Source: Cohnella cholangitidis (GTDB taxonomy: Bacteria > Bacillota > Bacilli > Paenibacillales > Paenibacillaceae). Taken from it: 64,000 nucleotides of DNA. How positions within the stretch are numbered: the stretch's first letter is position 1; the number at the start of each line of letters is the position of its first letter. Shown in pieces: positions 1 through 64,000 of the stretch. The position numbers were made by a program, and so were the translations under genes. A model generated the notes under the pieces. The model saw only the letters and a list, made by a program, of their open reading frames with translations, did not search any database and was not told where the DNA came from. The stretch is from NCBI RefSeq assembly GCF_014107495.1, contig NZ_CP041969.1, forward strand, positions 5,629,501-5,693,500. The letters run 5' to 3'.

Positions 1-21
1 ACTAGGTATGGAGGGGAAGGA

Positions 22-387
22 ATGAACGTACGCGTAGACCAAAAGGGAAACTCCAGCGTAGCGGTGATCGATAGCGATCAATTGCTTATCGAAGATGTCC
101 AGGGAGCGCTCGATTTGATGGCGACGGTGAGCTATAATGACGGGTGTCACAAACTGCTCCTCCGTCATGCGAATATATCGGAGGCGTTCTTCGATTTAAG
201 TACACGCCTGGCGGGCGAGATTCTTCAGAAGTATACGAACTATCAGGTGAAGCTTGCGATCGTCGGGAATTTCGACGGCTATTCGAGCAAGAGCTTAAAA
301 GACTTTATCTACGAATGCAACAAGGGGAACCAGGTGTTTTTCTTGCCGGATGAGGAGTCCGCTCTCGAAGCGCTTCATCGGGTTTAG
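22..387 (+). CDS. DUF4180 family protein
   Basis: A complete 121-residue protein that I place in the DUF4180 family from its overall pattern: an N-terminal beta strand, a block reading LLLRHANI, FFDLSTRLAGEILQK in the middle and the late segment VGNFDGYSSKSLKDFI. Members are small cytoplasmic proteins of unknown biochemical role, often beside regulators. A strong ribosome site (GGAGGGGAAGGA) ends just before the ATG, which settles the start. No signal peptide or membrane segment is visible. It is followed by about 200 bases before an intrinsic terminator and is not obviously linked to the synthetase operon. Function is not assigned. Confidence 0.8.
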   Translation: MNVRVDQKGNSSVAVIDSDQLLIEDVQGALDLMATVSYNDGCHKLLLRHANISEAFFDLSTRLAGEILQKYTNYQVKLAIVGNFDGYSSKSLKDFIYECNKGNQVFFLPDEESALEALHRV

Positions 388-447
388 GGAAAGCAGCCAC
401 ACCCGGTGCATCCGCCGTTTATTTTTTTCGACATAAATAGACCTTTA

Positions 448-478
448 AAGTGAATATTTTCATGTGAAAAATTCACTT
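448..478. promoter_or_regulatory. 31-bp near-perfect palindrome (operator or hairpin)
   Basis: The outer arms AAGTGAAT (448-455) and ATTCACTT (471-478) are exact reverse complements. The inner arms TTTTCA (457-462) and TGAAAA (465-470) also match, separated by only TG, with a single unpaired A at 456. A two-base loop is poor for an RNA hairpin, so a dimeric repressor site is more likely. It lies 17 bases before the small AT-rich reading frame at 495. No regulator for it is identifiable in the window. Confidence 0.5.
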
Positions 479-494
479 AACAAAAAGGTTGAAA

Positions 495-590
495 ATGGTA
501 AAAGAGATATACAAAGATTTATATCTTGATAAAAAATTTATAAAGTTTTGGATAAATATGTATGGTGAATATGCAAGAATACGGGGTTAG
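495..590 (+). CDS. Possible 31-aa basic peptide
   Basis: An ATG-to-TAG frame of 31 codons, beginning MVKEIYKDLYLDKKF and ending YARIRG, rich in Lys, Tyr, Ile and Phe. A weak ribosome site (AAAAAGG) lies 6 bases before the ATG. The stop codon falls inside the first arm of the intrinsic terminator at 585-612, so a short transcript would carry exactly this frame. The stretch is far more AT-rich than the flanking genes. There is no recognised family. It could be a chance frame in AT-rich DNA; the fit between palindrome, frame and terminator is why it is listed. Confidence 0.3.
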   Translation: MVKEIYKDLYLDKKFIKFWINMYGEYARIRG

Positions 591-612
591 CAAAAAAAGC
601 TAACCTTTTTTT
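585..612 (+). terminator. Intrinsic terminator
   Basis: A perfect 7-bp stem, GGTTAGC (585-591) and GCTAACC (599-605), encloses a loop of seven A and is followed by seven T (606-612). The T tract is only on the plus-strand side, so it ends plus-strand transcription from the DUF4180 gene or from the small frame at 495. Confidence 0.85.
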
Positions 613-705
613 GCGTATAATCGATGCCTTGCACGGAATACAATAGGGGGTGCTCTTGAAGACGCGTTGACGGAATGAGATCGCACAGCATCGGGAAGCT
701 CCCCG

Positions 706-1392
706 TTAAGTAGAAAAGAAAGCAGCGATTTCTTCCAATGAAAGCCGGATCGCGGAAAGTTCGTCAATCGGGATCGAATGGCATACGGATAACATATAAT
801 CGGGTTCGGGTTGCATCGAATGGAGAAACCATGTCCGATCGGACGTTTGCACTTTCGTTCCGGTTGCCTCCGGGAACTGAATTTCAAACGAATCGAGGGG
901 GGTAGACAGTCCGGAGCCTGTCGCTTTGAGATAGCTTTCTTTTTGCGTCCAAATTCGATAGAACGCCGTTAATTTGTTTTCGTCGCCTTGTTCAGATACA
1001 AAGGCGTTTTCGTTACGCGTGAAATACCTGTTCGCTATGCTGGAATATTCGAAATCCCGCATGTACTCGATATCGATGCCGATCTCGCTGCTATCGAAAA
1101 TGCAAGTTACGTAATCTTCCGCATGCGAGAGATTGAAATACAGATGGGGATGGGAAATCAGATAAGGTTTGCCGGAATGCCGATAACCCCACTCTAAATC
1201 TCGTTCCAAGATGCCGTAATGGGTCATAAGGATATAGTTGACGAGTAGTTCGCCGGCAATAGAACGGTTAAAGTCATTGAGCATTTTAAACCTGATCGCT
1301 TTATCCATCCGAGTCTTGGATACGAAGATCGATAACCGTTTGATGAGACTCGCGTGGTATTGATGATCAATTCGAATGAGATAGACTTTCAT
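706..1392 (-). CDS. sfp: Sfp-type 4'-phosphopantetheinyl transferase
   Basis: The enzyme moves phosphopantetheine from CoA to the active serine of carrier domains, turning on the ACP/PCP domains of the neighbouring synthetases. The protein (228 residues) has the GIDIEYM magnesium-binding motif and the IWTQKESYLKATG motif that mark the Sfp group. The frame is open further upstream to 1509, but the ATG at 1392 has AGGAGAG seven bases before it and gives the usual Sfp length and start (MKVYLIR), so I choose it. It is transcribed away from the cluster. A TATAAT-like -10 (1445-1450, minus strand) may serve it. It is the only such enzyme here and the obvious partner of the roughly eight carrier domains. 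Confidence 0.93.
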   Translation of the reverse strand: MKVYLIRIDHQYHASLIKRLSIFVSKTRMDKAIRFKMLNDFNRSIAGELLVNYILMTHYGILERDLEWGYRHSGKPYLISHPHLYFNLSHAEDYVTCIFDSSEIGIDIEYMRDFEYSSIANRYFTRNENAFVSEQGDENKLTAFYRIWTQKESYLKATGSGLSTPLDSFEIQFPEATGTKVQTSDRTWFLHSMQPEPDYMLSVCHSIPIDELSAIRLSLEEIAAFFST

Positions 1393-1784
1393 GCTCAACT
1401 CTCCTGCCCAATTTAATAGAAATGGGTAAGTACAATCATATAACATTATATTCCAAACATATTGTAAGTTATTGGATTTTATTTCACTTAAAAAAATCGA
1501 CAAAATCATCGTATGTATAAGTACTAATCGGGACTATTAGTCTATTCTTTCTGTGTTTTAATAGGTCAAAATGACTATGTAGAAAACTATGAATCCAGTG
1601 ATACAATACAGATCTCACAAAATTTAGCCGAATTAATTCCTATTATATCTGATTTGTATCATTTTTGTTTGTCGCGAATAGCGGCTCTAAATTGGTATAA
1701 ATAAGAAAAGTAATCGCGACCGCGGATTTTTTTTGCTTATTGTGCAAACGTTTGAACAAAGGAATGAGATCGAGGAGGAATAGA
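1393..1784. promoter_or_regulatory. Divergent intergenic region, sfp / synthetase operon
   Basis: This 392-base AT-rich gap separates the divergent sfp gene and the synthetase operon. It holds a TATAAT on the minus strand (1445-1450), a small palindrome GACTATTAGTC (1532-1542) and the CAAACGTTTG palindrome listed separately. A TACAAT element near 1600 has no good -35 partner, so I do not call a definite promoter for the operon. No gene is visible. Confidence 0.5.
1740..1759. promoter_or_regulatory. LacI/CcpA-like palindromic operator before the NRPS operon
   Basis: TTGTGCAAACGTTTGAACAA is a 20-bp palindrome with one mismatched pair. Its core CAAACGTTTG has the central CG typical of LacI-family operators. 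It sits 25 bases before the GTG start at 1785, where a bound repressor would block the transcript. The same 10-bp core recurs inside the operon at 10367-10382. Confidence 0.5.
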
Positions 1785-4700
1785 GTGACGAAACGATATC
1801 ATAATCTTAACGAAGCTTTTGAATCCGCTAGCCGAACGGATAAAGGCATTGTTTTTGTCGAAAAAAACAAGGATCGAAGAGTGCCGTATCATCAACTTTA
1901 CGAACAAGCCAACTCCATTCTTTATCAATTGCAACAAAAAGGCATGAGAGCGGGAGATCTTCTGCTGTTCCAAATCGAAGAGCCGCATCCTTTTCTCGTA
2001 TTCTTCTGGGCGTGCTTGCAAGGCGGCATAATTCCGGTACCTATCACCGTGGGAACAACCGCCGAACATCGCTCGAAGGTTACGCGAATTTGGGAACTTT
2101 CCGGCAGGCCGTATTTGATCGCATCTCCGGAACTGCGCAAATCGTTCGAGGAACAGAACGAGCAGGGCGAACTCGGCCGACCGGCGGCGGAATTTACGGA
2201 GCTCTTGTGGGATACGGACTCCTTCGGGCATGATTATTCCAACAAGGCTGCCGTATATTCCGCCGAAGCTGACGATATAGCATTCATCCAGTATTCGTCG
2301 GGCTCAACGGGAGACCCCAAGGGAGTTATTCTTACCCATCGGAATTTATTAACGAACATTGACGCTATATTGACTTGTTCGAATGCCGTTCCGAGCGACA
2401 GATCGCTTAGTTGGATGCCGCTGACTCACGATATGGGGTTGATCGGGTTTCATTTAGCGCCTCTTGCCGGTTCGATGGATCAATGGATCATGCAGCCGAG
2501 ATTGTTCTTAATGAGACCCCATCTTTGGTTAAGCAAAGCGGACGAATACCGCGTCACCCAGATTTCGTCTCCTAACTTCGGCTATAAGCATGTGTTAAAT
2601 CATCTCAAGCCCGAAGAGGACTACAAATGGGATTTATCCTCCATCAAATTTATTTTTAACGGCGCCGAACCAATATCCGTGCAATTAGCGAACGAATTTC
2701 TAACGCGGATGGAGCGGTATGGTCTACCCAGAAATGCGATGTTTCCCGTTTATGGAATGGCGGAAGCCAGCTTGGCCGTCACTTTCCCGCCGATAGAAGA
2801 GGAGCTTCAAGCCGTTCATATCGAGCGAAAGTCAATCGGAGTCGGAGCTGAGGTCGCGTATGGTCAAGCGGACGGCGCAACAAGCGTAGCGTTCGTCGAT
2901 GTAGGATATCCCGTCAGCGACTGCGAGGTACGAATATGCGATGATACGGATGCACCGCTAGCAGATCACTATATCGGCAACATTCAAATCAAAGGGAACA
3001 ACGTAACTAGAGGTTATTACCGTAACGAAGAAGCCACGAAACGTTTAATCTCCAATGACGGATGGTTGCAAACCGGCGATATCGGATTTATGCGGGAAGG
3101 CAGATTGGTCATTACGGGGCGGAAAAAGGACATTATCTTCGTCAACGGCCGTAATTATTTCCCTCATGATTTGGAACAATCGGCGGAGGAAGTCGAAGGA
3201 GTTGAACTCGGCAAAATCGCGATTTGCGGCGTGGCTAGCGACGAGTTAGGGACCGACGAAATCGTTGTTTTCCTCCAATATCGCGGCAAGGACGAAGCTT
3301 TTGCTTCGATCGCATGGGAGCTAAGAAGGCATTTGAGCAGGAGTACGGGAGTAACCGCGGCCTGCGTCATTCCGATCAAACAAATACCCAAAACGACGAG
3401 CGGCAAGCCGCAGCGATACAAATTGGCGGAACAATATACAAGGGGCGACTTCCAAGAGGGTATCGAAAAGTATCGCGGCATGATGAATAGTCGAATGGAT
3501 TCAAGCTACGAAGGTCCGCATAACGAGGTGGAACGCAAGCTGTCATCGCTATGGTCGAGCGTTATGGGAAACGCGGCCGGAATAACGGATTCCTTCCACG
3601 ATCACGGCGGAGATTCTCTGAAAGCCGCGATGCTTATCGCTCACATTCATAAACATTTTCAGGTGGAAATTCCCGTTAAGCACTTTTACGAAAATGCCAC
3701 AATCCGCTCCATTGCACATTACATTCGCCATTCCGATGCCACTCCCTACGTTTCGATCGAGAGTGCGGAGGCGGCAGCGCATGATCCGGTGTCTCCGGCG
3801 CAACGGAGAATGTATCTTCAGGAACAATTCATCGGGACCGGAACGGCCTACAATATGCCTTTCGCGTTAAAACTCGAAGGGGCAGTCGATGCGGATAGGC
3901 TCGAACGATGTTTACGACAAATCGTTAGCCGGAACGAAGCGTTACGCACGTCATTCGCGATGATCGAAGGCAATGTGCGGCAAATCATTCATCCTAGCGC
4001 GGATGTCCCGTTGGAACGATTGACAACGGACGACCGGAATTTAACGGAACTATTAAGACGACTCATACGACCTTTTGACCTACACAACTTGCCTCTTGTT
4101 CGCAGTACCCTCATCTCAGTGCACTATCGCGTACCCTATCACATCCTTCTCCTAGACATACATCACATTTGTTCTGACGGAATATCCGTAAATCTCTTGC
4201 TTAACGAACTGTTTCAACTGTATCAAGGAATCGAATTGCCGCGGCCTTCCTTGCAGTACCGCGATTACGCGGTGTGGCTGGATAATGCGCCCCGGCATGA
4301 AGAGAAACGTCGGCTAGCCGAGTATTGGTCCGAACGGTTGCATTCGGATTTGCCGACGCTAGATTTGCCTACCGACCTTAAGAGACCCGAGCGAAGAACA
4401 TTCGACGGGGATACGATACGGCTTCCTATTCCGGAGCCTCTATCCATCCGAGTACTCAATCGGATTCAGGAGGAAAAGGTATCGGCGTATGCGTTCTTAA
4501 TGTCGGTATATTCCTTATTGCTTCACAAGTATGCGCGTCAGGATGACCTGATCGTAGGAGCTCTGGCGGCCGGCAGGAATCATGCGGATCTGATGTCGGT
4601 TATGGGAGCTTTTATCGACTATATTCCGGTTCGTTTCCGAATCGATTCCGATTCGAGCTGGTCCGACTATATCCGTAACACGCACCAAGCGATCGTCGAA

Positions 4701-6641
4701 GACTTCGAACATCAGCAAATGCCTTTTGAAGATATCGTATCGCTAACGAACTATACGACGTCTCGGTCCCGCAACCCGTTATTCGATACGATGGTCATCT
4801 TGCATAATCAGCTGGACGTTGCAACAACAGTCGCTTTAAGGGAGATGTCCGTTACGAATTATCCGCTGCCAGGCGGAACGGCGAAGCTGGACATTAAGCT
4901 GGACATCTTCATGCATGGTTTATCGGAATGGGAGTTCGTATGGGAATATAATACGAATTTGTTCCATCGGACGACGATCGAACGGTTCGCTGCCCACTTT
5001 GTTCGCTTGTTAGAGCAAGTAATCGAACGGCCGAATACGAAATTGATAGATTTGATGCTGCTTACTCCCGAGGAACAGCAACGGCAATCGATGGAATGCA
5101 ATCCGGCCGCGGTGCCATTCTCCGAGCATCGCCTTGTGCATCAATGGGTTGAAGAGCAAGCAGAAGAGAGAGCCGATAAAATCGCCGTAGCATTCGATCG
5201 CACGGAATTGTCATACGGACAATTGAACGCCAGGGCGAATCAGCTAGCTCGATTGCTTCGCGAACGGGGAGTGAAGCCGGATAACATCGTACCGATTTCC
5301 GTAGACCGTTCTCCGGCCATGATCGTCGGCATATTGGCTATTTTGAAAGCGGGGGGTGCCTACTTGCCGATAGCGCCGGAAACTCCGGCAGAACGTATCC
5401 GTTACGTTCTCGAAGATAGCGGAGCAAAGTGGCTGCTAGTCAAAGACGATAGGTTCGACGCTATTCCTTTCGATGGCGAACTCATTCGTTTGGATGACGA
5501 GAATATATACGCAGGAGATTCCGCTAACCTCGCGACGGTAACCGAGCCTTATCATTTGGCGTACGTCATTTACACTTCGGGATCGACCGGTAACCCGAAA
5601 GGGGTCATGATCGAGCACCGTTCGGTCATCAATCGATTGGAATGGATGCAAAAGGCGTATCCGCTGAACGAACGCGATGTCATCTTGCAGAAAACGGCGT
5701 TTACGTTCGACGTGTCGGTATGGGAGCTCTTCTGGTGGGCGCAATCCGGCTCGTCGGTACATTTTCTCGTTCCGGGAGGCGAGAAGGATCCGGAAACGAT
5801 CGTGAAGGCAATCGAGAGAAACGGCGTCACGACGATGCATTTCGTGCCCTCCATGCTGCATTTGTTTTTGTCTTACATCGAAGACAATCCGGGACGGATC
5901 GAAGCCTTGCAGAGCTTACGCTATGTGTTCGCAAGCGGAGAAGCTTTGCCGCTGCGGCATGTAGAGCGGTTTAACGTATTGCTTCACGAACGTTACGGCA
6001 CCAAGTTAATCAATTTGTACGGTCCTACGGAAGCGACGGTGGACGTGTCTTATTTCGATTGTTCGGCAGGAGAAGCGTTAAGCTCGGTTCCGATCGGCAA
6101 ACCGATCGACAATACGCAGTTGTATGTCGTCGATAGCCGCAACCGATTGTTACCCCATGGAATTCCGGGAGAGTTGTGCATCGGCGGCGTCGGCTTGGCG
6201 AGAGGATATTTGAACCGACAGGAGCTGACGGCTGAGAAATTCGTGCCGAATCCGTTGCAGCAGGGAGCGCGAATGTATCGCACGGGCGATTTGGCGAAGC
6301 TGCGTTCCGACGGCAACATCGAATATTTAGGGCGACTCGACCACCAAGTGAAAGTTCGCGGCTATCGGATGGAACTAGGCGAGATCGAGCATCATCTGTT
6401 GCAGCACGATGCTATTCAAGAGGCTGTAGTAATCGCCAAAACCGAAGAGGACGGGAATACGGAGTTATATGCTTATCTAGTAGGTCTGCAGCAATTGAAT
6501 GCGGCAGACATCCGTTCGTTCCTGCACAAGCGATTGCCCGAATATATGGTTCCCGCTCATTTCGCGCGAATCGATCGTATGCCCCTCTCTTCCAGCGGTA
6601 AAGCGGACCGCAAAGCATTGGCCGGCGACAAGCGGAAATGA
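1785..6641 (+). CDS. NRPS A: FAAL-ACP-C-A(Ser), lipopeptide loading protein
   Basis: The first synthetase protein (1618 residues). Residues about 10-580 are a fatty acyl-AMP ligase: the P-loop QYSSGSTGDPKGV near 166 and MPLTHDMGLIGFHLAPL identify this group. It would activate a fatty acid and load it on the ACP (GGDSLKA, Ser611). A condensation domain follows (HHICSDG, His793), then an adenylation domain ([11 protein letters not shown] near 1263) ending in SGKADRK. The ten pocket residues read DVWHFSLVDK, the known serine code. The carrier that belongs to this A domain is absent and starts the next protein. The GTG at 1785 is chosen because GAGGAGG lies just upstream; the frame is open from a TTG at 1740 without a good site. 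The stop overlaps the next start (ATGA), so translation is probably coupled. Confidence 0.93.
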   Translation: MTKRYHNLNEAFESASRTDKGIVFVEKNKDRRVPYHQLYEQANSILYQLQQKGMRAGDLLLFQIEEPHPFLVFFWACLQGGIIPVPITVGTTAEHRSKVTRIWELSGRPYLIASPELRKSFEEQNEQGELGRPAAEFTELLWDTDSFGHDYSNKAAVYSAEADDIAFIQYSSGSTGDPKGVILTHRNLLTNIDAILTCSNAVPSDRSLSWMPLTHDMGLIGFHLAPLAGSMDQWIMQPRLFLMRPHLWLSKADEYRVTQISSPNFGYKHVLNHLKPEEDYKWDLSSIKFIFNGAEPISVQLANEFLTRMERYGLPRNAMFPVYGMAEASLAVTFPPIEEELQAVHIERKSIGVGAEVAYGQADGATSVAFVDVGYPVSDCEVRICDDTDAPLADHYIGNIQIKGNNVTRGYYRNEEATKRLISNDGWLQTGDIGFMREGRLVITGRKKDIIFVNGRNYFPHDLEQSAEEVEGVELGKIAICGVASDELGTDEIVVFLQYRGKDEAFASIAWELRRHLSRSTGVTAACVIPIKQIPKTTSGKPQRYKLAEQYTRGDFQEGIEKYRGMMNSRMDSSYEGPHNEVERKLSSLWSSVMGNAAGITDSFHDHGGDSLKAAMLIAHIHKHFQVEIPVKHFYENATIRSIAHYIRHSDATPYVSIESAEAAAHDPVSPAQRRMYLQEQFIGTGTAYNMPFALKLEGAVDADRLERCLRQIVSRNEALRTSFAMIEGNVRQIIHPSADVPLERLTTDDRNLTELLRRLIRPFDLHNLPLVRSTLISVHYRVPYHILLLDIHHICSDGISVNLLLNELFQLYQGIELPRPSLQYRDYAVWLDNAPRHEEKRRLAEYWSERLHSDLPTLDLPTDLKRPERRTFDGDTIRLPIPEPLSIRVLNRIQEEKVSAYAFLMSVYSLLLHKYARQDDLIVGALAAGRNHADLMSVMGAFIDYIPVRFRIDSDSSWSDYIRNTHQAIVEDFEHQQMPFEDIVSLTNYTTSRSRNPLFDTMVILHNQLDVATTVALREMSVTNYPLPGGTAKLDIKLDIFMHGLSEWEFVWEYNTNLFHRTTIERFAAHFVRLLEQVIERPNTKLIDLMLLTPEEQQRQSMECNPAAVPFSEHRLVHQWVEEQAEERADKIAVAFDRTELSYGQLNARANQLARLLRERGVKPDNIVPISVDRSPAMIVGILAILKAGGAYLPIAPETPAERIRYVLEDSGAKWLLVKDDRFDAIPFDGELIRLDDENIYAGDSANLATVTEPYHLAYVIYTSGSTGNPKGVMIEHRSVINRLEWMQKAYPLNERDVILQKTAFTFDVSVWELFWWAQSGSSVHFLVPGGEKDPETIVKAIERNGVTTMHFVPSMLHLFLSYIEDNPGRIEALQSLRYVFASGEALPLRHVERFNVLLHERYGTKLINLYGPTEATVDVSYFDCSAGEALSSVPIGKPIDNTQLYVVDSRNRLLPHGIPGELCIGGVGLARGYLNRQELTAEKFVPNPLQQGARMYRTGDLAKLRSDGNIEYLGRLDHQVKVRGYRMELGEIEHHLLQHDAIQEAVVIAKTEEDGNTELYAYLVGLQQLNAADIRSFLHKRLPEYMVPAHFARIDRMPLSSSGKADRKALAGDKRK

Positions 6642-9600
6642 TGTTAAGCAAACCGTTCATGCCGCCGGAAAGCCGGTTGCAGATTGCCCTGGCTGAGATT
6701 TGGCAAGACGTGCTTCAAGCGGACCGCATCGGAATCGATCATGATTTCTTCGAGTTAGGCGGTCATTCGCTTAAGGCGGCACAGCTCGTGCAAACCGTGC
6801 ATAAAAAGCTTCGGATCGAATTAACTTTGAGCGAGATTTTCAGTTCTCCGACGATTAAAGAGCTGGCGATGCGCTTGGAGAATCGAACGGAAAGCATTCT
6901 CGCTCCGATCGTTCCAACGAAGAGCCGGGATTATTATTCGTTGTCATCCGCGCAAAACCGTCTGTATATTCTGAACAAATTCGAAGGCATCGGAACAACC
7001 TACCATCTTCCGGTCGCATTCGTTGCCGAGGGAACTATCGATCCTATTCGATTCGAACAAGCGGTTCACGCGCTCATCGCCAGACATGAGAGTTTGCGGT
7101 CGACTTTCGATCTCGTTGACGGCGTTCCTATGCAGATGATCCATGAACAGACCGCATTTCGACTCGAATCTTTCGATGGAAATATAGCGAGTATGGAAGA
7201 GACGCTCGAGAAATTCATTCGTCCGTTCGATTTCGACCGCGCTCCTTTAATGCGGGCAGGTCTGAAGGAACGGGCGGATGGAAGGCAATTGATCTTATTC
7301 GATATGCATCATCTAGTATCCGACGGCGTGTCAATGGGCGTTCTCGTTCGGGAATTCGTCGAGCTGTATACGGGAAGAGAGCTTCCCGCATTGCATGTGC
7401 AATACAAAGATTATACGGCTTGGCAAAAGGAGCAATTAACGGCCCCGCCGCTGCTTAAACAACAGCGATACTGGCTGAACGTATTCGCCGACGGCGTGCC
7501 TGCGTTGAATCTTCCCACGGATTTCAAAAGGCCTACCGTCAAATCGTACGAGGGCAACCTTCTGCCATTCAGCTTAACCGCGGAACAAACCCATGCCCTG
7601 AAAAAAATGGCGGGGGATTCGAAAACGACGATGTACATGGTCATGCTGGCGATGTTCAATGTTCTGCTCGCCAAGTATTCCGGCCAAGAGGATATCGTCG
7701 TCGGATCGCCGGTATCGGGAAGATCCCATACGGACGTGAACGGCTTGATCGGAATGTTCGTCAATACGATCCCGTTCAGGAATTATCCATCCGCGGATAA
7801 AACGTTCCAAGAGTTCTTGCAAGAACTGAAGACGAACGCGATTCATGCGTACGACAATCAGGATTATCCGTTCGAAGAGCTGGTCGGCAACTTGCAAGTG
7901 AATCGCGATTTGAGCCGTAATCCCTTGTTCGACGTTATGTTCGTCATGCAGAACATGGATATTCCCGATCTGAAGCTCGACGGGATTAAGTTGGAGCGGG
8001 TAACGATGCCGCATTCGCACGCTAAGTTCGATCTCGCGTTGGAAGTCGTCGAGCAAGCCGACACGCTCTCTTGCCATTTCGAATATTGCACAAGATTATT
8101 TACGGCCGAGACGGTCCAACGTTTCATTTCGCATTTCCAAGCGATCATTTCCAGCGTATTGACGGATCCGCATAAGCGGATCGGCGATATCGAAATGATA
8201 TCGACGCAAGAACGGCACCGGATTTTACGGGAATTCAACGATACCGCATACGATTTTCCGTCGAACGAGACGCTTCATCAGTGGGTGGAAGCCCAAGCGG
8301 AGCTTCGGCCGGAAGGGGTTGCGCTCCTCTATGGGCATACCCGTTTGACGTACGCGGAGTTAAATGCGAAAGCGAACCAATTGGCTCGCGTGTTAAGCAA
8401 GAACGGGGCGGGGCGAGACCGGATTGTCGCGGTTATTGCCGAACGTTCGCCCGAGATGATGATCGCCCTTCTGGCCATATCCAAAGCGGGCGGCGCCTAC
8501 TTGCCGGTCTCTCCCGAAAATCCGGGCGATCGGATCGACTATATGCTCAAGGACAGCGAGGCCGTCATCTTGCTCGCGCAGGAGCGATGGATGGCTGAGC
8601 TTGCGCCACGGATTACTTATTCCGGGATGAAGATCCGTTTAGACGACCCGTCTCATTTTGAAGGCGATGCCTCGAACTTGCCGCAGGAGGCTTCGCCGCG
8701 CGACTTGGCTTATATGATCTACACTTCGGGATCGACCGGAAATCCGAAAGGAGTCATGATCGAACACCGCGCCGTAGCCAATCGAATCCATTGGATGCAG
8801 CGACAATACCCCATCGGCCCGGGTGACGTGATTTTGCAGAAAACGGCGTTTACGTTCGACGTATCCGTCTGGGAACTGTTCTGGTGGAGCTTAGCGGGTG
8901 CAACCGTCTGTTTCTTGGAACCCGGCGGCGAAAAGGATCCCGACAAAATCGTTCAGGCGATCGGGCGTTACAAAGTGACGACAATGCATTTCGTCCCTTC
9001 CATGCTTCATCTCTTCCTTGACTATCTCGAGAGGCGGGCGGACCTCGAAAATTCGGCAGTCTCAAGCTTAGCAAGCTTGAAGCAAGTGTTCGCAAGCGGA
9101 GAGGCTTTGCCGATTCAACAAGCCAATCGATTTTATGAGCTGTTTCGGACTCGCATGGCAACCGCGGCAAAGCTGATTAATTTGTATGGGCCGACCGAAG
9201 CGGCGATCGATGTTACTTATTACGACTGCGTGCCCGATGATCAGGCCGATGCGATTCCGATCGGCAAACCCATTGCCAATATTCAGCTGGTTATCGTGAA
9301 TTCGCACAATGGTTTGCAACCTGCGGGTATTCCCGGCGAGCTATGCATCGCTGGCGTCGGGTTGGCGCGAGGGTATATGAATCGCCCGGAGCTGACGGCG
9401 GAGAAGTTCGTGTCGAATCCATTCGCGCCGGGAACGCTCATGTACCGAACGGGGGATTTGGCGAGATGGCTTCCGGACGGGAACATCGAGTATATGGGCA
9501 GGTTGGACCACCAGGTGAAGCTTCGCGGTTACCGGATCGAGCTTGGAGAGATCGAAGCGGGATTGCTGCGAAACAAAGAGATCGCCGAAGCGGTCGTGCT

Positions 9601-10720
9601 CGTGAAAGACACGCCGCAAGGGGATAAGAAATTATGCGCTTTCTTCGTATCGAGACAAGAGCTGGATGCCGCTGCCGTTAGGCAAAATCTATCGCGCTTG
9701 CTGCCGGATTATATGATTCCTTCCTCGTATACGCGAGTAGATGCCATGCCGTTGACCGCAAGCGGCAAAGCGGACCGCAACGCGTTGGCAAAGCTGGAAC
9801 TGAACTTGCAATCGAATCAAGACTATGTCGCGCCGCAGAACGAAATAGAAGAGAAGCTGGCCGGGATATGGAAGGAGCTTCTGAACGTAGACCGGGTCGG
9901 CATACGCGACCAGTTCTTCGATATCGGAGGCCATTCGTTGCTTCTCCTCCGCATGCATGCGATGTTGGACGGCGAATATCCGGGTAAAGTGAAGGTCACC
10001 GATTTGTTTGCCTACCCTACGATCGAGAAGCTCGCCGAGTTTCTCGCTCCTATCCGCGCGGGATCCGAATCGGAAACGTCGTTGGCGTATATCGAATTGC
10101 CGGGCGAGTTTTTCTCCGGCGGCCAGGAGCTCCAAGAGACAGGGACGGCTTTCAAAATCCAGCTCGACGAAACGGTTTCGAAGGATTTAATCCGAGCGGG
10201 CAACGAGCTGAACGGCGGATTGGAACCGATTCTCTTTGCGCTCTACGCCTATCTTTTCGCCCAAGTGACCAAGAAGTTCGACAATGGGATTAACGTGGGA
10301 GTATCCGATCAGAAAATTTATCCGGTAGAGGTCGATCTTCGGCAAATTGGTCATTTTTCGTCTTTAGCGCAAACGTTTGCGCGTGTAAAAGATGACATAT
10401 TGAAGTCAGGCAACGGTTTCGAATGGAGCGATGTTGCGAAGCAACGGCCTTCTCCGCCGGAGAAGAGGATTTCCGCATTGATATACGACGCTGATCTTTA
10501 CGCGGCTCAAACCCGGGCAACGGAAAGCTTCGATCTGATTGTTTCTTACCGAATCGCAACGAATCAGATCGTACTGTTCTGCGATTACAACGGCAGACGA
10601 TTGCGCAAGGAGAAAGTCATGCAGCTCATTCAAGGATACGCAAAATTAACCCGTTGGTTCGTCAGCCAATATAGCAGCGACCGTAAAGTGTCGGCTGCGC
10701 GGGATGGGGGGACGGTATGA
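6638..10720 (+). CDS. NRPS B: PCP-C-A(Ser)-PCP-half C
   Basis: 1360 residues. It opens directly with a carrier domain (GGHSLKA, Ser44), which must receive the serine activated by NRPS A. Then come a condensation domain (HHLVSDG, His224), an adenylation domain ([11 protein letters not shown] near 695) with pocket code DVWHFSLIDK (serine), and a second carrier (GGHSLLL, Ser1100). The last 200 residues or so resemble only the C-terminal lobe of a condensation domain (FALYAYLFAQVTKKFDNGIN region) with no HHxxxDG, so it should be catalytically dead. It may dock with the downstream KS protein. The start ATG overlaps the upstream stop, and its own TGA overlaps the next ATG; both are 4-base overlaps. 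A 16-bp palindrome with core CAAACGTTTG lies in the coding sequence at 10367-10382. Confidence 0.92.
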   Translation: MMLSKPFMPPESRLQIALAEIWQDVLQADRIGIDHDFFELGGHSLKAAQLVQTVHKKLRIELTLSEIFSSPTIKELAMRLENRTESILAPIVPTKSRDYYSLSSAQNRLYILNKFEGIGTTYHLPVAFVAEGTIDPIRFEQAVHALIARHESLRSTFDLVDGVPMQMIHEQTAFRLESFDGNIASMEETLEKFIRPFDFDRAPLMRAGLKERADGRQLILFDMHHLVSDGVSMGVLVREFVELYTGRELPALHVQYKDYTAWQKEQLTAPPLLKQQRYWLNVFADGVPALNLPTDFKRPTVKSYEGNLLPFSLTAEQTHALKKMAGDSKTTMYMVMLAMFNVLLAKYSGQEDIVVGSPVSGRSHTDVNGLIGMFVNTIPFRNYPSADKTFQEFLQELKTNAIHAYDNQDYPFEELVGNLQVNRDLSRNPLFDVMFVMQNMDIPDLKLDGIKLERVTMPHSHAKFDLALEVVEQADTLSCHFEYCTRLFTAETVQRFISHFQAIISSVLTDPHKRIGDIEMISTQERHRILREFNDTAYDFPSNETLHQWVEAQAELRPEGVALLYGHTRLTYAELNAKANQLARVLSKNGAGRDRIVAVIAERSPEMMIALLAISKAGGAYLPVSPENPGDRIDYMLKDSEAVILLAQERWMAELAPRITYSGMKIRLDDPSHFEGDASNLPQEASPRDLAYMIYTSGSTGNPKGVMIEHRAVANRIHWMQRQYPIGPGDVILQKTAFTFDVSVWELFWWSLAGATVCFLEPGGEKDPDKIVQAIGRYKVTTMHFVPSMLHLFLDYLERRADLENSAVSSLASLKQVFASGEALPIQQANRFYELFRTRMATAAKLINLYGPTEAAIDVTYYDCVPDDQADAIPIGKPIANIQLVIVNSHNGLQPAGIPGELCIAGVGLARGYMNRPELTAEKFVSNPFAPGTLMYRTGDLARWLPDGNIEYMGRLDHQVKLRGYRIELGEIEAGLLRNKEIAEAVVLVKDTPQGDKKLCAFFVSRQELDAAAVRQNLSRLLPDYMIPSSYTRVDAMPLTASGKADRNALAKLELNLQSNQDYVAPQNEIEEKLAGIWKELLNVDRVGIRDQFFDIGGHSLLLLRMHAMLDGEYPGKVKVTDLFAYPTIEKLAEFLAPIRAGSESETSLAYIELPGEFFSGGQELQETGTAFKIQLDETVSKDLIRAGNELNGGLEPILFALYAYLFAQVTKKFDNGINVGVSDQKIYPVEVDLRQIGHFSSLAQTFARVKDDILKSGNGFEWSDVAKQRPSPPEKRISALIYDADLYAAQTRATESFDLIVSYRIATNQIVLFCDYNGRRLRKEKVMQLIQGYAKLTRWFVSQYSSDRKVSAARDGGTV
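10367..10382. repeat. Perfect 16-bp palindrome, LacI/PurR-like core
   Basis: GCGCAAACGTTTGCGC is a perfect palindrome inside the end of the NRPS B gene. Its core CAAACGTTTG is the same ten bases found in the palindrome before the operon (1740-1759). It could be an internal operator or roadblock site, or a coincidence of coding. Confidence 0.35.
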
Positions 10721-11934
10721 TCGGTAAAGTCGCGTTGATCTTTCCGGGAACGGGCTCTCAGTACGTCGGCATGTTTAAGTCTTTCTATGAACGGTATGCG
10801 ATCGTAAGAGAGACTTTCGGCGAAGCGGAAGACGCGCTCAAGCTGGATTTGGCGACGATGTGTTTCGAGACCGGCTTCCGGGAGCAGACGAGTATCGCTT
10901 ATGCGCAGACCGCGATATTCGTCTGCAGCGTGGCGGCCTGCCGAGTGTTCATGCACGAAGTAGGCGTAAAGCCAAGCTTGATGGCAGGCCATAGTTTAGG
11001 AGAGTTATCGGCTTTAACTTGCGCGGGCGTCTTCCGATTGCAAGACGCGGTTAAAGCCGTATGGTTTAGAGGCGAAGCGATGGAAGACGCGGTCCCCGAA
11101 GCCGGGGGCGCCATTGCGGCAATCAAACATCTGTCGGCGGAGCGGGTGAAAGAGCAATGCGAGCGCATGGACCCGGTAGGGGGTACGGTCTCGATTGCTT
11201 GTTACAATTCATCCGATCAAGTCGTGATAGCCGGCTATAGCGAAGCTGTCGGCACGGTGTCGGACGCGCTGAGAGAGCTTGGCGGGCAAGCGATCGCGAT
11301 CCATTCCAACGTCCCGTTTCACACGGCCCTCATGGCTCCGGCCGCGGATCGTTTGAGAGAGAAGCTTATGCAGGTCCAGATGCGCGATCCAACCAGTCCC
11401 GTCATTTCGAACGTGACCGCGTTGCCCTACGAACAGGGGGCGGCGAACGTAGTCGAACTGCTGTCGCGACAGCTGACGCATCCGGTTCGTTGGGAAGAAA
11501 CGGTTCGATACATGCAGCAAGAAGGAATTTCGTACGCGGTGGAGCTAGGGCCGAATACGATTCTCAAGAAGCTGAACCGAACGACGGCGCGCAATATTCG
11601 GGCTTATTCCTGGGATGAGGCTGACGACTTCCAACGAATCGTTGAATTGAAGCAGCTGAGGCCCGCATTTATCGACGTTTGTTTATCGATCGCAGTCTCT
11701 ACGCGAAATCATAATGACAATCCGGATCAGTACGAGAACGGGGTTGTCGAACCATACAAGACGATATTACGAATCCGGCAAGAGTGCGAGCGCATCGGTC
11801 AATCGCCGACGTCCATGCAAATGAAGGACGTCTTCGAAAGTCTTCGTTCGATCCTGCTGACGAAAAAAGTAGAACAAGCGGAACGGGAGCAGTTGTTGCA
11901 ACAAGCGGAGCTAGAAATGATCGGCATCCTATAG
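10717..11934 (+). CDS. Free-standing malonyl-CoA:ACP acyltransferase (trans-AT)
   Basis: A FabD-like acyltransferase of 405 residues. It has the GTGSQ start block, the nucleophile motif GHSLGE (Ser93), the arginine of WFRGEAM (Arg118) that holds the free carboxylate of malonyl groups, and the catalytic His202 in VPFHT. It should supply a malonyl unit in trans to the KS-ACP module of the 13604-23830 protein, which has lost its own AT. About 95 residues follow the AT fold and may serve for docking; free ATs of the iturin/mycosubtilin type are of similar length. The start overlaps the upstream stop as ATGA. The housekeeping FabD is an alternative identity but unlikely given its position inside the operon. 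Confidence 0.92.
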   Translation: MIGKVALIFPGTGSQYVGMFKSFYERYAIVRETFGEAEDALKLDLATMCFETGFREQTSIAYAQTAIFVCSVAACRVFMHEVGVKPSLMAGHSLGELSALTCAGVFRLQDAVKAVWFRGEAMEDAVPEAGGAIAAIKHLSAERVKEQCERMDPVGGTVSIACYNSSDQVVIAGYSEAVGTVSDALRELGGQAIAIHSNVPFHTALMAPAADRLREKLMQVQMRDPTSPVISNVTALPYEQGAANVVELLSRQLTHPVRWEETVRYMQQEGISYAVELGPNTILKKLNRTTARNIRAYSWDEADDFQRIVELKQLRPAFIDVCLSIAVSTRNHNDNPDQYENGVVEPYKTILRIRQECERIGQSPTSMQMKDVFESLRSILLTKKVEQAEREQLLQQAELEMIGIL

Positions 11935-11973
11935 TCCTATCGCAAGCGATTATTATTCGAGAGGGAGAAGACG

Positions 11974-13592
11974 ATGAAAAAATATTTGTTAATGGCCGGG
12001 GAAGTCGCGTTGCTGCTGGGTACCTTTTTGGGGGTATCCATCGTTCACAACAATATTCTCGTACCGAATTCGGGTGCTTACGGACAATTCGTAGGGAAAA
12101 ATCTGCTATCTGGATCACCATGATGTTTTTGATAACGTCGGTTCTCTACGTGATTTATTTCCAAGTAAAGAAACGAATCGCGAAACAAAATTACGAGAGC
12201 ATTGTCCAATTAAGCAATTTTTCGAAAATGAACAAAATCGACGTGACGATTTCCGCCTTAATCGGTTTGTTCTTGGGCGTCTTCTTTATTTGTTTCATGA
12301 AGCTGTCGTTTATTATCGACGGGTTCCCCGACTTCGAGAACTATGTCGCCATGTTTATGAATTCGGAATCTTTCATCGTCACGATCATCGGATTGTCGAT
12401 CATCGGTCCCTTATTCGAGGAAGTATTATTCCGGGGGTTGCTGTTCAACATCATGCGCAAAAGCTTGCCTTTCGTTGCGGCGCTGCTGCTGCAAGCCGTC
12501 TTTTACGGATATGCCCAACCGAATCCAAGCATACAAGTGATGGCGTTTTTCCTGGCGCTCGTCTACGGGATTCTCTATTACCGCTTAAAGTCGATCTGGT
12601 CCTCGTTGATAGGGGCCGCAGTGATGAACACCGTCATCTTCGTAACAAGGGAGTACGGCGTACAAGAGTCGATCGAGACGATTCCGGATCATATTCTGAT
12701 GTTTGTTTCCGGATTCTGTCTTTTCTTTATGATCTCGTTGCTGGTGTCCGTATGGAAAGGCGACACGAAAGCGGCCGTCTTGAAAATGACCGGAAACTTG
12801 TTGTTATGGACGTTCGTATACGCGGCTTTCTACTACCCTTTCATCTTCATCGTATGGAATCAATATATTATGGGCATCGATTCGATATCGACTTGGCTCG
12901 GGCAAAATAACGTCATCGGATTCGTTCCTTACGATATTCTTGCGTTCGTCATTTATTTCTACGTCATGAAATGGGTGAATAAGAAAAATCTGATCAAAGC
13001 GAGCAATTTCACGCGCATGTCCGTCAAGAACGGGGTTCTGATTTCCATATTGGGAATCGCGATGGGCGTATGGGTTCAATGCTTCTTCGAAATTCCTTAT
13101 TTCAGAGACAATTATCCTCAATTCGAGCAATTGACCGTCTATTTGACGACTACGATCGTGCCTGTTTATTTATTGTTTTTGATCATCCATTCCATTTATA
13201 AAGAAATTTATTTCCGCGCGCTCATTTTTAACGTTCTAAGATCGGCGATGCCCGTCTGGGTTTCGGTTCTGGGGACGGGGATCATCTACGGCGGCTTGTT
13301 CTTCAACTGGGACGTTCCGCTGACGATTTACGCGTCGCTCGGAGCCCTTATATTCAGTCTCATGTTCGAATGGTATAAGTCGATCTGGGCGCCGATCATT
13401 AACGAGTTTTTCGTCTTTGCGGCGTATTACGTGCTAAGGAAATTGAATCTCTCTTACGGACCGGGCGTAGTGTGGGCTCTTGGCATCAGTTCCGTCGTCG
13501 TCATCGGCTTGATGTTCTATCTTTGGAAAAATCGGGAGACGAAACGCGCGCGGAACTCCGCTAACGAAAAGGCCGGCACCATGGTTGCTTAG
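11974..13592 (+). CDS. CPBP/Abi-type double membrane protein, reading frame shifted
   Basis: A polytopic membrane protein with two repeated CAAX-protease/bacteriocin-immunity (CPBP) halves. The first carries FEEVLFRGLLFN, the second KEIYFRALIFN. The later conserved histidine is not seen in either half (QAVFYGYAQ and IIYGGLFFN), so peptidase activity is doubtful. GAGGGAG before the ATG at 11974 starts a hydrophobic frame (MKKYLLMAGEVALLLG) that stops after 49 codons at 12123. The rest continues in another frame, open from an ATG at 12120. Six instead of five A in the run near 12098 would join them as one protein of about 539 residues. As written the two frames overlap by ATGA, so two coupled proteins are also possible. 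Its place in the operon suggests immunity or membrane processing. Confidence 0.75.
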
Positions 13593-13603
13593 GAGGGAAA
13601 TCC

Positions 13604-16600
13604 ATGCTGGATTTTAACTTGATCGAATTTAACGATACGGATGCAGATCAACTAGAGGAAATAGAAGAGTTGTCATCGCAGGAAATCGCCGTCATCGGAA
13701 TTTCGGCAAAGCTGCCTCTGGTCGATAACCTCGATCAATTCTGGAAGTTCGTACGCAGCGGAGTGGATTTCATTTCGGAATTTCCCAAGTCCAGGCGCCA
13801 AGATACGGATATCTACGCCCGGGGCAGAACCCGGGAAGGGGAGCAGCCTGCCTATTTCGACGGAGCTTATTTGGAAGACATCGATTGTTTCGATCATGCT
13901 TTTTTCCGTCTATCGCCGAAGGAAGCAAGCTTGATGAGTCCTAATCAAAGGTTGTTTCTCGAAACGGCGTGGAAAGCGATCGAGGATGCCGGTTATAGCA
14001 AGCTTCAGATGGCTGGAAGCCAGACCGGAGTTTATGTCGGATTCAACACGGATACGCTCTACGACTACAAAAGAATGATAGCCGAGACGGACCCGGACTC
14101 CCTTTCGCTTGCGGTACCGGGAAACCTGACGTCGGTCATTGCCGGCAGACTCTCGTATTTGCTCGACTTGAAAGGCCCCAGCATGTGCGTGGATACGGCA
14201 TGCTCCTCTTCACTAGTGGCGGTACATCTCGCTTGCCAGGCGATCCGCAATCAAGAATGCGAGATGGCGATCGCGGGCAGCGTCAAAATGAATTTATTGC
14301 CGTTAGAAAATGAGGTCAAAATCGGGATCGAAGCTTCCGATTGGCGAGCCCATACCTTCGACGATAGTTCCGATGGTACGGGAGCAGGCGAAGGCGTCAT
14401 TGCGTTTGTGCTGAAGCCTCTGCATAGAGCGCTCCAAGACGGGGATTTCATTCATGGCGTCATTAAAGGCAGCGCGGTCAATCAAGACGGCAGCTCGGTA
14501 GGCATGACAGCTCCTAACGTGAAATCCCAGGAGGAAGTGATCGTCCGGGCATGGCAGAACGCGGGCATAGATCCCGAGACGATCTCTTATATCGAGGCCC
14601 ACGGAACGGGAACGAAACTGGGCGATCCGATCGAGATCGACGGCCTCCATCGCGCGTTCCGCAGATTTACGGATCGCAGGCAGTTCGTCGCTATCGGATC
14701 CGTCAAAGCGAACTTCGGCCATCTGGACCATGCCGCCGGTATGGCCGGCATGCTGAAGGCCATTATGGCGATGCGGAATCGGGAAATTCCGCCTTTGCCG
14801 CATTTCGCGAAGCCGAACCGGGCGATCGATTTTATTCAATCTCCTCTGTACGTCAATGACAGACTAACGGAATGGGAGACGAACTCCTATCCGCGCAGAT
14901 GCGGGGTCAGCGCATTCGGCATGAGCGGCACGAATTGCCATGTCGTGCTGGAAGAAGCTCCGAAGAAGGAGGACAAAATGGACTCGGGAGAGGGGATGCA
15001 AGAAGAGCATCTTTTAACTTTGTCTGCCAAGAGCGAGGCTGCGCTTGGAAGGTTAGTTCAACAATACGCCCGATTAAGCTTGGAGCAAATTTCTCTTGCC
15101 GATCTTTGCTATACGGCCAATACGGGCAGAGGGCATTATGAATATCGTTTGGCGGTCGTTTTCCATAATGCCGGCGAACTGTCGGAACAGCTCGCAAGGC
15201 TTATCGACGGCGGCTTAACCGACAATCGATCCCAAGGCATCTATTATGGCAATCCGAAATCCATTTCCGAAGGAATTGCGGGGACTGGCGCATGGAATGC
15301 CCAGCGCCACGTAACCGATGTCCGTACGGACCCCCGAAGGGACATCGCTCGTTCGTATACGGAAGGAGCGGACGTCGAATGGAGCAAGCTTTACGCAGGA
15401 CAGCGGCGTTATCGCATCCCGTTGCCGACGTATCCTTTTGAAAAAAGCCGTTGCTGGCTGGATGCTCCTAATCCTGCGCGGTTCGGAACGGAGTACGACG
15501 CGCGGATCGAGCGGAACTCCTCGCCGGACAGGGAAATCGTAATAACCGGAAAACCGAACGGCAGCTATTCCGACATTGAGACCGTAATCGCTCAGGCATG
15601 GGGGCATACTCTCGGGCTTCGTCAGGTGGATTTGGCCGATAACTACTACGAGTTGGGCGGAGACTCGATTATGGCGATGAAAATCGTCAACCGAATCAGT
15701 CTGCAATTGTCAGTCCGCTTGGAAGTGGCGGATTTGCTCAAACATGCTACCATAGGCGATCTGGCTTCCTTCATCGAGCGGTTGCCGATCGATGATCCGC
15801 AATCGGCCAGCGGGATCGCTGCTTTGACCAAGATAGACGCCAGGGAGCAATATCCGTTGACGTCCTCTCAGTACCGCGTTTTTATACAAGAGCAATTCGC
15901 GGCCGCCGGAACCGGCAATAATACGCCGTTCGGTATCAAGGTAACCGGAGAACTGGACGCAAGTCGGTTGGAATCCTGTTTCCGGCAATTGATCCAAAGG
16001 CATGAATCGCTAAGATCTTCCTTTGCATTCGTTAACGGGGAAGCCGTAACGCGCGTCGATCTAGATCCGGAGTTTCAGGTGCAGCATTTTCGCAGTTCCG
16101 AGGAACGGCTGGACCAAGTCGTTCGGGAATTTATACGCCCTTTCGATCTGGAGAAGTCGCCGTTGCTGCGCGTCGGACTCGTGGAAATATCAACTCGTCA
16201 GCATCTGATCTTAATCGATCTGCATCATATCGTTTCCGACGGCGTATCGACGAGCATTCTGATCAAAGAATTTTGCGAGCTCTACAAAGGCGCCGCTTTG
16301 CCGGAATTGCCGCTGCAGTATACGGACTATTCCGTTTGGCAGCGGGAGATGTTGGAGAGCGACGGCTATCGGCAACAAAAGCAATTTTGGCTCATCCAAT
16401 TGTCGGGCGAGCTTCCTTTGCTGAATATGCCGGTGGATTATGCCAGAGGGGATCGCAAAGCGTTTAACGGAAATACGCTTCATGCATCGATATCCGCCGA
16501 GTTGAAATCGAAGCTGGAGCGTCTGGCCCAACAACGCAACATGACCTTGAATTCGTTATTGTTCTCCGTCTATGCATGGATGCTAAGTCAACGCTCCGGC

Positions 16601-19600
16601 CAGAACGATCTCGTCGTCGGCACGCTTGTCGCGGGGAGAAACCAACCTCACTTGGATAAGATTATCGGAATGTTCATTAACTTTTTGCCGATACGCGTCG
16701 GGGTGCAGCCGGAGCTCTCTTTCGCAGATTTCGCCTCCGAAGTTCATCGTTCGATCGTAGAGGCTTACGCGCACGATTATCCTTTCGATCAGATGATCAA
16801 CGATTTGCAAGTCAAGACGGAGCGGTCGCGTAACCCGTTGTACGATACGATGTTCGTTTACCACAACGAGTTCAGCATGAATCCGACCGATCGATTGAAC
16901 ATGGACGAAGTGGGTTTGCTCTTCGAACAGTATCCGTTGCTGAATCCCGCGTCGCCGCTGGATTTCAAACTGGACGTATGGAACGGACTCTCGGAAAGCT
17001 TAACGCTAGTTCTCCAATACGATACTTCATTGTTCAAGGAAAGTACGATGCAGCAAGGGCTGAACCATTTCGTGAAGTTGGCGGAGCTCGTTGCGGAGAA
17101 CCCGGATCAGCTTCTCTCCAGCATCGTTTTATTCGATGCGTCCGAAGCTGCCTCAAAGGCCGATTCACGGTTGAAGGAACCTTTGCCGGTAGCGGTAAGC
17201 GCGACTTTCACCGCCGAGCCGATCGCCGCTTCCGTGGAATGGTGGTGCCGGCAATTCCATCAAGAAGTCGGGATCGAATTCGCCGCTTATCATCAAGTTT
17301 TTCAGCAGCTGCTTGACCCCAACAGCTTGATTTCCGTTAACGACGGAATCAATCTGTTGCTGATCCGGTTCGAAGATTGGATTCGGGACGACGATTCTGT
17401 CGCAATGGATGGGATAACCAGTAAGCTTGAGCGCATATATAGCGATCTGATGACGGCTCTTCGCAATCGCAGCAAGTTGGGAACTTATTTGATCGGAACG
17501 TTTCCGGTTTCCGCTCGTTTGACGCATTCCGGCGAAATATCCGCTTACTTGGAAAGCTTGAATGAGCGCTGGATGAACGACCTGGCCGGTCTCGGAAACG
17601 TGCACGTTATCGACCTGGGACAATCGTTGGCGGCGCTCTATCAGGTTCCCGAAATTTTCGATCCGGTCAAGGACCAAGAGGGGCATATGCCTTTCACCGA
17701 TGAATTTTATGGCGCGATGGGTACTGCCGTTGCCCGTACGATCGTTAGCAGGAACGCGCATCCTTTCAAAGTTGTCGTCTTGGATTGCGACAACACATTA
17801 TGGCGAGGCGTTTGCGGGGAAGACGGACCGTTAGGCATCTCGATCGACGAACCTTTTTTGGCTTTGCAGCGGTTTATGCTGGACCGATACAACGAGGGCA
17901 TGTTGCTGGCGATTTGCAGTAAAAACAATGAACCGGACGTATGGGAAGTATTCGATCGCAATCCGAACATGCTGCTTAAGAAGGAGCATTTCGTAGGAGC
18001 CAAGATCAATTGGTCAGCCAAAGCCGACAATATCCGCACGTTATCTGAAGAGCTGAACCTAGGTTTGGATAGCTTTATTTTCGTGGACGACAATGCCAAG
18101 GAATGCGGAGAGATGATAGCGCGTTGTCCCGAAGTGCTGACGTTGCAAATTCCGAAGCTGGCATGGCAAATTCCTTATTATTTGAAGCATGTATGGGCAT
18201 TCGATAAATTCGTCGTCACCGAGGAAGACCGGCAACGGTCGGCGTATTACGCGGCCGAGTCCCAACGGCGCAGCATGCAGGACCATGCTGCGGCTTCCAT
18301 CGACGAGTTTCTCGGAAGCTTGGACCTTAAGTTGAAGATGCGTCTCTTAACCGAGGAACAGATTGGCCGCGCCGCGCAATTGACGCAGCGAACGAACCAA
18401 TTCAATCTCAGTACGATCCGCAGAACGGACGAGGACGTTCGGAGGTTGATCTCGGACCCGAACATGATGTGTTGGGGGATCGAGGTGGCGGATCGCTTCG
18501 GAGATTACGGATTCGTAGGTCTCGTCTTCGGCTTTGCGGAAAGAAACGCGCTCGTGCTGGATACGTTCTTGTTAAGCTGCCGGGTGCTCGGAAGACGCGT
18601 GGAGCAAGCGATATTAAGCGAATTGAAACGAGTTGCCGTCGCCGCGGAAGCGCATTGCATTGAAGCGCCGTTCGTCGCCACGGCCAAAAATGATCCTTTC
18701 AAGCTGTTTCTTGAACAAACCGGGTGGGAGCACTCGGAAAATCAGCCTGACGAAGAACGTTACGTCCTGCCGCTGGAACGTATTCCCGATGAGGTTGCGT
18801 GGATAACGGCTTGGGAAGACAACCCGGAATTAAACCTTCCGGAGCGTCAGGTTGCAGCCGGTTATTCAAGGGCGTCGAATTTGGCTTCCCAGCCGGAAGC
18901 GCGGCAAGAGCAACCAATGCTTTGGGATGTACTTGGCTATGAGGACGTCGAACTGACTCATCGCAACCAACTTTTGCCCTTGCAATTCCATAGAGCGGAA
19001 CAATTAATGAAGCTGACGATACGTACTCGAGAAGAACAGCAGCGAATGGGCAAAGAGTATGACGAGCCAAGCAATGAGACGGAGATGGAATTGACCTCCA
19101 TCTGGGAAGAGATTCTCGGCATGGAACCGATCGGCGTTCAGGATCATTTCTTCGATATCGGCGGCAATTCCTTGCAAGCCGTGTCGCTGGCATCCCGCAT
19201 CCACCAACGTTTCCAAGTCGAAATTTCCTTGCGCGACTTGTTTGCCATACCTACGATCCGCCAATTGGCGAGCCTGATCAATCGGAAGGAACAATCGGAG
19301 CATAGCTCCATCGAACCTGCGATAGAACAAGTCGCATATCCGGTTACATCGGCCCAGAAGAGACTGCTCGTGCTTCAACAACTGGATGTGCCGAATTTGG
19401 CCTACAATCAGCCGGTTTTATTTACGGTTGACGGCGATTTGGACGTGGGACGCTTTCGTTACGCATGCGAGCAGTTGGTTCGCAGACATCGCATTTTGAC
19501 GACGGCTTTCAGATGGGAGCAAGGCGAATTCGTAGGTTGGTTAGATGAATGCACGGATTTCGCGGTTGATTATGACGAGTTAGCGGGGAAGAGCTTGACA

Positions 19601-22600
19601 GAAGCGATCGCCGAATTCATTCGACCGTTCGATTTGACGAAAGCGCCTCTGTTCCGCGCCGGATTAATCCGAACGGATGAGCGAAAGCATGTCCTGCTAT
19701 TCGACATGCATCATATCGTAGCGGACGGCGTTTCCATCAGCCTGCTCATGAAGGACTTCTTCGATCTGTATCAAGGGACGCTTTTGCCGGCGCCGCGAAT
19801 CCAATATCGCGATTATGCCTTTTGGCAAGGAGGATTCTATTCCGAACCCTCTATGCGGCAGCATGAATCTTATTGGTTAAAGGTATTCCCGGACGAGATA
19901 CCCGTATTGAATTTGCCGGTTGATTCCCCGCGTCCGGTCGTACGCAGCTACGCCGGTCGACGCTTCGGCTTCGAGCTTGCTTCCGACTTGCGGGAAGCGG
20001 TCAAGAAGCTTGCGTTCGGAATGGGTGCCACGCCGTATATGGTTTATTTGGCCGCGTTCAATATCCTCTTAGCCAAAACCTCGGGACAAGACGACATCGT
20101 GGTCGGTTCGCCCGTTGCCGGCAGGCCTCACGCCGATCTTCAAACGATGGTCGGCATGTTCGTTCAAACGCTGGCGCTACGGAACAAGCCCGTCGGTACG
20201 AGAACGTTCCGGCAGTTCGTCGCGGAAGTGAAAGATAACGCGCTGGAAGCTTTCGAACATCAAGATTATCCGTTCGAGTCGTTGGTAGAGAAATTAAACG
20301 TCCCGCGCGATCTCAGCCGAAATCCGCTGTTCGATACGATGTTCGTCTATCAGAATATGGACTGGACGAATCAACAAGCGGCGGGGCTGCGGTTTCAACC
20401 TTATCTTTACGATACCGAACAGAGCCGCTTCGATCTGACGCTGGAGTTGGCGGAAATCGGTGATGGCATGCGGGTTCATTTCGAATTCGCGACGGATTTG
20501 TTTTTGCCGAAGACGATCGAACGGCTTTCCCGCCATTTTATACAAATTCTAAAAGAAGTCACCACTGCTCCGGACATTCCGTTGTCCCGGATCGATATGC
20601 TTGAAAAAGCCGAGAAGTCGCAGATTTTATTCGGGTTTAACGCGACTTACTCCGATTATGCGGGAGATAAGACGGTTCATCGGCTATTCGAGGAGCGGGT
20701 TCGCCAAACCCCGGATCAGGCGGCGCTTGTTTGCGAAGACAAACATCTAACTTACCGGGAGTTGAATGAAAAGGCGAATCGGTTAGCCCGAGCGTTAAGG
20801 GACGAAGGGGTACAGCCGGATCAATTGGTCGGCATGTTGGTCGAGCGGTCGTTCGAAATGCTCATCGGCATTCTCGCGATTTTAAAAGCAGGGGGCGCTT
20901 ACGTTCCGATAGATCCCGAATATCCGCCGGAACGCATGAGCTACATTTTGGAAGACTCCGGAGCGAAGCTATTGTTGCTCCAAGGGCGATTGAAAGGAAG
21001 GCTGCCCGAGGAAGGCTTTTGCGGGAAATTGATCGAATTGGACGACCCGCGAACATACGATCGGGACGGGGCGACGGTCGAGGCCGTTGCGGCGCCGTCT
21101 CACTTGGCTTACGTCATCTATACTTCGGGTTCCACGGGTAAACCGAAAGGCGTCATGATCGAGCATCGATCCGCCGTTCACATTCTTAGTCAACTGGAAC
21201 GCAAATATCCGATGCTCCCGGGCGATCGGTATTTGCTGAAAACAACCTACGCGTTCGATGTATCCGTTGCCGAACTGTTCGGTTGGTTTGCAGGGAACGG
21301 AACGTTGGTTATTTTACCGCCGGGACACGAGAAAGATCCGACATTGTTGCTGCATGCGATCGAACGCCAGCGTATCACCCACGTCAACTTCGTTCCTTCG
21401 ATGTTTCATGCCTTGTTGAATTCATTCTCGGAATCGCAATTGGCCGGCGCTCGGAATTTGAAATATGTTTTCGTGGCCGGCGAAGCGTTATCCAAGAAGT
21501 TAGTAGACCAATATCACAGTCTGCAATTGCCGGCTAAGCTGGAAAATATTTATGGACCGACGGAAGTGACGATCTATGCAACCCAATATCCGACAGTGCT
21601 AGGCGCTACGGCTTTGTCGAACGTCCCGATCGGCAAACCGCTGGGTAATGTTCAAGCTTGGATCGTGAACGGCGACTTCCAGCTTCAGCCGATCGGCGTA
21701 CCCGGCGAATTGTGCGTATCGGGAGAGGGATTGGCGCGGGGCTACTTAAACCGGCCGGACTTAACGGAACAAAAGTTCGTCGACAACCCGTTCGTTCCCG
21801 GGGACCGAATGTACAGAACGGGGGATTTCGTTCGCTGGCTGCCGGACGGAAATATCGAATATTTGGGACGGATCGACCATCAGGTCAAAATTCGCGGCTA
21901 TCGGATCGAGCTTGGAGAGGTGGAATCCCAACTGCGGCAGACTGCGTTAGTCGAAGAAGCGGTGGTGGTCGCTTTAACGGACGGGACGGGGCAAAAGGTT
22001 TTATGCGCTTATTTCGTTGCCGGGGAGCCGTTGTCCGCCGCCGAACTGAGAGGGGCGCTCGCTAAGGAGCTGCCTGGTTATATGATTCCTTCCCGCTTTA
22101 TGCAACTGGAGAGCATGCCGCTGAACGCCAACGGGAAAATCAATCTCAAAGCGCTGCCCGAGCCCGTGTTCGAGCTTGATCAAACCTACGAAGCGCCGAG
22201 TAACTCGCTTGAATCCGAGCTGGCGCAAATTTGGTCGGATGTGCTCGGGATAGAGACGATCGGCGTGCAGGAGCGTTTCTTTGAAATAGGAGGCCATTCC
22301 TTGAACGCGATCGCGATGCGGACCCGAATCCAGCAATCGTTCCAAATCGAGCTTTCCTTAACGGACATTTTTCAATCTCCTACGATAAAACAGCTCGCCC
22401 AGGCGATCGAGCAAGCTTCTCCGGCCGTTTACGCCGGCATTCCGCTGGCGGAACAGCGGCGCGATTATCCTTTGTCTTCGGGACAGTTGAATCTGTTCGT
22501 CCTTCATCAACTCGAAGGAGGAGCAACCGCCTATAACCTTCCCGGCCTCTTCAGGGTGGAGGGAGCCATAGATCGGCATAGGGCGGAAGAAGCATTCCGG

Positions 22601-23830
22601 AAGTTGATTCGCAGACAGGAGTCGCTCCGCACGTCCTTTGCGGTTGACAATGGCCGGTTCGTGCAGATTATCCATTCGGAAGCGGAGTTTGAGATCGAGT
22701 ATCGGGAGGAGTACGAGGATACCTTCGAGTCCGTCTGCCGTTCCCTGATCGCGCCGTTCGATTTAAGCCGTCCGCCGCTCGTGCGAGTTGCCTTGATCAA
22801 ATTGATCGATAGGCGCTTGATCGCACGGGAAGCTTCCGCGACAGAAGAAGATCAACGCCACGTGTTGTTCTTCGATATGCATCATATCGTTTCTGACGGA
22901 GTCTCCTTAGCCGTAATGATGCGCGATTTCGTGCAGCTGTACGATGGCAGGGAACTCCCCGAGCTGCGCATTCAATATAAAGATTACGCGGTATGGCAAC
23001 AGCAACAGATGGAGAGCGATGCGTACGCGCGGCATGCGGCTTATTGGCATAACGCGTTCGGCGGCCCGCTGCCGGAGCTTAGGCTGCCGACGGACTTCCC
23101 GCGTCCTGCCGTTCAAAGCTTCCAAGGCAATCGGGTCCATCTTTCTCTCGACGAGGATTTGACGGAGAAGCTGAAGGCGATCGCCGCCGACAACGGCGCA
23201 ACGTTAAATATGGTTTTATTTGCTGCTTATTCCATACTGCTCTCCAAGATTAGCGGACAAGAGGACCTGGTCATCGGAATTCCATCAGCGGGCAGAACGG
23301 ACCACGATTTGCAGCCTTTGATCGGGATGTTCGTCCAAATGCTGGCTTTGCGGTGCAAACCGACTAACGGCCTTACTTTCGATCGTTTGTTGCAGGATGT
23401 CAAACAACTGACGTTGTCTGCCTTCGAACATCAGCATTATCCGCTCGAAGAGCTGATCAAGGGATTGAACCTTCCTCGCGATATTAGTCGGAATCCGTTA
23501 TTCGACGTTTCGTTCGTTATGCAAAATTACGAGAAAACGGAGTTCAAAGCCGATCGGCTTAGCGCTTCGCCTCTTGCTTTCGTTCCCGATTCGGCTAAGT
23601 TCGACCTCACTTTGGAGGCGGTCGAGTCGGACGGCCGTCTGGATTTGTCGTTGGAATACGCGGTCAAGCTGTTTCGGATGAAGACGGCCGAAAGATGGCT
23701 AGACGACTTCGCGCGCGTTCTGCAAGTCGTCGTATCCGATTCGAAAATCGAATTGCGCAACGTGACATTGGACAGCGGCTCGTTCCGTAACCAACCTTTA
23801 ATGCTCGAGGACGTGGATTTCAACTTTTAA
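13604..23830 (+). CDS. PKS-NRPS C: KS-ACP-C-FkbH-PCP-C-A(X)-PCP-C
   Basis: 3408 residues with AGGAGG before the ATG. The ketosynthase has Cys200 (DTACSSS), His333 (EAHGTGT) and His373 (NFGHLDHAAG). The AT is missing: a KS-AT linker of about 190 residues runs straight to the post-AT segment PLPTYPFEKSRCW, then the ACP (GGDSIMAM, Ser688). A condensation domain (HHIVSDG, His874) is followed by a FkbH/HAD-IIIC block at about 1190-1740: an N-terminal part reading FQQLLDPNSL, then LDCDNTLWRG (Asp1394, Asp1396), CSKNNE and FVDDNAKE. A PCP follows (GGNSLQAV, Ser1856), so the FkbH block sits where an A domain belongs and should load a glyceryl unit from glycolytic bisphosphoglycerate. Then come C (HHIVADG, His2036), A ([11 protein letters not shown] near 2506, pocket DVANFAIIYK, no residue assigned), PCP (Ser2899) and C (HHIVSDG, His3093). 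There is no KR, so a beta-keto group is expected. Confidence 0.92.
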   Translation: MLDFNLIEFNDTDADQLEEIEELSSQEIAVIGISAKLPLVDNLDQFWKFVRSGVDFISEFPKSRRQDTDIYARGRTREGEQPAYFDGAYLEDIDCFDHAFFRLSPKEASLMSPNQRLFLETAWKAIEDAGYSKLQMAGSQTGVYVGFNTDTLYDYKRMIAETDPDSLSLAVPGNLTSVIAGRLSYLLDLKGPSMCVDTACSSSLVAVHLACQAIRNQECEMAIAGSVKMNLLPLENEVKIGIEASDWRAHTFDDSSDGTGAGEGVIAFVLKPLHRALQDGDFIHGVIKGSAVNQDGSSVGMTAPNVKSQEEVIVRAWQNAGIDPETISYIEAHGTGTKLGDPIEIDGLHRAFRRFTDRRQFVAIGSVKANFGHLDHAAGMAGMLKAIMAMRNREIPPLPHFAKPNRAIDFIQSPLYVNDRLTEWETNSYPRRCGVSAFGMSGTNCHVVLEEAPKKEDKMDSGEGMQEEHLLTLSAKSEAALGRLVQQYARLSLEQISLADLCYTANTGRGHYEYRLAVVFHNAGELSEQLARLIDGGLTDNRSQGIYYGNPKSISEGIAGTGAWNAQRHVTDVRTDPRRDIARSYTEGADVEWSKLYAGQRRYRIPLPTYPFEKSRCWLDAPNPARFGTEYDARIERNSSPDREIVITGKPNGSYSDIETVIAQAWGHTLGLRQVDLADNYYELGGDSIMAMKIVNRISLQLSVRLEVADLLKHATIGDLASFIERLPIDDPQSASGIAALTKIDAREQYPLTSSQYRVFIQEQFAAAGTGNNTPFGIKVTGELDASRLESCFRQLIQRHESLRSSFAFVNGEAVTRVDLDPEFQVQHFRSSEERLDQVVREFIRPFDLEKSPLLRVGLVEISTRQHLILIDLHHIVSDGVSTSILIKEFCELYKGAALPELPLQYTDYSVWQREMLESDGYRQQKQFWLIQLSGELPLLNMPVDYARGDRKAFNGNTLHASISAELKSKLERLAQQRNMTLNSLLFSVYAWMLSQRSGQNDLVVGTLVAGRNQPHLDKIIGMFINFLPIRVGVQPELSFADFASEVHRSIVEAYAHDYPFDQMINDLQVKTERSRNPLYDTMFVYHNEFSMNPTDRLNMDEVGLLFEQYPLLNPASPLDFKLDVWNGLSESLTLVLQYDTSLFKESTMQQGLNHFVKLAELVAENPDQLLSSIVLFDASEAASKADSRLKEPLPVAVSATFTAEPIAASVEWWCRQFHQEVGIEFAAYHQVFQQLLDPNSLISVNDGINLLLIRFEDWIRDDDSVAMDGITSKLERIYSDLMTALRNRSKLGTYLIGTFPVSARLTHSGEISAYLESLNERWMNDLAGLGNVHVIDLGQSLAALYQVPEIFDPVKDQEGHMPFTDEFYGAMGTAVARTIVSRNAHPFKVVVLDCDNTLWRGVCGEDGPLGISIDEPFLALQRFMLDRYNEGMLLAICSKNNEPDVWEVFDRNPNMLLKKEHFVGAKINWSAKADNIRTLSEELNLGLDSFIFVDDNAKECGEMIARCPEVLTLQIPKLAWQIPYYLKHVWAFDKFVVTEEDRQRSAYYAAESQRRSMQDHAAASIDEFLGSLDLKLKMRLLTEEQIGRAAQLTQRTNQFNLSTIRRTDEDVRRLISDPNMMCWGIEVADRFGDYGFVGLVFGFAERNALVLDTFLLSCRVLGRRVEQAILSELKRVAVAAEAHCIEAPFVATAKNDPFKLFLEQTGWEHSENQPDEERYVLPLERIPDEVAWITAWEDNPELNLPERQVAAGYSRASNLASQPEARQEQPMLWDVLGYEDVELTHRNQLLPLQFHRAEQLMKLTIRTREEQQRMGKEYDEPSNETEMELTSIWEEILGMEPIGVQDHFFDIGGNSLQAVSLASRIHQRFQVEISLRDLFAIPTIRQLASLINRKEQSEHSSIEPAIEQVAYPVTSAQKRLLVLQQLDVPNLAYNQPVLFTVDGDLDVGRFRYACEQLVRRHRILTTAFRWEQGEFVGWLDECTDFAVDYDELAGKSLTEAIAEFIRPFDLTKAPLFRAGLIRTDERKHVLLFDMHHIVADGVSISLLMKDFFDLYQGTLLPAPRIQYRDYAFWQGGFYSEPSMRQHESYWLKVFPDEIPVLNLPVDSPRPVVRSYAGRRFGFELASDLREAVKKLAFGMGATPYMVYLAAFNILLAKTSGQDDIVVGSPVAGRPHADLQTMVGMFVQTLALRNKPVGTRTFRQFVAEVKDNALEAFEHQDYPFESLVEKLNVPRDLSRNPLFDTMFVYQNMDWTNQQAAGLRFQPYLYDTEQSRFDLTLELAEIGDGMRVHFEFATDLFLPKTIERLSRHFIQILKEVTTAPDIPLSRIDMLEKAEKSQILFGFNATYSDYAGDKTVHRLFEERVRQTPDQAALVCEDKHLTYRELNEKANRLARALRDEGVQPDQLVGMLVERSFEMLIGILAILKAGGAYVPIDPEYPPERMSYILEDSGAKLLLLQGRLKGRLPEEGFCGKLIELDDPRTYDRDGATVEAVAAPSHLAYVIYTSGSTGKPKGVMIEHRSAVHILSQLERKYPMLPGDRYLLKTTYAFDVSVAELFGWFAGNGTLVILPPGHEKDPTLLLHAIERQRITHVNFVPSMFHALLNSFSESQLAGARNLKYVFVAGEALSKKLVDQYHSLQLPAKLENIYGPTEVTIYATQYPTVLGATALSNVPIGKPLGNVQAWIVNGDFQLQPIGVPGELCVSGEGLARGYLNRPDLTEQKFVDNPFVPGDRMYRTGDFVRWLPDGNIEYLGRIDHQVKIRGYRIELGEVESQLRQTALVEEAVVVALTDGTGQKVLCAYFVAGEPLSAAELRGALAKELPGYMIPSRFMQLESMPLNANGKINLKALPEPVFELDQTYEAPSNSLESELAQIWSDVLGIETIGVQERFFEIGGHSLNAIAMRTRIQQSFQIELSLTDIFQSPTIKQLAQAIEQASPAVYAGIPLAEQRRDYPLSSGQLNLFVLHQLEGGATAYNLPGLFRVEGAIDRHRAEEAFRKLIRRQESLRTSFAVDNGRFVQIIHSEAEFEIEYREEYEDTFESVCRSLIAPFDLSRPPLVRVALIKLIDRRLIAREASATEEDQRHVLFFDMHHIVSDGVSLAVMMRDFVQLYDGRELPELRIQYKDYAVWQQQQMESDAYARHAAYWHNAFGGPLPELRLPTDFPRPAVQSFQGNRVHLSLDEDLTEKLKAIAADNGATLNMVLFAAYSILLSKISGQEDLVIGIPSAGRTDHDLQPLIGMFVQMLALRCKPTNGLTFDRLLQDVKQLTLSAFEHQHYPLEELIKGLNLPRDISRNPLFDVSFVMQNYEKTEFKADRLSASPLAFVPDSAKFDLTLEAVESDGRLDLSLEYAVKLFRMKTAERWLDDFARVLQVVVSDSKIELRNVTLDSGSFRNQPLMLEDVDFNF

Positions 23831-23845
23831 TGGGGAGGAATAAAA

Positions 23846-26800
23846 GTGATCGATAAGCAAAGGCAGAACGGGACGGAAGTCCATGCCGATTATGAGATCG
23901 ACAAGCAATACTGGTTGAAGCAACTCCAGGGAAATCCGGCTCCTTCCGCGTTTCCCTTCGATTTTACGATCGCCGATCGGAGTAGCCGTAGGATTGACGA
24001 GATTAGCGTCCCGATACCGGATGCGCTGGCAGCCAAGCTGACTTCCGCGAGCAACGGTTCGGACCTTGGCCTATATATGATCTTACTGTCCGGCATCTTG
24101 TATTTGTTGCACAAATATACCCAGCATACGGATTTGGTCATCGGGTGTCCCGCGCTGCGCGGCGATGCCCCGAGGCTGAACCATATGCTGCCTGTCAGGG
24201 TGGAAATCGACGGAGAGATCACGTTCAAAGAGTGGATGTCCTCGATTAAACGGGCGGTAGCGGACGCCCTTCGGCATGACCGGTTCCCGCTGCAGCAGCT
24301 CAGACGGGATGCCGCATTGTCCCGAGTGATCGTCTTGCTCGACCCCCTTCAGGAGCAGTCGCACGCGAAGAGCGCGGATGCCGACATGCTGCTGAGCTTC
24401 GCCAAAGACATAGACTCGTTACGCTTGACGCTGCAATTCGATGCCGGTCTGTACCATGATCAGACCGTGCATGCCATAGCGAACCAATCGATCGCCTACT
24501 ATTCCTCCGTCATGGATTTCCCGGGTTGCCGGTTATCGGAGATCGAACTGCTGGCGCCGCAAGAAAAGGAACGGTTAGCCGGTTTCAACGGCGCAGCCGC
24601 AACGTATCCTCGAGAGAAGACGATCCATCGGCTGTTCGAAGAGCAGGCCGAGAAGACGCCCGACGCAGTGGCCGTCGCCTATGAAGGCAGCCGATTGACG
24701 TATGCGGAGCTGAACCGAAGAGCCAACCGACTCGCCCGTACGCTAAGAGCTCAAGGCGTTCAGGCCGACCAACTGGTCGGAATCATGGCCGAACGCTCGC
24801 CGGAGACGATTGTCTCCATCCTTGCGGTCGTAAAAGCCGGCGGCGCTTATGTCCCGGTCGATCCGGACTATCCGCAAGAGCGCATCGCCTACATGTTGGC
24901 CGATTCGGGCGTGAAGGTGCTGCTGATGCAACGGCAACAACGCGAACGCGTTTCGTTCACAGGCACCGTCGTATATGTCGACGATCCATCGGCTTATGAT
25001 GCGGACGGTGCGAATTTGGAGCCGATATCGGGCCCGGATCATTTGGCATATGTCATTTACACGTCGGGATCGACGGGGAATCCGAAGGGAGCCTTGATCG
25101 AGCATAAGAACGTTGTCCGGCTGTTATTCAACAGCGACAATTTGTTCGACTTCGGCGCGGAGGACACGTGGACGTTATTCCATTCCTTCTGCTTCGACTT
25201 CTCGGTATGGGAAATGTACGGGGCTCTGCTGAACGGGGGAAAACTGGTTATCGTTCCAAGCCTTACCGCGAGAAATCCGGAACAATTCCTGAGACTGCTC
25301 CAAGACGAGCAAGTGACGATCCTGAATCAGACTCCGACCTATTTCTATCAAGTCGTTCAAGCGGATCAAACCTATGATGTCCGCAACCTGCGCTTACGAA
25401 AAGTAATCTTCGGCGGAGAAGCGTTAAGCCCCTATGCGCTGAAGGACTGGAAAGCGAAATATCCGAATACGCAGTTGATTAATATGTACGGCATTACCGA
25501 AACGACCGTCCATGTTACCTATAAGGAAATTACGGAGTTGGAGATCGAGCAGGCGAAGAGCAATATCGGCAAAGCGATCCCGACGCTGCAAGCGTACATT
25601 CTGGACGACAACGGCCGTCTTCTGCCGATCGGAATGCAAGGAGAGCTATACGTCGCCGGGGACGGTCTGGCGCGAGGTTATCTTAACCGGCCGGAGTTGA
25701 CGGCCGAGAAGTTCGTGACTCATCCTTTCAGCCCCGGCGAGCGGATGTACCGGACGGGGGATTTGGCGAGATGGCTGCCGGACGGCAACCTCGAGTATTT
25801 GGGACGGATCGACCACCAAGTGAAAATCCGCGGATATCGAATCGAGCTAGGCGAGGTGGAAGCCCAGTTGTTGAAAGCGGCGGCCGTTCAGGAAGCGATC
25901 GTCATCGCGCGGGAGGACGGCGCGGGGCAGAAGGAGCTGTGCGCGTATTTCGTGTCGGACCGGCCGAGAGCGGCGGGCGAGCTGAGAGAAACGCTGGGGC
26001 AAACGCTGCCGAGCTACATGATTCCGGCTTACTATGTGCAATTGGAGCAGATGCCGTTGACCTCCAATGGCAAGATCGACCGCAAAGCTCTTCCCGCGCC
26101 GCAAGATATCGTTCAGTCCGGCGCGTCGTATCAAGCGCCAAGAAATACGGTTGAAGAGAAGTTCGCGCAAGCGTGGCAAGAAGTGTTGGGGCTTGCGCAA
26201 GTCGGCATTCACGATCCGTTCTTCGCTATCGGCGGAGATTCGATCAAGGTGATCCGCATCATCAGCAAGATTAACCAGCAGCTGCGAACGTCTATAACGG
26301 TGGCGGATTTCTATACTTCTCCGACGATCGCCGAATTGGCGGTTTTGGCAGAGAGCCGTCCGGCGGCAGGCGATGAACGGGAGAAGGGCTTGCGCATGGT
26401 GGCCGACATCAAGGAAAAGATCGCGGCCGAAACGGCTGAACGTCCGTTACCGGAACATACTGAAGACTACTATCCGCTCAGTAACATTCAGATGAGCATG
26501 GTGTTCTACTCGAAGATGATGCCGCAGCAACCGATCTATCACGATCAATTTTTCTTTCTGTTGGAAATGCCCGGCTTCGATTGGGACACCTTTCAACGGT
26601 CGATCACCGTCTTGGCGCAGCGCCATCCTATTCTGAGAACGTCCTTCGATTTGCAAAGCTACAGCGCGCCGCTTCAGATCGTTCATCGTAATCGTTTGCC
26701 GCAAGTGGAGTTAACCGATTTGACCGAACGCCGGGAAAGCGAGCAAGAGCAGGCGATTCGTGCTTATATGGCGCAAGATCTGCAGGACAAATTCAAGTTC

Positions 26801-29800
26801 GACGGAGATCTAATGTGGCGCCTGCGCGCGTTTCGTTTGACCGACAGGGAATTATGCCTCGTGCTGTCGTTCCATCATGCGATATTGGACGGTTGGAGCG
26901 TGGCGACCTTCAACAAGGAGTTGATCGAAACATACAGCGCGCTGGTCGCCGGCAAGCCGTATACGTTTCCTGCTCTGAAAGCGACTTACAAAGATTACGT
27001 GGCCATTCAGCAATCCCGACAAGAATCGGAAGAAACGCGACGTTTTTGGAAGGATTGCCTGCAAGGCTACACGCGCAACAAGCTTCCGTTCAATTTGGCC
27101 GGCAAAGTGATCGGCGAGCAAGCGGGGAACGCCATTTACCGGAAACAGGTGGATCCGCGAACGTGGGGCTCGCTAGTTAAGTTCTCGCAACAGCATCGGT
27201 ATACGATGAGGGAAATTTGTTTCTCCGCTTATTTATACTTGATGCACGTTCTCACGACGGAGCACGACCTGGTAACGGGAATCGTTACCCACGATCGCCC
27301 GCAAATCGAGGACGGGGACGCGATGCTCGGCTGCTTCTTGAACACGTTGCCGTTCCGGATCGACGTCGACCGCAAGTTGACGCGGCTGAAATTCCTCGAA
27401 CAAGTGAAAATCCGGATGCACGACATGTTCGCGCACGAGCTCTTCTTAGTGGATATCGCTCAAGAGGTCGGAGACGCGAAAGGGGATTTAAGCAATCCTT
27501 TGTTCGATGCTTTGTTCAATTATACGGATTTCCATGTGATGGACGGGTTGGAGAACAACGCGTTCATGCGCGCTTCGGAACGCCGGATCGAACTGTCGTC
27601 CAGCGAAATGACGAACACGCTGTTCGACCTGGAAGTGTCTAGCGCGATGGATCAGACTTACATCCAGATTAAATACGCGCAAACGCATTTTCATAAGACG
27701 GAGATCGAAACCGCGTTCGACCTGTACGTGCGGATTTTGCAAGCGTTCGCCGATCATCCGGGCAGCGCGCTGCAAGAGATTCCGGTGCTGTCGGACGCGG
27801 AGCGCAAGCGGATTCTCTACGATTTCAATGCGACGGAAACGGCTTACGCCAAAGAGAAAACGTTGCATGCCTTATTGGAAGAACAAGCGGAGAGAACGCC
27901 AAACCTCGTCGCCTTGAAGCAAGACCAAGCCGTGATGACCTATGGGGAACTAAACGGACAAGCGAACAAAGTTGCCCGCATGCTGATCGACAGAGGGGTA
28001 AAGACGGGCGATCACGTGGGCTTGGCGGCAGAGCGCGGGTTCGATATGATAGTCGGCATGTACGGCATTTTGAAGGCCGGCGCGGCTTACGTTCCGATCG
28101 ACCCCGAATATCCGGATGACCGCAAAGATTACATCTGCCGCAACGCGGAGACGATGGCGTTGCTCGCGGATCGCGACTATGGGCTCGCGATCGAGAATAC
28201 GGTACCGCTCGACGCAGGAACGTATGCCCAATACCCGGACAACGATCTTGCGCTGCCCAAGGATTCGGGAGATCTGGCGTATATCATCTACACATCGGGC
28301 TCCACGGGCACGCCGAAAGGCGTCATGATCGAGCACCATTCGGCCGTGAATCTCGTTCAGTGGGTGAACAAGCGATTCGAGGTGGGCGAACGGGATACGC
28401 TGCTGTTCGTGACTTCGATGTGCTTCGATCTATCGGTTTACGACGTATTCGGCACGCTGGCTTGCGGAGGCAAGGTCGTCATCGCGCGCAAGGAGCAAGT
28501 GCAGAACCATGTCGAACTCATTCGCCTGATGAAAGAGGAAAACGTGACGTTCTGGGATTCCGTTCCTTCGACGATGAACCATCTGGTCAACATGATCGAG
28601 CAAGAAGAGCCTAGCTTCCTGCAGAGGAGCCTAAGGCTCGTCTTCTTAAGCGGGGATTGGATTCCCGTTCCCCTGCCGAATGCGATCCGTTCCTTCTTCC
28701 CGAATGCGGAAGTGATCGCGCTCGGAGGCGCGACGGAAGCGACCGTCTGGTCGAACTATTATCCGGTCCAAGCGGTAGAGAAGACGCAAACGAGCATTCC
28801 GTACGGCAATCCGATGGACAATAATACGTTTTATATTTTAGACGATCAAATGAGCCCCGTGCCCTATGGCGTAGCCGGGGAGCTGTATATAGGCGGCGTC
28901 GGGGTCGCCCGAGGCTACATGAACGACAGCGAGAAGACGGCGAATTCCTTCGTGCCTAACCCGTTCATAGACGAACCTGGATCAACTATGTACAAAACCG
29001 GGGATTTAGGCCGGATGCTGCCAAGCGGGGCGATGGAGTTTCTGGGCCGGAAGGATCATCAGGTTAAAATCCGGGGATTCCGCGTGGAGCTCGGAGAGAT
29101 CGAAAGCCATCTGTTCAAGCACGAACAAATCAGGGAAGCGGTCGTACTGAGCAAACAGGATGCGGACGGGGTCGCCTATTTGTGCGCCTATGTCGTCTTC
29201 CATGAAACGATGACCTCGCAGGAATTGAGAGAATACTTGTCCGCGAAGCTGCCGGGTTACATGGTGCCTTCGGCATTCGTGACATTAGAGCGGCTTCCGT
29301 TAACTTCGAACGGCAAAATAGACCGGAAAGCGTTGCCTGAGCCTGAACGGCATACGAGGAGCGATTCCGCGGAATCGAAGCCAAGAACGGGGCTCGAGTC
29401 GCAGCTCGCGCGAATTTGGCAAGACGTGCTAGGCCTGGACGAGATCAACAGAGACGATAACTTCTTCGAAATCGGAGGACACTCTTTGCGGGCAACGAGC
29501 TTGGTCACGAAGCTTCACAAGGAGATGAACATTTCTTTCCCGTTGCGGGAAGTGTTCGAATTTCCGACGATCGAGCAGATGGCTCAAGCGATTGAGGGCC
29601 TGCAACAAAACGCGTATTTCACGATACCCGTCGTGGAAGAGAGGGAGACTTATCCCGTTTCTTCCGCGCAGAAGCGGTTGTATATATTGAGCCAAATAGA
29701 GGATGGCGTAACCAGCTATAACGTTCCGGCCGTCCTAACCGTCGAAGGGGCGATTGACAGGACGCGGCTGGAAGCTACGATTCGGCGATTAATCAATCGC

Positions 29801-32800
29801 CACGAGACGTTGCGAACGAGCTTCGAGTTGGTTGACGGGGAACCCATGCAGCGAGTGCACAAAACGGTGGAATTCGTTGCGGAATACAGCCAGCTAGGCA
29901 ATGAAGATTTAGAGGCGAGAGTTCGGAGATTCGTGCGCGCGTTCGATCTAGGGCAGGCGCCTCTCTTCCGAATCGAGTTGATCGAGCTCGAAGCCGAGCG
30001 CCACGTTCTATTGTTCGATATGCATCACATCGTCACGGACGGAACTTCGATGGGAATTCTCGTTCGGGAATTTTCCAGCTTGTATGCGGGAGAAGATCTG
30101 CCGCCCTTACGAATCCAATACAAGGATTATTCGGATTGGCAACGTCAGCAAATGCACAGCGAGCGTTATCGGCAGCAAGAGAACCATTGGCTTGAGACCT
30201 TTGCCGGCGAATTGCCCGTATTGGACTTATTCACCGATTTCCCAAGACCTGCCGTGCGCAGCTTCGAAGGATCGCATGTCGAATTTGTCGTGCCGAAAGA
30301 GCTAACGGAACGGTTGAGGCGATTGGCGGCGAACAGCGGCAGCACGTTATATATGGTTCTAATGGCTGCTTATACGACGTTGCTGCATCATTACTCGGGG
30401 CAAGAGGATATCGTCGTGGGAACTCCGATCGCGGGAAGGTTATCCGCGGACTTGGAGCCGCTGATCGGCATGTTTATCAACACGCTGGCGATACGAAATT
30501 ATCCGACGAAGGATAAAGCGTTCCTCGAGTATTTGGCGGACGTGAAGGAAAACGCCTTGCGAGCTTACGAAAATCAAGACTATCCGTTCGAGGAATTGGT
30601 TTCGAAGCTGAACGTGACGCGGGATCTCAGCCGCAATCCTTTATTCGATGCGATGTTCGTGCTGCAGAATACCGAGAACGGGAAGCTCGAAGTCGAATCG
30701 CTAAGCTTCCTGCCCAACGTTCAGGAGCATGCCATCGCTAAATTCGATCTTACGCTCACGGTCGTAGAACTAGGAGATGAATTGAGCTGCAGCTTGGAGT
30801 ACAGCAACGCTCTATTCAACGAAGCTACGATCCGCCGAATGTCCGGTCACTTCGTTCAGCTCTCTAGATCCATCGTGGACCAGCCTGACGAAAAGATCGG
30901 ATCGCTTACCCTTATGACGCCGTCGGAAACCGAGCAGATCGTGCGGTCGTTCAACGATACGAAAGCGGACTATCCGCGCGAGAAGACGATCCAGCAGTTA
31001 TTCGAAGAGCAGGTCGCCAAGACGCCGAACCATGTGGCGGTCGTGTTCGCCGATCGGCAGCTTACCTATCGGGAATTAAACGAACGAGCGAATCAATTGG
31101 CCAGAGGGCTGCGCGAACAGGGAGTACGTTCGGAGAGCGTCGTGGGGATCTTGGTCGAACGTTCGCTGGAGATGATGATAGGAATATTAGGGATTTTAAA
31201 GGCAGGAGGCGCCTATTTACCGATAGATCCCGATTATCCGCAAGAACGGATTCAATACATGCTAGAAGATAGCCGCGCGAAGCATCTGCTCTCTCAGAAG
31301 TCGATCTCTGTCCCTGCAGCGTACGACGGAATCCGGTTGGACATCGACGACAACCTCTATGAACTCCATGACGATTCGAATCTGGAGCTGGAGCAAGCTT
31401 CGAAACGGCTCGCTTATATCATTTACACATCGGGATCTACGGGGAAACCGAAGGGCGTCATGCTCGAGCATAGAAGCGTGATCAATTTTATCCAAGGGAT
31501 GAAGGATCGAATCGATTTTTCCGCCGATAAGACGATTCTATCGTTGACCACGATCTCGTTCGATATTTTCGTGCTCGAAACGATCGTTCCCCTTACGCAA
31601 GGAAGCAAAGTCGTTATCGGAAGCGCCGACGATCAACAAGATCCGAAGCTCATCAGCGACCTGGTGAATAATCACCGGGTAAACATCGTGCAGATGACGC
31701 CTTCGAGAATGCAATTGTGGATGAGCGATCCGACGCATGCGTCGGGCATCCGTCAATTGACGGAAATTCTAATCGGAGGAGAAGCGTTTCCGGCCAAGCT
31801 GCGGAACGAATTGCGCCAAGCCGCCTCGGCCCGGATATATAATCTGTATGGTCCGACGGAAACGACGGTATGGTCGGCGATGTCCGAGATCGGTGCCGAC
31901 GACGGTATTTCGATCGGATCGCCGATCGCGAACACCCAAATCTATATCGTGAACGACGGCGACCGTTTGCAGCCAATCGGGGCGATCGGAGAGCTGTGCA
32001 TTGCCGGAGACGGGCTAGCCAGGGGGTATTGGAACAGGGAAGACCTTACCGCGGAGAAGTTCGTGGACAATCCGTTCCGTCCGGGAACGAAGATGTACCG
32101 TACGGGCGATTTGGCTCGCTGGCTGCCGGGAGGAAACTTGGAATACGCAGGCCGGGCCGATCATCAGGTCAAAATTCGCGGTTATCGTATCGAGCTTGGC
32201 GAGGTAGAGGATCAACTGCGGAAGCTGGCGTCCGTCCAAGAGGCGGTCGTTGTCGCGAGGAATGACGATAACGGGCACAAGAGCCTGTGCGCCTATTATG
32301 TAGCGGACGCCGAATGGAGCGTTGGCGAGCTAAGAGGAGCGCTTGCCGCTCGACTGCCGGGGTACATGGTTCCTTCCCATTTTGTTCGATTGGACCGACT
32401 GCCGCTAACGCCGAACGGGAAAATAGACCGCAAAAGATTGCCTGCTCCGGAGTCGAACAGAGCTTTGATCTCGGCGTACGAAGCTCCGTCTAATTCAACC
32501 GAGGAACAGCTGGCCGAGATCTGGCAGGAAGTGCTTCGGGTTCCCGTCGTCGGCGCGCATGACAATTTCTTTGAATTGGGCGGAAATTCCTTGAATTCCA
32601 TCCAAGTCATCGCAAGGACGAATACGCTTCAGTTGAACCTATCGGTTAAAGATATTTGGGACTATCAAACGATACGGCGAATTACGGAGAATAAGAGACT
32701 GAATCATTCGGCAACGGCGGTTAAGGCAAATAGAAGGTTTAATCGATCTTTCGAAGTCACTTACGATTACCCTTACTATTATCCGTGTCTCATCGCGGTT

Positions 32801-33874
32801 ATGTATGAAAAAATGAAACATCAATTCGGTTACTCGCTTGCAAGGGGTTTCCTCCCGGTTTTCGACGGTCTGGCTTTGCCGACAATAGAATTCGGGAGAT
32901 CGGAACAGGGCGTTAATCGCAAGAAGTACTGCAAACTTCCTTCCGTTCCGTTTATAGGGCTTATCAAGATGATGGAGAAGACGGGCATTTCCTTTGATTT
33001 TATAGCTTACCCTTCGTTGGAGGAAGGTATTGCGGCGATCGACCGGAGCTTAAGCAACAATGAAATCGTGGCGATCGGCGGCGTAACTTATTACTTGAAT
33101 TATTCGCCGGATTACAAGCTGCCCGAGGAGGAATGCCGAGAAAGATTGAAAAAACCGGCTGCTAACGTTCCTTTCGATCATTCGTTGCTGGTCATCGACC
33201 GAACGGAGTCGGGGTACATCGTCTACGATACAAGTTACCAATTTTTCGGGGAAATCCCCAGCGAAGATTTGCATCAATCCTTTTCCGGTTATCGCGATCT
33301 GTCTTTCATGGATACGATTCCGCGATTGACGGATTACTCTTACCGGGTGTTCCAGACTAACAAACGGGCGCCGGGGCCGGATGAGCTTGAAGATCGGCAA
33401 TGGGAACTGACTATGTTTATCGAGTTGATCAAAAATTGGTTAACTTTGCAAGAAAGGGATTACGAAGCGGAAGGAACTGTCTATTCTCAATTTGCAGGAA
33501 TGGGCGCCATTAACGAAATGATGAACATTTTGAGAGACGAACGATTTTTGACGGACGTTCAGGCAGATCGAACGTTCCTGTCCGCGGTTCTAATCGACTG
33601 GAAATACAACTTTGTTTTCTTAAGGGACGTATTGGATGATTTGTCTAAGTCATTCGCCGAATTTAAGGGATCGTCAAGACGAATCGACGAGATCATCTCG
33701 TCCTTTGGAGAAGCCTATAACGACAGCTTAACCCTTAACGCGGATAATGGAATACCCTTCGCAAGACGTCTAGAAAGCACGTTGGAAGGGATTCATTCCC
33801 AACTTAGCTTGCACTTGCCTCAATGGAGTGAGTTAGCCTCCAAATATAGAAATGAACATTCTCCGCGCAATTAA
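23846..33874 (+). CDS. NRPS D: half C-A(Thr)-PCP-C-A(Cys-like)-PCP-C-A(Gly)-PCP-BtrH-like release domain
   Basis: 3342 residues; the GTG start follows GGGGAGGA. Residues 1-240 are only the C-terminal lobe of a condensation domain, without HHxxxDG. A1 (near 405) has pocket DFWNIGMVHK, the threonine code, then PCP (GGDSIK, Ser799). The next C domain is of a distinct type ([11 protein letters not shown], His1010), like those linked to dehydration of Ser/Thr. A2 (near 1482) reads DLYDFSLVWK and has the LSGDWIP block of cysteine-type A domains, but Asp replaces Asn at one pocket position. PCP (Ser1880), C (HHIVTDG, His2060), A3 (near 2527, DILQLGLVWK, glycine) and PCP (Ser2915) follow. No thioesterase follows. 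Instead about 380 residues resemble BtrH_N plus DUF4872: Cys2981 (YYPCLIAV), His3112 ([10 protein letters not shown]) and Asp3128 ([11 protein letters not shown]) could form a papain-like triad. Confidence 0.9.
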
Positions 33875-33888
33875 GGAGGAGGACAAAG

Positions 33889-34653
33889 GTGAGCGGTAAA
33901 ATCAAACTGTTTTGTTTCGCCCATGCCGGAGGTTCGGCCGTCGGCTTCAGCAGGTGGCGCAAGCTGCTCGATCCCCGCATAGAGCTCATTCCGATCGAGC
34001 TTAGGGGACGGGGGGCTAAGGCCGGATTGCCTTTCTACGAAAGCATCGAAGAAGCCGTAAAGGATTTGTATCCGCAGTTGGAGCGGGAGGCGGGTTCGAG
34101 TCCGTATGCGTTGCTCGGCCACAGCATGGGGACGTTGCTCGTCTATGAGATGTGCCGCCGCATCCGAGCGATGGGGTTCCGGGATCCGGCCGCAGCGTTT
34201 TTCTCCGGTCGGATTGCCCCCCACTTGAAGGAAGACGAGAAAATTTTACATCTCTTGCCGGACGACGAATTTACGGAGGAAATCAAGAAGCTGGGTTTGA
34301 CGCCGGCCGAGCTGTTCGAACACCAGGAGCTCGTGAATCTCTTCTTGCCGATCTTGAAGGCGGATTACCGGATGATCGAAACGTACGAATGCGATGTACG
34401 AACGGATCCGATTAACTCCGAATTCGTCATCATGACGGGCAAGGAAGACCAGTGGACGCAAAATCGAATCGAAGAGTGGGCCCCCCTAACGTCCAGGGGG
34501 TGCCATTTTCAAGAGTTTGCGGGAGGCCATTTTTTCTTGTACGAACGAACGGCGGAAGTTCGTAGACGCGCTGAACCGCCGTTTGTTATCCCATACAGGG
34601 ACGGTGTCCCGATAAAACGGAATTCCGTCGGATACCGAGGAGGGCTCATGTGA
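33889..34653 (+). CDS. Type II thioesterase (alpha/beta hydrolase)
   Basis: A separate editing thioesterase of 254 residues. It has the FCFAHAGGSA start, the nucleophile elbow GHSMGT, a late Asp in VIMTGKEDQWT and the catalytic His of FAGGHFFL, all in the usual order. Such enzymes remove wrong or stalled acyl groups from carrier domains. Because NRPS D ends without a thioesterase of its own, this protein may also assist release. The GTG start has GGAGGAGG nearby; its stop overlaps the GTG of the ABC gene (34650). The C-terminal tail past the catalytic His is about 30 residues longer than usual. Confidence 0.92.
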   Translation: MSGKIKLFCFAHAGGSAVGFSRWRKLLDPRIELIPIELRGRGAKAGLPFYESIEEAVKDLYPQLEREAGSSPYALLGHSMGTLLVYEMCRRIRAMGFRDPAAAFFSGRIAPHLKEDEKILHLLPDDEFTEEIKKLGLTPAELFEHQELVNLFLPILKADYRMIETYECDVRTDPINSEFVIMTGKEDQWTQNRIEEWAPLTSRGCHFQEFAGGHFFLYERTAEVRRRAEPPFVIPYRDGVPIKRNSVGYRGGLM

Positions 34654-35600
34654 ACAGCGTTTACGAGATTCGCAATTTGCGGAAGGTGTATAAGAAAGGC
34701 AAAAAGCTTGCCAACGACGATATAACTTTCGACGTGAAGGAAGGAGAAATCTTGTCGGTGCTCGGCCCGAACGGCGCCGGCAAGTCTACTCTCGTGAAAC
34801 AGATGGTGGCGCATGCCAGACCGACATCCGGTTCTATTCTTCTTTTTCGGCGAGACTTGATTCAACATTCCCGCGACGTATCCCGACAGGTCGGGTACTA
34901 CGCGCAGGAATCGTGGGCATTGGCGAACTTAACGGTGAGGGAAGCCATATTCTTCACGGCCCGGTTAAGAGGAATCGGGAAGCAGGAGGCGGAGCGGCTT
35001 ACCGGATGGTGGATGGAAAAACTCAGCCTGGGGGCCATTTCCGACAAAATGATGAAGCGGATATCCGGAGGGCAAAGGCGGCTTGCGGGACTAGCTGCCG
35101 TTATGATCGGGGATCCGCCGGTGCTTATTCTTGATGAGCCGACCAATGAGCTAGATCCCGTTAAACGCAAAATCGTATGGGATTTAGTGCGCGAGAAAAA
35201 CCGGGAATGCGGAACGACCGTACTTCTCGTGACCCACAACGTGTTGGAAGCGGAGCAAGTCGTGGACCGGGTTGCCATTATTAATCAGGGCAAATTGCAA
35301 GTCATTGATTCGATTACGAACTTGAAAAGCCGAGTGGACCCTCGCTTGAAAGTAGAAATCATCGTGCAAAGCGGTAAACGCGATGCGGCCGAGAAGCTTT
35401 TGAATCAATGGGGGACAGTCGAGATCATCAGCGAGAATCGCGTGCAAATGCTCGTCGGACGCGAAGAAGCGAACGGACTCGTCTCCCGAATCACGACGAA
35501 TCTCGACGAGTTGGCGTGTACGGAGTACAAGATCGTTCCGCCTAGCCTGGAGGACGTTTATATGAAATTGGGAGGAGATGTCCACGGTGAATCCGATTGA
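34650..35600 (+). CDS. ABC transporter ATP-binding protein
   Basis: A 316-residue ATPase of the drug/lipopeptide export class (ABC-2 partner). It has Walker A GPNGAGKST, signature ISGGQRR, Walker B VLILDEPTNELDP and the H-loop VTHN. A C-terminal extension of about 90 residues is typical of this class. It overlaps the thioesterase stop and the next permease start, so the three are read together. Its role is most likely export of, or protection from, the product of the synthetase operon. Confidence 0.92.
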   Translation: MNSVYEIRNLRKVYKKGKKLANDDITFDVKEGEILSVLGPNGAGKSTLVKQMVAHARPTSGSILLFRRDLIQHSRDVSRQVGYYAQESWALANLTVREAIFFTARLRGIGKQEAERLTGWWMEKLSLGAISDKMMKRISGGQRRLAGLAAVMIGDPPVLILDEPTNELDPVKRKIVWDLVREKNRECGTTVLLVTHNVLEAEQVVDRVAIINQGKLQVIDSITNLKSRVDPRLKVEIIVQSGKRDAAEKLLNQWGTVEIISENRVQMLVGREEANGLVSRITTNLDELACTEYKIVPPSLEDVYMKLGGDVHGESD

Positions 35601-36429
35601 GGAGGGCTTGGCGAAACAGAGCGCCGCTCCTGGCGCGGCGTTAACGTTGGCGCAAGCAACACCCGTATCGACGCTGAGAAGCGTCGCGGCATCGGCGACG
35701 GAATTGATGTATTTGCTGCGAATTCAGTATGCGGAAGTCCGCGAAACGTGGATGTGGGTAATCGGCTTGGCCTCGATATTTCCGTTCACTACGCTGCTGT
35801 TCATGAAGTTTTTTCTGGAATCGCCAAGCCCTGACGTCGTGATGAGGATCGTAAGCGGCAATATTGTATTTCCGATCATTATTATGGGGATCAACGGTCT
35901 TGGCAATCACATCGCTTGGAGCAAGCAGCAAGGGCAATTTACGTTTTACGCTTCGCTGCCGATCTCCAAAATCAATTTTCTCTTGGCGTTCATGATCCGC
36001 GGATTTTTGATGTCTTTGCCTTCCGTCATCATCATGTCGATCGTCGGGCACTTCGTGTTTCACATTCAGATTCAACTGACCTTCGGCTTGATTCCAATGG
36101 TGTTGCTATCCGTAGCGGCACCGGCCGGATTCGGGATCCTTATCGGGTTCCTATCGAAAAATCAGGATTTGACGGGCATGATCACGAACTTGCTGATGGT
36201 CTTTTTGAATTTTCTGACGCCGGTCATGATCGATATTAAGCAATTGCCTGCCGCGTTGCAGACGGTTTCTTATTTGTTCCCGACCACTTACGCGGCAGAC
36301 GGCTTAAGACAACTGCTCCAAGGGACGTGGACGACATCGGTGACGATAGATATGCTGGCCCTTATCTTGTTCACTTTCCTTACATTCTGGATCGTTGTTC
36401 GGAAAATGGATTGGAGACTCGAGAAGTGA
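35578..36429 (+). CDS. ABC-2 type permease
   Basis: A 283-residue membrane protein with about six hydrophobic segments (WVIGLASIFPFTTLLF, IIMGINGLG, FMIRGFLMSLPSVIIMSI and so on) and a long cytoplasmic start rich in Ala, matching ABC-2 permeases. It pairs with the ATPase just upstream; the coding regions overlap by 23 bases. The ATG at 35578 touches the GGAGGAG site, so the GTG at 35587, nine bases from the site, may be the true start (280 residues). This is the last gene of the operon; no hairpin terminator is seen directly after it. Confidence 0.87.
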   Translation: MSTVNPIEEGLAKQSAAPGAALTLAQATPVSTLRSVAASATELMYLLRIQYAEVRETWMWVIGLASIFPFTTLLFMKFFLESPSPDVVMRIVSGNIVFPIIIMGINGLGNHIAWSKQQGQFTFYASLPISKINFLLAFMIRGFLMSLPSVIIMSIVGHFVFHIQIQLTFGLIPMVLLSVAAPAGFGILIGFLSKNQDLTGMITNLLMVFLNFLTPVMIDIKQLPAALQTVSYLFPTTYAADGLRQLLQGTWTTSVTIDMLALILFTFLTFWIVVRKMDWRLEK

Positions 36430-36455
36430 GCTAGGGCTGATACGAAAATCCAATC

Positions 36456-36485
36456 TTGACTTTTACAAGCTTCATTCTGTAAGAT
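36456..36485 (+). promoter_or_regulatory. Sigma-A-type promoter for the thrS leader
   Basis: TTGACT (36456-36461) and TAAGAT (36480-36485) are 18 bases apart, about 50 bases before the T-box element. Five of six -35 bases and four of six -10 bases match the consensus. Confidence 0.6.
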
Positions 36486-36539
36486 TACACACAAGAAATT
36501 CATAATCGGCATTGACCAAAGACACGATTCCCTTTACGG

Positions 36540-36774
36540 GCCGTACAGAGAGAGAAGATCAGGCTGAAAGCTTCTCCGGTAACCGGTTGCGGAATTACCC
36601 CTTTGCAGCCGTGGCGTTGAACCCGTCGAGCCATCGTTCGCGGCAGTAAGCGACACCGTTTTATCCCCGATACCGGATACCAATAAGGTCCTTGCATGTT
36701 ATGGTGCAGGTCGAATTAGGGTGGAACCACGAGCAGAACGCACTCGTCCCTTTCTGGGAGAGATGCGTTTTTTT
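36540..36774 (+). promoter_or_regulatory. T-box riboswitch (threonine) with terminator
   Basis: The leader has the order of a T-box element: AGAGAG near 36547, the GCTGAAAGC segment (36563-36571), a probable specifier ACC (Thr) at 36597-36599, a GAAC...GAG stem near 36620 and the highly conserved AGGGTGGAACCACG at 36718-36731. A terminator follows: AACGCA (36737-36742) pairs with TGCGTT (36764-36769), with CTC/GAG and TCCC/GGGA inside, then a T run to 36774. Uncharged tRNA-Thr would favour the antiterminator and switch on the threonyl-tRNA synthetase gene that follows. The specifier choice is my reading, not a folded model. Confidence 0.92.
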
Positions 36775-36811
36775 GCGTTCATACAATCAAGCGGAAACGG
36801 AGGAAAAGAAC

Positions 36812-38724
36812 ATGGAGATCAACGTAACGTTGCCGGATGGATCAATAAGGAGGTATCCCCGGAGCACGACAATCGAAAGCGTAGCGGAATCGATTAGCTT
36901 AGGGTTGAAGAAAAACGCGATAGCGGGAAAGATCGACGGCAAGCTTGTCGATCTGCGACGATCGATCGAGCGCGACTGCTCCGTCGAAATCGTGACGCTG
37001 GACGGCAAAGACGGTCTGGATATCTACAGGCATAGTACGGCGCATGTCATGGCGCAGGCCATTAAGCGCATTTACGGAGACCAAGCCGTTAAGCTCGGAA
37101 TCGGACCGGTCATCGAAGACGGATTTTATTACGACATCGATATCGCAAAGCCGTTGTCCAGCGACGATCTAGCCGCGATCGAACGTGAGATGGACCAAGT
37201 CGTCCAAGAAAACTTGCCTATCGTTCGCCGGGCCGTCAGCCGCGAGGAAGCGGTGCAAACGTTCAAGAAGCTGGAAGAACCGTTAAAGCTAGAGCTGATT
37301 GAAGGATTGTCGGAAGATGCCGAGATCACGATCTACGATCAGGGGGAGTTTTTCGATCTTTGCCGGGGACCGCACCTTCCTTCCACCGGACGCATTAAGG
37401 CGTTCAAGCTGTTAAGCGTGGCGGGCGCATACTGGCGGGGAGATTCCAACAACAAGATGCTTCAGCGGATTTACGGGACGTCTTTTCCGAAGAAAGCGGA
37501 GCTCGAACAACATTTGCACGTGCTGGAGGAAGCGAAGAAGCGCGACCATCGCAAGCTTGGCAAAGAGCTTGGCTTGTTCATGTTCTCCGAGGAAGCGCCC
37601 GGCATGCCTTTTTATCTTCCGAAGGGGATGGCCATTCGCACGGAGCTTGAAGATTTCGCCCGCGAAGTTCAGAGACAGCGGGATTACGATGAAGTGCGCA
37701 CTCCGCTCATGATGAATAATCGGATTTGGGAACAATCCGGACACTGGGACCACTACAAAGACAACATGTACTTCACTAACGTGGACGACACGAAATTCGC
37801 TCTTAAACCGATGAATTGTCCCGGCCACATGCTGATTTACAAGAACAGCTTGCGTCCTATCGGGAGCTGCCCATCCGTCTATCGGAATTCGGCCAGGTAC
37901 ATCGCCACGAATATTCCGGAGCCCTTAACGGAATGATGCGCGTTCGCACGTTTTGCCAGGACGATGCTCACCTCTTCGTTCTGCCCGAGCAAATAGAAGA
38001 TGAAATCGGGCGGGTCATCGAGCTGATCGGTTACATTTACGAGGTGTTCGGATTCGAATACAAGATCGAGTTATCCACTCGGCCCGACGATTATATGGGC
38101 TCGGATGAATTATGGGATCAAGCGGAAACGTCGCTGCGGAACGTACTGGACAAGCGCGGCATAGTTTACCGTATCAATGAAGGCGACGGCGCTTTCTATG
38201 GACCTAAAATCGATTTTCACATTTTGGACGCGCTTAAAAGGAGCTGGCAGTGCGGAACGATCCAATTGGATTTCCAGATGCCAGACAAATTCGAACTCGC
38301 TTACGTCGGCGAAGATAATCAAAAGCATCGTCCGGTCGTCATCCATCGCGCGGTTTACGGCTCGATCGACCGATTCATCGGAATTCTTACCGAACATTAC
38401 ACGGGGGCTTTCCCGCTGTGGCTAGCGCCGGTTCAAGCGAAGCTGCTTCCCGTGTCGGACAACTATATCGATTATGCATTGCAAGCGAAAAAAACGTTGG
38501 AAGAGTCCGGCATTCGCGTCGATGTCGATATCCGCAACGAGAAGCTGGGATACAAAATTCGCGAAGCCCAACTGGAAAAAGTGCCTTATATGCTCGTGCT
38601 GGGAGAAAACGAGAAAAATTCCGCTACGGTATCGGTTAGGAAGAGAGGACAAGGAGACCTCGGGACGCAAAGCCTATCCGCGTTGAAAGAGCAAATCCTC
38701 GAAGAAATTCGGATTAAAGCTTAA
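36812..38724 (+). pseudogene. thrS: Threonyl-tRNA synthetase, one-base frameshift
   Basis: The start at the ATG 36812 follows GGAGG and gives a TGS domain (MEINVTLPDG). The editing domain (HSTAHVMAQ, and CRGPH near 190) and the catalytic core come next, with the zinc Cys in MNCPGHM. The first frame runs off after NSLR at about 37855 and stops at 37936. The second frame resumes exactly with the motif 2 sequence SYRELPIRLSEFG and continues through RTFCQDDAHLF and motif 3 to 38724. One added T near 37853 restores a protein of 637 residues, the usual ThrRS length. So this is either a recent mutation or a sequence error. It is T-box regulated. Bacillales often hold two thrS copies, and this one follows a peptide cluster, so a resistance role is possible. 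Confidence 0.88.
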
Positions 38725-38768
38725 TTGGACCACCGAATCGACAAGGAATTGGCACTGTTCATTCTAGC

Positions 38769-38788
38769 GTAGATCGAATACGATCTAC
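38769..38788. other. Perfect 8-bp hairpin without T run
   Basis: GTAGATCG (38769-38776) and CGATCTAC (38781-38788) flank AATA. No T tract follows on the plus strand, so it is a weak terminator candidate at best. It lies between thrS and the acetyltransferase gene. Confidence 0.4.
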
Positions 38789-38803
38789 TGAAAAACGCAA
38801 GGG

Positions 38804-39217
38804 ATGTGCAGTGCATTGCGGACTATCGAGTATAAGATAAACGAGCCGCTCCAAGCCCGGGACGTATCGGAAGTATTCCGCGGCTCCGGAATCAAACGGC
38901 CTGCGGACGATCTCGTCCGCATTCAACGAATGATCGATAACGCCGACATCAACGTATCGGCTTGGGACGGAACTCGGCTCATAGGAGTAGCGAGAGCGAT
39001 TACCGATTACGCGTATTGCTGTTATTTGTCCGATCTGGCGGTGCGCGGCGAATATCAGAAAGCCGGAATCGGCAAAGAACTCGTGCGAATCGTTCGGGAA
39101 CAGATCGGGGAAGAGGTATCTTTGCTCCTTCTGTCCGCGCCGTCCGCCATGGACTATTATCCCCGTATCGGCTTCGAGAAGAAAGACAATGCTTTTATAG
39201 TTCCAAGAACCAGATAA
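38804..39217 (+). CDS. GNAT family N-acetyltransferase
   Basis: A 137-residue acetyltransferase. The segment YLSDLAVRGEYQKAGIGKELV holds the acetyl-CoA-binding Q/R-x-x-G-x-G/A loop of the GNAT fold, and the end PSAMDYYPRIGFEKKDNAF is typical of small GNAT proteins. The acceptor substrate is unknown. The ATG at 38804 is very close to its AAGGG site; a TTG at 38816, giving MRTIEYKIN, has better spacing and may be the true start. It stands between thrS and a YafY regulator on the same strand. Confidence 0.85.
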   Translation: MCSALRTIEYKINEPLQARDVSEVFRGSGIKRPADDLVRIQRMIDNADINVSAWDGTRLIGVARAITDYAYCCYLSDLAVRGEYQKAGIGKELVRIVREQIGEEVSLLLLSAPSAMDYYPRIGFEKKDNAFIVPRTR

Positions 39218-39243
39218 ATTTTCGTTCAGAACGGATGGTGAAC

Positions 39244-40212
39244 ATGAAGCTTGACCGTTTGCTCGGAATCGTCATTATGCTGATCAATCGTAGGATGATC
39301 CAAGCCAAAGAACTTGCCGATCATTTCGAGGTTTCCGTGCGCACCATCTATCGAGATATCGAGGTCATCAATCAAGCCGGCATCCCCGTCATCTCTTATC
39401 AGGGAGCCGGCGGGGGAATCGGCTTGTCGGAAGGCTACCGTCTAGATCGCAACGTTCTGACCAACAATGAACTCGTCGCGATCGTAACCGCTCTGCAGAG
39501 CGTCTCGACGACATACGATAACCCGAACCACAAGCAACTGCTCGAGAAGATGCAAAGCATCGTTCCTGCGGAGGAAACGGAGCAATTCCAATTTCGGACT
39601 CAGCAGTTCATCGTCGATCTGTCCCCGTGGGGCCGGAAAGGACATTTGGAAGATAAGCTCGCCAAGCTTAAGACGGCGGTGGAAGAGAGCCGCGAAGTGT
39701 CGTTTGCGTACTGCAGCGCGCAAGGGGAAGTAACCGAACGCCGGGTTGAACCCTACACGCTCGTGTTGAAGAAGCAAACGTGGTACTTATACGCTCTCTG
39801 CCTCGATCGCCGGCAATTTCGATTATTCAAGCTGTTCAGGATGAAAGGAATAACCGTAGAGGAGCGCGCGTTCATCCGGCAATCGATCCCGATCGAACAA
39901 ATGCCTTGGAAACAGGATTGGTCCGCGCCTGAAACGGCTACGAAAGTGGTACTGCGATTTCATCCAAGAGCCAGGCATCTGGCCGAGGAATGGTTCGACG
40001 TCGAATCGCTCGTTGCGGAAAAGGTGGAGATTCCGGGAAAAGATGCGGAGGAACGGTACGTCGTCTCGATGCATTTTCCGGAAGACCGCTGGTTGTACGG
40101 GTTTATCCTTAGCTTCGGACAAGACGTGGAAGTGTTGGAGCCGGAGCACATCCGAATTAAGATTAGAGAGATTGCCATGAACATCGGAAAAATTTATGAT
40201 TCGCTCCCTTGA
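39244..40212 (+). CDS. YafY-type HTH/WYL transcriptional regulator
   Basis: A 322-residue regulator. The N-terminal winged helix-turn-helix reads QAKELADHFEVSVRTIYRDI, then comes the GGGIGLSEGYRLD strand and a WYL domain with TWYLYALCLDRRQFRLFKL. The open frame extends to 38962, but the natural start is the ATG at 39244 (MKLDRLLGIV), the usual beginning in this family; an ATG at 39235 is also possible. It sits 68 bases before a zinc-ribbon/GyrI-like gene, with a palindrome between them, so it probably controls that gene and itself. Confidence 0.9.
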   Translation: MKLDRLLGIVIMLINRRMIQAKELADHFEVSVRTIYRDIEVINQAGIPVISYQGAGGGIGLSEGYRLDRNVLTNNELVAIVTALQSVSTTYDNPNHKQLLEKMQSIVPAEETEQFQFRTQQFIVDLSPWGRKGHLEDKLAKLKTAVEESREVSFAYCSAQGEVTERRVEPYTLVLKKQTWYLYALCLDRRQFRLFKLFRMKGITVEERAFIRQSIPIEQMPWKQDWSAPETATKVVLRFHPRARHLAEEWFDVESLVAEKVEIPGKDAEERYVVSMHFPEDRWLYGFILSFGQDVEVLEPEHIRIKIREIAMNIGKIYDSLP

Positions 40213-40217
40213 AAACC

Positions 40218-40233
40218 TGACAATCAGTTGTCA
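40218..40233. promoter_or_regulatory. Palindrome, probable YafY-regulator operator
   Basis: TGACAA (40218-40223) and TTGTCA (40228-40233) are exact inverted repeats around TCAG, just after the regulator's stop codon and before the next gene. The second arm may double as a -35 box; no well-spaced -10 was found. Confidence 0.5.
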
Positions 40234-40280
40234 AGTTACTCCTAGTATAGTCAGGGTATAACCGATAAGGAGTGATTGAG

Positions 40281-41048
40281 ATGTCGCAACAACAGGTTGA
40301 ATCGCAATGCCAGAGCTGCGGAATGCCGCTAACCGGTCCAGAGGTGTTCGGATCGGATAAGTCCGGCGCCCCCGTTGAGGATTATTGTAGCTATTGTTAT
40401 ACGAACGGGGAATTCACCCAACCTGACTTTACGGTAAACGATATGGTCGGCTTCTGCGTTCCGTTTCTAGTCGAGCAAGGAATGGACGAGAATACCGCTC
40501 GCGGGATGCTGGCGGGGTCGCTTCCAAGCTTGAAACGTTGGTCATCCGTTCGAAACGAGCCGTCATACGCGCTGGTGCATAGGGACGAAATCAAGCTGGT
40601 CGGCATCGCGACGACGACTTCCAATGAGCAAGAGTTCGGTCCGCAAGCCCAAATCGGCGGTTTGTGGGATAAGTTCTGGAAGGAAGGCGTCCGGCAGTCG
40701 ATTCCGCATGTGCAGCAAGAATCTCCGCAGCCGATCTACGGATGCTACACCGATTACAAGAACGGAGCGGCGGGCGAATATAAGCTTCTGATCGGCTGCA
40801 GCGTGTCCGAGATCGGTCACCTTCCGGCCGGATTGGAGGCCAAGATCCTGCCTGCCTCGCAATATGCCGTATTTACGACTATGAGAGGCCACGCAACGAC
40901 AGTAGTAATAGAAGCATGGCAAGCGATATGGAGATGGTCGGCCGCATCGAAACTGCAAAGAACGTTCACGGGCGATTTCGAGCTCTACGACGAACGCAGC
41001 TCCGATCCCGACAATGCTCAGATCGATATTTACATCGCGGTTAAATGA
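40281..41048 (+). CDS. Zinc-ribbon plus GyrI-like effector-binding protein
   Basis: 255 residues. The first 90 form a treble-clef or zinc-ribbon domain with two Cys pairs (CQSCGMPL and YCSYCY) followed by a conserved helix region (FCVPFLVEQGMDENTA). The rest is a GyrI-like/AraC effector-binding domain (PIYGCYTDYKNG, AAGEYKLLIGC, YAVFTTMRG, and FELYDERSS near the end), which binds small molecules. There is no DNA-binding domain. The ATG at 40281 has AAGGAG eight bases upstream. It is paired with the YafY regulator, a common arrangement for drug-responsive genes. Confidence 0.85.
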   Translation: MSQQQVESQCQSCGMPLTGPEVFGSDKSGAPVEDYCSYCYTNGEFTQPDFTVNDMVGFCVPFLVEQGMDENTARGMLAGSLPSLKRWSSVRNEPSYALVHRDEIKLVGIATTTSNEQEFGPQAQIGGLWDKFWKEGVRQSIPHVQQESPQPIYGCYTDYKNGAAGEYKLLIGCSVSEIGHLPAGLEAKILPASQYAVFTTMRGHATTVVIEAWQAIWRWSAASKLQRTFTGDFELYDERSSDPDNAQIDIYIAVK

Positions 41049-41070
41049 TTGGAACTACGGTTTAAATGAT

Positions 41071-41105
41071 ACCTCGCCTTTATAGGTGAGGTTCTTTCTT
41101 TTTTC
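41071..41105 (+). terminator. Intrinsic terminator
   Basis: ACCTCGCC (41071-41078) pairs with GGTGAGGT (41085-41092) with one G-T pair, followed by a T-rich tract to 41105. It ends the YafY/GyrI-like unit. Confidence 0.85.
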
Positions 41106-41358
41106 TTCACCTTTATCGATGAGATACATCCCCGCAAAAGATAATTAATAGATTTTCTAACAGATAGAAAAAAATTCAACTACTTTCGAACGTTTTTACA
41201 TTCCTTTAACGTTTCCAAGAAGTTACGATTGAATTATTTCTATTTATCCGACGGGGGATATTCCTTCTTATAATATGTTAGACTCAGTTAGTGCACGATC
41301 GAGCAGATCGATTTTATCGCGTCCGTAGCCCACTAGATCAACAAGAGGCGGGGATATC
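41106..41358 (+). promoter_or_regulatory. Upstream region of the sugar two-component locus
   Basis: This 253-base AT-rich gap has no gene. A perfect TATAAT lies at 41269-41274 with a poor -35 (ATCCGA at 17 bases), which suits an activator-dependent promoter; no other supported element was found. Confidence 0.4.
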
Positions 41359-42978
41359 ATGTATAAACTACTCATCGTCGACGACGAAGCATTGGTACGG
41401 GAAGCGATCAAGGAACAGATGAGTTGGGAGCAGCTCGGCTTCGTATGTATCGGCGATTGCGAGGACGGGAAGGAAGCGCTCGAATTCATCGAACGGGAGA
41501 CGCCCGACGTCGTCCTGACCGATATCGGAATGCCTTTCATGGACGGCCTTGAGCTGACGAGCGAGCTGTCTATTAAATATCCGAACGTGAAGGTTATCAT
41601 TCTGACCGGATACGACGATTTCGAATTCGCGCAGCAGGCATTGAAGCTGCAAGCCGTGGACTATATTTTGAAACCGATTACAGCTACGGAGCTCGAAGAG
41701 ATCATCCGTAAGCTCGCCCGGGAAATGGATCACGAGAGAAGGCAGATCCAAGATTACGAGCATCTGAAACGCGAGTTAACGGCAAGCATGCCTTTGCTTA
41801 AGGAGCGGTTTCTGGAGCGGCTCGTTACCGCGCCTATGACCGAGAAGCAGATCAGGGAAAGCTCCGGTTACTTCGGAATCGAATGGAACGGACCGTACTT
41901 AATCGAGCTCGCGATCGACGTGGACGAATTCGAGTGGAGCGTTCCTTCAACTTTGTCCGATCAGGAGCTTATTCGATTCGCTCTCTTTAATATCGCGCAA
42001 GAAATCACGGAGAAATATACCGGAACCGCGATTTTCCGGGATCGGGAAAATCGCGTGCTCGTACTGCTATCGGGTCCGGATTCCGATGAACTGCAAGAAT
42101 ATTCACTGTCGGCGGCCGATGAAATCCGCAGCGCGGCTACATCTTATTTGCCAATCAAATTATCGATAGGGATAGGGCATGCGAGTATGTTGACGGACAA
42201 TGCGCCAATAGTCCACCGATCCGCGCTGTCCGCGTTGGACTATCGCTACGTCATCGGAATGAACGAAATCATACGCCTATCCGATATGGAGCGGCGGGAA
42301 CGGCCGGAACTGCTATCGGTCGTAACTTGGGAAAGCGAACTGGTGACGAAGCTGAAGACCGGAACGCTTCAAGAGATGGACGAATGGCTGAGAAAGCTGT
42401 TCGCGACGTTCCGGGAGCATGTATTTCCGATCGATATTTGTTATATCTATCTGCAGCGTATTCTATTGACGATGATGCACACCTTATATGAAGTAAACGG
42501 TCACGAGTCGCATGCGTTCGGTGAAGGCGTTAATCCGGTGACCGACATTAACGGCATGACCAATCTGGACGAGATGGAAGAATGGATGAAGGCGCTGTGC
42601 GGCAAAGCGGTTACCGTAATCAGAAGCTCGCGCGAGGATCAAAGCGCATTCCAGATAGCTAAGGCTATCGAGTTCGTTAAGGAACGTTATTCGGACCCGG
42701 ACTTATCGTTAAAGTCGGTTTGCCAGCACGTTTCGTTAAGCTCCAGCTATTTCAGCAGCATGTTCAAGAACCATAACGGCAAATCGTTCGTGGAATTCGT
42801 AACGCACGTGCGAATGGAGAAAGCCAAGGAATTGTTGAATTTGACGGCGATGAAGAGCTACGAAATCGCTTATGCGGTAGGGTATAGCGACCCGCATTAT
42901 TTCAGCGGTGCCTTCAAAAAGCATACCGGAGATACGCCTACGGACTATCGCAATAAAATGACGACAGGGAAAGCGTGA
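41359..42978 (+). CDS. Response regulator, receiver plus AraC-type DNA-binding domain
   Basis: 539 residues. An N-terminal receiver domain has the acidic pair (IVDDEA), phospho-acceptor Asp55 (VVLTDIGMP) and the later Lys (LKPITA). A long middle part of about 300 residues is typical of YesN-type regulators. The C-terminal 100 residues have two helix-turn-helix units (LSLKSVCQHVSLSSSYFS and SYEIAYAVGYSDPHYFSGAFK). It forms an operon with the sensor kinase seven bases downstream and probably activates the sugar importer genes at 45930-49548. Confidence 0.92.
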   Translation: MYKLLIVDDEALVREAIKEQMSWEQLGFVCIGDCEDGKEALEFIERETPDVVLTDIGMPFMDGLELTSELSIKYPNVKVIILTGYDDFEFAQQALKLQAVDYILKPITATELEEIIRKLAREMDHERRQIQDYEHLKRELTASMPLLKERFLERLVTAPMTEKQIRESSGYFGIEWNGPYLIELAIDVDEFEWSVPSTLSDQELIRFALFNIAQEITEKYTGTAIFRDRENRVLVLLSGPDSDELQEYSLSAADEIRSAATSYLPIKLSIGIGHASMLTDNAPIVHRSALSALDYRYVIGMNEIIRLSDMERRERPELLSVVTWESELVTKLKTGTLQEMDEWLRKLFATFREHVFPIDICYIYLQRILLTMMHTLYEVNGHESHAFGEGVNPVTDINGMTNLDEMEEWMKALCGKAVTVIRSSREDQSAFQIAKAIEFVKERYSDPDLSLKSVCQHVSLSSSYFSSMFKNHNGKSFVEFVTHVRMEKAKELLNLTAMKSYEIAYAVGYSDPHYFSGAFKKHTGDTPTDYRNKMTTGKA

Positions 42979-42984
42979 TGACAG

Positions 42985-44766
42985 GTGGGTATCTTCTCGC
43001 GACTACGCAGCATTCAGACGAACATGGTGCTCGCATTTGTTATTCTGATTTTGATGACCATACTGATCATGAGCATTACGTCTTACTATTTGACTAAAGA
43101 AGCGGTTAAATCGAAAGCGCAAGCGTACACGACCGAGCTTGTGAAACAGGTAAATAACAATATCAAATCTTACGTGAACGGCATGAAGAGCATGTCCGAT
43201 CTCGTAGTCGGCAACCACGCCGTTCAGCAATATTTGTCCACCACGGAATTCGGCAGCCTGCAAGAGGAGAAGAAAGCGAAGGAAGCCGTAGCCGATATGC
43301 TAGAGTCGATGCTCGTATCCCGGACGGATATTTCGTCGGTTAACGTGATCGGTTACGGAGGACAGTTCGTGTCCGGAAGGAAGGATCTGGAGCTTAATCC
43401 TTACATCGATATTACCGGTTTAAGTTGGTATACGAAAGCGAAAGAAGCGGGCGGGGAGAGCGTCATCTCTCCCTCGCACGTCCAGCCGGTGTTCAAAGAT
43501 CGATATCCTTGGGTCGTCTCGCTAAGCCGGGAACTCATCAGCAGGGACGGACAGACGAAGCTCGGCGTCTTTTTGGTCGATCTGAATTTCAGCGTCATGA
43601 ACGATATGGTCAAAGAGATTAGGCTTGGCCAACGGGGTTATTTGTTTATCGTCGATTCCGGCGGGAAAATCGTGTACCATCCGCAGCAACAGCTCATCTA
43701 TAGCAATTTGAAGTCCGAGATGATCGATCAGGTGCTCGAAATCGAGAACGGTACGTTCACGAGCGACGAAGGCAGCGATAGTCGGATGTATACGGTGCAA
43801 AACTCCGATTTCGGCTGGAAAATCGTCGGCGTATCGTACGTGAACGAACTTGTCGATAACCAGAACGAAGTTCGGTTGTCCTTTATTATTCTGGGGTTGA
43901 TTTGCATCGTCATCGCGATCGTCATTTCGGTTTTCCTATCGCAGCGGGTCAGCCGGCCGATCAAGCAACTGCAGGACTCCATGAAAGAAGTGGAGAAAGG
44001 CAATTTCGATATTCACGTGAGCGTTCCCAAGACGATCGAGATCGGCAGGCTTGCGCGGGCATTCAATATCATGGTCGGGAAAATCAAAGAGCTGATGTCC
44101 CAGACGGTGCTCGACCAGGAGCAGAAACGCAAGAGCGAAATCAACGCGCTTCAAGCTCAGATCAACCCGCATTTTTTGTATAATACGTTGGACTCCATCG
44201 TTTGGATGGCCGAGAGCAATAAATCCCGAGAGGTCGTATTGATGACTTCGGCGCTAGCCAAGCTGTTCCGGGCGTCTATCAGCAAAGGAGAAGAGCTGGT
44301 ATCGATCAAAACGGAAATAGACCATATCACGAACTATTTAATGATTCAGAAAATGCGTTACAAAAACAAATTGGACTACCAGATTGAAATTAGCGATTCG
44401 ATACAGCATTTTTTGACCATTAAAGTCATTCTGCAGCCGATCGTCGAGAACGCGATCTATCATGGCATCAAGATGAAGCACGGGCCTGGCTTGATTACGA
44501 TTACGGCCGAGGAGACGGAAGCGGATATCTTCTTGATCGTCGAAGATAACGGAAAGGGCATGGACGAGGACAAGCTGCGGACGATGCTGCTCCCGGCGCC
44601 GCAACAGAGCGAAGGAAGAGGCGTAGGCGTAAGAAACGTTCATGAACGGCTTCAATTGTATTTCGGGCCGCAATACGGACTGACTTATAAGAGCTCGTTA
44701 GACCAAGGTACGACCGTCTATATTCGCATCCCTAAATCGATTCCGCCGGCAAAGGAGGAAACCTGA
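42985..44766 (+). CDS. Sensor histidine kinase, YesM type
   Basis: 593 residues. A membrane segment near the start (MVLAFVILILMTILIMSI) is followed by an outside dCache-like sensor of about 260 residues and a second membrane segment (FIILGLICIVIAIVISVF). Then come a HAMP domain (RVSRPIKQLQDSMKEV), the His kinase motif (QINPHFLYNTLDSI) and an ATPase domain (VEDNGKGMDE). The GTG start has a weak site. It pairs with the YesN-type regulator upstream. Its stop overlaps the start of a membrane-anchored sugar-binding protein by one base, which suggests the two sense a ligand together. Confidence 0.92.
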   Translation: MGIFSRLRSIQTNMVLAFVILILMTILIMSITSYYLTKEAVKSKAQAYTTELVKQVNNNIKSYVNGMKSMSDLVVGNHAVQQYLSTTEFGSLQEEKKAKEAVADMLESMLVSRTDISSVNVIGYGGQFVSGRKDLELNPYIDITGLSWYTKAKEAGGESVISPSHVQPVFKDRYPWVVSLSRELISRDGQTKLGVFLVDLNFSVMNDMVKEIRLGQRGYLFIVDSGGKIVYHPQQQLIYSNLKSEMIDQVLEIENGTFTSDEGSDSRMYTVQNSDFGWKIVGVSYVNELVDNQNEVRLSFIILGLICIVIAIVISVFLSQRVSRPIKQLQDSMKEVEKGNFDIHVSVPKTIEIGRLARAFNIMVGKIKELMSQTVLDQEQKRKSEINALQAQINPHFLYNTLDSIVWMAESNKSREVVLMTSALAKLFRASISKGEELVSIKTEIDHITNYLMIQKMRYKNKLDYQIEISDSIQHFLTIKVILQPIVENAIYHGIKMKHGPGLITITAEETEADIFLIVEDNGKGMDEDKLRTMLLPAPQQSEGRGVGVRNVHERLQLYFGPQYGLTYKSSLDQGTTVYIRIPKSIPPAKEET

Positions 44767-45749
44767 TGCCTAAGGCACACCAACGGTCGATCGGGGCGAT
44801 CTTCCTCATTCTCGCAGTCATCGCAGGTCTCTTGTACGGGTTCAACGGACTGTCCGACAAGAAACAGTTAGACATCACGGTCATAATCAAGTCGACGGAT
44901 GCTTCGATCGAGTTCTGGGAAGTGTTGGTCGATGGCATCCACGAAGCTTCCCAGGAGTTCGATACTAACGTACAAGTGTGGGGCTCCAAAACCGAAACGG
45001 ACGTCGAGGAGCAAATTGCCCTCGTGGAGAAAGCGATACATGACCGGCCGGACGCCATCGTGCTGGCTGCGAACGACTACGATCTATTGGTTCCCGTCGC
45101 GGAAAAGGTGAAGAAGAACGGGATCGATCTCATTATCGTCGATTCCGGAATCCGTTCCGACGTCGCGAGGAGCATTGTCGCTACGGATAACGTCAAAGCC
45201 GGCAAAGAAGCGGGCCAAGCGATGAAGCAGCAATTGGCCGGTCCGGCGAAAGTAGCGATCATCAGTTATGTCAAAAACGCCGCTTCGCATATCGACCGGG
45301 AAAAAGGAGTTCGGGAAATTCTCGCAGGCAATCCGAACATCGAGTTGCTAGATACTTTTTATGTCGAGGGGTCCGAACAAAATGCTTATTTCATGGCTAA
45401 AGAGATATTAAGCAAGTACCCCGACATGCTTGGAATCGTCGGGCTTAACGAACCGACGACGGTAGGAGCGGGAAGGGCGATCCAAGAGCTTGAGCTTAAG
45501 GACAGGGTCAAGCTGATCGGGTTCGATAGCTCCTTCAATGAAATCAAGCTCCTGGATGAGGGAGTTATTCAGGCGACCGTCATTCAGCGTCCGTTTCAGA
45601 TGGGATATTTAAGCATCAAGACGGCAGTGGAGGCGGCAAGGGGGGAGCAAATTCCCGATAGAATCGACACGGGCTCCTTGCTTATAACGAAACAAAATAT
45701 GTACGAAGAGGAAAACCAGAAGCTGTTGTTCCCATTCGTCGGCAACTGA
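44766..45749 (+). CDS. Membrane-anchored periplasmic sugar-binding protein (sensor partner)
   Basis: 327 residues. An N-terminal hydrophobic segment (IGAIFLILAVIAGLLYGF) lacks a lipobox Cys, so it is probably a signal anchor rather than a lipoprotein. The rest is a type 1 periplasmic binding fold of the ribose/galactose family (VWGSKTETDVEEQI, AIVLAANDYD, LIIVDSGI, GIVGLNEPTTVGAGRAI, LIGFDSS). It overlaps the kinase stop by one base and is followed by a terminator. It is therefore made with the two-component system, not with the importer. A role in presenting sugar to the kinase, as in XylFII-LytS pairs, is an inference. Confidence 0.85.
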   Translation: MPKAHQRSIGAIFLILAVIAGLLYGFNGLSDKKQLDITVIIKSTDASIEFWEVLVDGIHEASQEFDTNVQVWGSKTETDVEEQIALVEKAIHDRPDAIVLAANDYDLLVPVAEKVKKNGIDLIIVDSGIRSDVARSIVATDNVKAGKEAGQAMKQQLAGPAKVAIISYVKNAASHIDREKGVREILAGNPNIELLDTFYVEGSEQNAYFMAKEILSKYPDMLGIVGLNEPTTVGAGRAIQELELKDRVKLIGFDSSFNEIKLLDEGVIQATVIQRPFQMGYLSIKTAVEAARGEQIPDRIDTGSLLITKQNMYEEENQKLLFPFVGN

Positions 45750-45750
45750 A

Positions 45751-45800
45751 GAGGCGGTTTCGGAAGGTCGGTAAACGACTTGCCGAAACCGTCTCTTTGT
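45751..45800 (+). terminator. Intrinsic terminator
   Basis: GAGGCGGTTTCGG (45751-45763) pairs with CCGAAACCGTCTC (45783-45795) with one G-T pair; TTTGTTT follows. It separates the sensor operon from the importer operon. Confidence 0.85.
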
Positions 45801-45858
45801 TTATATTCGCTGAAAGGCAACCTCATAAATTATTCGACTCTTACAGGAAGAAATCACA

Positions 45859-45872
45859 TGTAAGCGCTTCGA
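45859..45872. promoter_or_regulatory. Cre-like catabolite control site
   Basis: TGTAAGCGCTTCGA fits the CcpA site pattern TGWAANCGNTNWCA except at two late positions. It lies 57 bases before the importer ATPase start, a suitable place for glucose repression. Confidence 0.5.
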
Positions 45873-45929
45873 TTCTGCGTGTAAAGTGAATATCAACAAC
45901 AAGAACAAGGAGTTGGGAGGGAAACAGCG

Positions 45930-47438
45930 GTGAGTCAAGTTGTCGTGAAGATGGAAGGTATCGAGAAGCATTTCGCCGGCGTTCACGCCCTAAAGCAATG
46001 CCAATTCGAACTGCGTGCCGGGGAAGTGCATGCCCTAGTGGGAGAGAACGGCGCGGGAAAATCGACGATGATGAAAGTGCTGACCGGCGTCTATCAGAAA
46101 GATGAAGGGCGCATTATCTATCAAGGGAACGAAGTTCACATTCCCGATACGGGCTCGGCTCAGAAATTAGGCATCAGCATGATCCACCAGGAGTTGAATC
46201 TGGCCCTCGATCTAACGGTCGCGCAAAATATTTTTATCGGCAAGGAGCCCCGCAAGGCGATTCGCTTGTTCCTGGACGACAAAGAAATGAATCGGCAGAC
46301 GGCGATTTTGCTGAAGCAAATGAATTTGGATATCGAGCCGACGACTCCCGTGTCGGAGTTGACCGTGGCCAAACAGCAAATGGTAGAGATCATTAAAGCC
46401 ATCTCTTACGACTCTCAAGTCATGATCATGGACGAACCGACGGCCGCTCTTAGCGACGCCGAGATCGAAGAGTTGTTCAAGATGATCGATAAGCTAAGAG
46501 CCAAAGGAGTAGGCATCGTATATATCTCCCATCGGATGGCCGAGTTGAAAAGAATAACCGATCGAATTACGGTCATGCGGGACGGAAGCTATATCGATAC
46601 CGTGAATACAGGCGAAGTCAGCATTGACCGAATTATCTCGATGATGGTAGGCAGAGAGATTTATCAGCCGACCAAGCCGGATCGCCGAATGCCGGGCGAC
46701 AACGATGTCGTGCTTGAAGTACGCAATCTGAACCGCGGGAAAGTGCTTCAAGATGTTAGTTTTTCGCTCCGCAAGGGAGAAATTCTCGGCGTAGCCGGAC
46801 TCGTCGGAGCGGGAAGAACGGAAACCGCGCGCGCGATATTCGGAGCCGACCCGGTCGAATCCGGGGAGATCTATATTCGCGGCAGTAAAGTGCGGATTTC
46901 GGGACCGGATCAAGCGGTCAAGCACGGCATTGGGTATTTGTCCGAAGATAGGAAGCACTATGGCTGCCTGCTAGAGATGGACGTCAAAACGAACGTCGGG
47001 ATTGCCGCTTTGGAACGGTTCGCGAAAGGCTTCGGCTGGATGAACGACAAGCGAATGGCGGACGTGGCGAACAACGTTGTCGAGGAGCTGAAGGTCAAGA
47101 CGCCGGGCATCGGGCAGAAGCTGAAAAATTTGTCCGGCGGCAATCAGCAGAAAGTCATTATCGGCAAATGGCTAACGCGCGACTGCGACATTCTGATCTT
47201 CGACGAGCCGACGCGCGGAATCGATATCGGAGCCAAGAGCGAGATTTATAAATTGTTGGAGAGTCTAGCGGCCTCGGGCAAGTCGATCATCATGATCAGC
47301 TCGGAGCTTCCGGAAATCTTAAGGCTTAGCCATCGCATTATCGTCATGTGCGAAGGAAGAATTACCGGAGAGATGATCAATGACGAACAGGCTACGCAAG
47401 AACAGATCATGACGTACGCAACGGACAGAATTAGCTAG
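45930..47438 (+). CDS. Sugar ABC transporter ATPase (RbsA/MglA type)
   Basis: 502 residues with two fused ATPase halves, as in ribose/galactose importers. The first half is complete (GENGAGKST, LTVAKQQMVEI in place of the usual signature, VMIMDEPTAAL). The second half has the degenerate Walker A (GLVGAGRTE), a good signature (LSGGNQQK) and ILIFDEPTRGID. The GTG at 45930 follows GGGAGGG. It begins the importer operon with the permease and binding protein. Confidence 0.93.
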   Translation: MSQVVVKMEGIEKHFAGVHALKQCQFELRAGEVHALVGENGAGKSTMMKVLTGVYQKDEGRIIYQGNEVHIPDTGSAQKLGISMIHQELNLALDLTVAQNIFIGKEPRKAIRLFLDDKEMNRQTAILLKQMNLDIEPTTPVSELTVAKQQMVEIIKAISYDSQVMIMDEPTAALSDAEIEELFKMIDKLRAKGVGIVYISHRMAELKRITDRITVMRDGSYIDTVNTGEVSIDRIISMMVGREIYQPTKPDRRMPGDNDVVLEVRNLNRGKVLQDVSFSLRKGEILGVAGLVGAGRTETARAIFGADPVESGEIYIRGSKVRISGPDQAVKHGIGYLSEDRKHYGCLLEMDVKTNVGIAALERFAKGFGWMNDKRMADVANNVVEELKVKTPGIGQKLKNLSGGNQQKVIIGKWLTRDCDILIFDEPTRGIDIGAKSEIYKLLESLAASGKSIIMISSELPEILRLSHRIIVMCEGRITGEMINDEQATQEQIMTYATDRIS

Positions 47439-47468
47439 AACCGGTATTAAGAAAGAGAGGGAGTCTTC

Positions 47469-48464
47469 ATGAAATTAGCAACAGGAGAAATCCGGAAAAA
47501 GCGGTTTGCGGTTAACGCGGGACTGCAGCAGTTTTTGGCCTTCGGAAGCTTGATTTTACTCGTCCTATTTTTCTCGTTAGCATCCGGCAATTTTTTCAAT
47601 TTCTCCAATATCGTCGGGATTCTGCTCTCTACCGCGGTTATCGGCGTACTGGCGCTGGGGGTCACTTTCGTAATCGTGACCGGAGGGATAGACTTGTCGG
47701 TCGGAACGGTAATGACGCTGAGCGCGGTAATGACGGGCGTGTTCATCACGATGTGGGGCTTGCCGGTGTGGGTCGGCATTATCGGGGGCTTGTTAACGGG
47801 GGCGCTGTGCGGTTTCGTGTCGGGTTATGCGATAGCGCGGCTAGGCATTCCGCCGTTCATCGCCACGTTGGCCATGATGATGATCGCCAAAGGGCTTGCG
47901 CTCGTCATTTCGGGCACGAAGCCGATCTATTTCACGGACGACGAAGTGTTCATGGAAATTTCGTTAGGTTCGGTGCTGGGAGATTTGATTCCCGGATTCG
48001 ATATTCCGAACGCCGTGCTCGTATTCTTCCTCGCGGCGGTCATCGGCAGCATCTTGCTGGCTCGTACGATCGTCGGACGCTACAACTTCGCGATCGGCAG
48101 CAACGAAGAAGCGACTCGTCTCTCCGGGGTTAACGTTCGGAAATGGAAAATTATCATCTATATGATTACTGGCGTGTTTACCGGTCTAGCCGGCGTGCTC
48201 ATGGCGTCTCGCCTGAACTCGGCGCAGCCTTCGCTTGGAATGGGTTACGAGCTCGAGGCCATCGCGGCCGTCGTCATCGGCGGCACTTCGCTCAATGGCG
48301 GTAAAGGAACGATCGTAGGCACGGTTATCGGCGCGTTGATCATGAGCGTATTGACGAACGGTCTTCGCATTATGTCGGTTCCTCAAGAGTGGCAGACGGT
48401 CGTCGTCGGTTTTGTTATCTTGCTCGCCGTATACGCGGATATTTTACGTCGTCGCAAAGCCTAA
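47469..48464 (+). CDS. Sugar ABC transporter permease (RbsC type)
   Basis: 331 residues, very hydrophobic, about 8-10 membrane segments. It has the typical blocks GVTFVIVTGGIDLSVGT, GIPPFIATLAMM and VIGGTSLNGGKGT of ribose/galactose permeases. It begins 30 bases after the ATPase gene with GAGAGGGAG before the ATG. It forms the membrane channel for the importer. Confidence 0.93.
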   Translation: MKLATGEIRKKRFAVNAGLQQFLAFGSLILLVLFFSLASGNFFNFSNIVGILLSTAVIGVLALGVTFVIVTGGIDLSVGTVMTLSAVMTGVFITMWGLPVWVGIIGGLLTGALCGFVSGYAIARLGIPPFIATLAMMMIAKGLALVISGTKPIYFTDDEVFMEISLGSVLGDLIPGFDIPNAVLVFFLAAVIGSILLARTIVGRYNFAIGSNEEATRLSGVNVRKWKIIIYMITGVFTGLAGVLMASRLNSAQPSLGMGYELEAIAAVVIGGTSLNGGKGTIVGTVIGALIMSVLTNGLRIMSVPQEWQTVVVGFVILLAVYADILRRRKA

Positions 48465-48534
48465 CGCTGGTATGGTCTCCGATGGAGATTATATAAATCA
48501 AGCAATTATCTTTCATAACAAAGGGGATACGAGG

Positions 48535-49548
48535 ATGAAAAAGGGTTGGTTATTGATGGTATTGGCGCTTATGCTCGTCATCAGCGCTTGCGGTTCGAAC
48601 AACAACAACAACGGCAACAAAGGAAGTTCGTCGTCGCCTGCGGCTTCTCCAAGCGCGGAAGCGAAGGCCGAAGGACAAAAGATGTACATTCCGATCATCT
48701 CCAAAGGGTTCCAGCACCAATTCTGGCAAGCGGTCAAAGCCGGAGCGGAGAAAGCGGCCGCCGAATTGAACGTCGAGATTACTTTCGAAGGACCCGAAAC
48801 CGAATCGCAAGTCGATAAGCAGCTTGAGATGCTTCAAGTAGGCTTGGACAAAAAACCGAGCGCGATCGGATTCGCTGCGCTCGACAGCCAAGCTTCGATT
48901 CCGCTCCTGAAGAAAGCCCAAGATGCCGGAATTCCGATCGTCGCATTCGACTCCGGCGTGGAAAGCGATATTCCGGTAACTACGGTTGCAACGAACAATG
49001 CGGTAGCGGCAGGCATCGCGGCGGATAAAATGGCCGAGCTTATCGGCGGCGAAGGCGAAGTCGCGGTCATCGCGCATGACCAAACGAGCCGCACGGGCAT
49101 TGATCGCCGCGACGGATTCGTAAACCGTATAAAAGAAAAGTATCCGAACATCAAAATCGTCGATATCCAATACGGCGGCGGGGACCACTTGAAATCGACC
49201 GATGCCGCTAAAGCCATTATGCAGGCTTACCCGAACCTCAAAGGCTTCTTCGGCACGAACGAAGGCTCCGCGATCGGCGTCATCAACGCGGTAGCCGAAA
49301 CGAAAAAAGAAGGAAAAATTACCGTTATCGGCTATGACTCCGGCAAAGCGCAAATCGATGCGATCAAAAACGGCCTGATGGCGGGAGCGGTATCGCAAAA
49401 TCCGGTCGGCATCGGTTATGAAACGGTTAGAGCAGCCGTAGCTGCCGCGAAAGGCGAACAAGTAGAGCCTGTAATCGACAGCGGATTCGTATGGTACGAC
49501 AAAACGAATATCGACAACGAAGACGTCAAAGCCGTTCTCTATGAATAA
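48535..49548 (+). CDS. Sugar ABC transporter substrate-binding lipoprotein
   Basis: 337 residues. A signal peptide ends in the lipobox VISACGS, followed by an Asn/Ser/Pro-rich linker and a ribose-type binding fold (GFQHQFWQAVKAGAEKAA, PIVAFDSGV, KGFFGTNEGSAIG, VIGYDSGKAQ). The frame is open from 48412, but the ATG at 48535 starts the signal peptide and has GAGG before it. It is the last gene of the importer operon, followed by a terminator. The sugar is unknown; galactose or a related pentose is possible given the galactosidases downstream. Confidence 0.93.
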   Translation: MKKGWLLMVLALMLVISACGSNNNNNGNKGSSSSPAASPSAEAKAEGQKMYIPIISKGFQHQFWQAVKAGAEKAAAELNVEITFEGPETESQVDKQLEMLQVGLDKKPSAIGFAALDSQASIPLLKKAQDAGIPIVAFDSGVESDIPVTTVATNNAVAAGIAADKMAELIGGEGEVAVIAHDQTSRTGIDRRDGFVNRIKEKYPNIKIVDIQYGGGDHLKSTDAAKAIMQAYPNLKGFFGTNEGSAIGVINAVAETKKEGKITVIGYDSGKAQIDAIKNGLMAGAVSQNPVGIGYETVRAAVAAAKGEQVEPVIDSGFVWYDKTNIDNEDVKAVLYE

Positions 49549-49572
49549 ACGAATATAACTAGCGAAATGCCG

Positions 49573-49625
49573 AAACAGCCAGCCGCAGCTCGGAGAGCGA
49601 GGGCTGGCTGTTTTGTTGTTTTTTT
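49573..49625 (+). terminator. Intrinsic terminator
   Basis: AAACAGCCAGCC (49573-49584) is the exact reverse complement of GGCTGGCTGTTT (49602-49613), and a T-rich tract follows to 49625. Confidence 0.9.
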
Positions 49626-49696
49626 GGCAAGGCAAGGTAGGTATTTCCATTTGGATGTCGAACTTACATCTATGAACCCATCCTTGAGGAGGAATA

Positions 49697-50110
49697 ATGA
49701 CGATGGAAAACCAACCGATCTATAAGGATAACAATTTCACCATAACAAGGGAACTGTTCGTAAGCGGGAATACTCGGTTTGCCATCCAGCATTTATGTTC
49801 GATTAAGTTGACCAAGACGAAGAGGCAGATTCCCTATACGTTATTGGTCATTGAAATCCTCCTTATTGCAACCGGATTCATATGGGACTTCCGATTCCAT
49901 TCCATCGTCACTTTAATAGGTTTTCTTGGGCTGATCGCTAACGTGTTGCTGTATATTTTCGTGAAACCGGTCCATAAGCTGGCGCTGTCGTTTTCCTCCG
50001 GAGAACGAGAGATTATCGGCGTGACGGATTATGCTTATCTTGAAGGGCTTGCCACTGCTTTCAGCCGTTCCATCGTGGAGACGAAGCAGCGGAATTTGAT
50101 GATTAGTTAG
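49697..50110 (+). CDS. DUF6232-like small membrane protein
   Basis: 137 residues. The opening pattern (YKDNNFTITRELFVSGNTRFAI) resembles DUF6232. Two membrane segments follow (TLLVIEILLIATGF and IVTLIGFLGLIANVLLYIF), then a basic, soluble end. The function is unknown. GAGGAGG precedes the ATG. It is a single gene between two hairpins. Confidence 0.72.
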   Translation: MTMENQPIYKDNNFTITRELFVSGNTRFAIQHLCSIKLTKTKRQIPYTLLVIEILLIATGFIWDFRFHSIVTLIGFLGLIANVLLYIFVKPVHKLALSFSSGEREIIGVTDYAYLEGLATAFSRSIVETKQRNLMIS

Positions 50111-50243
50111 GCATGTTTATTTGCTTCAAGCTCCTAGGACGGAGTTGATACATTCACATAGGCCAAAAAAGTGCCTTCATTGCGTCGAAGCGGCCGAGCT
50201 TGCCGAACGAAGGCCCAAAATAGTAAAAGCGAGAAATAGAATT

Positions 50244-50290
50244 AGGGGTTGGACAATAAGGTCTATTCTAGACTTTATTGTCCAACCCCT
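50244..50290. terminator. Long bidirectional hairpin terminator
   Basis: AGGGGTTGGACAATAA (50244-50259) is the exact reverse complement of TTATTGTCCAACCCCT (50275-50290). An inner stem GTCTA/TAGAC closes around TTC. It lies between two convergent genes and probably ends both. Confidence 0.8.
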
Positions 50291-50299
50291 ATATTTTAC

Positions 50300-51604
50300 T
50301 TACTTCGATTCGCCGTTCAAGTAATTGAAGAAAGGTCCATCGACCCAGAAATCATAGTTGATTACCTTTACGGAAGGATCAAGCTTCTCGAACCCGGCGG
50401 CAACGGCCGCGGATTGCTCTTTGAGCGAGAAGGATTGAGCGTAATAGTGGCCTTTTTCGATTTTGTTGTTGGAAATTTTCTTATAGTTTTTGAGCTCCGT
50501 TATAGAGAAATACAGCGGTTGCCACCAAGAGCCGTAGATGAGGCCGGGCTGGTTCTCTTCGTTCTTCTTGGCGTATTTAAGCACGATCTGATCGAACCGG
50601 GCTTTGTCCGCCGCCGATGCGAATTCGAATGCCAGGTCGTATTCTTTGGCGTATTCGATATAGTTTCCGTTCTCGATCTGCACGACTTCGAACAAGTCGG
50701 ATACGCCGGGATCCCCCCATTCCTTCAAATAAATGAAGGCGGACGTTTTGGGCTCGAATTGGATTTTGGCCCGAATCCCCTCGCTGCGAAGCAAACCGAC
50801 AAGCTGGAGAGCATGCTTGAAGTCGGAGTGTCCGTATACGAGCGACAACGAATCTACGAAGTTAGCATCGAAACGGCTATCTTTCAGATTGTAACCCGTT
50901 ACGAGATTTTGCTTCAGTGCTTCGTCCACGATATTCCTCAGCTCGGGAGCTTTGATAATGTCCGAAGTCCGATAAGCGTCGTATAATTTGGCGTAAATAT
51001 CGGAGTCGGACGAATACCCGATATAATGCTTGTATTGACCATTAGCTTCAAGAACCTTACCGAGCAGGACGGTAGAGAGCGACGCGGAAGCTGCCGCGTT
51101 ATTCCTAATGTCCCCGAAGTAATCGGAAGGGAGCAGTCCGGTATCGACCGCTGCTGCCAACGCCCGAGCTTCCTTGGAAGAGTAAACGTCGGATTTCCAG
51201 TTTAATTTCAGTTTGGCCAGCGATTTCTTCGTTTTGTCGGCAGGATATGTAGAGGCAAGTTCTTCAAGATCGGCCGCTGCCAAGGCGATCTGCACGGCTT
51301 CGATTGCTTTCAGGCGATCGTTTGGTTTGCTAGCAGCCGTCGCTTCGATTGCCGATGGAGCGAGAATCTTATTTACCGCCGCGGCGTATTGTCCTTTCGT
51401 AACCTTCTGTCCGATTACGATTTTGTATTTTTCTTTTAGGAAAACGCCGTATTCTTGAGCTAGAGAAGAGGAGGCGCTTAGGACGTTCGATGAAACGCTG
51501 GATGCTGCCGATGACCAGGACGGCGCCGCTGCGGCCGATGCCGATAATAGGATTGCGGATGCTAGAAACAGCTTGGAACCTAATCTGAGTTGTTTTTTCA
51601 TCAT
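50300..51604 (-). CDS. Exported protein of unknown function
   Basis: About 434 residues. A clear signal peptide (LFLASAILLSASAAAA) precedes an Ala/Ser-rich linker. A helical region with a faint SLH-like pattern (EKYKIVIGQKVTKGQYAAAV) follows, then a long soluble part with many Tyr and Trp. I do not recognise a catalytic motif. A GGAGG lies six bases before the ATG at 51604. A strong promoter (TTGACA, 18 bases, TATGAT) drives it. It is a single transcription unit ending at the hairpin at 50244-50290. It may be a cell-envelope protein of a Paenibacillaceae-specific family. Confidence 0.8.
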   Translation of the reverse strand: MMKKQLRLGSKLFLASAILLSASAAAAPSWSSAASSVSSNVLSASSSLAQEYGVFLKEKYKIVIGQKVTKGQYAAAVNKILAPSAIEATAASKPNDRLKAIEAVQIALAAADLEELASTYPADKTKKSLAKLKLNWKSDVYSSKEARALAAAVDTGLLPSDYFGDIRNNAAASASLSTVLLGKVLEANGQYKHYIGYSSDSDIYAKLYDAYRTSDIIKAPELRNIVDEALKQNLVTGYNLKDSRFDANFVDSLSLVYGHSDFKHALQLVGLLRSEGIRAKIQFEPKTSAFIYLKEWGDPGVSDLFEVVQIENGNYIEYAKEYDLAFEFASAADKARFDQIVLKYAKKNEENQPGLIYGSWWQPLYFSITELKNYKKISNNKIEKGHYYAQSFSLKEQSAAVAAGFEKLDPSVKVINYDFWVDGPFFNYLNGESK

Positions 51605-51650
51605 CAAAAACCTCCAATTATAATAGGGTTACTCGGAAATGTTAGAGTTG

Positions 51651-51680
51651 ATCATAACACCGGTTTTGGAATGCTGTCAA
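51651..51680 (-). promoter_or_regulatory. Sigma-A promoter of the exported protein gene
   Basis: On the minus strand TTGACA (51675-51680) and TATGAT (51651-51656) are 18 bases apart, about 50 bases before the start codon. The -35 is perfect and the -10 has five of six bases. Confidence 0.75.
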
Positions 51681-51684
51681 TCCA

Positions 51685-51791
51685 TTGACAACGCGAATCC
51701 GATTGTTATATCGTAAAACCAATCGGATAACTCAGATATCTACCGTACAACCGGAGATCATCGGCCTATGCGCTGATTTTCTCTGGTTTTT
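51685..51791 (+). promoter_or_regulatory. Promoter and leader terminator (candidate riboswitch) of the ECF operon
   Basis: TTGACA (51685-51690) with TATATC (51707-51712) makes a likely promoter. About 35 bases after the expected start, AACCGGAGA (51749-51757) pairs with TCTCTGGTT (51780-51788), with an inner stem ATCGGC/GCTGAT, then five T to 51791. No gene lies between promoter and terminator, so the terminator must be conditional. The first coding region starts 120 bases further on. I see no match to a known riboswitch class. Confidence 0.6.
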
Positions 51792-51912
51792 GTATTCGTC
51801 GGAGACGCCGTTTCATGTCCGGGAGGGCGGCAGATCTCGTGTATGTACAAGGGAGGGATAAAGGCTAGTTCATCACCGGCACGCTACTAATCTAAATTTG
51901 GAGGATGAAAGC

Positions 51913-52494
51913 ATGAATCAGAGAACGCTTATCTTAACGCTGGGAGCATTGGCGGTAGCGATTAACGTCATTGCCGGCACGGTTATCGGGAATTTGAATA
52001 TCCCGTTTTTATTTTTGGACGTCATCGGCACGATTTTCATCGCTGCGTTATACGGCCCATATTGGGGGGCTCTTGTCGGATTGTTGACGAATCTCGTACT
52101 CGGGGTTACTTCAAGCTATACGTCCATCCCGTTCGCGATCGTTAATATTCTCGTCGGTCTTATCGTAGGATTCGCTACCCTAAAGTTCGGATATACGATC
52201 AAGACGGCTCTTGTATCGGGTGTTCTGCTAGGAGTGATCTGCCCGGCGGTCGGTACGGTTATCGCGGTGGCGGTGTTCGGCGGCTTAACGGGCGGAGCGA
52301 CGGATATTTTCGTGTTATGGCTCAAAAACGCCGGCTCCAGCGTATTCGCCTCCGCGTTCCTGCCGCGGCTATGGGGGAATCTAGCGGACAAAATCTTATC
52401 GGCCGTGCTGATCTACTATGTGTTGAAGGGGATTCCGCAATCGTTGCTGAAGCGCCCGGCCGTTCGCCAATCGGGGCAATCCAATGCGGCGTAG
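51913..52494 (+). CDS. ECF transporter S component (CD3073-like)
   Basis: 193 residues with about six membrane segments. It opens with LILTLGALAVAINVIAGTVI and has the FLDVIGTIFIAALYGPYWGALVG block of substrate-binding S components. GGAGG lies eight bases before the ATG. The next gene overlaps its end by 11 bases and encodes a TudS-like desulfidase, a pairing I recall from the CD3073/CD3072 naming of such proteins. The substrate is unknown; a sulfur-containing base or cofactor is suggested by the partner. Confidence 0.85.
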   Translation: MNQRTLILTLGALAVAINVIAGTVIGNLNIPFLFLDVIGTIFIAALYGPYWGALVGLLTNLVLGVTSSYTSIPFAIVNILVGLIVGFATLKFGYTIKTALVSGVLLGVICPAVGTVIAVAVFGGLTGGATDIFVLWLKNAGSSVFASAFLPRLWGNLADKILSAVLIYYVLKGIPQSLLKRPAVRQSGQSNAA

Positions 52495-52972
52495 TAAACG
52501 AATTATCGTCGTTTCCCATTGCGTGCTGAACCAGAACGCCGTTGTCTCCGATGAGGCAAGAAGCCCCGGCGTCATGAAGGCGGCGGTGGATTGGGCGAAC
52601 GAGCAGGAATTCGGCATATTCCAGTTGCCTTGTCCCGAATTTACTTTTCTAGGTCCCGATAGACCTCCAATGACCGTCGAGCAATACGATACGCCGGAGT
52701 TTAACGAGCATAATCGGAAAATTCTGCTGCCGTACCTAGAACAACTGAAGGTGTATCAGGACCACGGTTATGAAATCGTAGGAGGGATCGGGATATCGGA
52801 TAGTCCGTCCTGCGATCCGGGCAAGGGCATCTTCATGCGCGACTTTCTGTCGTTCGCGGAGCAATCGGGCGTAAAGATCGATTACTTCTGGCAAATCCCG
52901 AATACGGCGGAGGGAACGTTCGACCCCGCCGACCCTAAGAGCGTGTTTGGAGCAGTACCGCAAGTCAGATAG
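52484..52972 (+). CDS. TudS-related putative desulfidase (DUF523-like)
   Basis: 162 residues. Three cysteines, Cys13 (VVSHCVLNQ), Cys50 (FQLPCPEF) and Cys110 (SDSPSCDPG), sit at the spacing of the three that hold the [4Fe-4S] cluster in the thiouracil desulfidase TudS. The enzyme may remove sulfur from a small molecule brought in by the ECF transporter genes that surround it. It begins inside the S-component gene, with only a weak ribosome site, so translation is probably coupled. Confidence 0.78.
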   Translation: MRRSKRIIVVSHCVLNQNAVVSDEARSPGVMKAAVDWANEQEFGIFQLPCPEFTFLGPDRPPMTVEQYDTPEFNEHNRKILLPYLEQLKVYQDHGYEIVGGIGISDSPSCDPGKGIFMRDFLSFAEQSGVKIDYFWQIPNTAEGTFDPADPKSVFGAVPQVR

Positions 52973-53006
52973 AAAGCCGCTACTCTACGAAGAAGGTGCC
53001 GCTAAC

Positions 53007-53828
53007 ATGATAACGATCGAAAATGTTTCTTTTGCTTATCCAAGCATGGATATTGAGCCTCGTTACGCTTTGCGAAACGTTAATTTGGATATTCAAGAGA
53101 ACGAGTTTATTGCTTTCCTCGGACCGAACGGTTCGGGGAAATCTTCTTTATCGAAGCTATTAAACGGAATCGAACAGCCCACCGAAGGCGCGATCGGCGT
53201 TGACGGGCTTTCGGTCGCCGAAGGGTCGTCGATTAGAGCCGTGCGCAAGAAGGTTCAGATCGTGTTTCAAAATCCGGAAAACCAGCAGGTCGGCGTCACG
53301 GTCGGAGAAGATATCGCTTTCGGATTGTCCAATATGGGTTGGGCGAGGGAAACCATGTCTTCCAGAATAAGCTGGGCGCTTAAGACGGTAGGTCTGGACG
53401 TAGACGAAGATCGCTTAGTGACTCAGCTGTCGGGAGGGGAGAAGCAGAAGCTGGCGCTTGCCGCCGTGCTCGCCATAGATCCGGAATATCTGATCTTGGA
53501 CGAGGCCACCTCCATGCTGGATCCGACCGGAAGAAGGCAGTTTCTTTGCTCGCTAGCCGAAGCGCGCCGGACGAAGTCGTTCGCCGTTATTTACGTGACC
53601 CATCATATGGAAGAGGTGATGGACGCCGATCGTTGGGTATTGTTCTCCGGAGGCTCCATTCGAGCGGTGGGGCGACCGGACGAGCTGTGGAGGCAGCAAG
53701 ATTTATTGCGGGATTGCGGACTAGAACTGCCCTATCGGCATCGTCTTACGTTGGAGCTGGAACGACGCGGGATCCCCGCGAACGCAATCGATAGTTTGCT
53801 GAATGGAGGGACCCGCGATGCGGATTGA
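53007..53828 (+). CDS. ecfA1: ECF transporter ATPase 1
   Basis: 273 residues. It has Walker A GPNGSGKSS, the ECF-type Q-loop segment VFQNPENQQVGVTVGED, signature LSGGEKQK and Walker B LILDEAT. The Walker B carries DEA rather than the usual DEP, as is common in such ATPases. The frame is open from 52947, but the ATG at 53007 gives the family start (MITIENVSFAYP). It overlaps the second ATPase by 11 bases. Confidence 0.9.
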   Translation: MITIENVSFAYPSMDIEPRYALRNVNLDIQENEFIAFLGPNGSGKSSLSKLLNGIEQPTEGAIGVDGLSVAEGSSIRAVRKKVQIVFQNPENQQVGVTVGEDIAFGLSNMGWARETMSSRISWALKTVGLDVDEDRLVTQLSGGEKQKLALAAVLAIDPEYLILDEATSMLDPTGRRQFLCSLAEARRTKSFAVIYVTHHMEEVMDADRWVLFSGGSIRAVGRPDELWRQQDLLRDCGLELPYRHRLTLELERRGIPANAIDSLLNGGTRDAD

Positions 53829-54705
53829 ATTAAACGGCATAAGGTTTAACCACGGCAAGCCAAAGCGCCGGGGAAAAACAAACCTTCTTCCCAACGTGCT
53901 GGAAAACGTCGGTTTCGCGATCGAACCCGGAGAGAAGGTAGCTATATGCGGGAAGTCGGGCAGCGGAAAGTCTACGCTTCTGCAATTGATGAAAGGCTTC
54001 ATCCGCTCGACCGGAGGAACGTTAAAGCTGGACGGATACGATCCCCATCTGGATCGCAGACCGGAATTGTTCGACCGCATCGGCTACGTCTTCCAATACC
54101 CGGAGCACCAATTGTTCGCTCCTACGGTAGCCGAAGACGTCGGATTCGGGCTGCGGAATTCCAACCTGACTCCCGAAGAACGGGAGAATAAGATTAGGCG
54201 AGCGCTGGATGCCGTCGGGTTGCAGGAGAATCAATATGCGACCCGAAGTCCGCTCGAGTTAAGCGGCGGAGAGAAAAGGAGGGCCGCCATCGCGGGCGTT
54301 CTCGTGCTTGAACCGGAAGTAATCGTGCTCGACGAACCGACGGCGGGTTTGGATCTGCCTTCCCGCACGGCATTATTCGATCTGCTTCGAGAATTAAACG
54401 AGAGTAGGGGCACTACGGTCATTTGGGTTAGCCATCAATTGGATGAAATCCTTGAGCACGCTCCGCGTATGCTTGCGTTGCATCACGGCGTCATCGTGGC
54501 GGACGGAGCCCCGGCGGATCGGATCGCTGACCCGTCCGTTAGGTCGTTATTCGATTGGGAAGAACCGACCGCGCTTGCGATCGCCAGATGGTTTAAGGAG
54601 AGTCGCGGCATCGTTATCGCCGAACCTTGGAACGAGAAGAACGTCGCGGACGCTTATCAATTCATCATAGAGAGGGATTCCGAATGGCTTCAGGCAGCTA
54701 CTTAA
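53818..54705 (+). CDS. ecfA2: ECF transporter ATPase 2
   Basis: 295 residues. It has Walker A GKSGSGKST, the Q-loop segment VFQYPEHQLFAPTVAEDVGFG, signature LSGGEKRR, Walker B VIVLDEPTAGLD and H-loop VSHQLDE. The ATG at 53818 is chosen over that at 53803 because GGAGGG lies seven bases before it. It makes the heterodimer with ATPase 1 that drives the ECF transporter. Confidence 0.9.
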   Translation: MRIELNGIRFNHGKPKRRGKTNLLPNVLENVGFAIEPGEKVAICGKSGSGKSTLLQLMKGFIRSTGGTLKLDGYDPHLDRRPELFDRIGYVFQYPEHQLFAPTVAEDVGFGLRNSNLTPEERENKIRRALDAVGLQENQYATRSPLELSGGEKRRAAIAGVLVLEPEVIVLDEPTAGLDLPSRTALFDLLRELNESRGTTVIWVSHQLDEILEHAPRMLALHHGVIVADGAPADRIADPSVRSLFDWEEPTALAIARWFKESRGIVIAEPWNEKNVADAYQFIIERDSEWLQAAT

Positions 54706-55475
54706 TATTCGAGAAGAGAAATTCATGGATCGAAAGCTGGGATCCCCGGATTAAAATCGTCGCATTAGCCGTGTTTTCCTTAAGTATAATCATTCACCAT
54801 TCGCCCGCGCTGAAGACGGTTCAATTGTTGGTCCTCGTCGCGTTGTGGGGGATCGCGAAGCTAAGATGGAGCACTTTCCTGTGGACTTTGCTTTCTTTAA
54901 GCTTGTTCTTCGCGTCAACGATGGTATTTCGGGCGGCGTTGAGCACGAAGCCGGAAGATACCTTAGTTCACTGGGGAGGGATGACGTTCTCGCGGGAGGG
55001 GATCGTATCGGGAATTCTGATGTGCGAGCAAATCTTCGGCATCGTCATCCTTTTGTCCTTGCTGGTGAGAACGACTTCCCCGGTCGTGCTGGCGGAAGGA
55101 ATGGAGAAGCTTTGTTCTCCGCTTAAGAAATGGAAAGTTCCCGTTCACGATGCGGTGATGATGTTCTCGATCGCGCTAAGGTTCGTGCCTTTGCTGCTCG
55201 AAGAATTCGATACGGTACGGAAAGCTCAGATCGCGCGCGGCGGCGGATTTCACCGAAAAGGCGTCATGTCCCGGTTTAAAGGCGTATTGCCGATGCTTAT
55301 TCCGCTATTCGTGCTCTCGATCCATCGGGCCAAAGATTTGGCGATCGCGATGGAATCCCGCGGATACCAAGGAGAAGAAGGACGTACCCCGATACGCGAG
55401 TATCGGATACGTCCTTCGGATGTATTGGTATTGACGATTAGCATCCTATTCTTGGTTAGCGTAGCTCTTGTCTAG
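54684..55475 (+). CDS. ecfT: ECF transporter T (transmembrane) component
   Basis: 263 residues with about five membrane segments. The conserved coupling pattern is present: AQIARGGGF, and later AMESRGYQG (Ala-Arg-Gly type motifs that bind the ATPases). The ATG at 54684 has AGAGGG upstream and gives the family start. It overlaps the second ATPase by 22 bases and, at its end, the convergent monooxygenase gene by 20 bases. It completes the ECF operon. Confidence 0.9.
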
Positions 55476-56466
55476 CGTCAGCGATAATCTCGAACGATCT
55501 CAATCGAGCTTGGTGGTCAAAAATTTGCGATGCGATGATGAGCTCGTCCGCGCCAGTCTCGCGGACGACGGATTGCAATCTGTCTATCAATTGAGCTTTG
55601 TCCCCGACGACCGCATATCCGAATTGTCTCTGAAGAGCCGCTTCCTCTTGGGGAGACCATAGACCGTCCATGCTGTCTACGGGAGGCGGCAATTGTCCGA
55701 AACGTCCGCGAATCATGTTCAGGAAGGCTTGCTGCTGCGAAGTGGCAAGCCTTTTGGCTGCTTGCTCGGTATCCGCGGCGGTAACGTTAAGCCCGACCAT
55801 GACATAGGGCTTAGCCAATGCGGCCGACGGACGGAAGTTGCCGCGGTAGATTTCCAATGCAGGAATTAAATAATCCGGCGCGAAATGGCTGGCGAACGCG
55901 AACGGAAGACCGAGCTGGCCGGCCAATTGAGCGCTGAAGCCGCTTGATCCGAGGAGCCAGATCGGGACATTCAAGCCTTCGCCGGGGATGGCGCGGACGA
56001 TGTTGCCGGCGGTTCCTATCGACGGATCGAAGTAAGCGCGAAGCTCGCTAAGAAGCGCCGGGAAGTCTTCCCCTCCGGCTCCCAAGCCTCTGCGTAAAAC
56101 GCGCGAAGCGGCTTGGTCGGAGCCGGGAGCTCTTCCAAGGCCTAGATCAATCCGATTAGGATACAGCGATTCAAGGGTACCGAATTGTTCCGCGATAACT
56201 AGCGGCGCGTGATTCGGGAGCATGATGCCGCCCGAACCGACGCGAATCGTCGACGTGCCGGCGGCGACATGCCCGATGACGACGGAAGTAGCCGAGCTGG
56301 CGATGCCGGGCATGCTGTGGTGCTCCGCGAGCCAGAAACGGCGATACCCCCATTGCTCCGCGTGCTGGGCGAGGTCAAGCGTGTTACGGAAAGACACGGC
56401 AGCCGTGCTCCCTTGAACGATAGAAGCCAGATCAAGAACGGAAAAAGCGACAGGTTGTGTTGTCAA
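55456..56466 (-). CDS. Luciferase-like (LLM) flavin-dependent monooxygenase
   Basis: 336 residues. It has the LLM barrel start ([12 protein letters not shown]), [35 protein letters not shown] and [12 protein letters not shown], typical of the YhbW-like group. It uses reduced flavin from a separate reductase; the substrate is unknown. A TTG start with AAGGAGG nine bases upstream. It lies 28 bases after a MarR regulator gene on the same strand, so the two are probably one unit. Confidence 0.9.
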
Positions 56467-56494
56467 AGCGGTTTGCCTCCTTAATGGGCAGGAG

Positions 56495-56932
56495 TTACTC
56501 GTCGTTCATGTTCTCGATTAATTGCTGAAGGCACCGGTTGAAGGAGGTTAGTTCTTCTAGCCGCAGACGATCCATAGAGGTCTGGCCGCTAAGCGATCCG
56601 CAGCTTTCCAGGTGCACCAAAGCTTGTTTTCCCTTATCGGTTAATCGCACGAGAGTGATTCGGCGGTCTTCCTGCGCTTCGTATGTCGTAACGTAGTCGT
56701 TTTGCTTCAGGCGCTCGATCATTCCGGTCATGTTTTGCTTCGTCACATGCGTATTCGTCCCTAATTGTTTCAAGGAAAGGTCTCCTTCGGAAAGGGACGA
56801 CAGAATAAACCACTGATGGACGCTTGTGAGTCCGACCTGGGATACGAGCTTGCGACCGATGCGTTCAAGCAGGTTGGAGCATCGGAAAATATTCATAACA
56901 ATGCTTCCGTGTAACGGATCGTCTTTGTCCAA
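56495..56932 (-). CDS. MarR family transcriptional regulator
   Basis: About 145 residues with the winged helix typical of Mar[40 protein letters not shown] and the wing [17 protein letters not shown]. The frame opens at 56953; the TTG at 56932, with TTGGAG eight bases upstream, is a better start. An inverted repeat directly upstream is its probable operator. It likely represses itself and the flavin monooxygenase downstream. Confidence 0.85.
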
Positions 56933-56949
56933 TGCGGTTGCTCCAAAAG

Positions 56950-56980
56950 TCAATTTGTTGACTATATCCTAAACAATTGA
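56950..56980. promoter_or_regulatory. Probable MarR operator
   Basis: TCAATTTGTT (56950-56959) and AACAATTGA (56972-56980) form an inverted repeat with one extra base, just before the MarR gene (minus strand). Confidence 0.55.
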
Positions 56981-57027
56981 TCGTGCGATGTCAAATCGAT
57001 TGAAATCGGCTTCGTACCGACGATGCG

Positions 57028-57852
57028 TTATCCGCCGTGCGCCCGTTTGAACTGTTCCGGACTCATCCCTTCGGATTTCTTGAATACGTAACTGAAGTAA
57101 CTCGGCGTATCGAATCCGACCCGCGCGGCGATTTCCTGCATTTTCAAGCCGGGCTCGCGGAACATCCATTCCTTGCTCTTATTGATTCTCTCGCGATTGA
57201 CGTATTCCATGGGACGCATTCTTAGAGTGATCTTGAACAGGTGACAGAGATGCTGGGCGCTCACCCCGATGCATTGGGCCATCTCGTCGATCGCGATCGG
57301 GCGATGGCAATTGGCTTCGATGTATTGGGTCACCGGATGTAGCTTCATATAGTTATGGGCGGTTGAAGGCGAGTTCGTCCATACGTTTTTCATAAGATCC
57401 AGGAGAAAAGCGTATAAAAGCTTCGAACACTCCATTCCCATGAAAGGATGACCGGAGAGCGACATCGCGTATATCGTTTTCATGTGCGAAATCAAACTAT
57501 CCGGAGAGGTAATCGTAAATACGCCCGAGCGCTCGATGCCGGCTTGCCGAAGCAGGGAGGGGATGAGGCTGCCGTTAAAAGAAATCCATTGAACATCCCA
57601 AGGCTCTGCCAAAGGCCGGTAATAGTGGGCTTCGTTCGCGAATAGGAAAAAGCCTTGACCCGGTTTAACGATATACCGTTGATCGCCGACGATCAGCTCG
57701 CCCGTGCCGGAGTGCGCTTGCAGCCATTGGTAATCGGGGAAGCCATCCGGTCTTCTCGTCCGTTCTTGATCCTCCCAATGCCCTACGCTCGTGAGATAAA
57801 TCGGCAGCTCGGAGTCGCTTTCCGTCACAATGGGAAAAGAAGGAATAGTCAT
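57028..57852 (-). CDS. AraC family transcriptional regulator
   Basis: 274 residues. An N-terminal cupin sugar-sensing domain (GTGELIVGDQRYIVKPGQGFFL) and two C-terminal helix-turn-helix units (IDEMAQCIGVSAQHLCHLFK and MQEIAARVGFDTPSYFSYVFK). The ATG at 57852 has AAGGTG eight bases before it; an ATG at 57870 overlaps that site. It is divergent from the beta-galactosidase gene and very likely activates it in response to a galactoside. Confidence 0.9.
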   Translation of the reverse strand: MTIPSFPIVTESDSELPIYLTSVGHWEDQERTRRPDGFPDYQWLQAHSGTGELIVGDQRYIVKPGQGFFLFANEAHYYRPLAEPWDVQWISFNGSLIPSLLRQAGIERSGVFTITSPDSLISHMKTIYAMSLSGHPFMGMECSKLLYAFLLDLMKNVWTNSPSTAHNYMKLHPVTQYIEANCHRPIAIDEMAQCIGVSAQHLCHLFKITLRMRPMEYVNRERINKSKEWMFREPGLKMQEIAARVGFDTPSYFSYVFKKSEGMSPEQFKRAHGG

Positions 57853-61087
<3,235 letters not shown>

Positions 61088-61136
61088 ACTGATTAGAAGC
61101 GATGACCTGATACGACGTCAGGAGTAGGAGGATGAC

Positions 61137-63326
61137 ATGGGGATACATTTTAACGCGGAACATCGAGTGTTCCATTTGCAAGGACCGAATACGAGCTACG
61201 TTATCCAATTAAATAAGAACGGAGTCCCTATGCATGCGTATTGGGGGCGTAAAGTATCGGATGCGCCATGGGAAGGAATGCTCGACTTTCAAGAGCGCGC
61301 ATCCTTCTCGCCAAATCCGTTTCCGGAGGATAGAACCGTGTCGTTCGACACGCTCCCTCAGGAATATCCGGCTTACGGAACGAGCGATTTTCGCCATCCG
61401 GCTTACCAGATTCAACTGGAGGACGGATCTACGATCACGGAGCTAGCCTACGTAGAGCACCGGATCGTGAACGGGAAGCCTAAGCTGAAGGGGTTGCCGT
61501 CTACGTACGCGGAAAAGGAAGAAGAAGCTCAAACGCTGGAGTTGGTGCTTCAGGACGAGAAAACCGGACTGCGCGTCTTGCTTGCCTACTCCGTGTTCGC
61601 GGAACATGATGCGATCGTAAGATCGGTCAAGCTATCGAACAAAGGAGAGTCTGCGCTGCGCTTGCTGCGGGTATTGAGCGGAAGCGTGGATTTCCGTCAT
61701 GATAGGTTTCATTTCCTGCAATTGTCTGGTGCCTGGGCTCGAGAGAGAGACGTGTACAGGCGGCAAGTCGTTCCCGGTATCCAGTCCGTCGAGAGCCGCA
61801 GGGGTTCCAGCAGTCACCAACAAAATCCGTTCGTGGCGCTCGTTTCTCCGAACGCGAACGAAAACCATGGAGAGGCTTACGGGTTTAGCCTCGTCTATAG
61901 CGGGAGCTTCGTCGCCCAAGCGGAGGTCGATCAATTTAGGACGACGCGCGTGTCGGTCGGGATCAATCCGTTCGATTTCGAATGGCTGCTAGAAGCGGGC
62001 GAAGAGTTTCAAACTCCCGAGCTCGTCATGGTGTATTCGTGCGAAGGGCTAGGCGAAATGTCGAGAACGTATCACCGGCTATACCGCAGCCGTTTGTGCC
62101 GCGGCGCTCACCGGGATCGGACAAGACCGGTGCTCGTGAACAACTGGGAAGCGACGTACTTCCAATTCAACGCCGACAAGATCGAGAATATTGCCAAAGT
62201 CGGGCAGGAGCTGGGGATCGAGCTGTTCGTGCTCGATGACGGCTGGTTCGGTCATCGGGACAACGACGATTCCTCGCTTGGCGATTGGAAGGTCGATTAT
62301 CGCAAGCTGCCGGGCGGCCTAGCGGATTTAGCGTCGCGCGTGAACCGTCTGGACATGCAATTCGGACTCTGGTTCGAGCCGGAAATGGTCTCCCCCGATA
62401 GCGACTTGTACCGCACGCATCCCGACTGGTGCCTACACGTGGAAGGCCGCCGAAGGACGGAAGCGCGGCAGCAATTGATTCTGGATCTGTCGCGCGATGA
62501 CGTGTGCGACTACTTGATCGAGTCGGTAAGCTCCGTTCTGCGTTCCGCGCCCATTACGTACGTGAAATGGGATATGAACCGCAACATGACGGAAATCGGC
62601 TCCGCTTTATTGCCGCCGCAACGCCAGCGCGAAACCGCTCACCGTTACATGCTGGGGCTCTATCGCGTGTTGGAAACCATTACTTCCGAGTTTCCGGACG
62701 TCTTGTTCGAGAGCTGCTCCGGCGGAGGGGGCCGATTCGATCCGGGGATGCTGTACTACATGCCGCAAACGTGGACAAGCGACAACACGGATGCCGTAAG
62801 CCGTTTGAGGATTCAATACGGAACGAGCATGGTTTACCCGGTCAGCGCGATGGGCGCGCACGTGTCCGCGGTACCGAACCATCAGGTGAACCGGATGACT
62901 TCGCTCAAGACGCGCGGAGACGTCGCCATGTCGGGAAATTTCGGCTACGAGCTGGATTTGACCCAGATGTCCGACGAAGAGAAAGCGATTGTCAAAGATC
63001 AAGTAAGGCAATATAAGGACATTCGCCACTTGGTGCAGTTCGGCGACTTCTATCGGCTGAGAAGCCCGTTCGAAGGAAACGATACCTCGTGGATGATGGT
63101 TGCCGCGGATCGATCCGAAGCGTTCGCGGTGTATATCCGCGTCTTAGCCGAACCAAATGCGCCTCTGGATTGGCTGAAGTTCAAAGGATTGGATGCTTCC
63201 GCCCGGTACCGAGCAGACGGGAGCGACGCCATCTATGGCGGCGATCAGCTCATGTACGCCGGATTGCCGATCCCACGCCTTCACGGCGACTATCAGAGCC
63301 ATGTGTGGCATTTCGTTCGAATTTAA
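61137..63326 (+). CDS. Alpha-galactosidase, GH36 family
   Basis: 729 residues, the usual length for bacterial GH36 enzymes, with no signal peptide. It has the N-terminal beta-sandwich, LVNNWEATYFQFN, FVLDDGWFGHRDND, the nucleophile in YVKWDMNRNMTE and the acid/base Asp in TSDNTDAVSRLRIQYG. It cleaves alpha-galactosides such as melibiose and raffinose. GGAGG lies seven bases before the ATG. It is the last gene of the galactoside operon; a terminator follows 13 bases after its stop. Confidence 0.94.
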   Translation: MGIHFNAEHRVFHLQGPNTSYVIQLNKNGVPMHAYWGRKVSDAPWEGMLDFQERASFSPNPFPEDRTVSFDTLPQEYPAYGTSDFRHPAYQIQLEDGSTITELAYVEHRIVNGKPKLKGLPSTYAEKEEEAQTLELVLQDEKTGLRVLLAYSVFAEHDAIVRSVKLSNKGESALRLLRVLSGSVDFRHDRFHFLQLSGAWARERDVYRRQVVPGIQSVESRRGSSSHQQNPFVALVSPNANENHGEAYGFSLVYSGSFVAQAEVDQFRTTRVSVGINPFDFEWLLEAGEEFQTPELVMVYSCEGLGEMSRTYHRLYRSRLCRGAHRDRTRPVLVNNWEATYFQFNADKIENIAKVGQELGIELFVLDDGWFGHRDNDDSSLGDWKVDYRKLPGGLADLASRVNRLDMQFGLWFEPEMVSPDSDLYRTHPDWCLHVEGRRRTEARQQLILDLSRDDVCDYLIESVSSVLRSAPITYVKWDMNRNMTEIGSALLPPQRQRETAHRYMLGLYRVLETITSEFPDVLFESCSGGGGRFDPGMLYYMPQTWTSDNTDAVSRLRIQYGTSMVYPVSAMGAHVSAVPNHQVNRMTSLKTRGDVAMSGNFGYELDLTQMSDEEKAIVKDQVRQYKDIRHLVQFGDFYRLRSPFEGNDTSWMMVAADRSEAFAVYIRVLAEPNAPLDWLKFKGLDASARYRADGSDAIYGGDQLMYAGLPIPRLHGDYQSHVWHFVRI

Positions 63327-63339
63327 CGATAGTAAGATA

Positions 63340-63367
63340 AACCTCGATCTTCCGATCGAGGTTTTTT
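63340..63367 (+). terminator. Intrinsic terminator
   Basis: AACCTCGATC (63340-63349) is the exact reverse complement of GATCGAGGTT (63354-63363), with TTCC as the loop, followed by a T run. It ends the galactosidase operon. Confidence 0.92.
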
Positions 63368-63494
63368 CTTACGGAAGCGTCCGTCTCGTTGTTCGACAAA
63401 TCCAAACTAATGTATGCTTATATACTTATCCGCCGAATGACCTTGCATATTTCTCCCATTATATGAAAAGACTATCCTCTTGGAGGTGGTTACA

Positions 63495-63734
63495 ATGGAT
63501 CAACAAAGCGGCAAACAGCAGATCGTGGCGGTGCGCAAAAACGGCGACGGGGATATCGTGGAGCTTCAGCTATCGTCGGGGCAAGTGGTCGGATATAAAG
63601 AAGCGCAACAAATGGCCAAGAATGACCAACTTGAGAACGTGAACGTGTTTAAAGGACGCGACGGGGACGAGCACCTTCGTTCCGATCCGGACGGCCGAAC
63701 GGATAACAACTTGGATAACTTGCCGACGTTCTGA
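63495..63734 (+). CDS. DUF3892 protein
   Basis: 79 residues. The pattern QIVAVRKNGDGDIVELQLSS followed by VGYKEAQQMAK and the acidic Asp/Asn-rich tail (DGRTDNNLDNLPTF) fits the DUF3892 family, small proteins of unknown function common in Bacillales. TGGAGGTGG lies before the ATG at 63495. It is a single gene ending at a terminator. Confidence 0.88.
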   Translation: MDQQSGKQQIVAVRKNGDGDIVELQLSSGQVVGYKEAQQMAKNDQLENVNVFKGRDGDEHLRSDPDGRTDNNLDNLPTF

Positions 63735-63741
63735 TTGGGGA

Positions 63742-63774
63742 GGAACCGCACATGGTGCGGTTCCTTCTTGCTTT
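63742..63774 (+). terminator. Intrinsic terminator
   Basis: GGAACCGCAC (63742-63751) is the exact reverse complement of GTGCGGTTCC (63755-63764), followed by the T-rich TTCTTGCTTT. Confidence 0.85.
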
Positions 63775-63821
63775 AGGATGCGGATTTGCAAAAATGAACG
63801 GGAAAATGCGCGAGGCCCGCT

Positions 63822-64000
63822 CTATAGTCGCGAGATGCGACAATGAGCGGTGGCGGGGCGAGGGTCCGGGCATTATCGTCGCATAATGCGACAATGAGCG
63901 GGGCGGGGCGAGGAACCGGCTATCGTTGCATAATGCGACAATGAGCGGTGGCGGGGCGAGGAATCCGGCATTATCGTCGCATAATGCGACAATGAGCGGT
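63822..64000. repeat. Tandem array of palindromic repeats, runs past the window
   Basis: The string ATGCGACAATGAGCGG occurs at 63835, 63886, 63933 and 63984, with steps of 51, 47 and 51 bases. The units share GTCGCATAATGCGAC (arms GTCGCAT/ATGCGAC around one A) and the GC-rich spacer GGCGGGGCGAGG. The first unit is degenerate and the third has one change in an arm (TTGCAT). The array continues off the end. Confidence 0.88.

Follow-up and report, generated by a model that had tools for sequence, protein, structure and literature searches.

The 64,000-nucleotide window analysed here (Cohnella cholangitidis NZ_CP041969.1, 5,629,501 to 5,693,500, forward strand; all coordinates are positions in this window) carries a PKS-NRPS assembly line whose genes all lie on the + strand. 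The first protein, NRPS p1 (1740..6641), has the order FAAL-like AMP-binding - PCP - C - A (two Pfam AMP-binding matches, PCP, C and local profiles) and is predicted to be involved in lipid loading and introduction of the first residue. Pfam classifies its first domain as AMP-binding; judged by eye, it is taken to be a FAAL. NRPS p2 (6638..10720, Pfam and local profiles) is composed of PCP - C - A - PCP followed by about 220 aa with no Pfam match. The A domain codes of p1 (DVWHFSLVDK) and p2 (DVWHFSLIDK) presumably correspond to Ser. They are followed by a discrete acyltransferase (10717..11934, Pfam Acyl_transf_1), a putative trans-AT for the KS module, and by a CAAX/Rce1-like membrane protein (11784..13592, Pfam Rce1-like). 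The latter gene occupies the same place in many related clusters, and the start of its ORF, which lies within the AT gene, is probably set too far upstream. Downstream of p5, described below, NRPS p6 (23846..33874, Pfam and local profiles) includes a C fragment (C-terminal part only) followed by A - PCP - C - A - PCP - C - A - PCP and a 397-aa tail. This tail had been called BtrH-like by eye, an assignment that is withdrawn as it has no Pfam match even at E 1. Pfam also identified a free-standing thioesterase (33889..34653) and ABC transporter genes for an ATPase and a permease (34650..36429), which are conserved next to the clusters of the nearest relatives. No KR, reductase, acyl dehydrogenase or hydroxyacyl dehydrogenase was detected among the cluster proteins scanned (1740-36429).

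The PKS-NRPS p5 (13604..23830, 3408 aa) exhibits the domain order KS-ACP-C-NEX-FkbH-PCP-C-A-PCP-C, as defined by Pfam, TIGR01686, local profiles and motifs. The KS (13679..14998, residues 26-515, profile match) includes the motifs CSSS, HGTGT and GHxxxAAG, and a local profile places an ACP behind it (15578..15778, approximate ends; YYELGGDS at residue 681). The following C domain (15836..17149, approximate ends) carries HHIVSDG at residues 874-880. It precedes NEX, an N-terminal extension of the FkbH block (17189..17767, local profile and alignment) whose name is taken from PMC12304814, and the FkbH phosphatase and glyceryl-transfer region itself (17768..18733, TIGR01686 and conservation). Next come a PCP, the predicted glyceryl carrier (19091..19279, Pfam PP-binding; FFDIGGNS at residue 1849), a second C domain of the ordinary type predicted to link glycerate, through its carboxyl, with the amino acid that follows (19328..20629), and an A domain (20627..22153, profile match) with the extracted code DVANFAIIYK. 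C-FkbH-PCP followed by the C domain of a further module corresponds to a mid-chain layout. The original prediction had described the order ACP - C - FkbH - PCP - C, with FkbH in place of an A domain in a chain-internal module. This order is correct, and FkbH indeed sits between an intact C domain of a distinct type and a PCP; the N-terminal KS and the later A-PCP-C had been left out of an otherwise accurate domain list.

The FkbH identity, likewise part of that prediction, is confirmed by TIGR01686, which matches residues 1389-1710 with an E value of 4.3e-87 and 292.3 bits (cut-off 146.65). The motifs LDCDNTLWRG and FVDDNAKE are both present. On realignment the catalytic Asp residues D1394 (at 17783) and D1396 are kept in all 29 FkbH domains (p5 included), as are T1398, S1439, K1473, D1495 and C1659 (at 18578). 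We take D1394 and D1396 to be the HAD Asp pair, followed by the Ser, the Lys and the acidic residue, and C1659 to be the transfer Cys. With this full catalytic set, the FkbH of p5 should load a glyceryl unit from 1,3-bisphosphoglycerate.

Both the tree and a residue signature assign the upstream C domain of p5 to a distinct type and the second one to the ordinary type. HHxxxDG is exact in 41 of the 49 C domains preceding FkbH. Their signature comprises T replaced by F within the 'NFLPIR' stretch, an HxE or HxH motif, and KxD, represented in p5 by F1027, H1087 and E1089, and K1122 and D1124. The residue equivalent to F1027 occurs in 38/49 C domains before FkbH versus 2/177 located before A or at the frame end. 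A tree of 134 C rows, 49 of them before FkbH, requires 6 label changes against 39.7 in shuffles, and the same holds for C domains with aminoacyl or glyceryl donors only (12/137 rows; 2 label changes against 11.7), 0/500 shuffles being as low in either case; both are quick trees with warnings on long branches and odd letter make-up. At the sequence level the signature separates most C domains before FkbH from ordinary C domains, largely whatever the donor, the vioprolide-like FAAL-fed ones excepted. It is missing in three FAAL-PCP-C-FkbH proteins laid out like that of vioprolide (L146 and L207, included in the signature counts, and L206, read by eye), which keep HHxxxD. L146 and L207 fall outside the group of p5 in the quick tree, where L207 forms a very long branch. 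The signature is not required for every C-FkbH pair. In addition, FkbH and related C domains may merely be moving together as a single cassette, in which case the signature would not necessarily indicate the acceptor.

The family of p5 includes 23 distinct KS-PCP(ACP)-C-FkbH units, and the same layout is found in related soil bacteria. The spacing between KS and PCP is only 170-260 aa in each of the 23 units, which is too short for a KR. One of the 23 units belongs to a second full-length copy of p5 in the C. cholangitidis genome (41% identical over 3404 aligned positions), and a tandem pair of C-FkbH-PCP modules occurs in one genome. In a scan of genome contigs for the vioprolide and cystomanamide sequences, at least 588 stretches matched a pattern and the best 80 of 542 relatives were kept, and 62 of 377 genomes drawn from the phylum of the Polyangium locus had a match. 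The vioprolide and cystomanamide producers were recognised neither among these best 80 of 542 relatives nor in the 377-genome draw; the two together gave only the FAAL-PCP-C-FkbH proteins L206, L207 and L146.

Glyceric-acid starter modules of cyanobacterial peptides have FkbH and PCP fused to an NRPS. A Planktothrix rubescens protein (L130) shares this fusion with p5; however, its FkbH comes first with no preceding C domain. Closer layouts are described in several reports. In module 2 of VioA (C-FkbH-T) from the vioprolide pathway, the C domain links FkbH-loaded glycerate to a fatty acid by an ester (PMC8949500). VioA, set beside p5 by description only, also has C directly before FkbH and a PCP after it, and HHxxxDG is intact in p5. 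However, the vioprolide donor is a fatty acyl group from a FAAL at the chain start, whereas p5 has KS-ACP in place of FAAL-ACP, and the vioprolide-like proteins found here are devoid of the C signature. Module 2 of corramycin ComK (FAAL-ACP-C-HAD-T), for which glycerate is proposed, differs from p5 in its position at the chain start, in the proposed C-methylation of glycerate and in having no KS donor (PMC10099666). Module 4 of cystomanamide is C-fkbH-PCP, and of the four congeners one, cystomanamide B, is reported to contain glyceric acid. As in p5, FkbH stands in for A at an internal position of a lipopeptide assembly line, but the donor module is C-A-PCP-E rather than KS-ACP; this comparison is by description only (PMC9581180). 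Mid-chain glycerate in a lipopeptide, initially implied to be new, had thus already been published. By analogy with the vioprolide ester and the mid-chain glycerate of cystomanamide, ester chemistry by C-FkbH-PCP is possible (PMC8949500 and PMC9581180). The C domain of BurF (C-NEX-T-Red) in malleicyprol synthesis catalyses ester formation with a polyketide donor, an activity lost on His-to-Ala exchange (PMC12304814). BurF shares NEX with p5 but lacks both the phosphatase and the transfer part of FkbH, and its last domain is a reductase, while p5 has no terminal reductase. This kind of module is already known from vioprolide, corramycin and cystomanamide; the predicted beta-keto donor, the 23-unit family, its two minimal members and the C signature are new.

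We propose that the FAAL-like domain, together with two A modules, would assemble a fatty acyl dipeptide (presumably Ser-Ser by the A domain codes), to which the KS and the trans-AT would add unreduced malonate, giving a beta-ketoacyl-ACP. FkbH, with NEX, would take 1,3-bisphosphoglycerate, remove the phosphate and put the glyceryl unit on the next PCP. The special C domain would then transfer the beta-ketoacyl chain to a hydroxyl of glyceryl-PCP, forming a beta-keto ester, and the second C domain would join an amino acid to the carboxyl of glycerate before the chain proceeds through p6. Because the line begins with a FAAL-like domain, a lipopeptide is likely, as first suggested. The KS, however, was missed at that time: with a KS present and no KR found among the proteins scanned, a beta-ketoacyl lipopeptide rather than a plain peptidyl chain is the expected donor, and the expected product is a glycerate beta-keto ester that is extended further. 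The observation is real and the module probably works as proposed; that FkbH-loaded glycerate is ester-linked to a beta-ketoacyl lipopeptide and then extended is, as a whole, a fairly likely proposal. With its two hydroxyls and single carboxyl, glycerate could bring both a branch point and an ester open to hydrolysis into the peptide chain, directly from glycolysis.

Acyl tetronates and butenolides have a natural precursor in a beta-keto ester, which would tie the p5 family to the logic of malleicyprol. Glyceryl could be loaded but the ester be transient: attack of its active methylene on the glyceryl thioester, or on an aldehyde derived from it, would give an acyl tetronate or butenolide, and a minor fraction or a different chain would be left for the downstream modules. 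Two minimal relatives that end right after FkbH-PCP, one with a thioester reductase (PF07993, 8.9e-49) and one with a BtrH-like domain (PF14399, 1.4e-5, below its cut-off), point in this direction, as does the butenolide made by reduction from the ester in BurF (PMC12304814). However, G297:C39 is the only relative in which a reductase was seen, none occurs among the cluster proteins scanned, and p5 instead continues with PCP-C-A-PCP-C. A C domain follows FkbH-PCP in p5 and in 21/23 family units, which argues for elongation and makes a transient ester unlikely. The C domain before FkbH might alternatively be structural and non-catalytic, glyceryl being a side branch or skipped. Three related KS-AT-PCP-C-FkbH proteins (G258, L100, L102) have HN instead of HH, showing that such C domains can lose the catalytic His; with HHIVSDG intact in p5 and HHxxxDG in 23/23 KS-PCP-C-FkbH units, this appears improbable here. 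A decayed or unused FkbH block would agree with the cluster not being known to yield a product, but no sequence feature favours decay, and the complete catalytic set and long open frames of the block in many genomes make it very improbable. Finally, supply of a hydroxymalonyl- or methoxymalonyl-type extender to the KS, as in FK520-type pathways, presumably reflects the general role of FkbH proteins but is the least credible explanation, since such cassettes combine two dehydrogenases with an FkbH and an ACP that are free-standing, whereas the FkbH of p5 is a fused domain lying between C and PCP and no such dehydrogenase occurs in the proteins scanned.

With extension of the glycerate ester as the preferred reading for p5, the C domains before FkbH might, more tentatively, represent a glycerate-accepting class with polyketide, peptide or glyceryl donors, although we consider this generalization rather doubtful. 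The core of the p5 family would then give beta-ketoacyl glycerate esters, followed by reductive release (butenolides), BtrH-like release or lipodepsipeptides, and tandem modules would ester-link two glycerates. If the signature marks glycerate acceptance, sequence would suffice to recognise such ester-forming C domains, and the module might be movable between assembly lines.

A threonyl-tRNA synthetase gene is located just downstream of the cluster (36692-38724) and was considered as a candidate self-resistance gene. No such gene was found in the other 26 merged segments searched, several of which end close to the cluster. The C. cholangitidis genome has two ThrRS genes, each of them split into fragments.

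The PKS-NRPS protein encoded at 13604-23830 (+) is 3408 residues long and includes one KS, three PP-binding, three condensation (C) and one A domain according to Pfam. Its residues 1389-1710 correspond to an FkbH domain (NCBIfam TIGR01686, 292.3 bits for a curated cut-off of 146.65), and local profiles give the order KS-ACP-C-NEX-FkbH-PCP-C-A-PCP-C, where NEX is the N-terminal extension of the FkbH block. The score and this order bear out the original prediction that FkbH sits between C and PCP where an A domain would be expected, but the domain order then proposed had overlooked the N-terminal KS. The catalytic sets look intact at the sequence level: the KS has its three motifs, the C domain before FkbH keeps HHIVSDG and the carriers on both sides have their serine motifs. 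All 29 FkbH domains that were aligned keep D1394, D1396, T1398, S1439, K1473, D1495 and C1659, so that the two catalytic Asp residues, whose loss would have spoken against the assignment, are conserved. The KS module contains no KR, as the gap between KS and ACP is 188 residues long and matches only KS-linker models in Pfam; none was found in the remaining cluster proteins scanned.

The source genome has FkbH in three places. Besides the window, these are a frame of 597 aa and another large synthetase of 3400 aa, located at 49-59 kb. The latter shares 41% identity over 3404 aligned positions with the 13604-23830 protein and is accompanied by FAAL-like, AT, CAAX and thioesterase genes of its own. 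FkbH-like matches occur in 11 of 37 genomes of the genus, its own included, and in 119 of 394 of the family, counts that include free-standing FkbH proteins for the latter. The close relatives among the best 80 of at least 542 belong to Cohnella and Paenibacillus. The stretches around the better FkbH matches together with these 80 loci contain at least 23 distinct KS-PCP-C-FkbH units, all from the window's family or from Cohnella/Paenibacillus loci. All 23 have HHxxxDG and the ACP serine motif, and their KS and PCP lie 170-260 residues apart; of the motif forms searched for, the serine motif of the PCP after FkbH is matched in 22 and the third KS motif in 20. Twenty-one continue with PCP-C and two end at FkbH-PCP followed by a tail, which is a thioester reductase in one (PF07993, 8.9e-49) and a weak BtrH_N match in the other (1.4e-5, 25.7 bits, below the cut-off of 29.7).

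The C domains were compared in a set of 233 distinct sequences, each with a profile coverage of 88% or more. All 49 C domains directly upstream of FkbH and 85 others (those of the source genome's two clusters and 75 drawn at random from those leading into A or ending a frame) were placed in a tree, where the label "before FkbH" requires 6 changes; shuffled labels required 39.7 on average, and none of 500 shuffles came down to 6. In a second tree, restricted to aminoacyl or glyceryl donors to remove the donor as a confounder, 12 of 137 rows precede FkbH and 2 changes compare with 11.7 in shuffles, none of 500 of which came down to 2. Long-branch warnings apply to both trees, which are quick ones. 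In the 134-row tree the window's C domain before FkbH groups with its KS-fed kin. Of the six other C domains in the window, four belong to a 37-row group of ordinary C domains (97*). The FAAL-fed C domain of the protein at 1740-6641 lies elsewhere, next to one C domain preceding FkbH, and the first full C domain of the protein at 23846-33874 lies in a third group.

F occupies position 1027 in 38 of the 49 C domains that precede FkbH and in 2 of 177 others; by donor, the counts before FkbH are KS 21/23, A 10/11, FkbH 1/1, FAAL 0/2 and unclear 6/12. K1122 occurs in 37 of the 49 and in 12 of the 177. It is not specific to FkbH, because 10 of these 12 C domains precede A and are fed by FAAL. Two observations argue against a simple reading of this signature. 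It is missing from FAAL-fed C domains before FkbH (the aligned loci L146 and L207, and by eye L206, which was below the coverage limit), which share the FAAL-fed C-FkbH layout of vioprolide and corramycin, and it is retained in three KS-AT-PCP-C-FkbH proteins whose catalytic His is gone (HN). Several further C domains that precede FkbH and have unclear donors, L098, L107, L112, L166 and others, also lack it. The exact HHxxxDG motif is present in only 41 of the 49.

From the domain, kinship and C-domain findings, we infer that FkbH would load glyceryl, that the special C domain would esterify it with a beta-ketoacyl lipopeptide and that the following C domain would carry the glycerate-bearing chain onward. 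BurF shows that a PKS-NRPS C domain can use a polyketide donor to esterify a bound hydroxy acid, an activity abolished by a His-to-Ala change (PMC12304814). The original interpretation as a glycerate module is partly supported, and judged by published precedents its chemistry is already established. These precedents include module 4 of cystomanamide, a C-fkbH-PCP with glyceric acid reported in one of four congeners (PMC9581180), and the FAAL-ACP-C-HAD-T arrangement of corramycin (PMC10099666). No publication on the KS-fed C-FkbH family was found in a literature search that covered few subscription journals. Among the best 80 of at least 542 relatives, C lies directly before FkbH in 28 loci, FkbH is first in frame in 46 and 6 differ. 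As these 28 are spread over many phyla, C-FkbH is neither rare nor limited to the window's lineage. They are fed by a KS module in 10 cases (2 with AT), an A module in 8 and FAAL in 1; in 9, C is first in frame or cut.

Several relatives show variant layouts. A minimal system, FAAL-like-PCP, AT and KS-ACP-C-NEX-FkbH-PCP-thioester reductase, is found at G297:C39:81064-91963 (+) (L075 and L076). Its C domain before FkbH has L instead of F at the signature position. By malleicyprol logic, this system seems capable of producing a hydroxymethyl acyl-butenolide. The 6716-aa synthetase at G310:C3:530997-551144 (-) (L063 and L064) has two successive C-NEX-FkbH-PCP modules. Each of them retains the C signature as well as the FkbH residues listed above, and the synthetase could link two glycerates. 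Locus L213 (genome G092, 3374-10200) has a split layout, in which NEX-FkbH is a protein of its own (706 aa) encoded next to KS-PCP-C and AT. In G258, L100 and L102 (KS-AT-PCP-C-NEX-FkbH-PCP), Asn replaces one motif His of the C domain preceding FkbH, giving HNIVSDG, and the other signature residues remain.

Upstream of the PKS-NRPS and co-directional with it are genes for a FAAL-like-PCP-C-A protein (1740-6641), a PCP-C-A-PCP protein (6638-10720), a stand-alone AT and a membrane protein of the CAAX type. The genes for a three-module NRPS (23846-33874) and a thioesterase follow downstream, together with two for an ABC transporter. The first domain of the 1740-6641 protein is AMP-binding by Pfam, and we take it by eye to be FAAL. 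The A codes ahead of the KS are DVWHFSLVDK and DVWHFSLIDK, both presumably Ser, and that after the glycerate module is DVANFAIIYK. Those of the downstream NRPS are DFWNIGMVHK, DLYDFSLVWK and DILQLGLVWK, which we take to be Thr, near Cys and Gly, respectively. The condensation domain at the start of this NRPS (23846-24560) is reduced to its C-terminal part and comes directly after the full C domain ending the PKS-NRPS. The last 222 aa of the 6638-10720 protein (10052-10717) have no Pfam match. Both segments recur in relatives according to local profiles and may be docking parts. The 397-aa tail of the downstream NRPS (32681-33871, past the last PCP) has no Pfam match even at E 1. Several related synthetases end in segments that a profile of this tail recognises as kin, and the tail may release the chain. 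A divergently oriented gene at 706-1509 (-) resembles, by eye, an Sfp-type phosphopantetheinyl transferase and matches a gene adjoining the nearest relative's cluster with 61% identity over 234 aa. Just past the cluster (36692-38724), a threonyl-tRNA synthetase gene, a candidate self-resistance gene, is split into two overlapping frames. The genome's other copy is also in pieces, which hints at sequencing indels.
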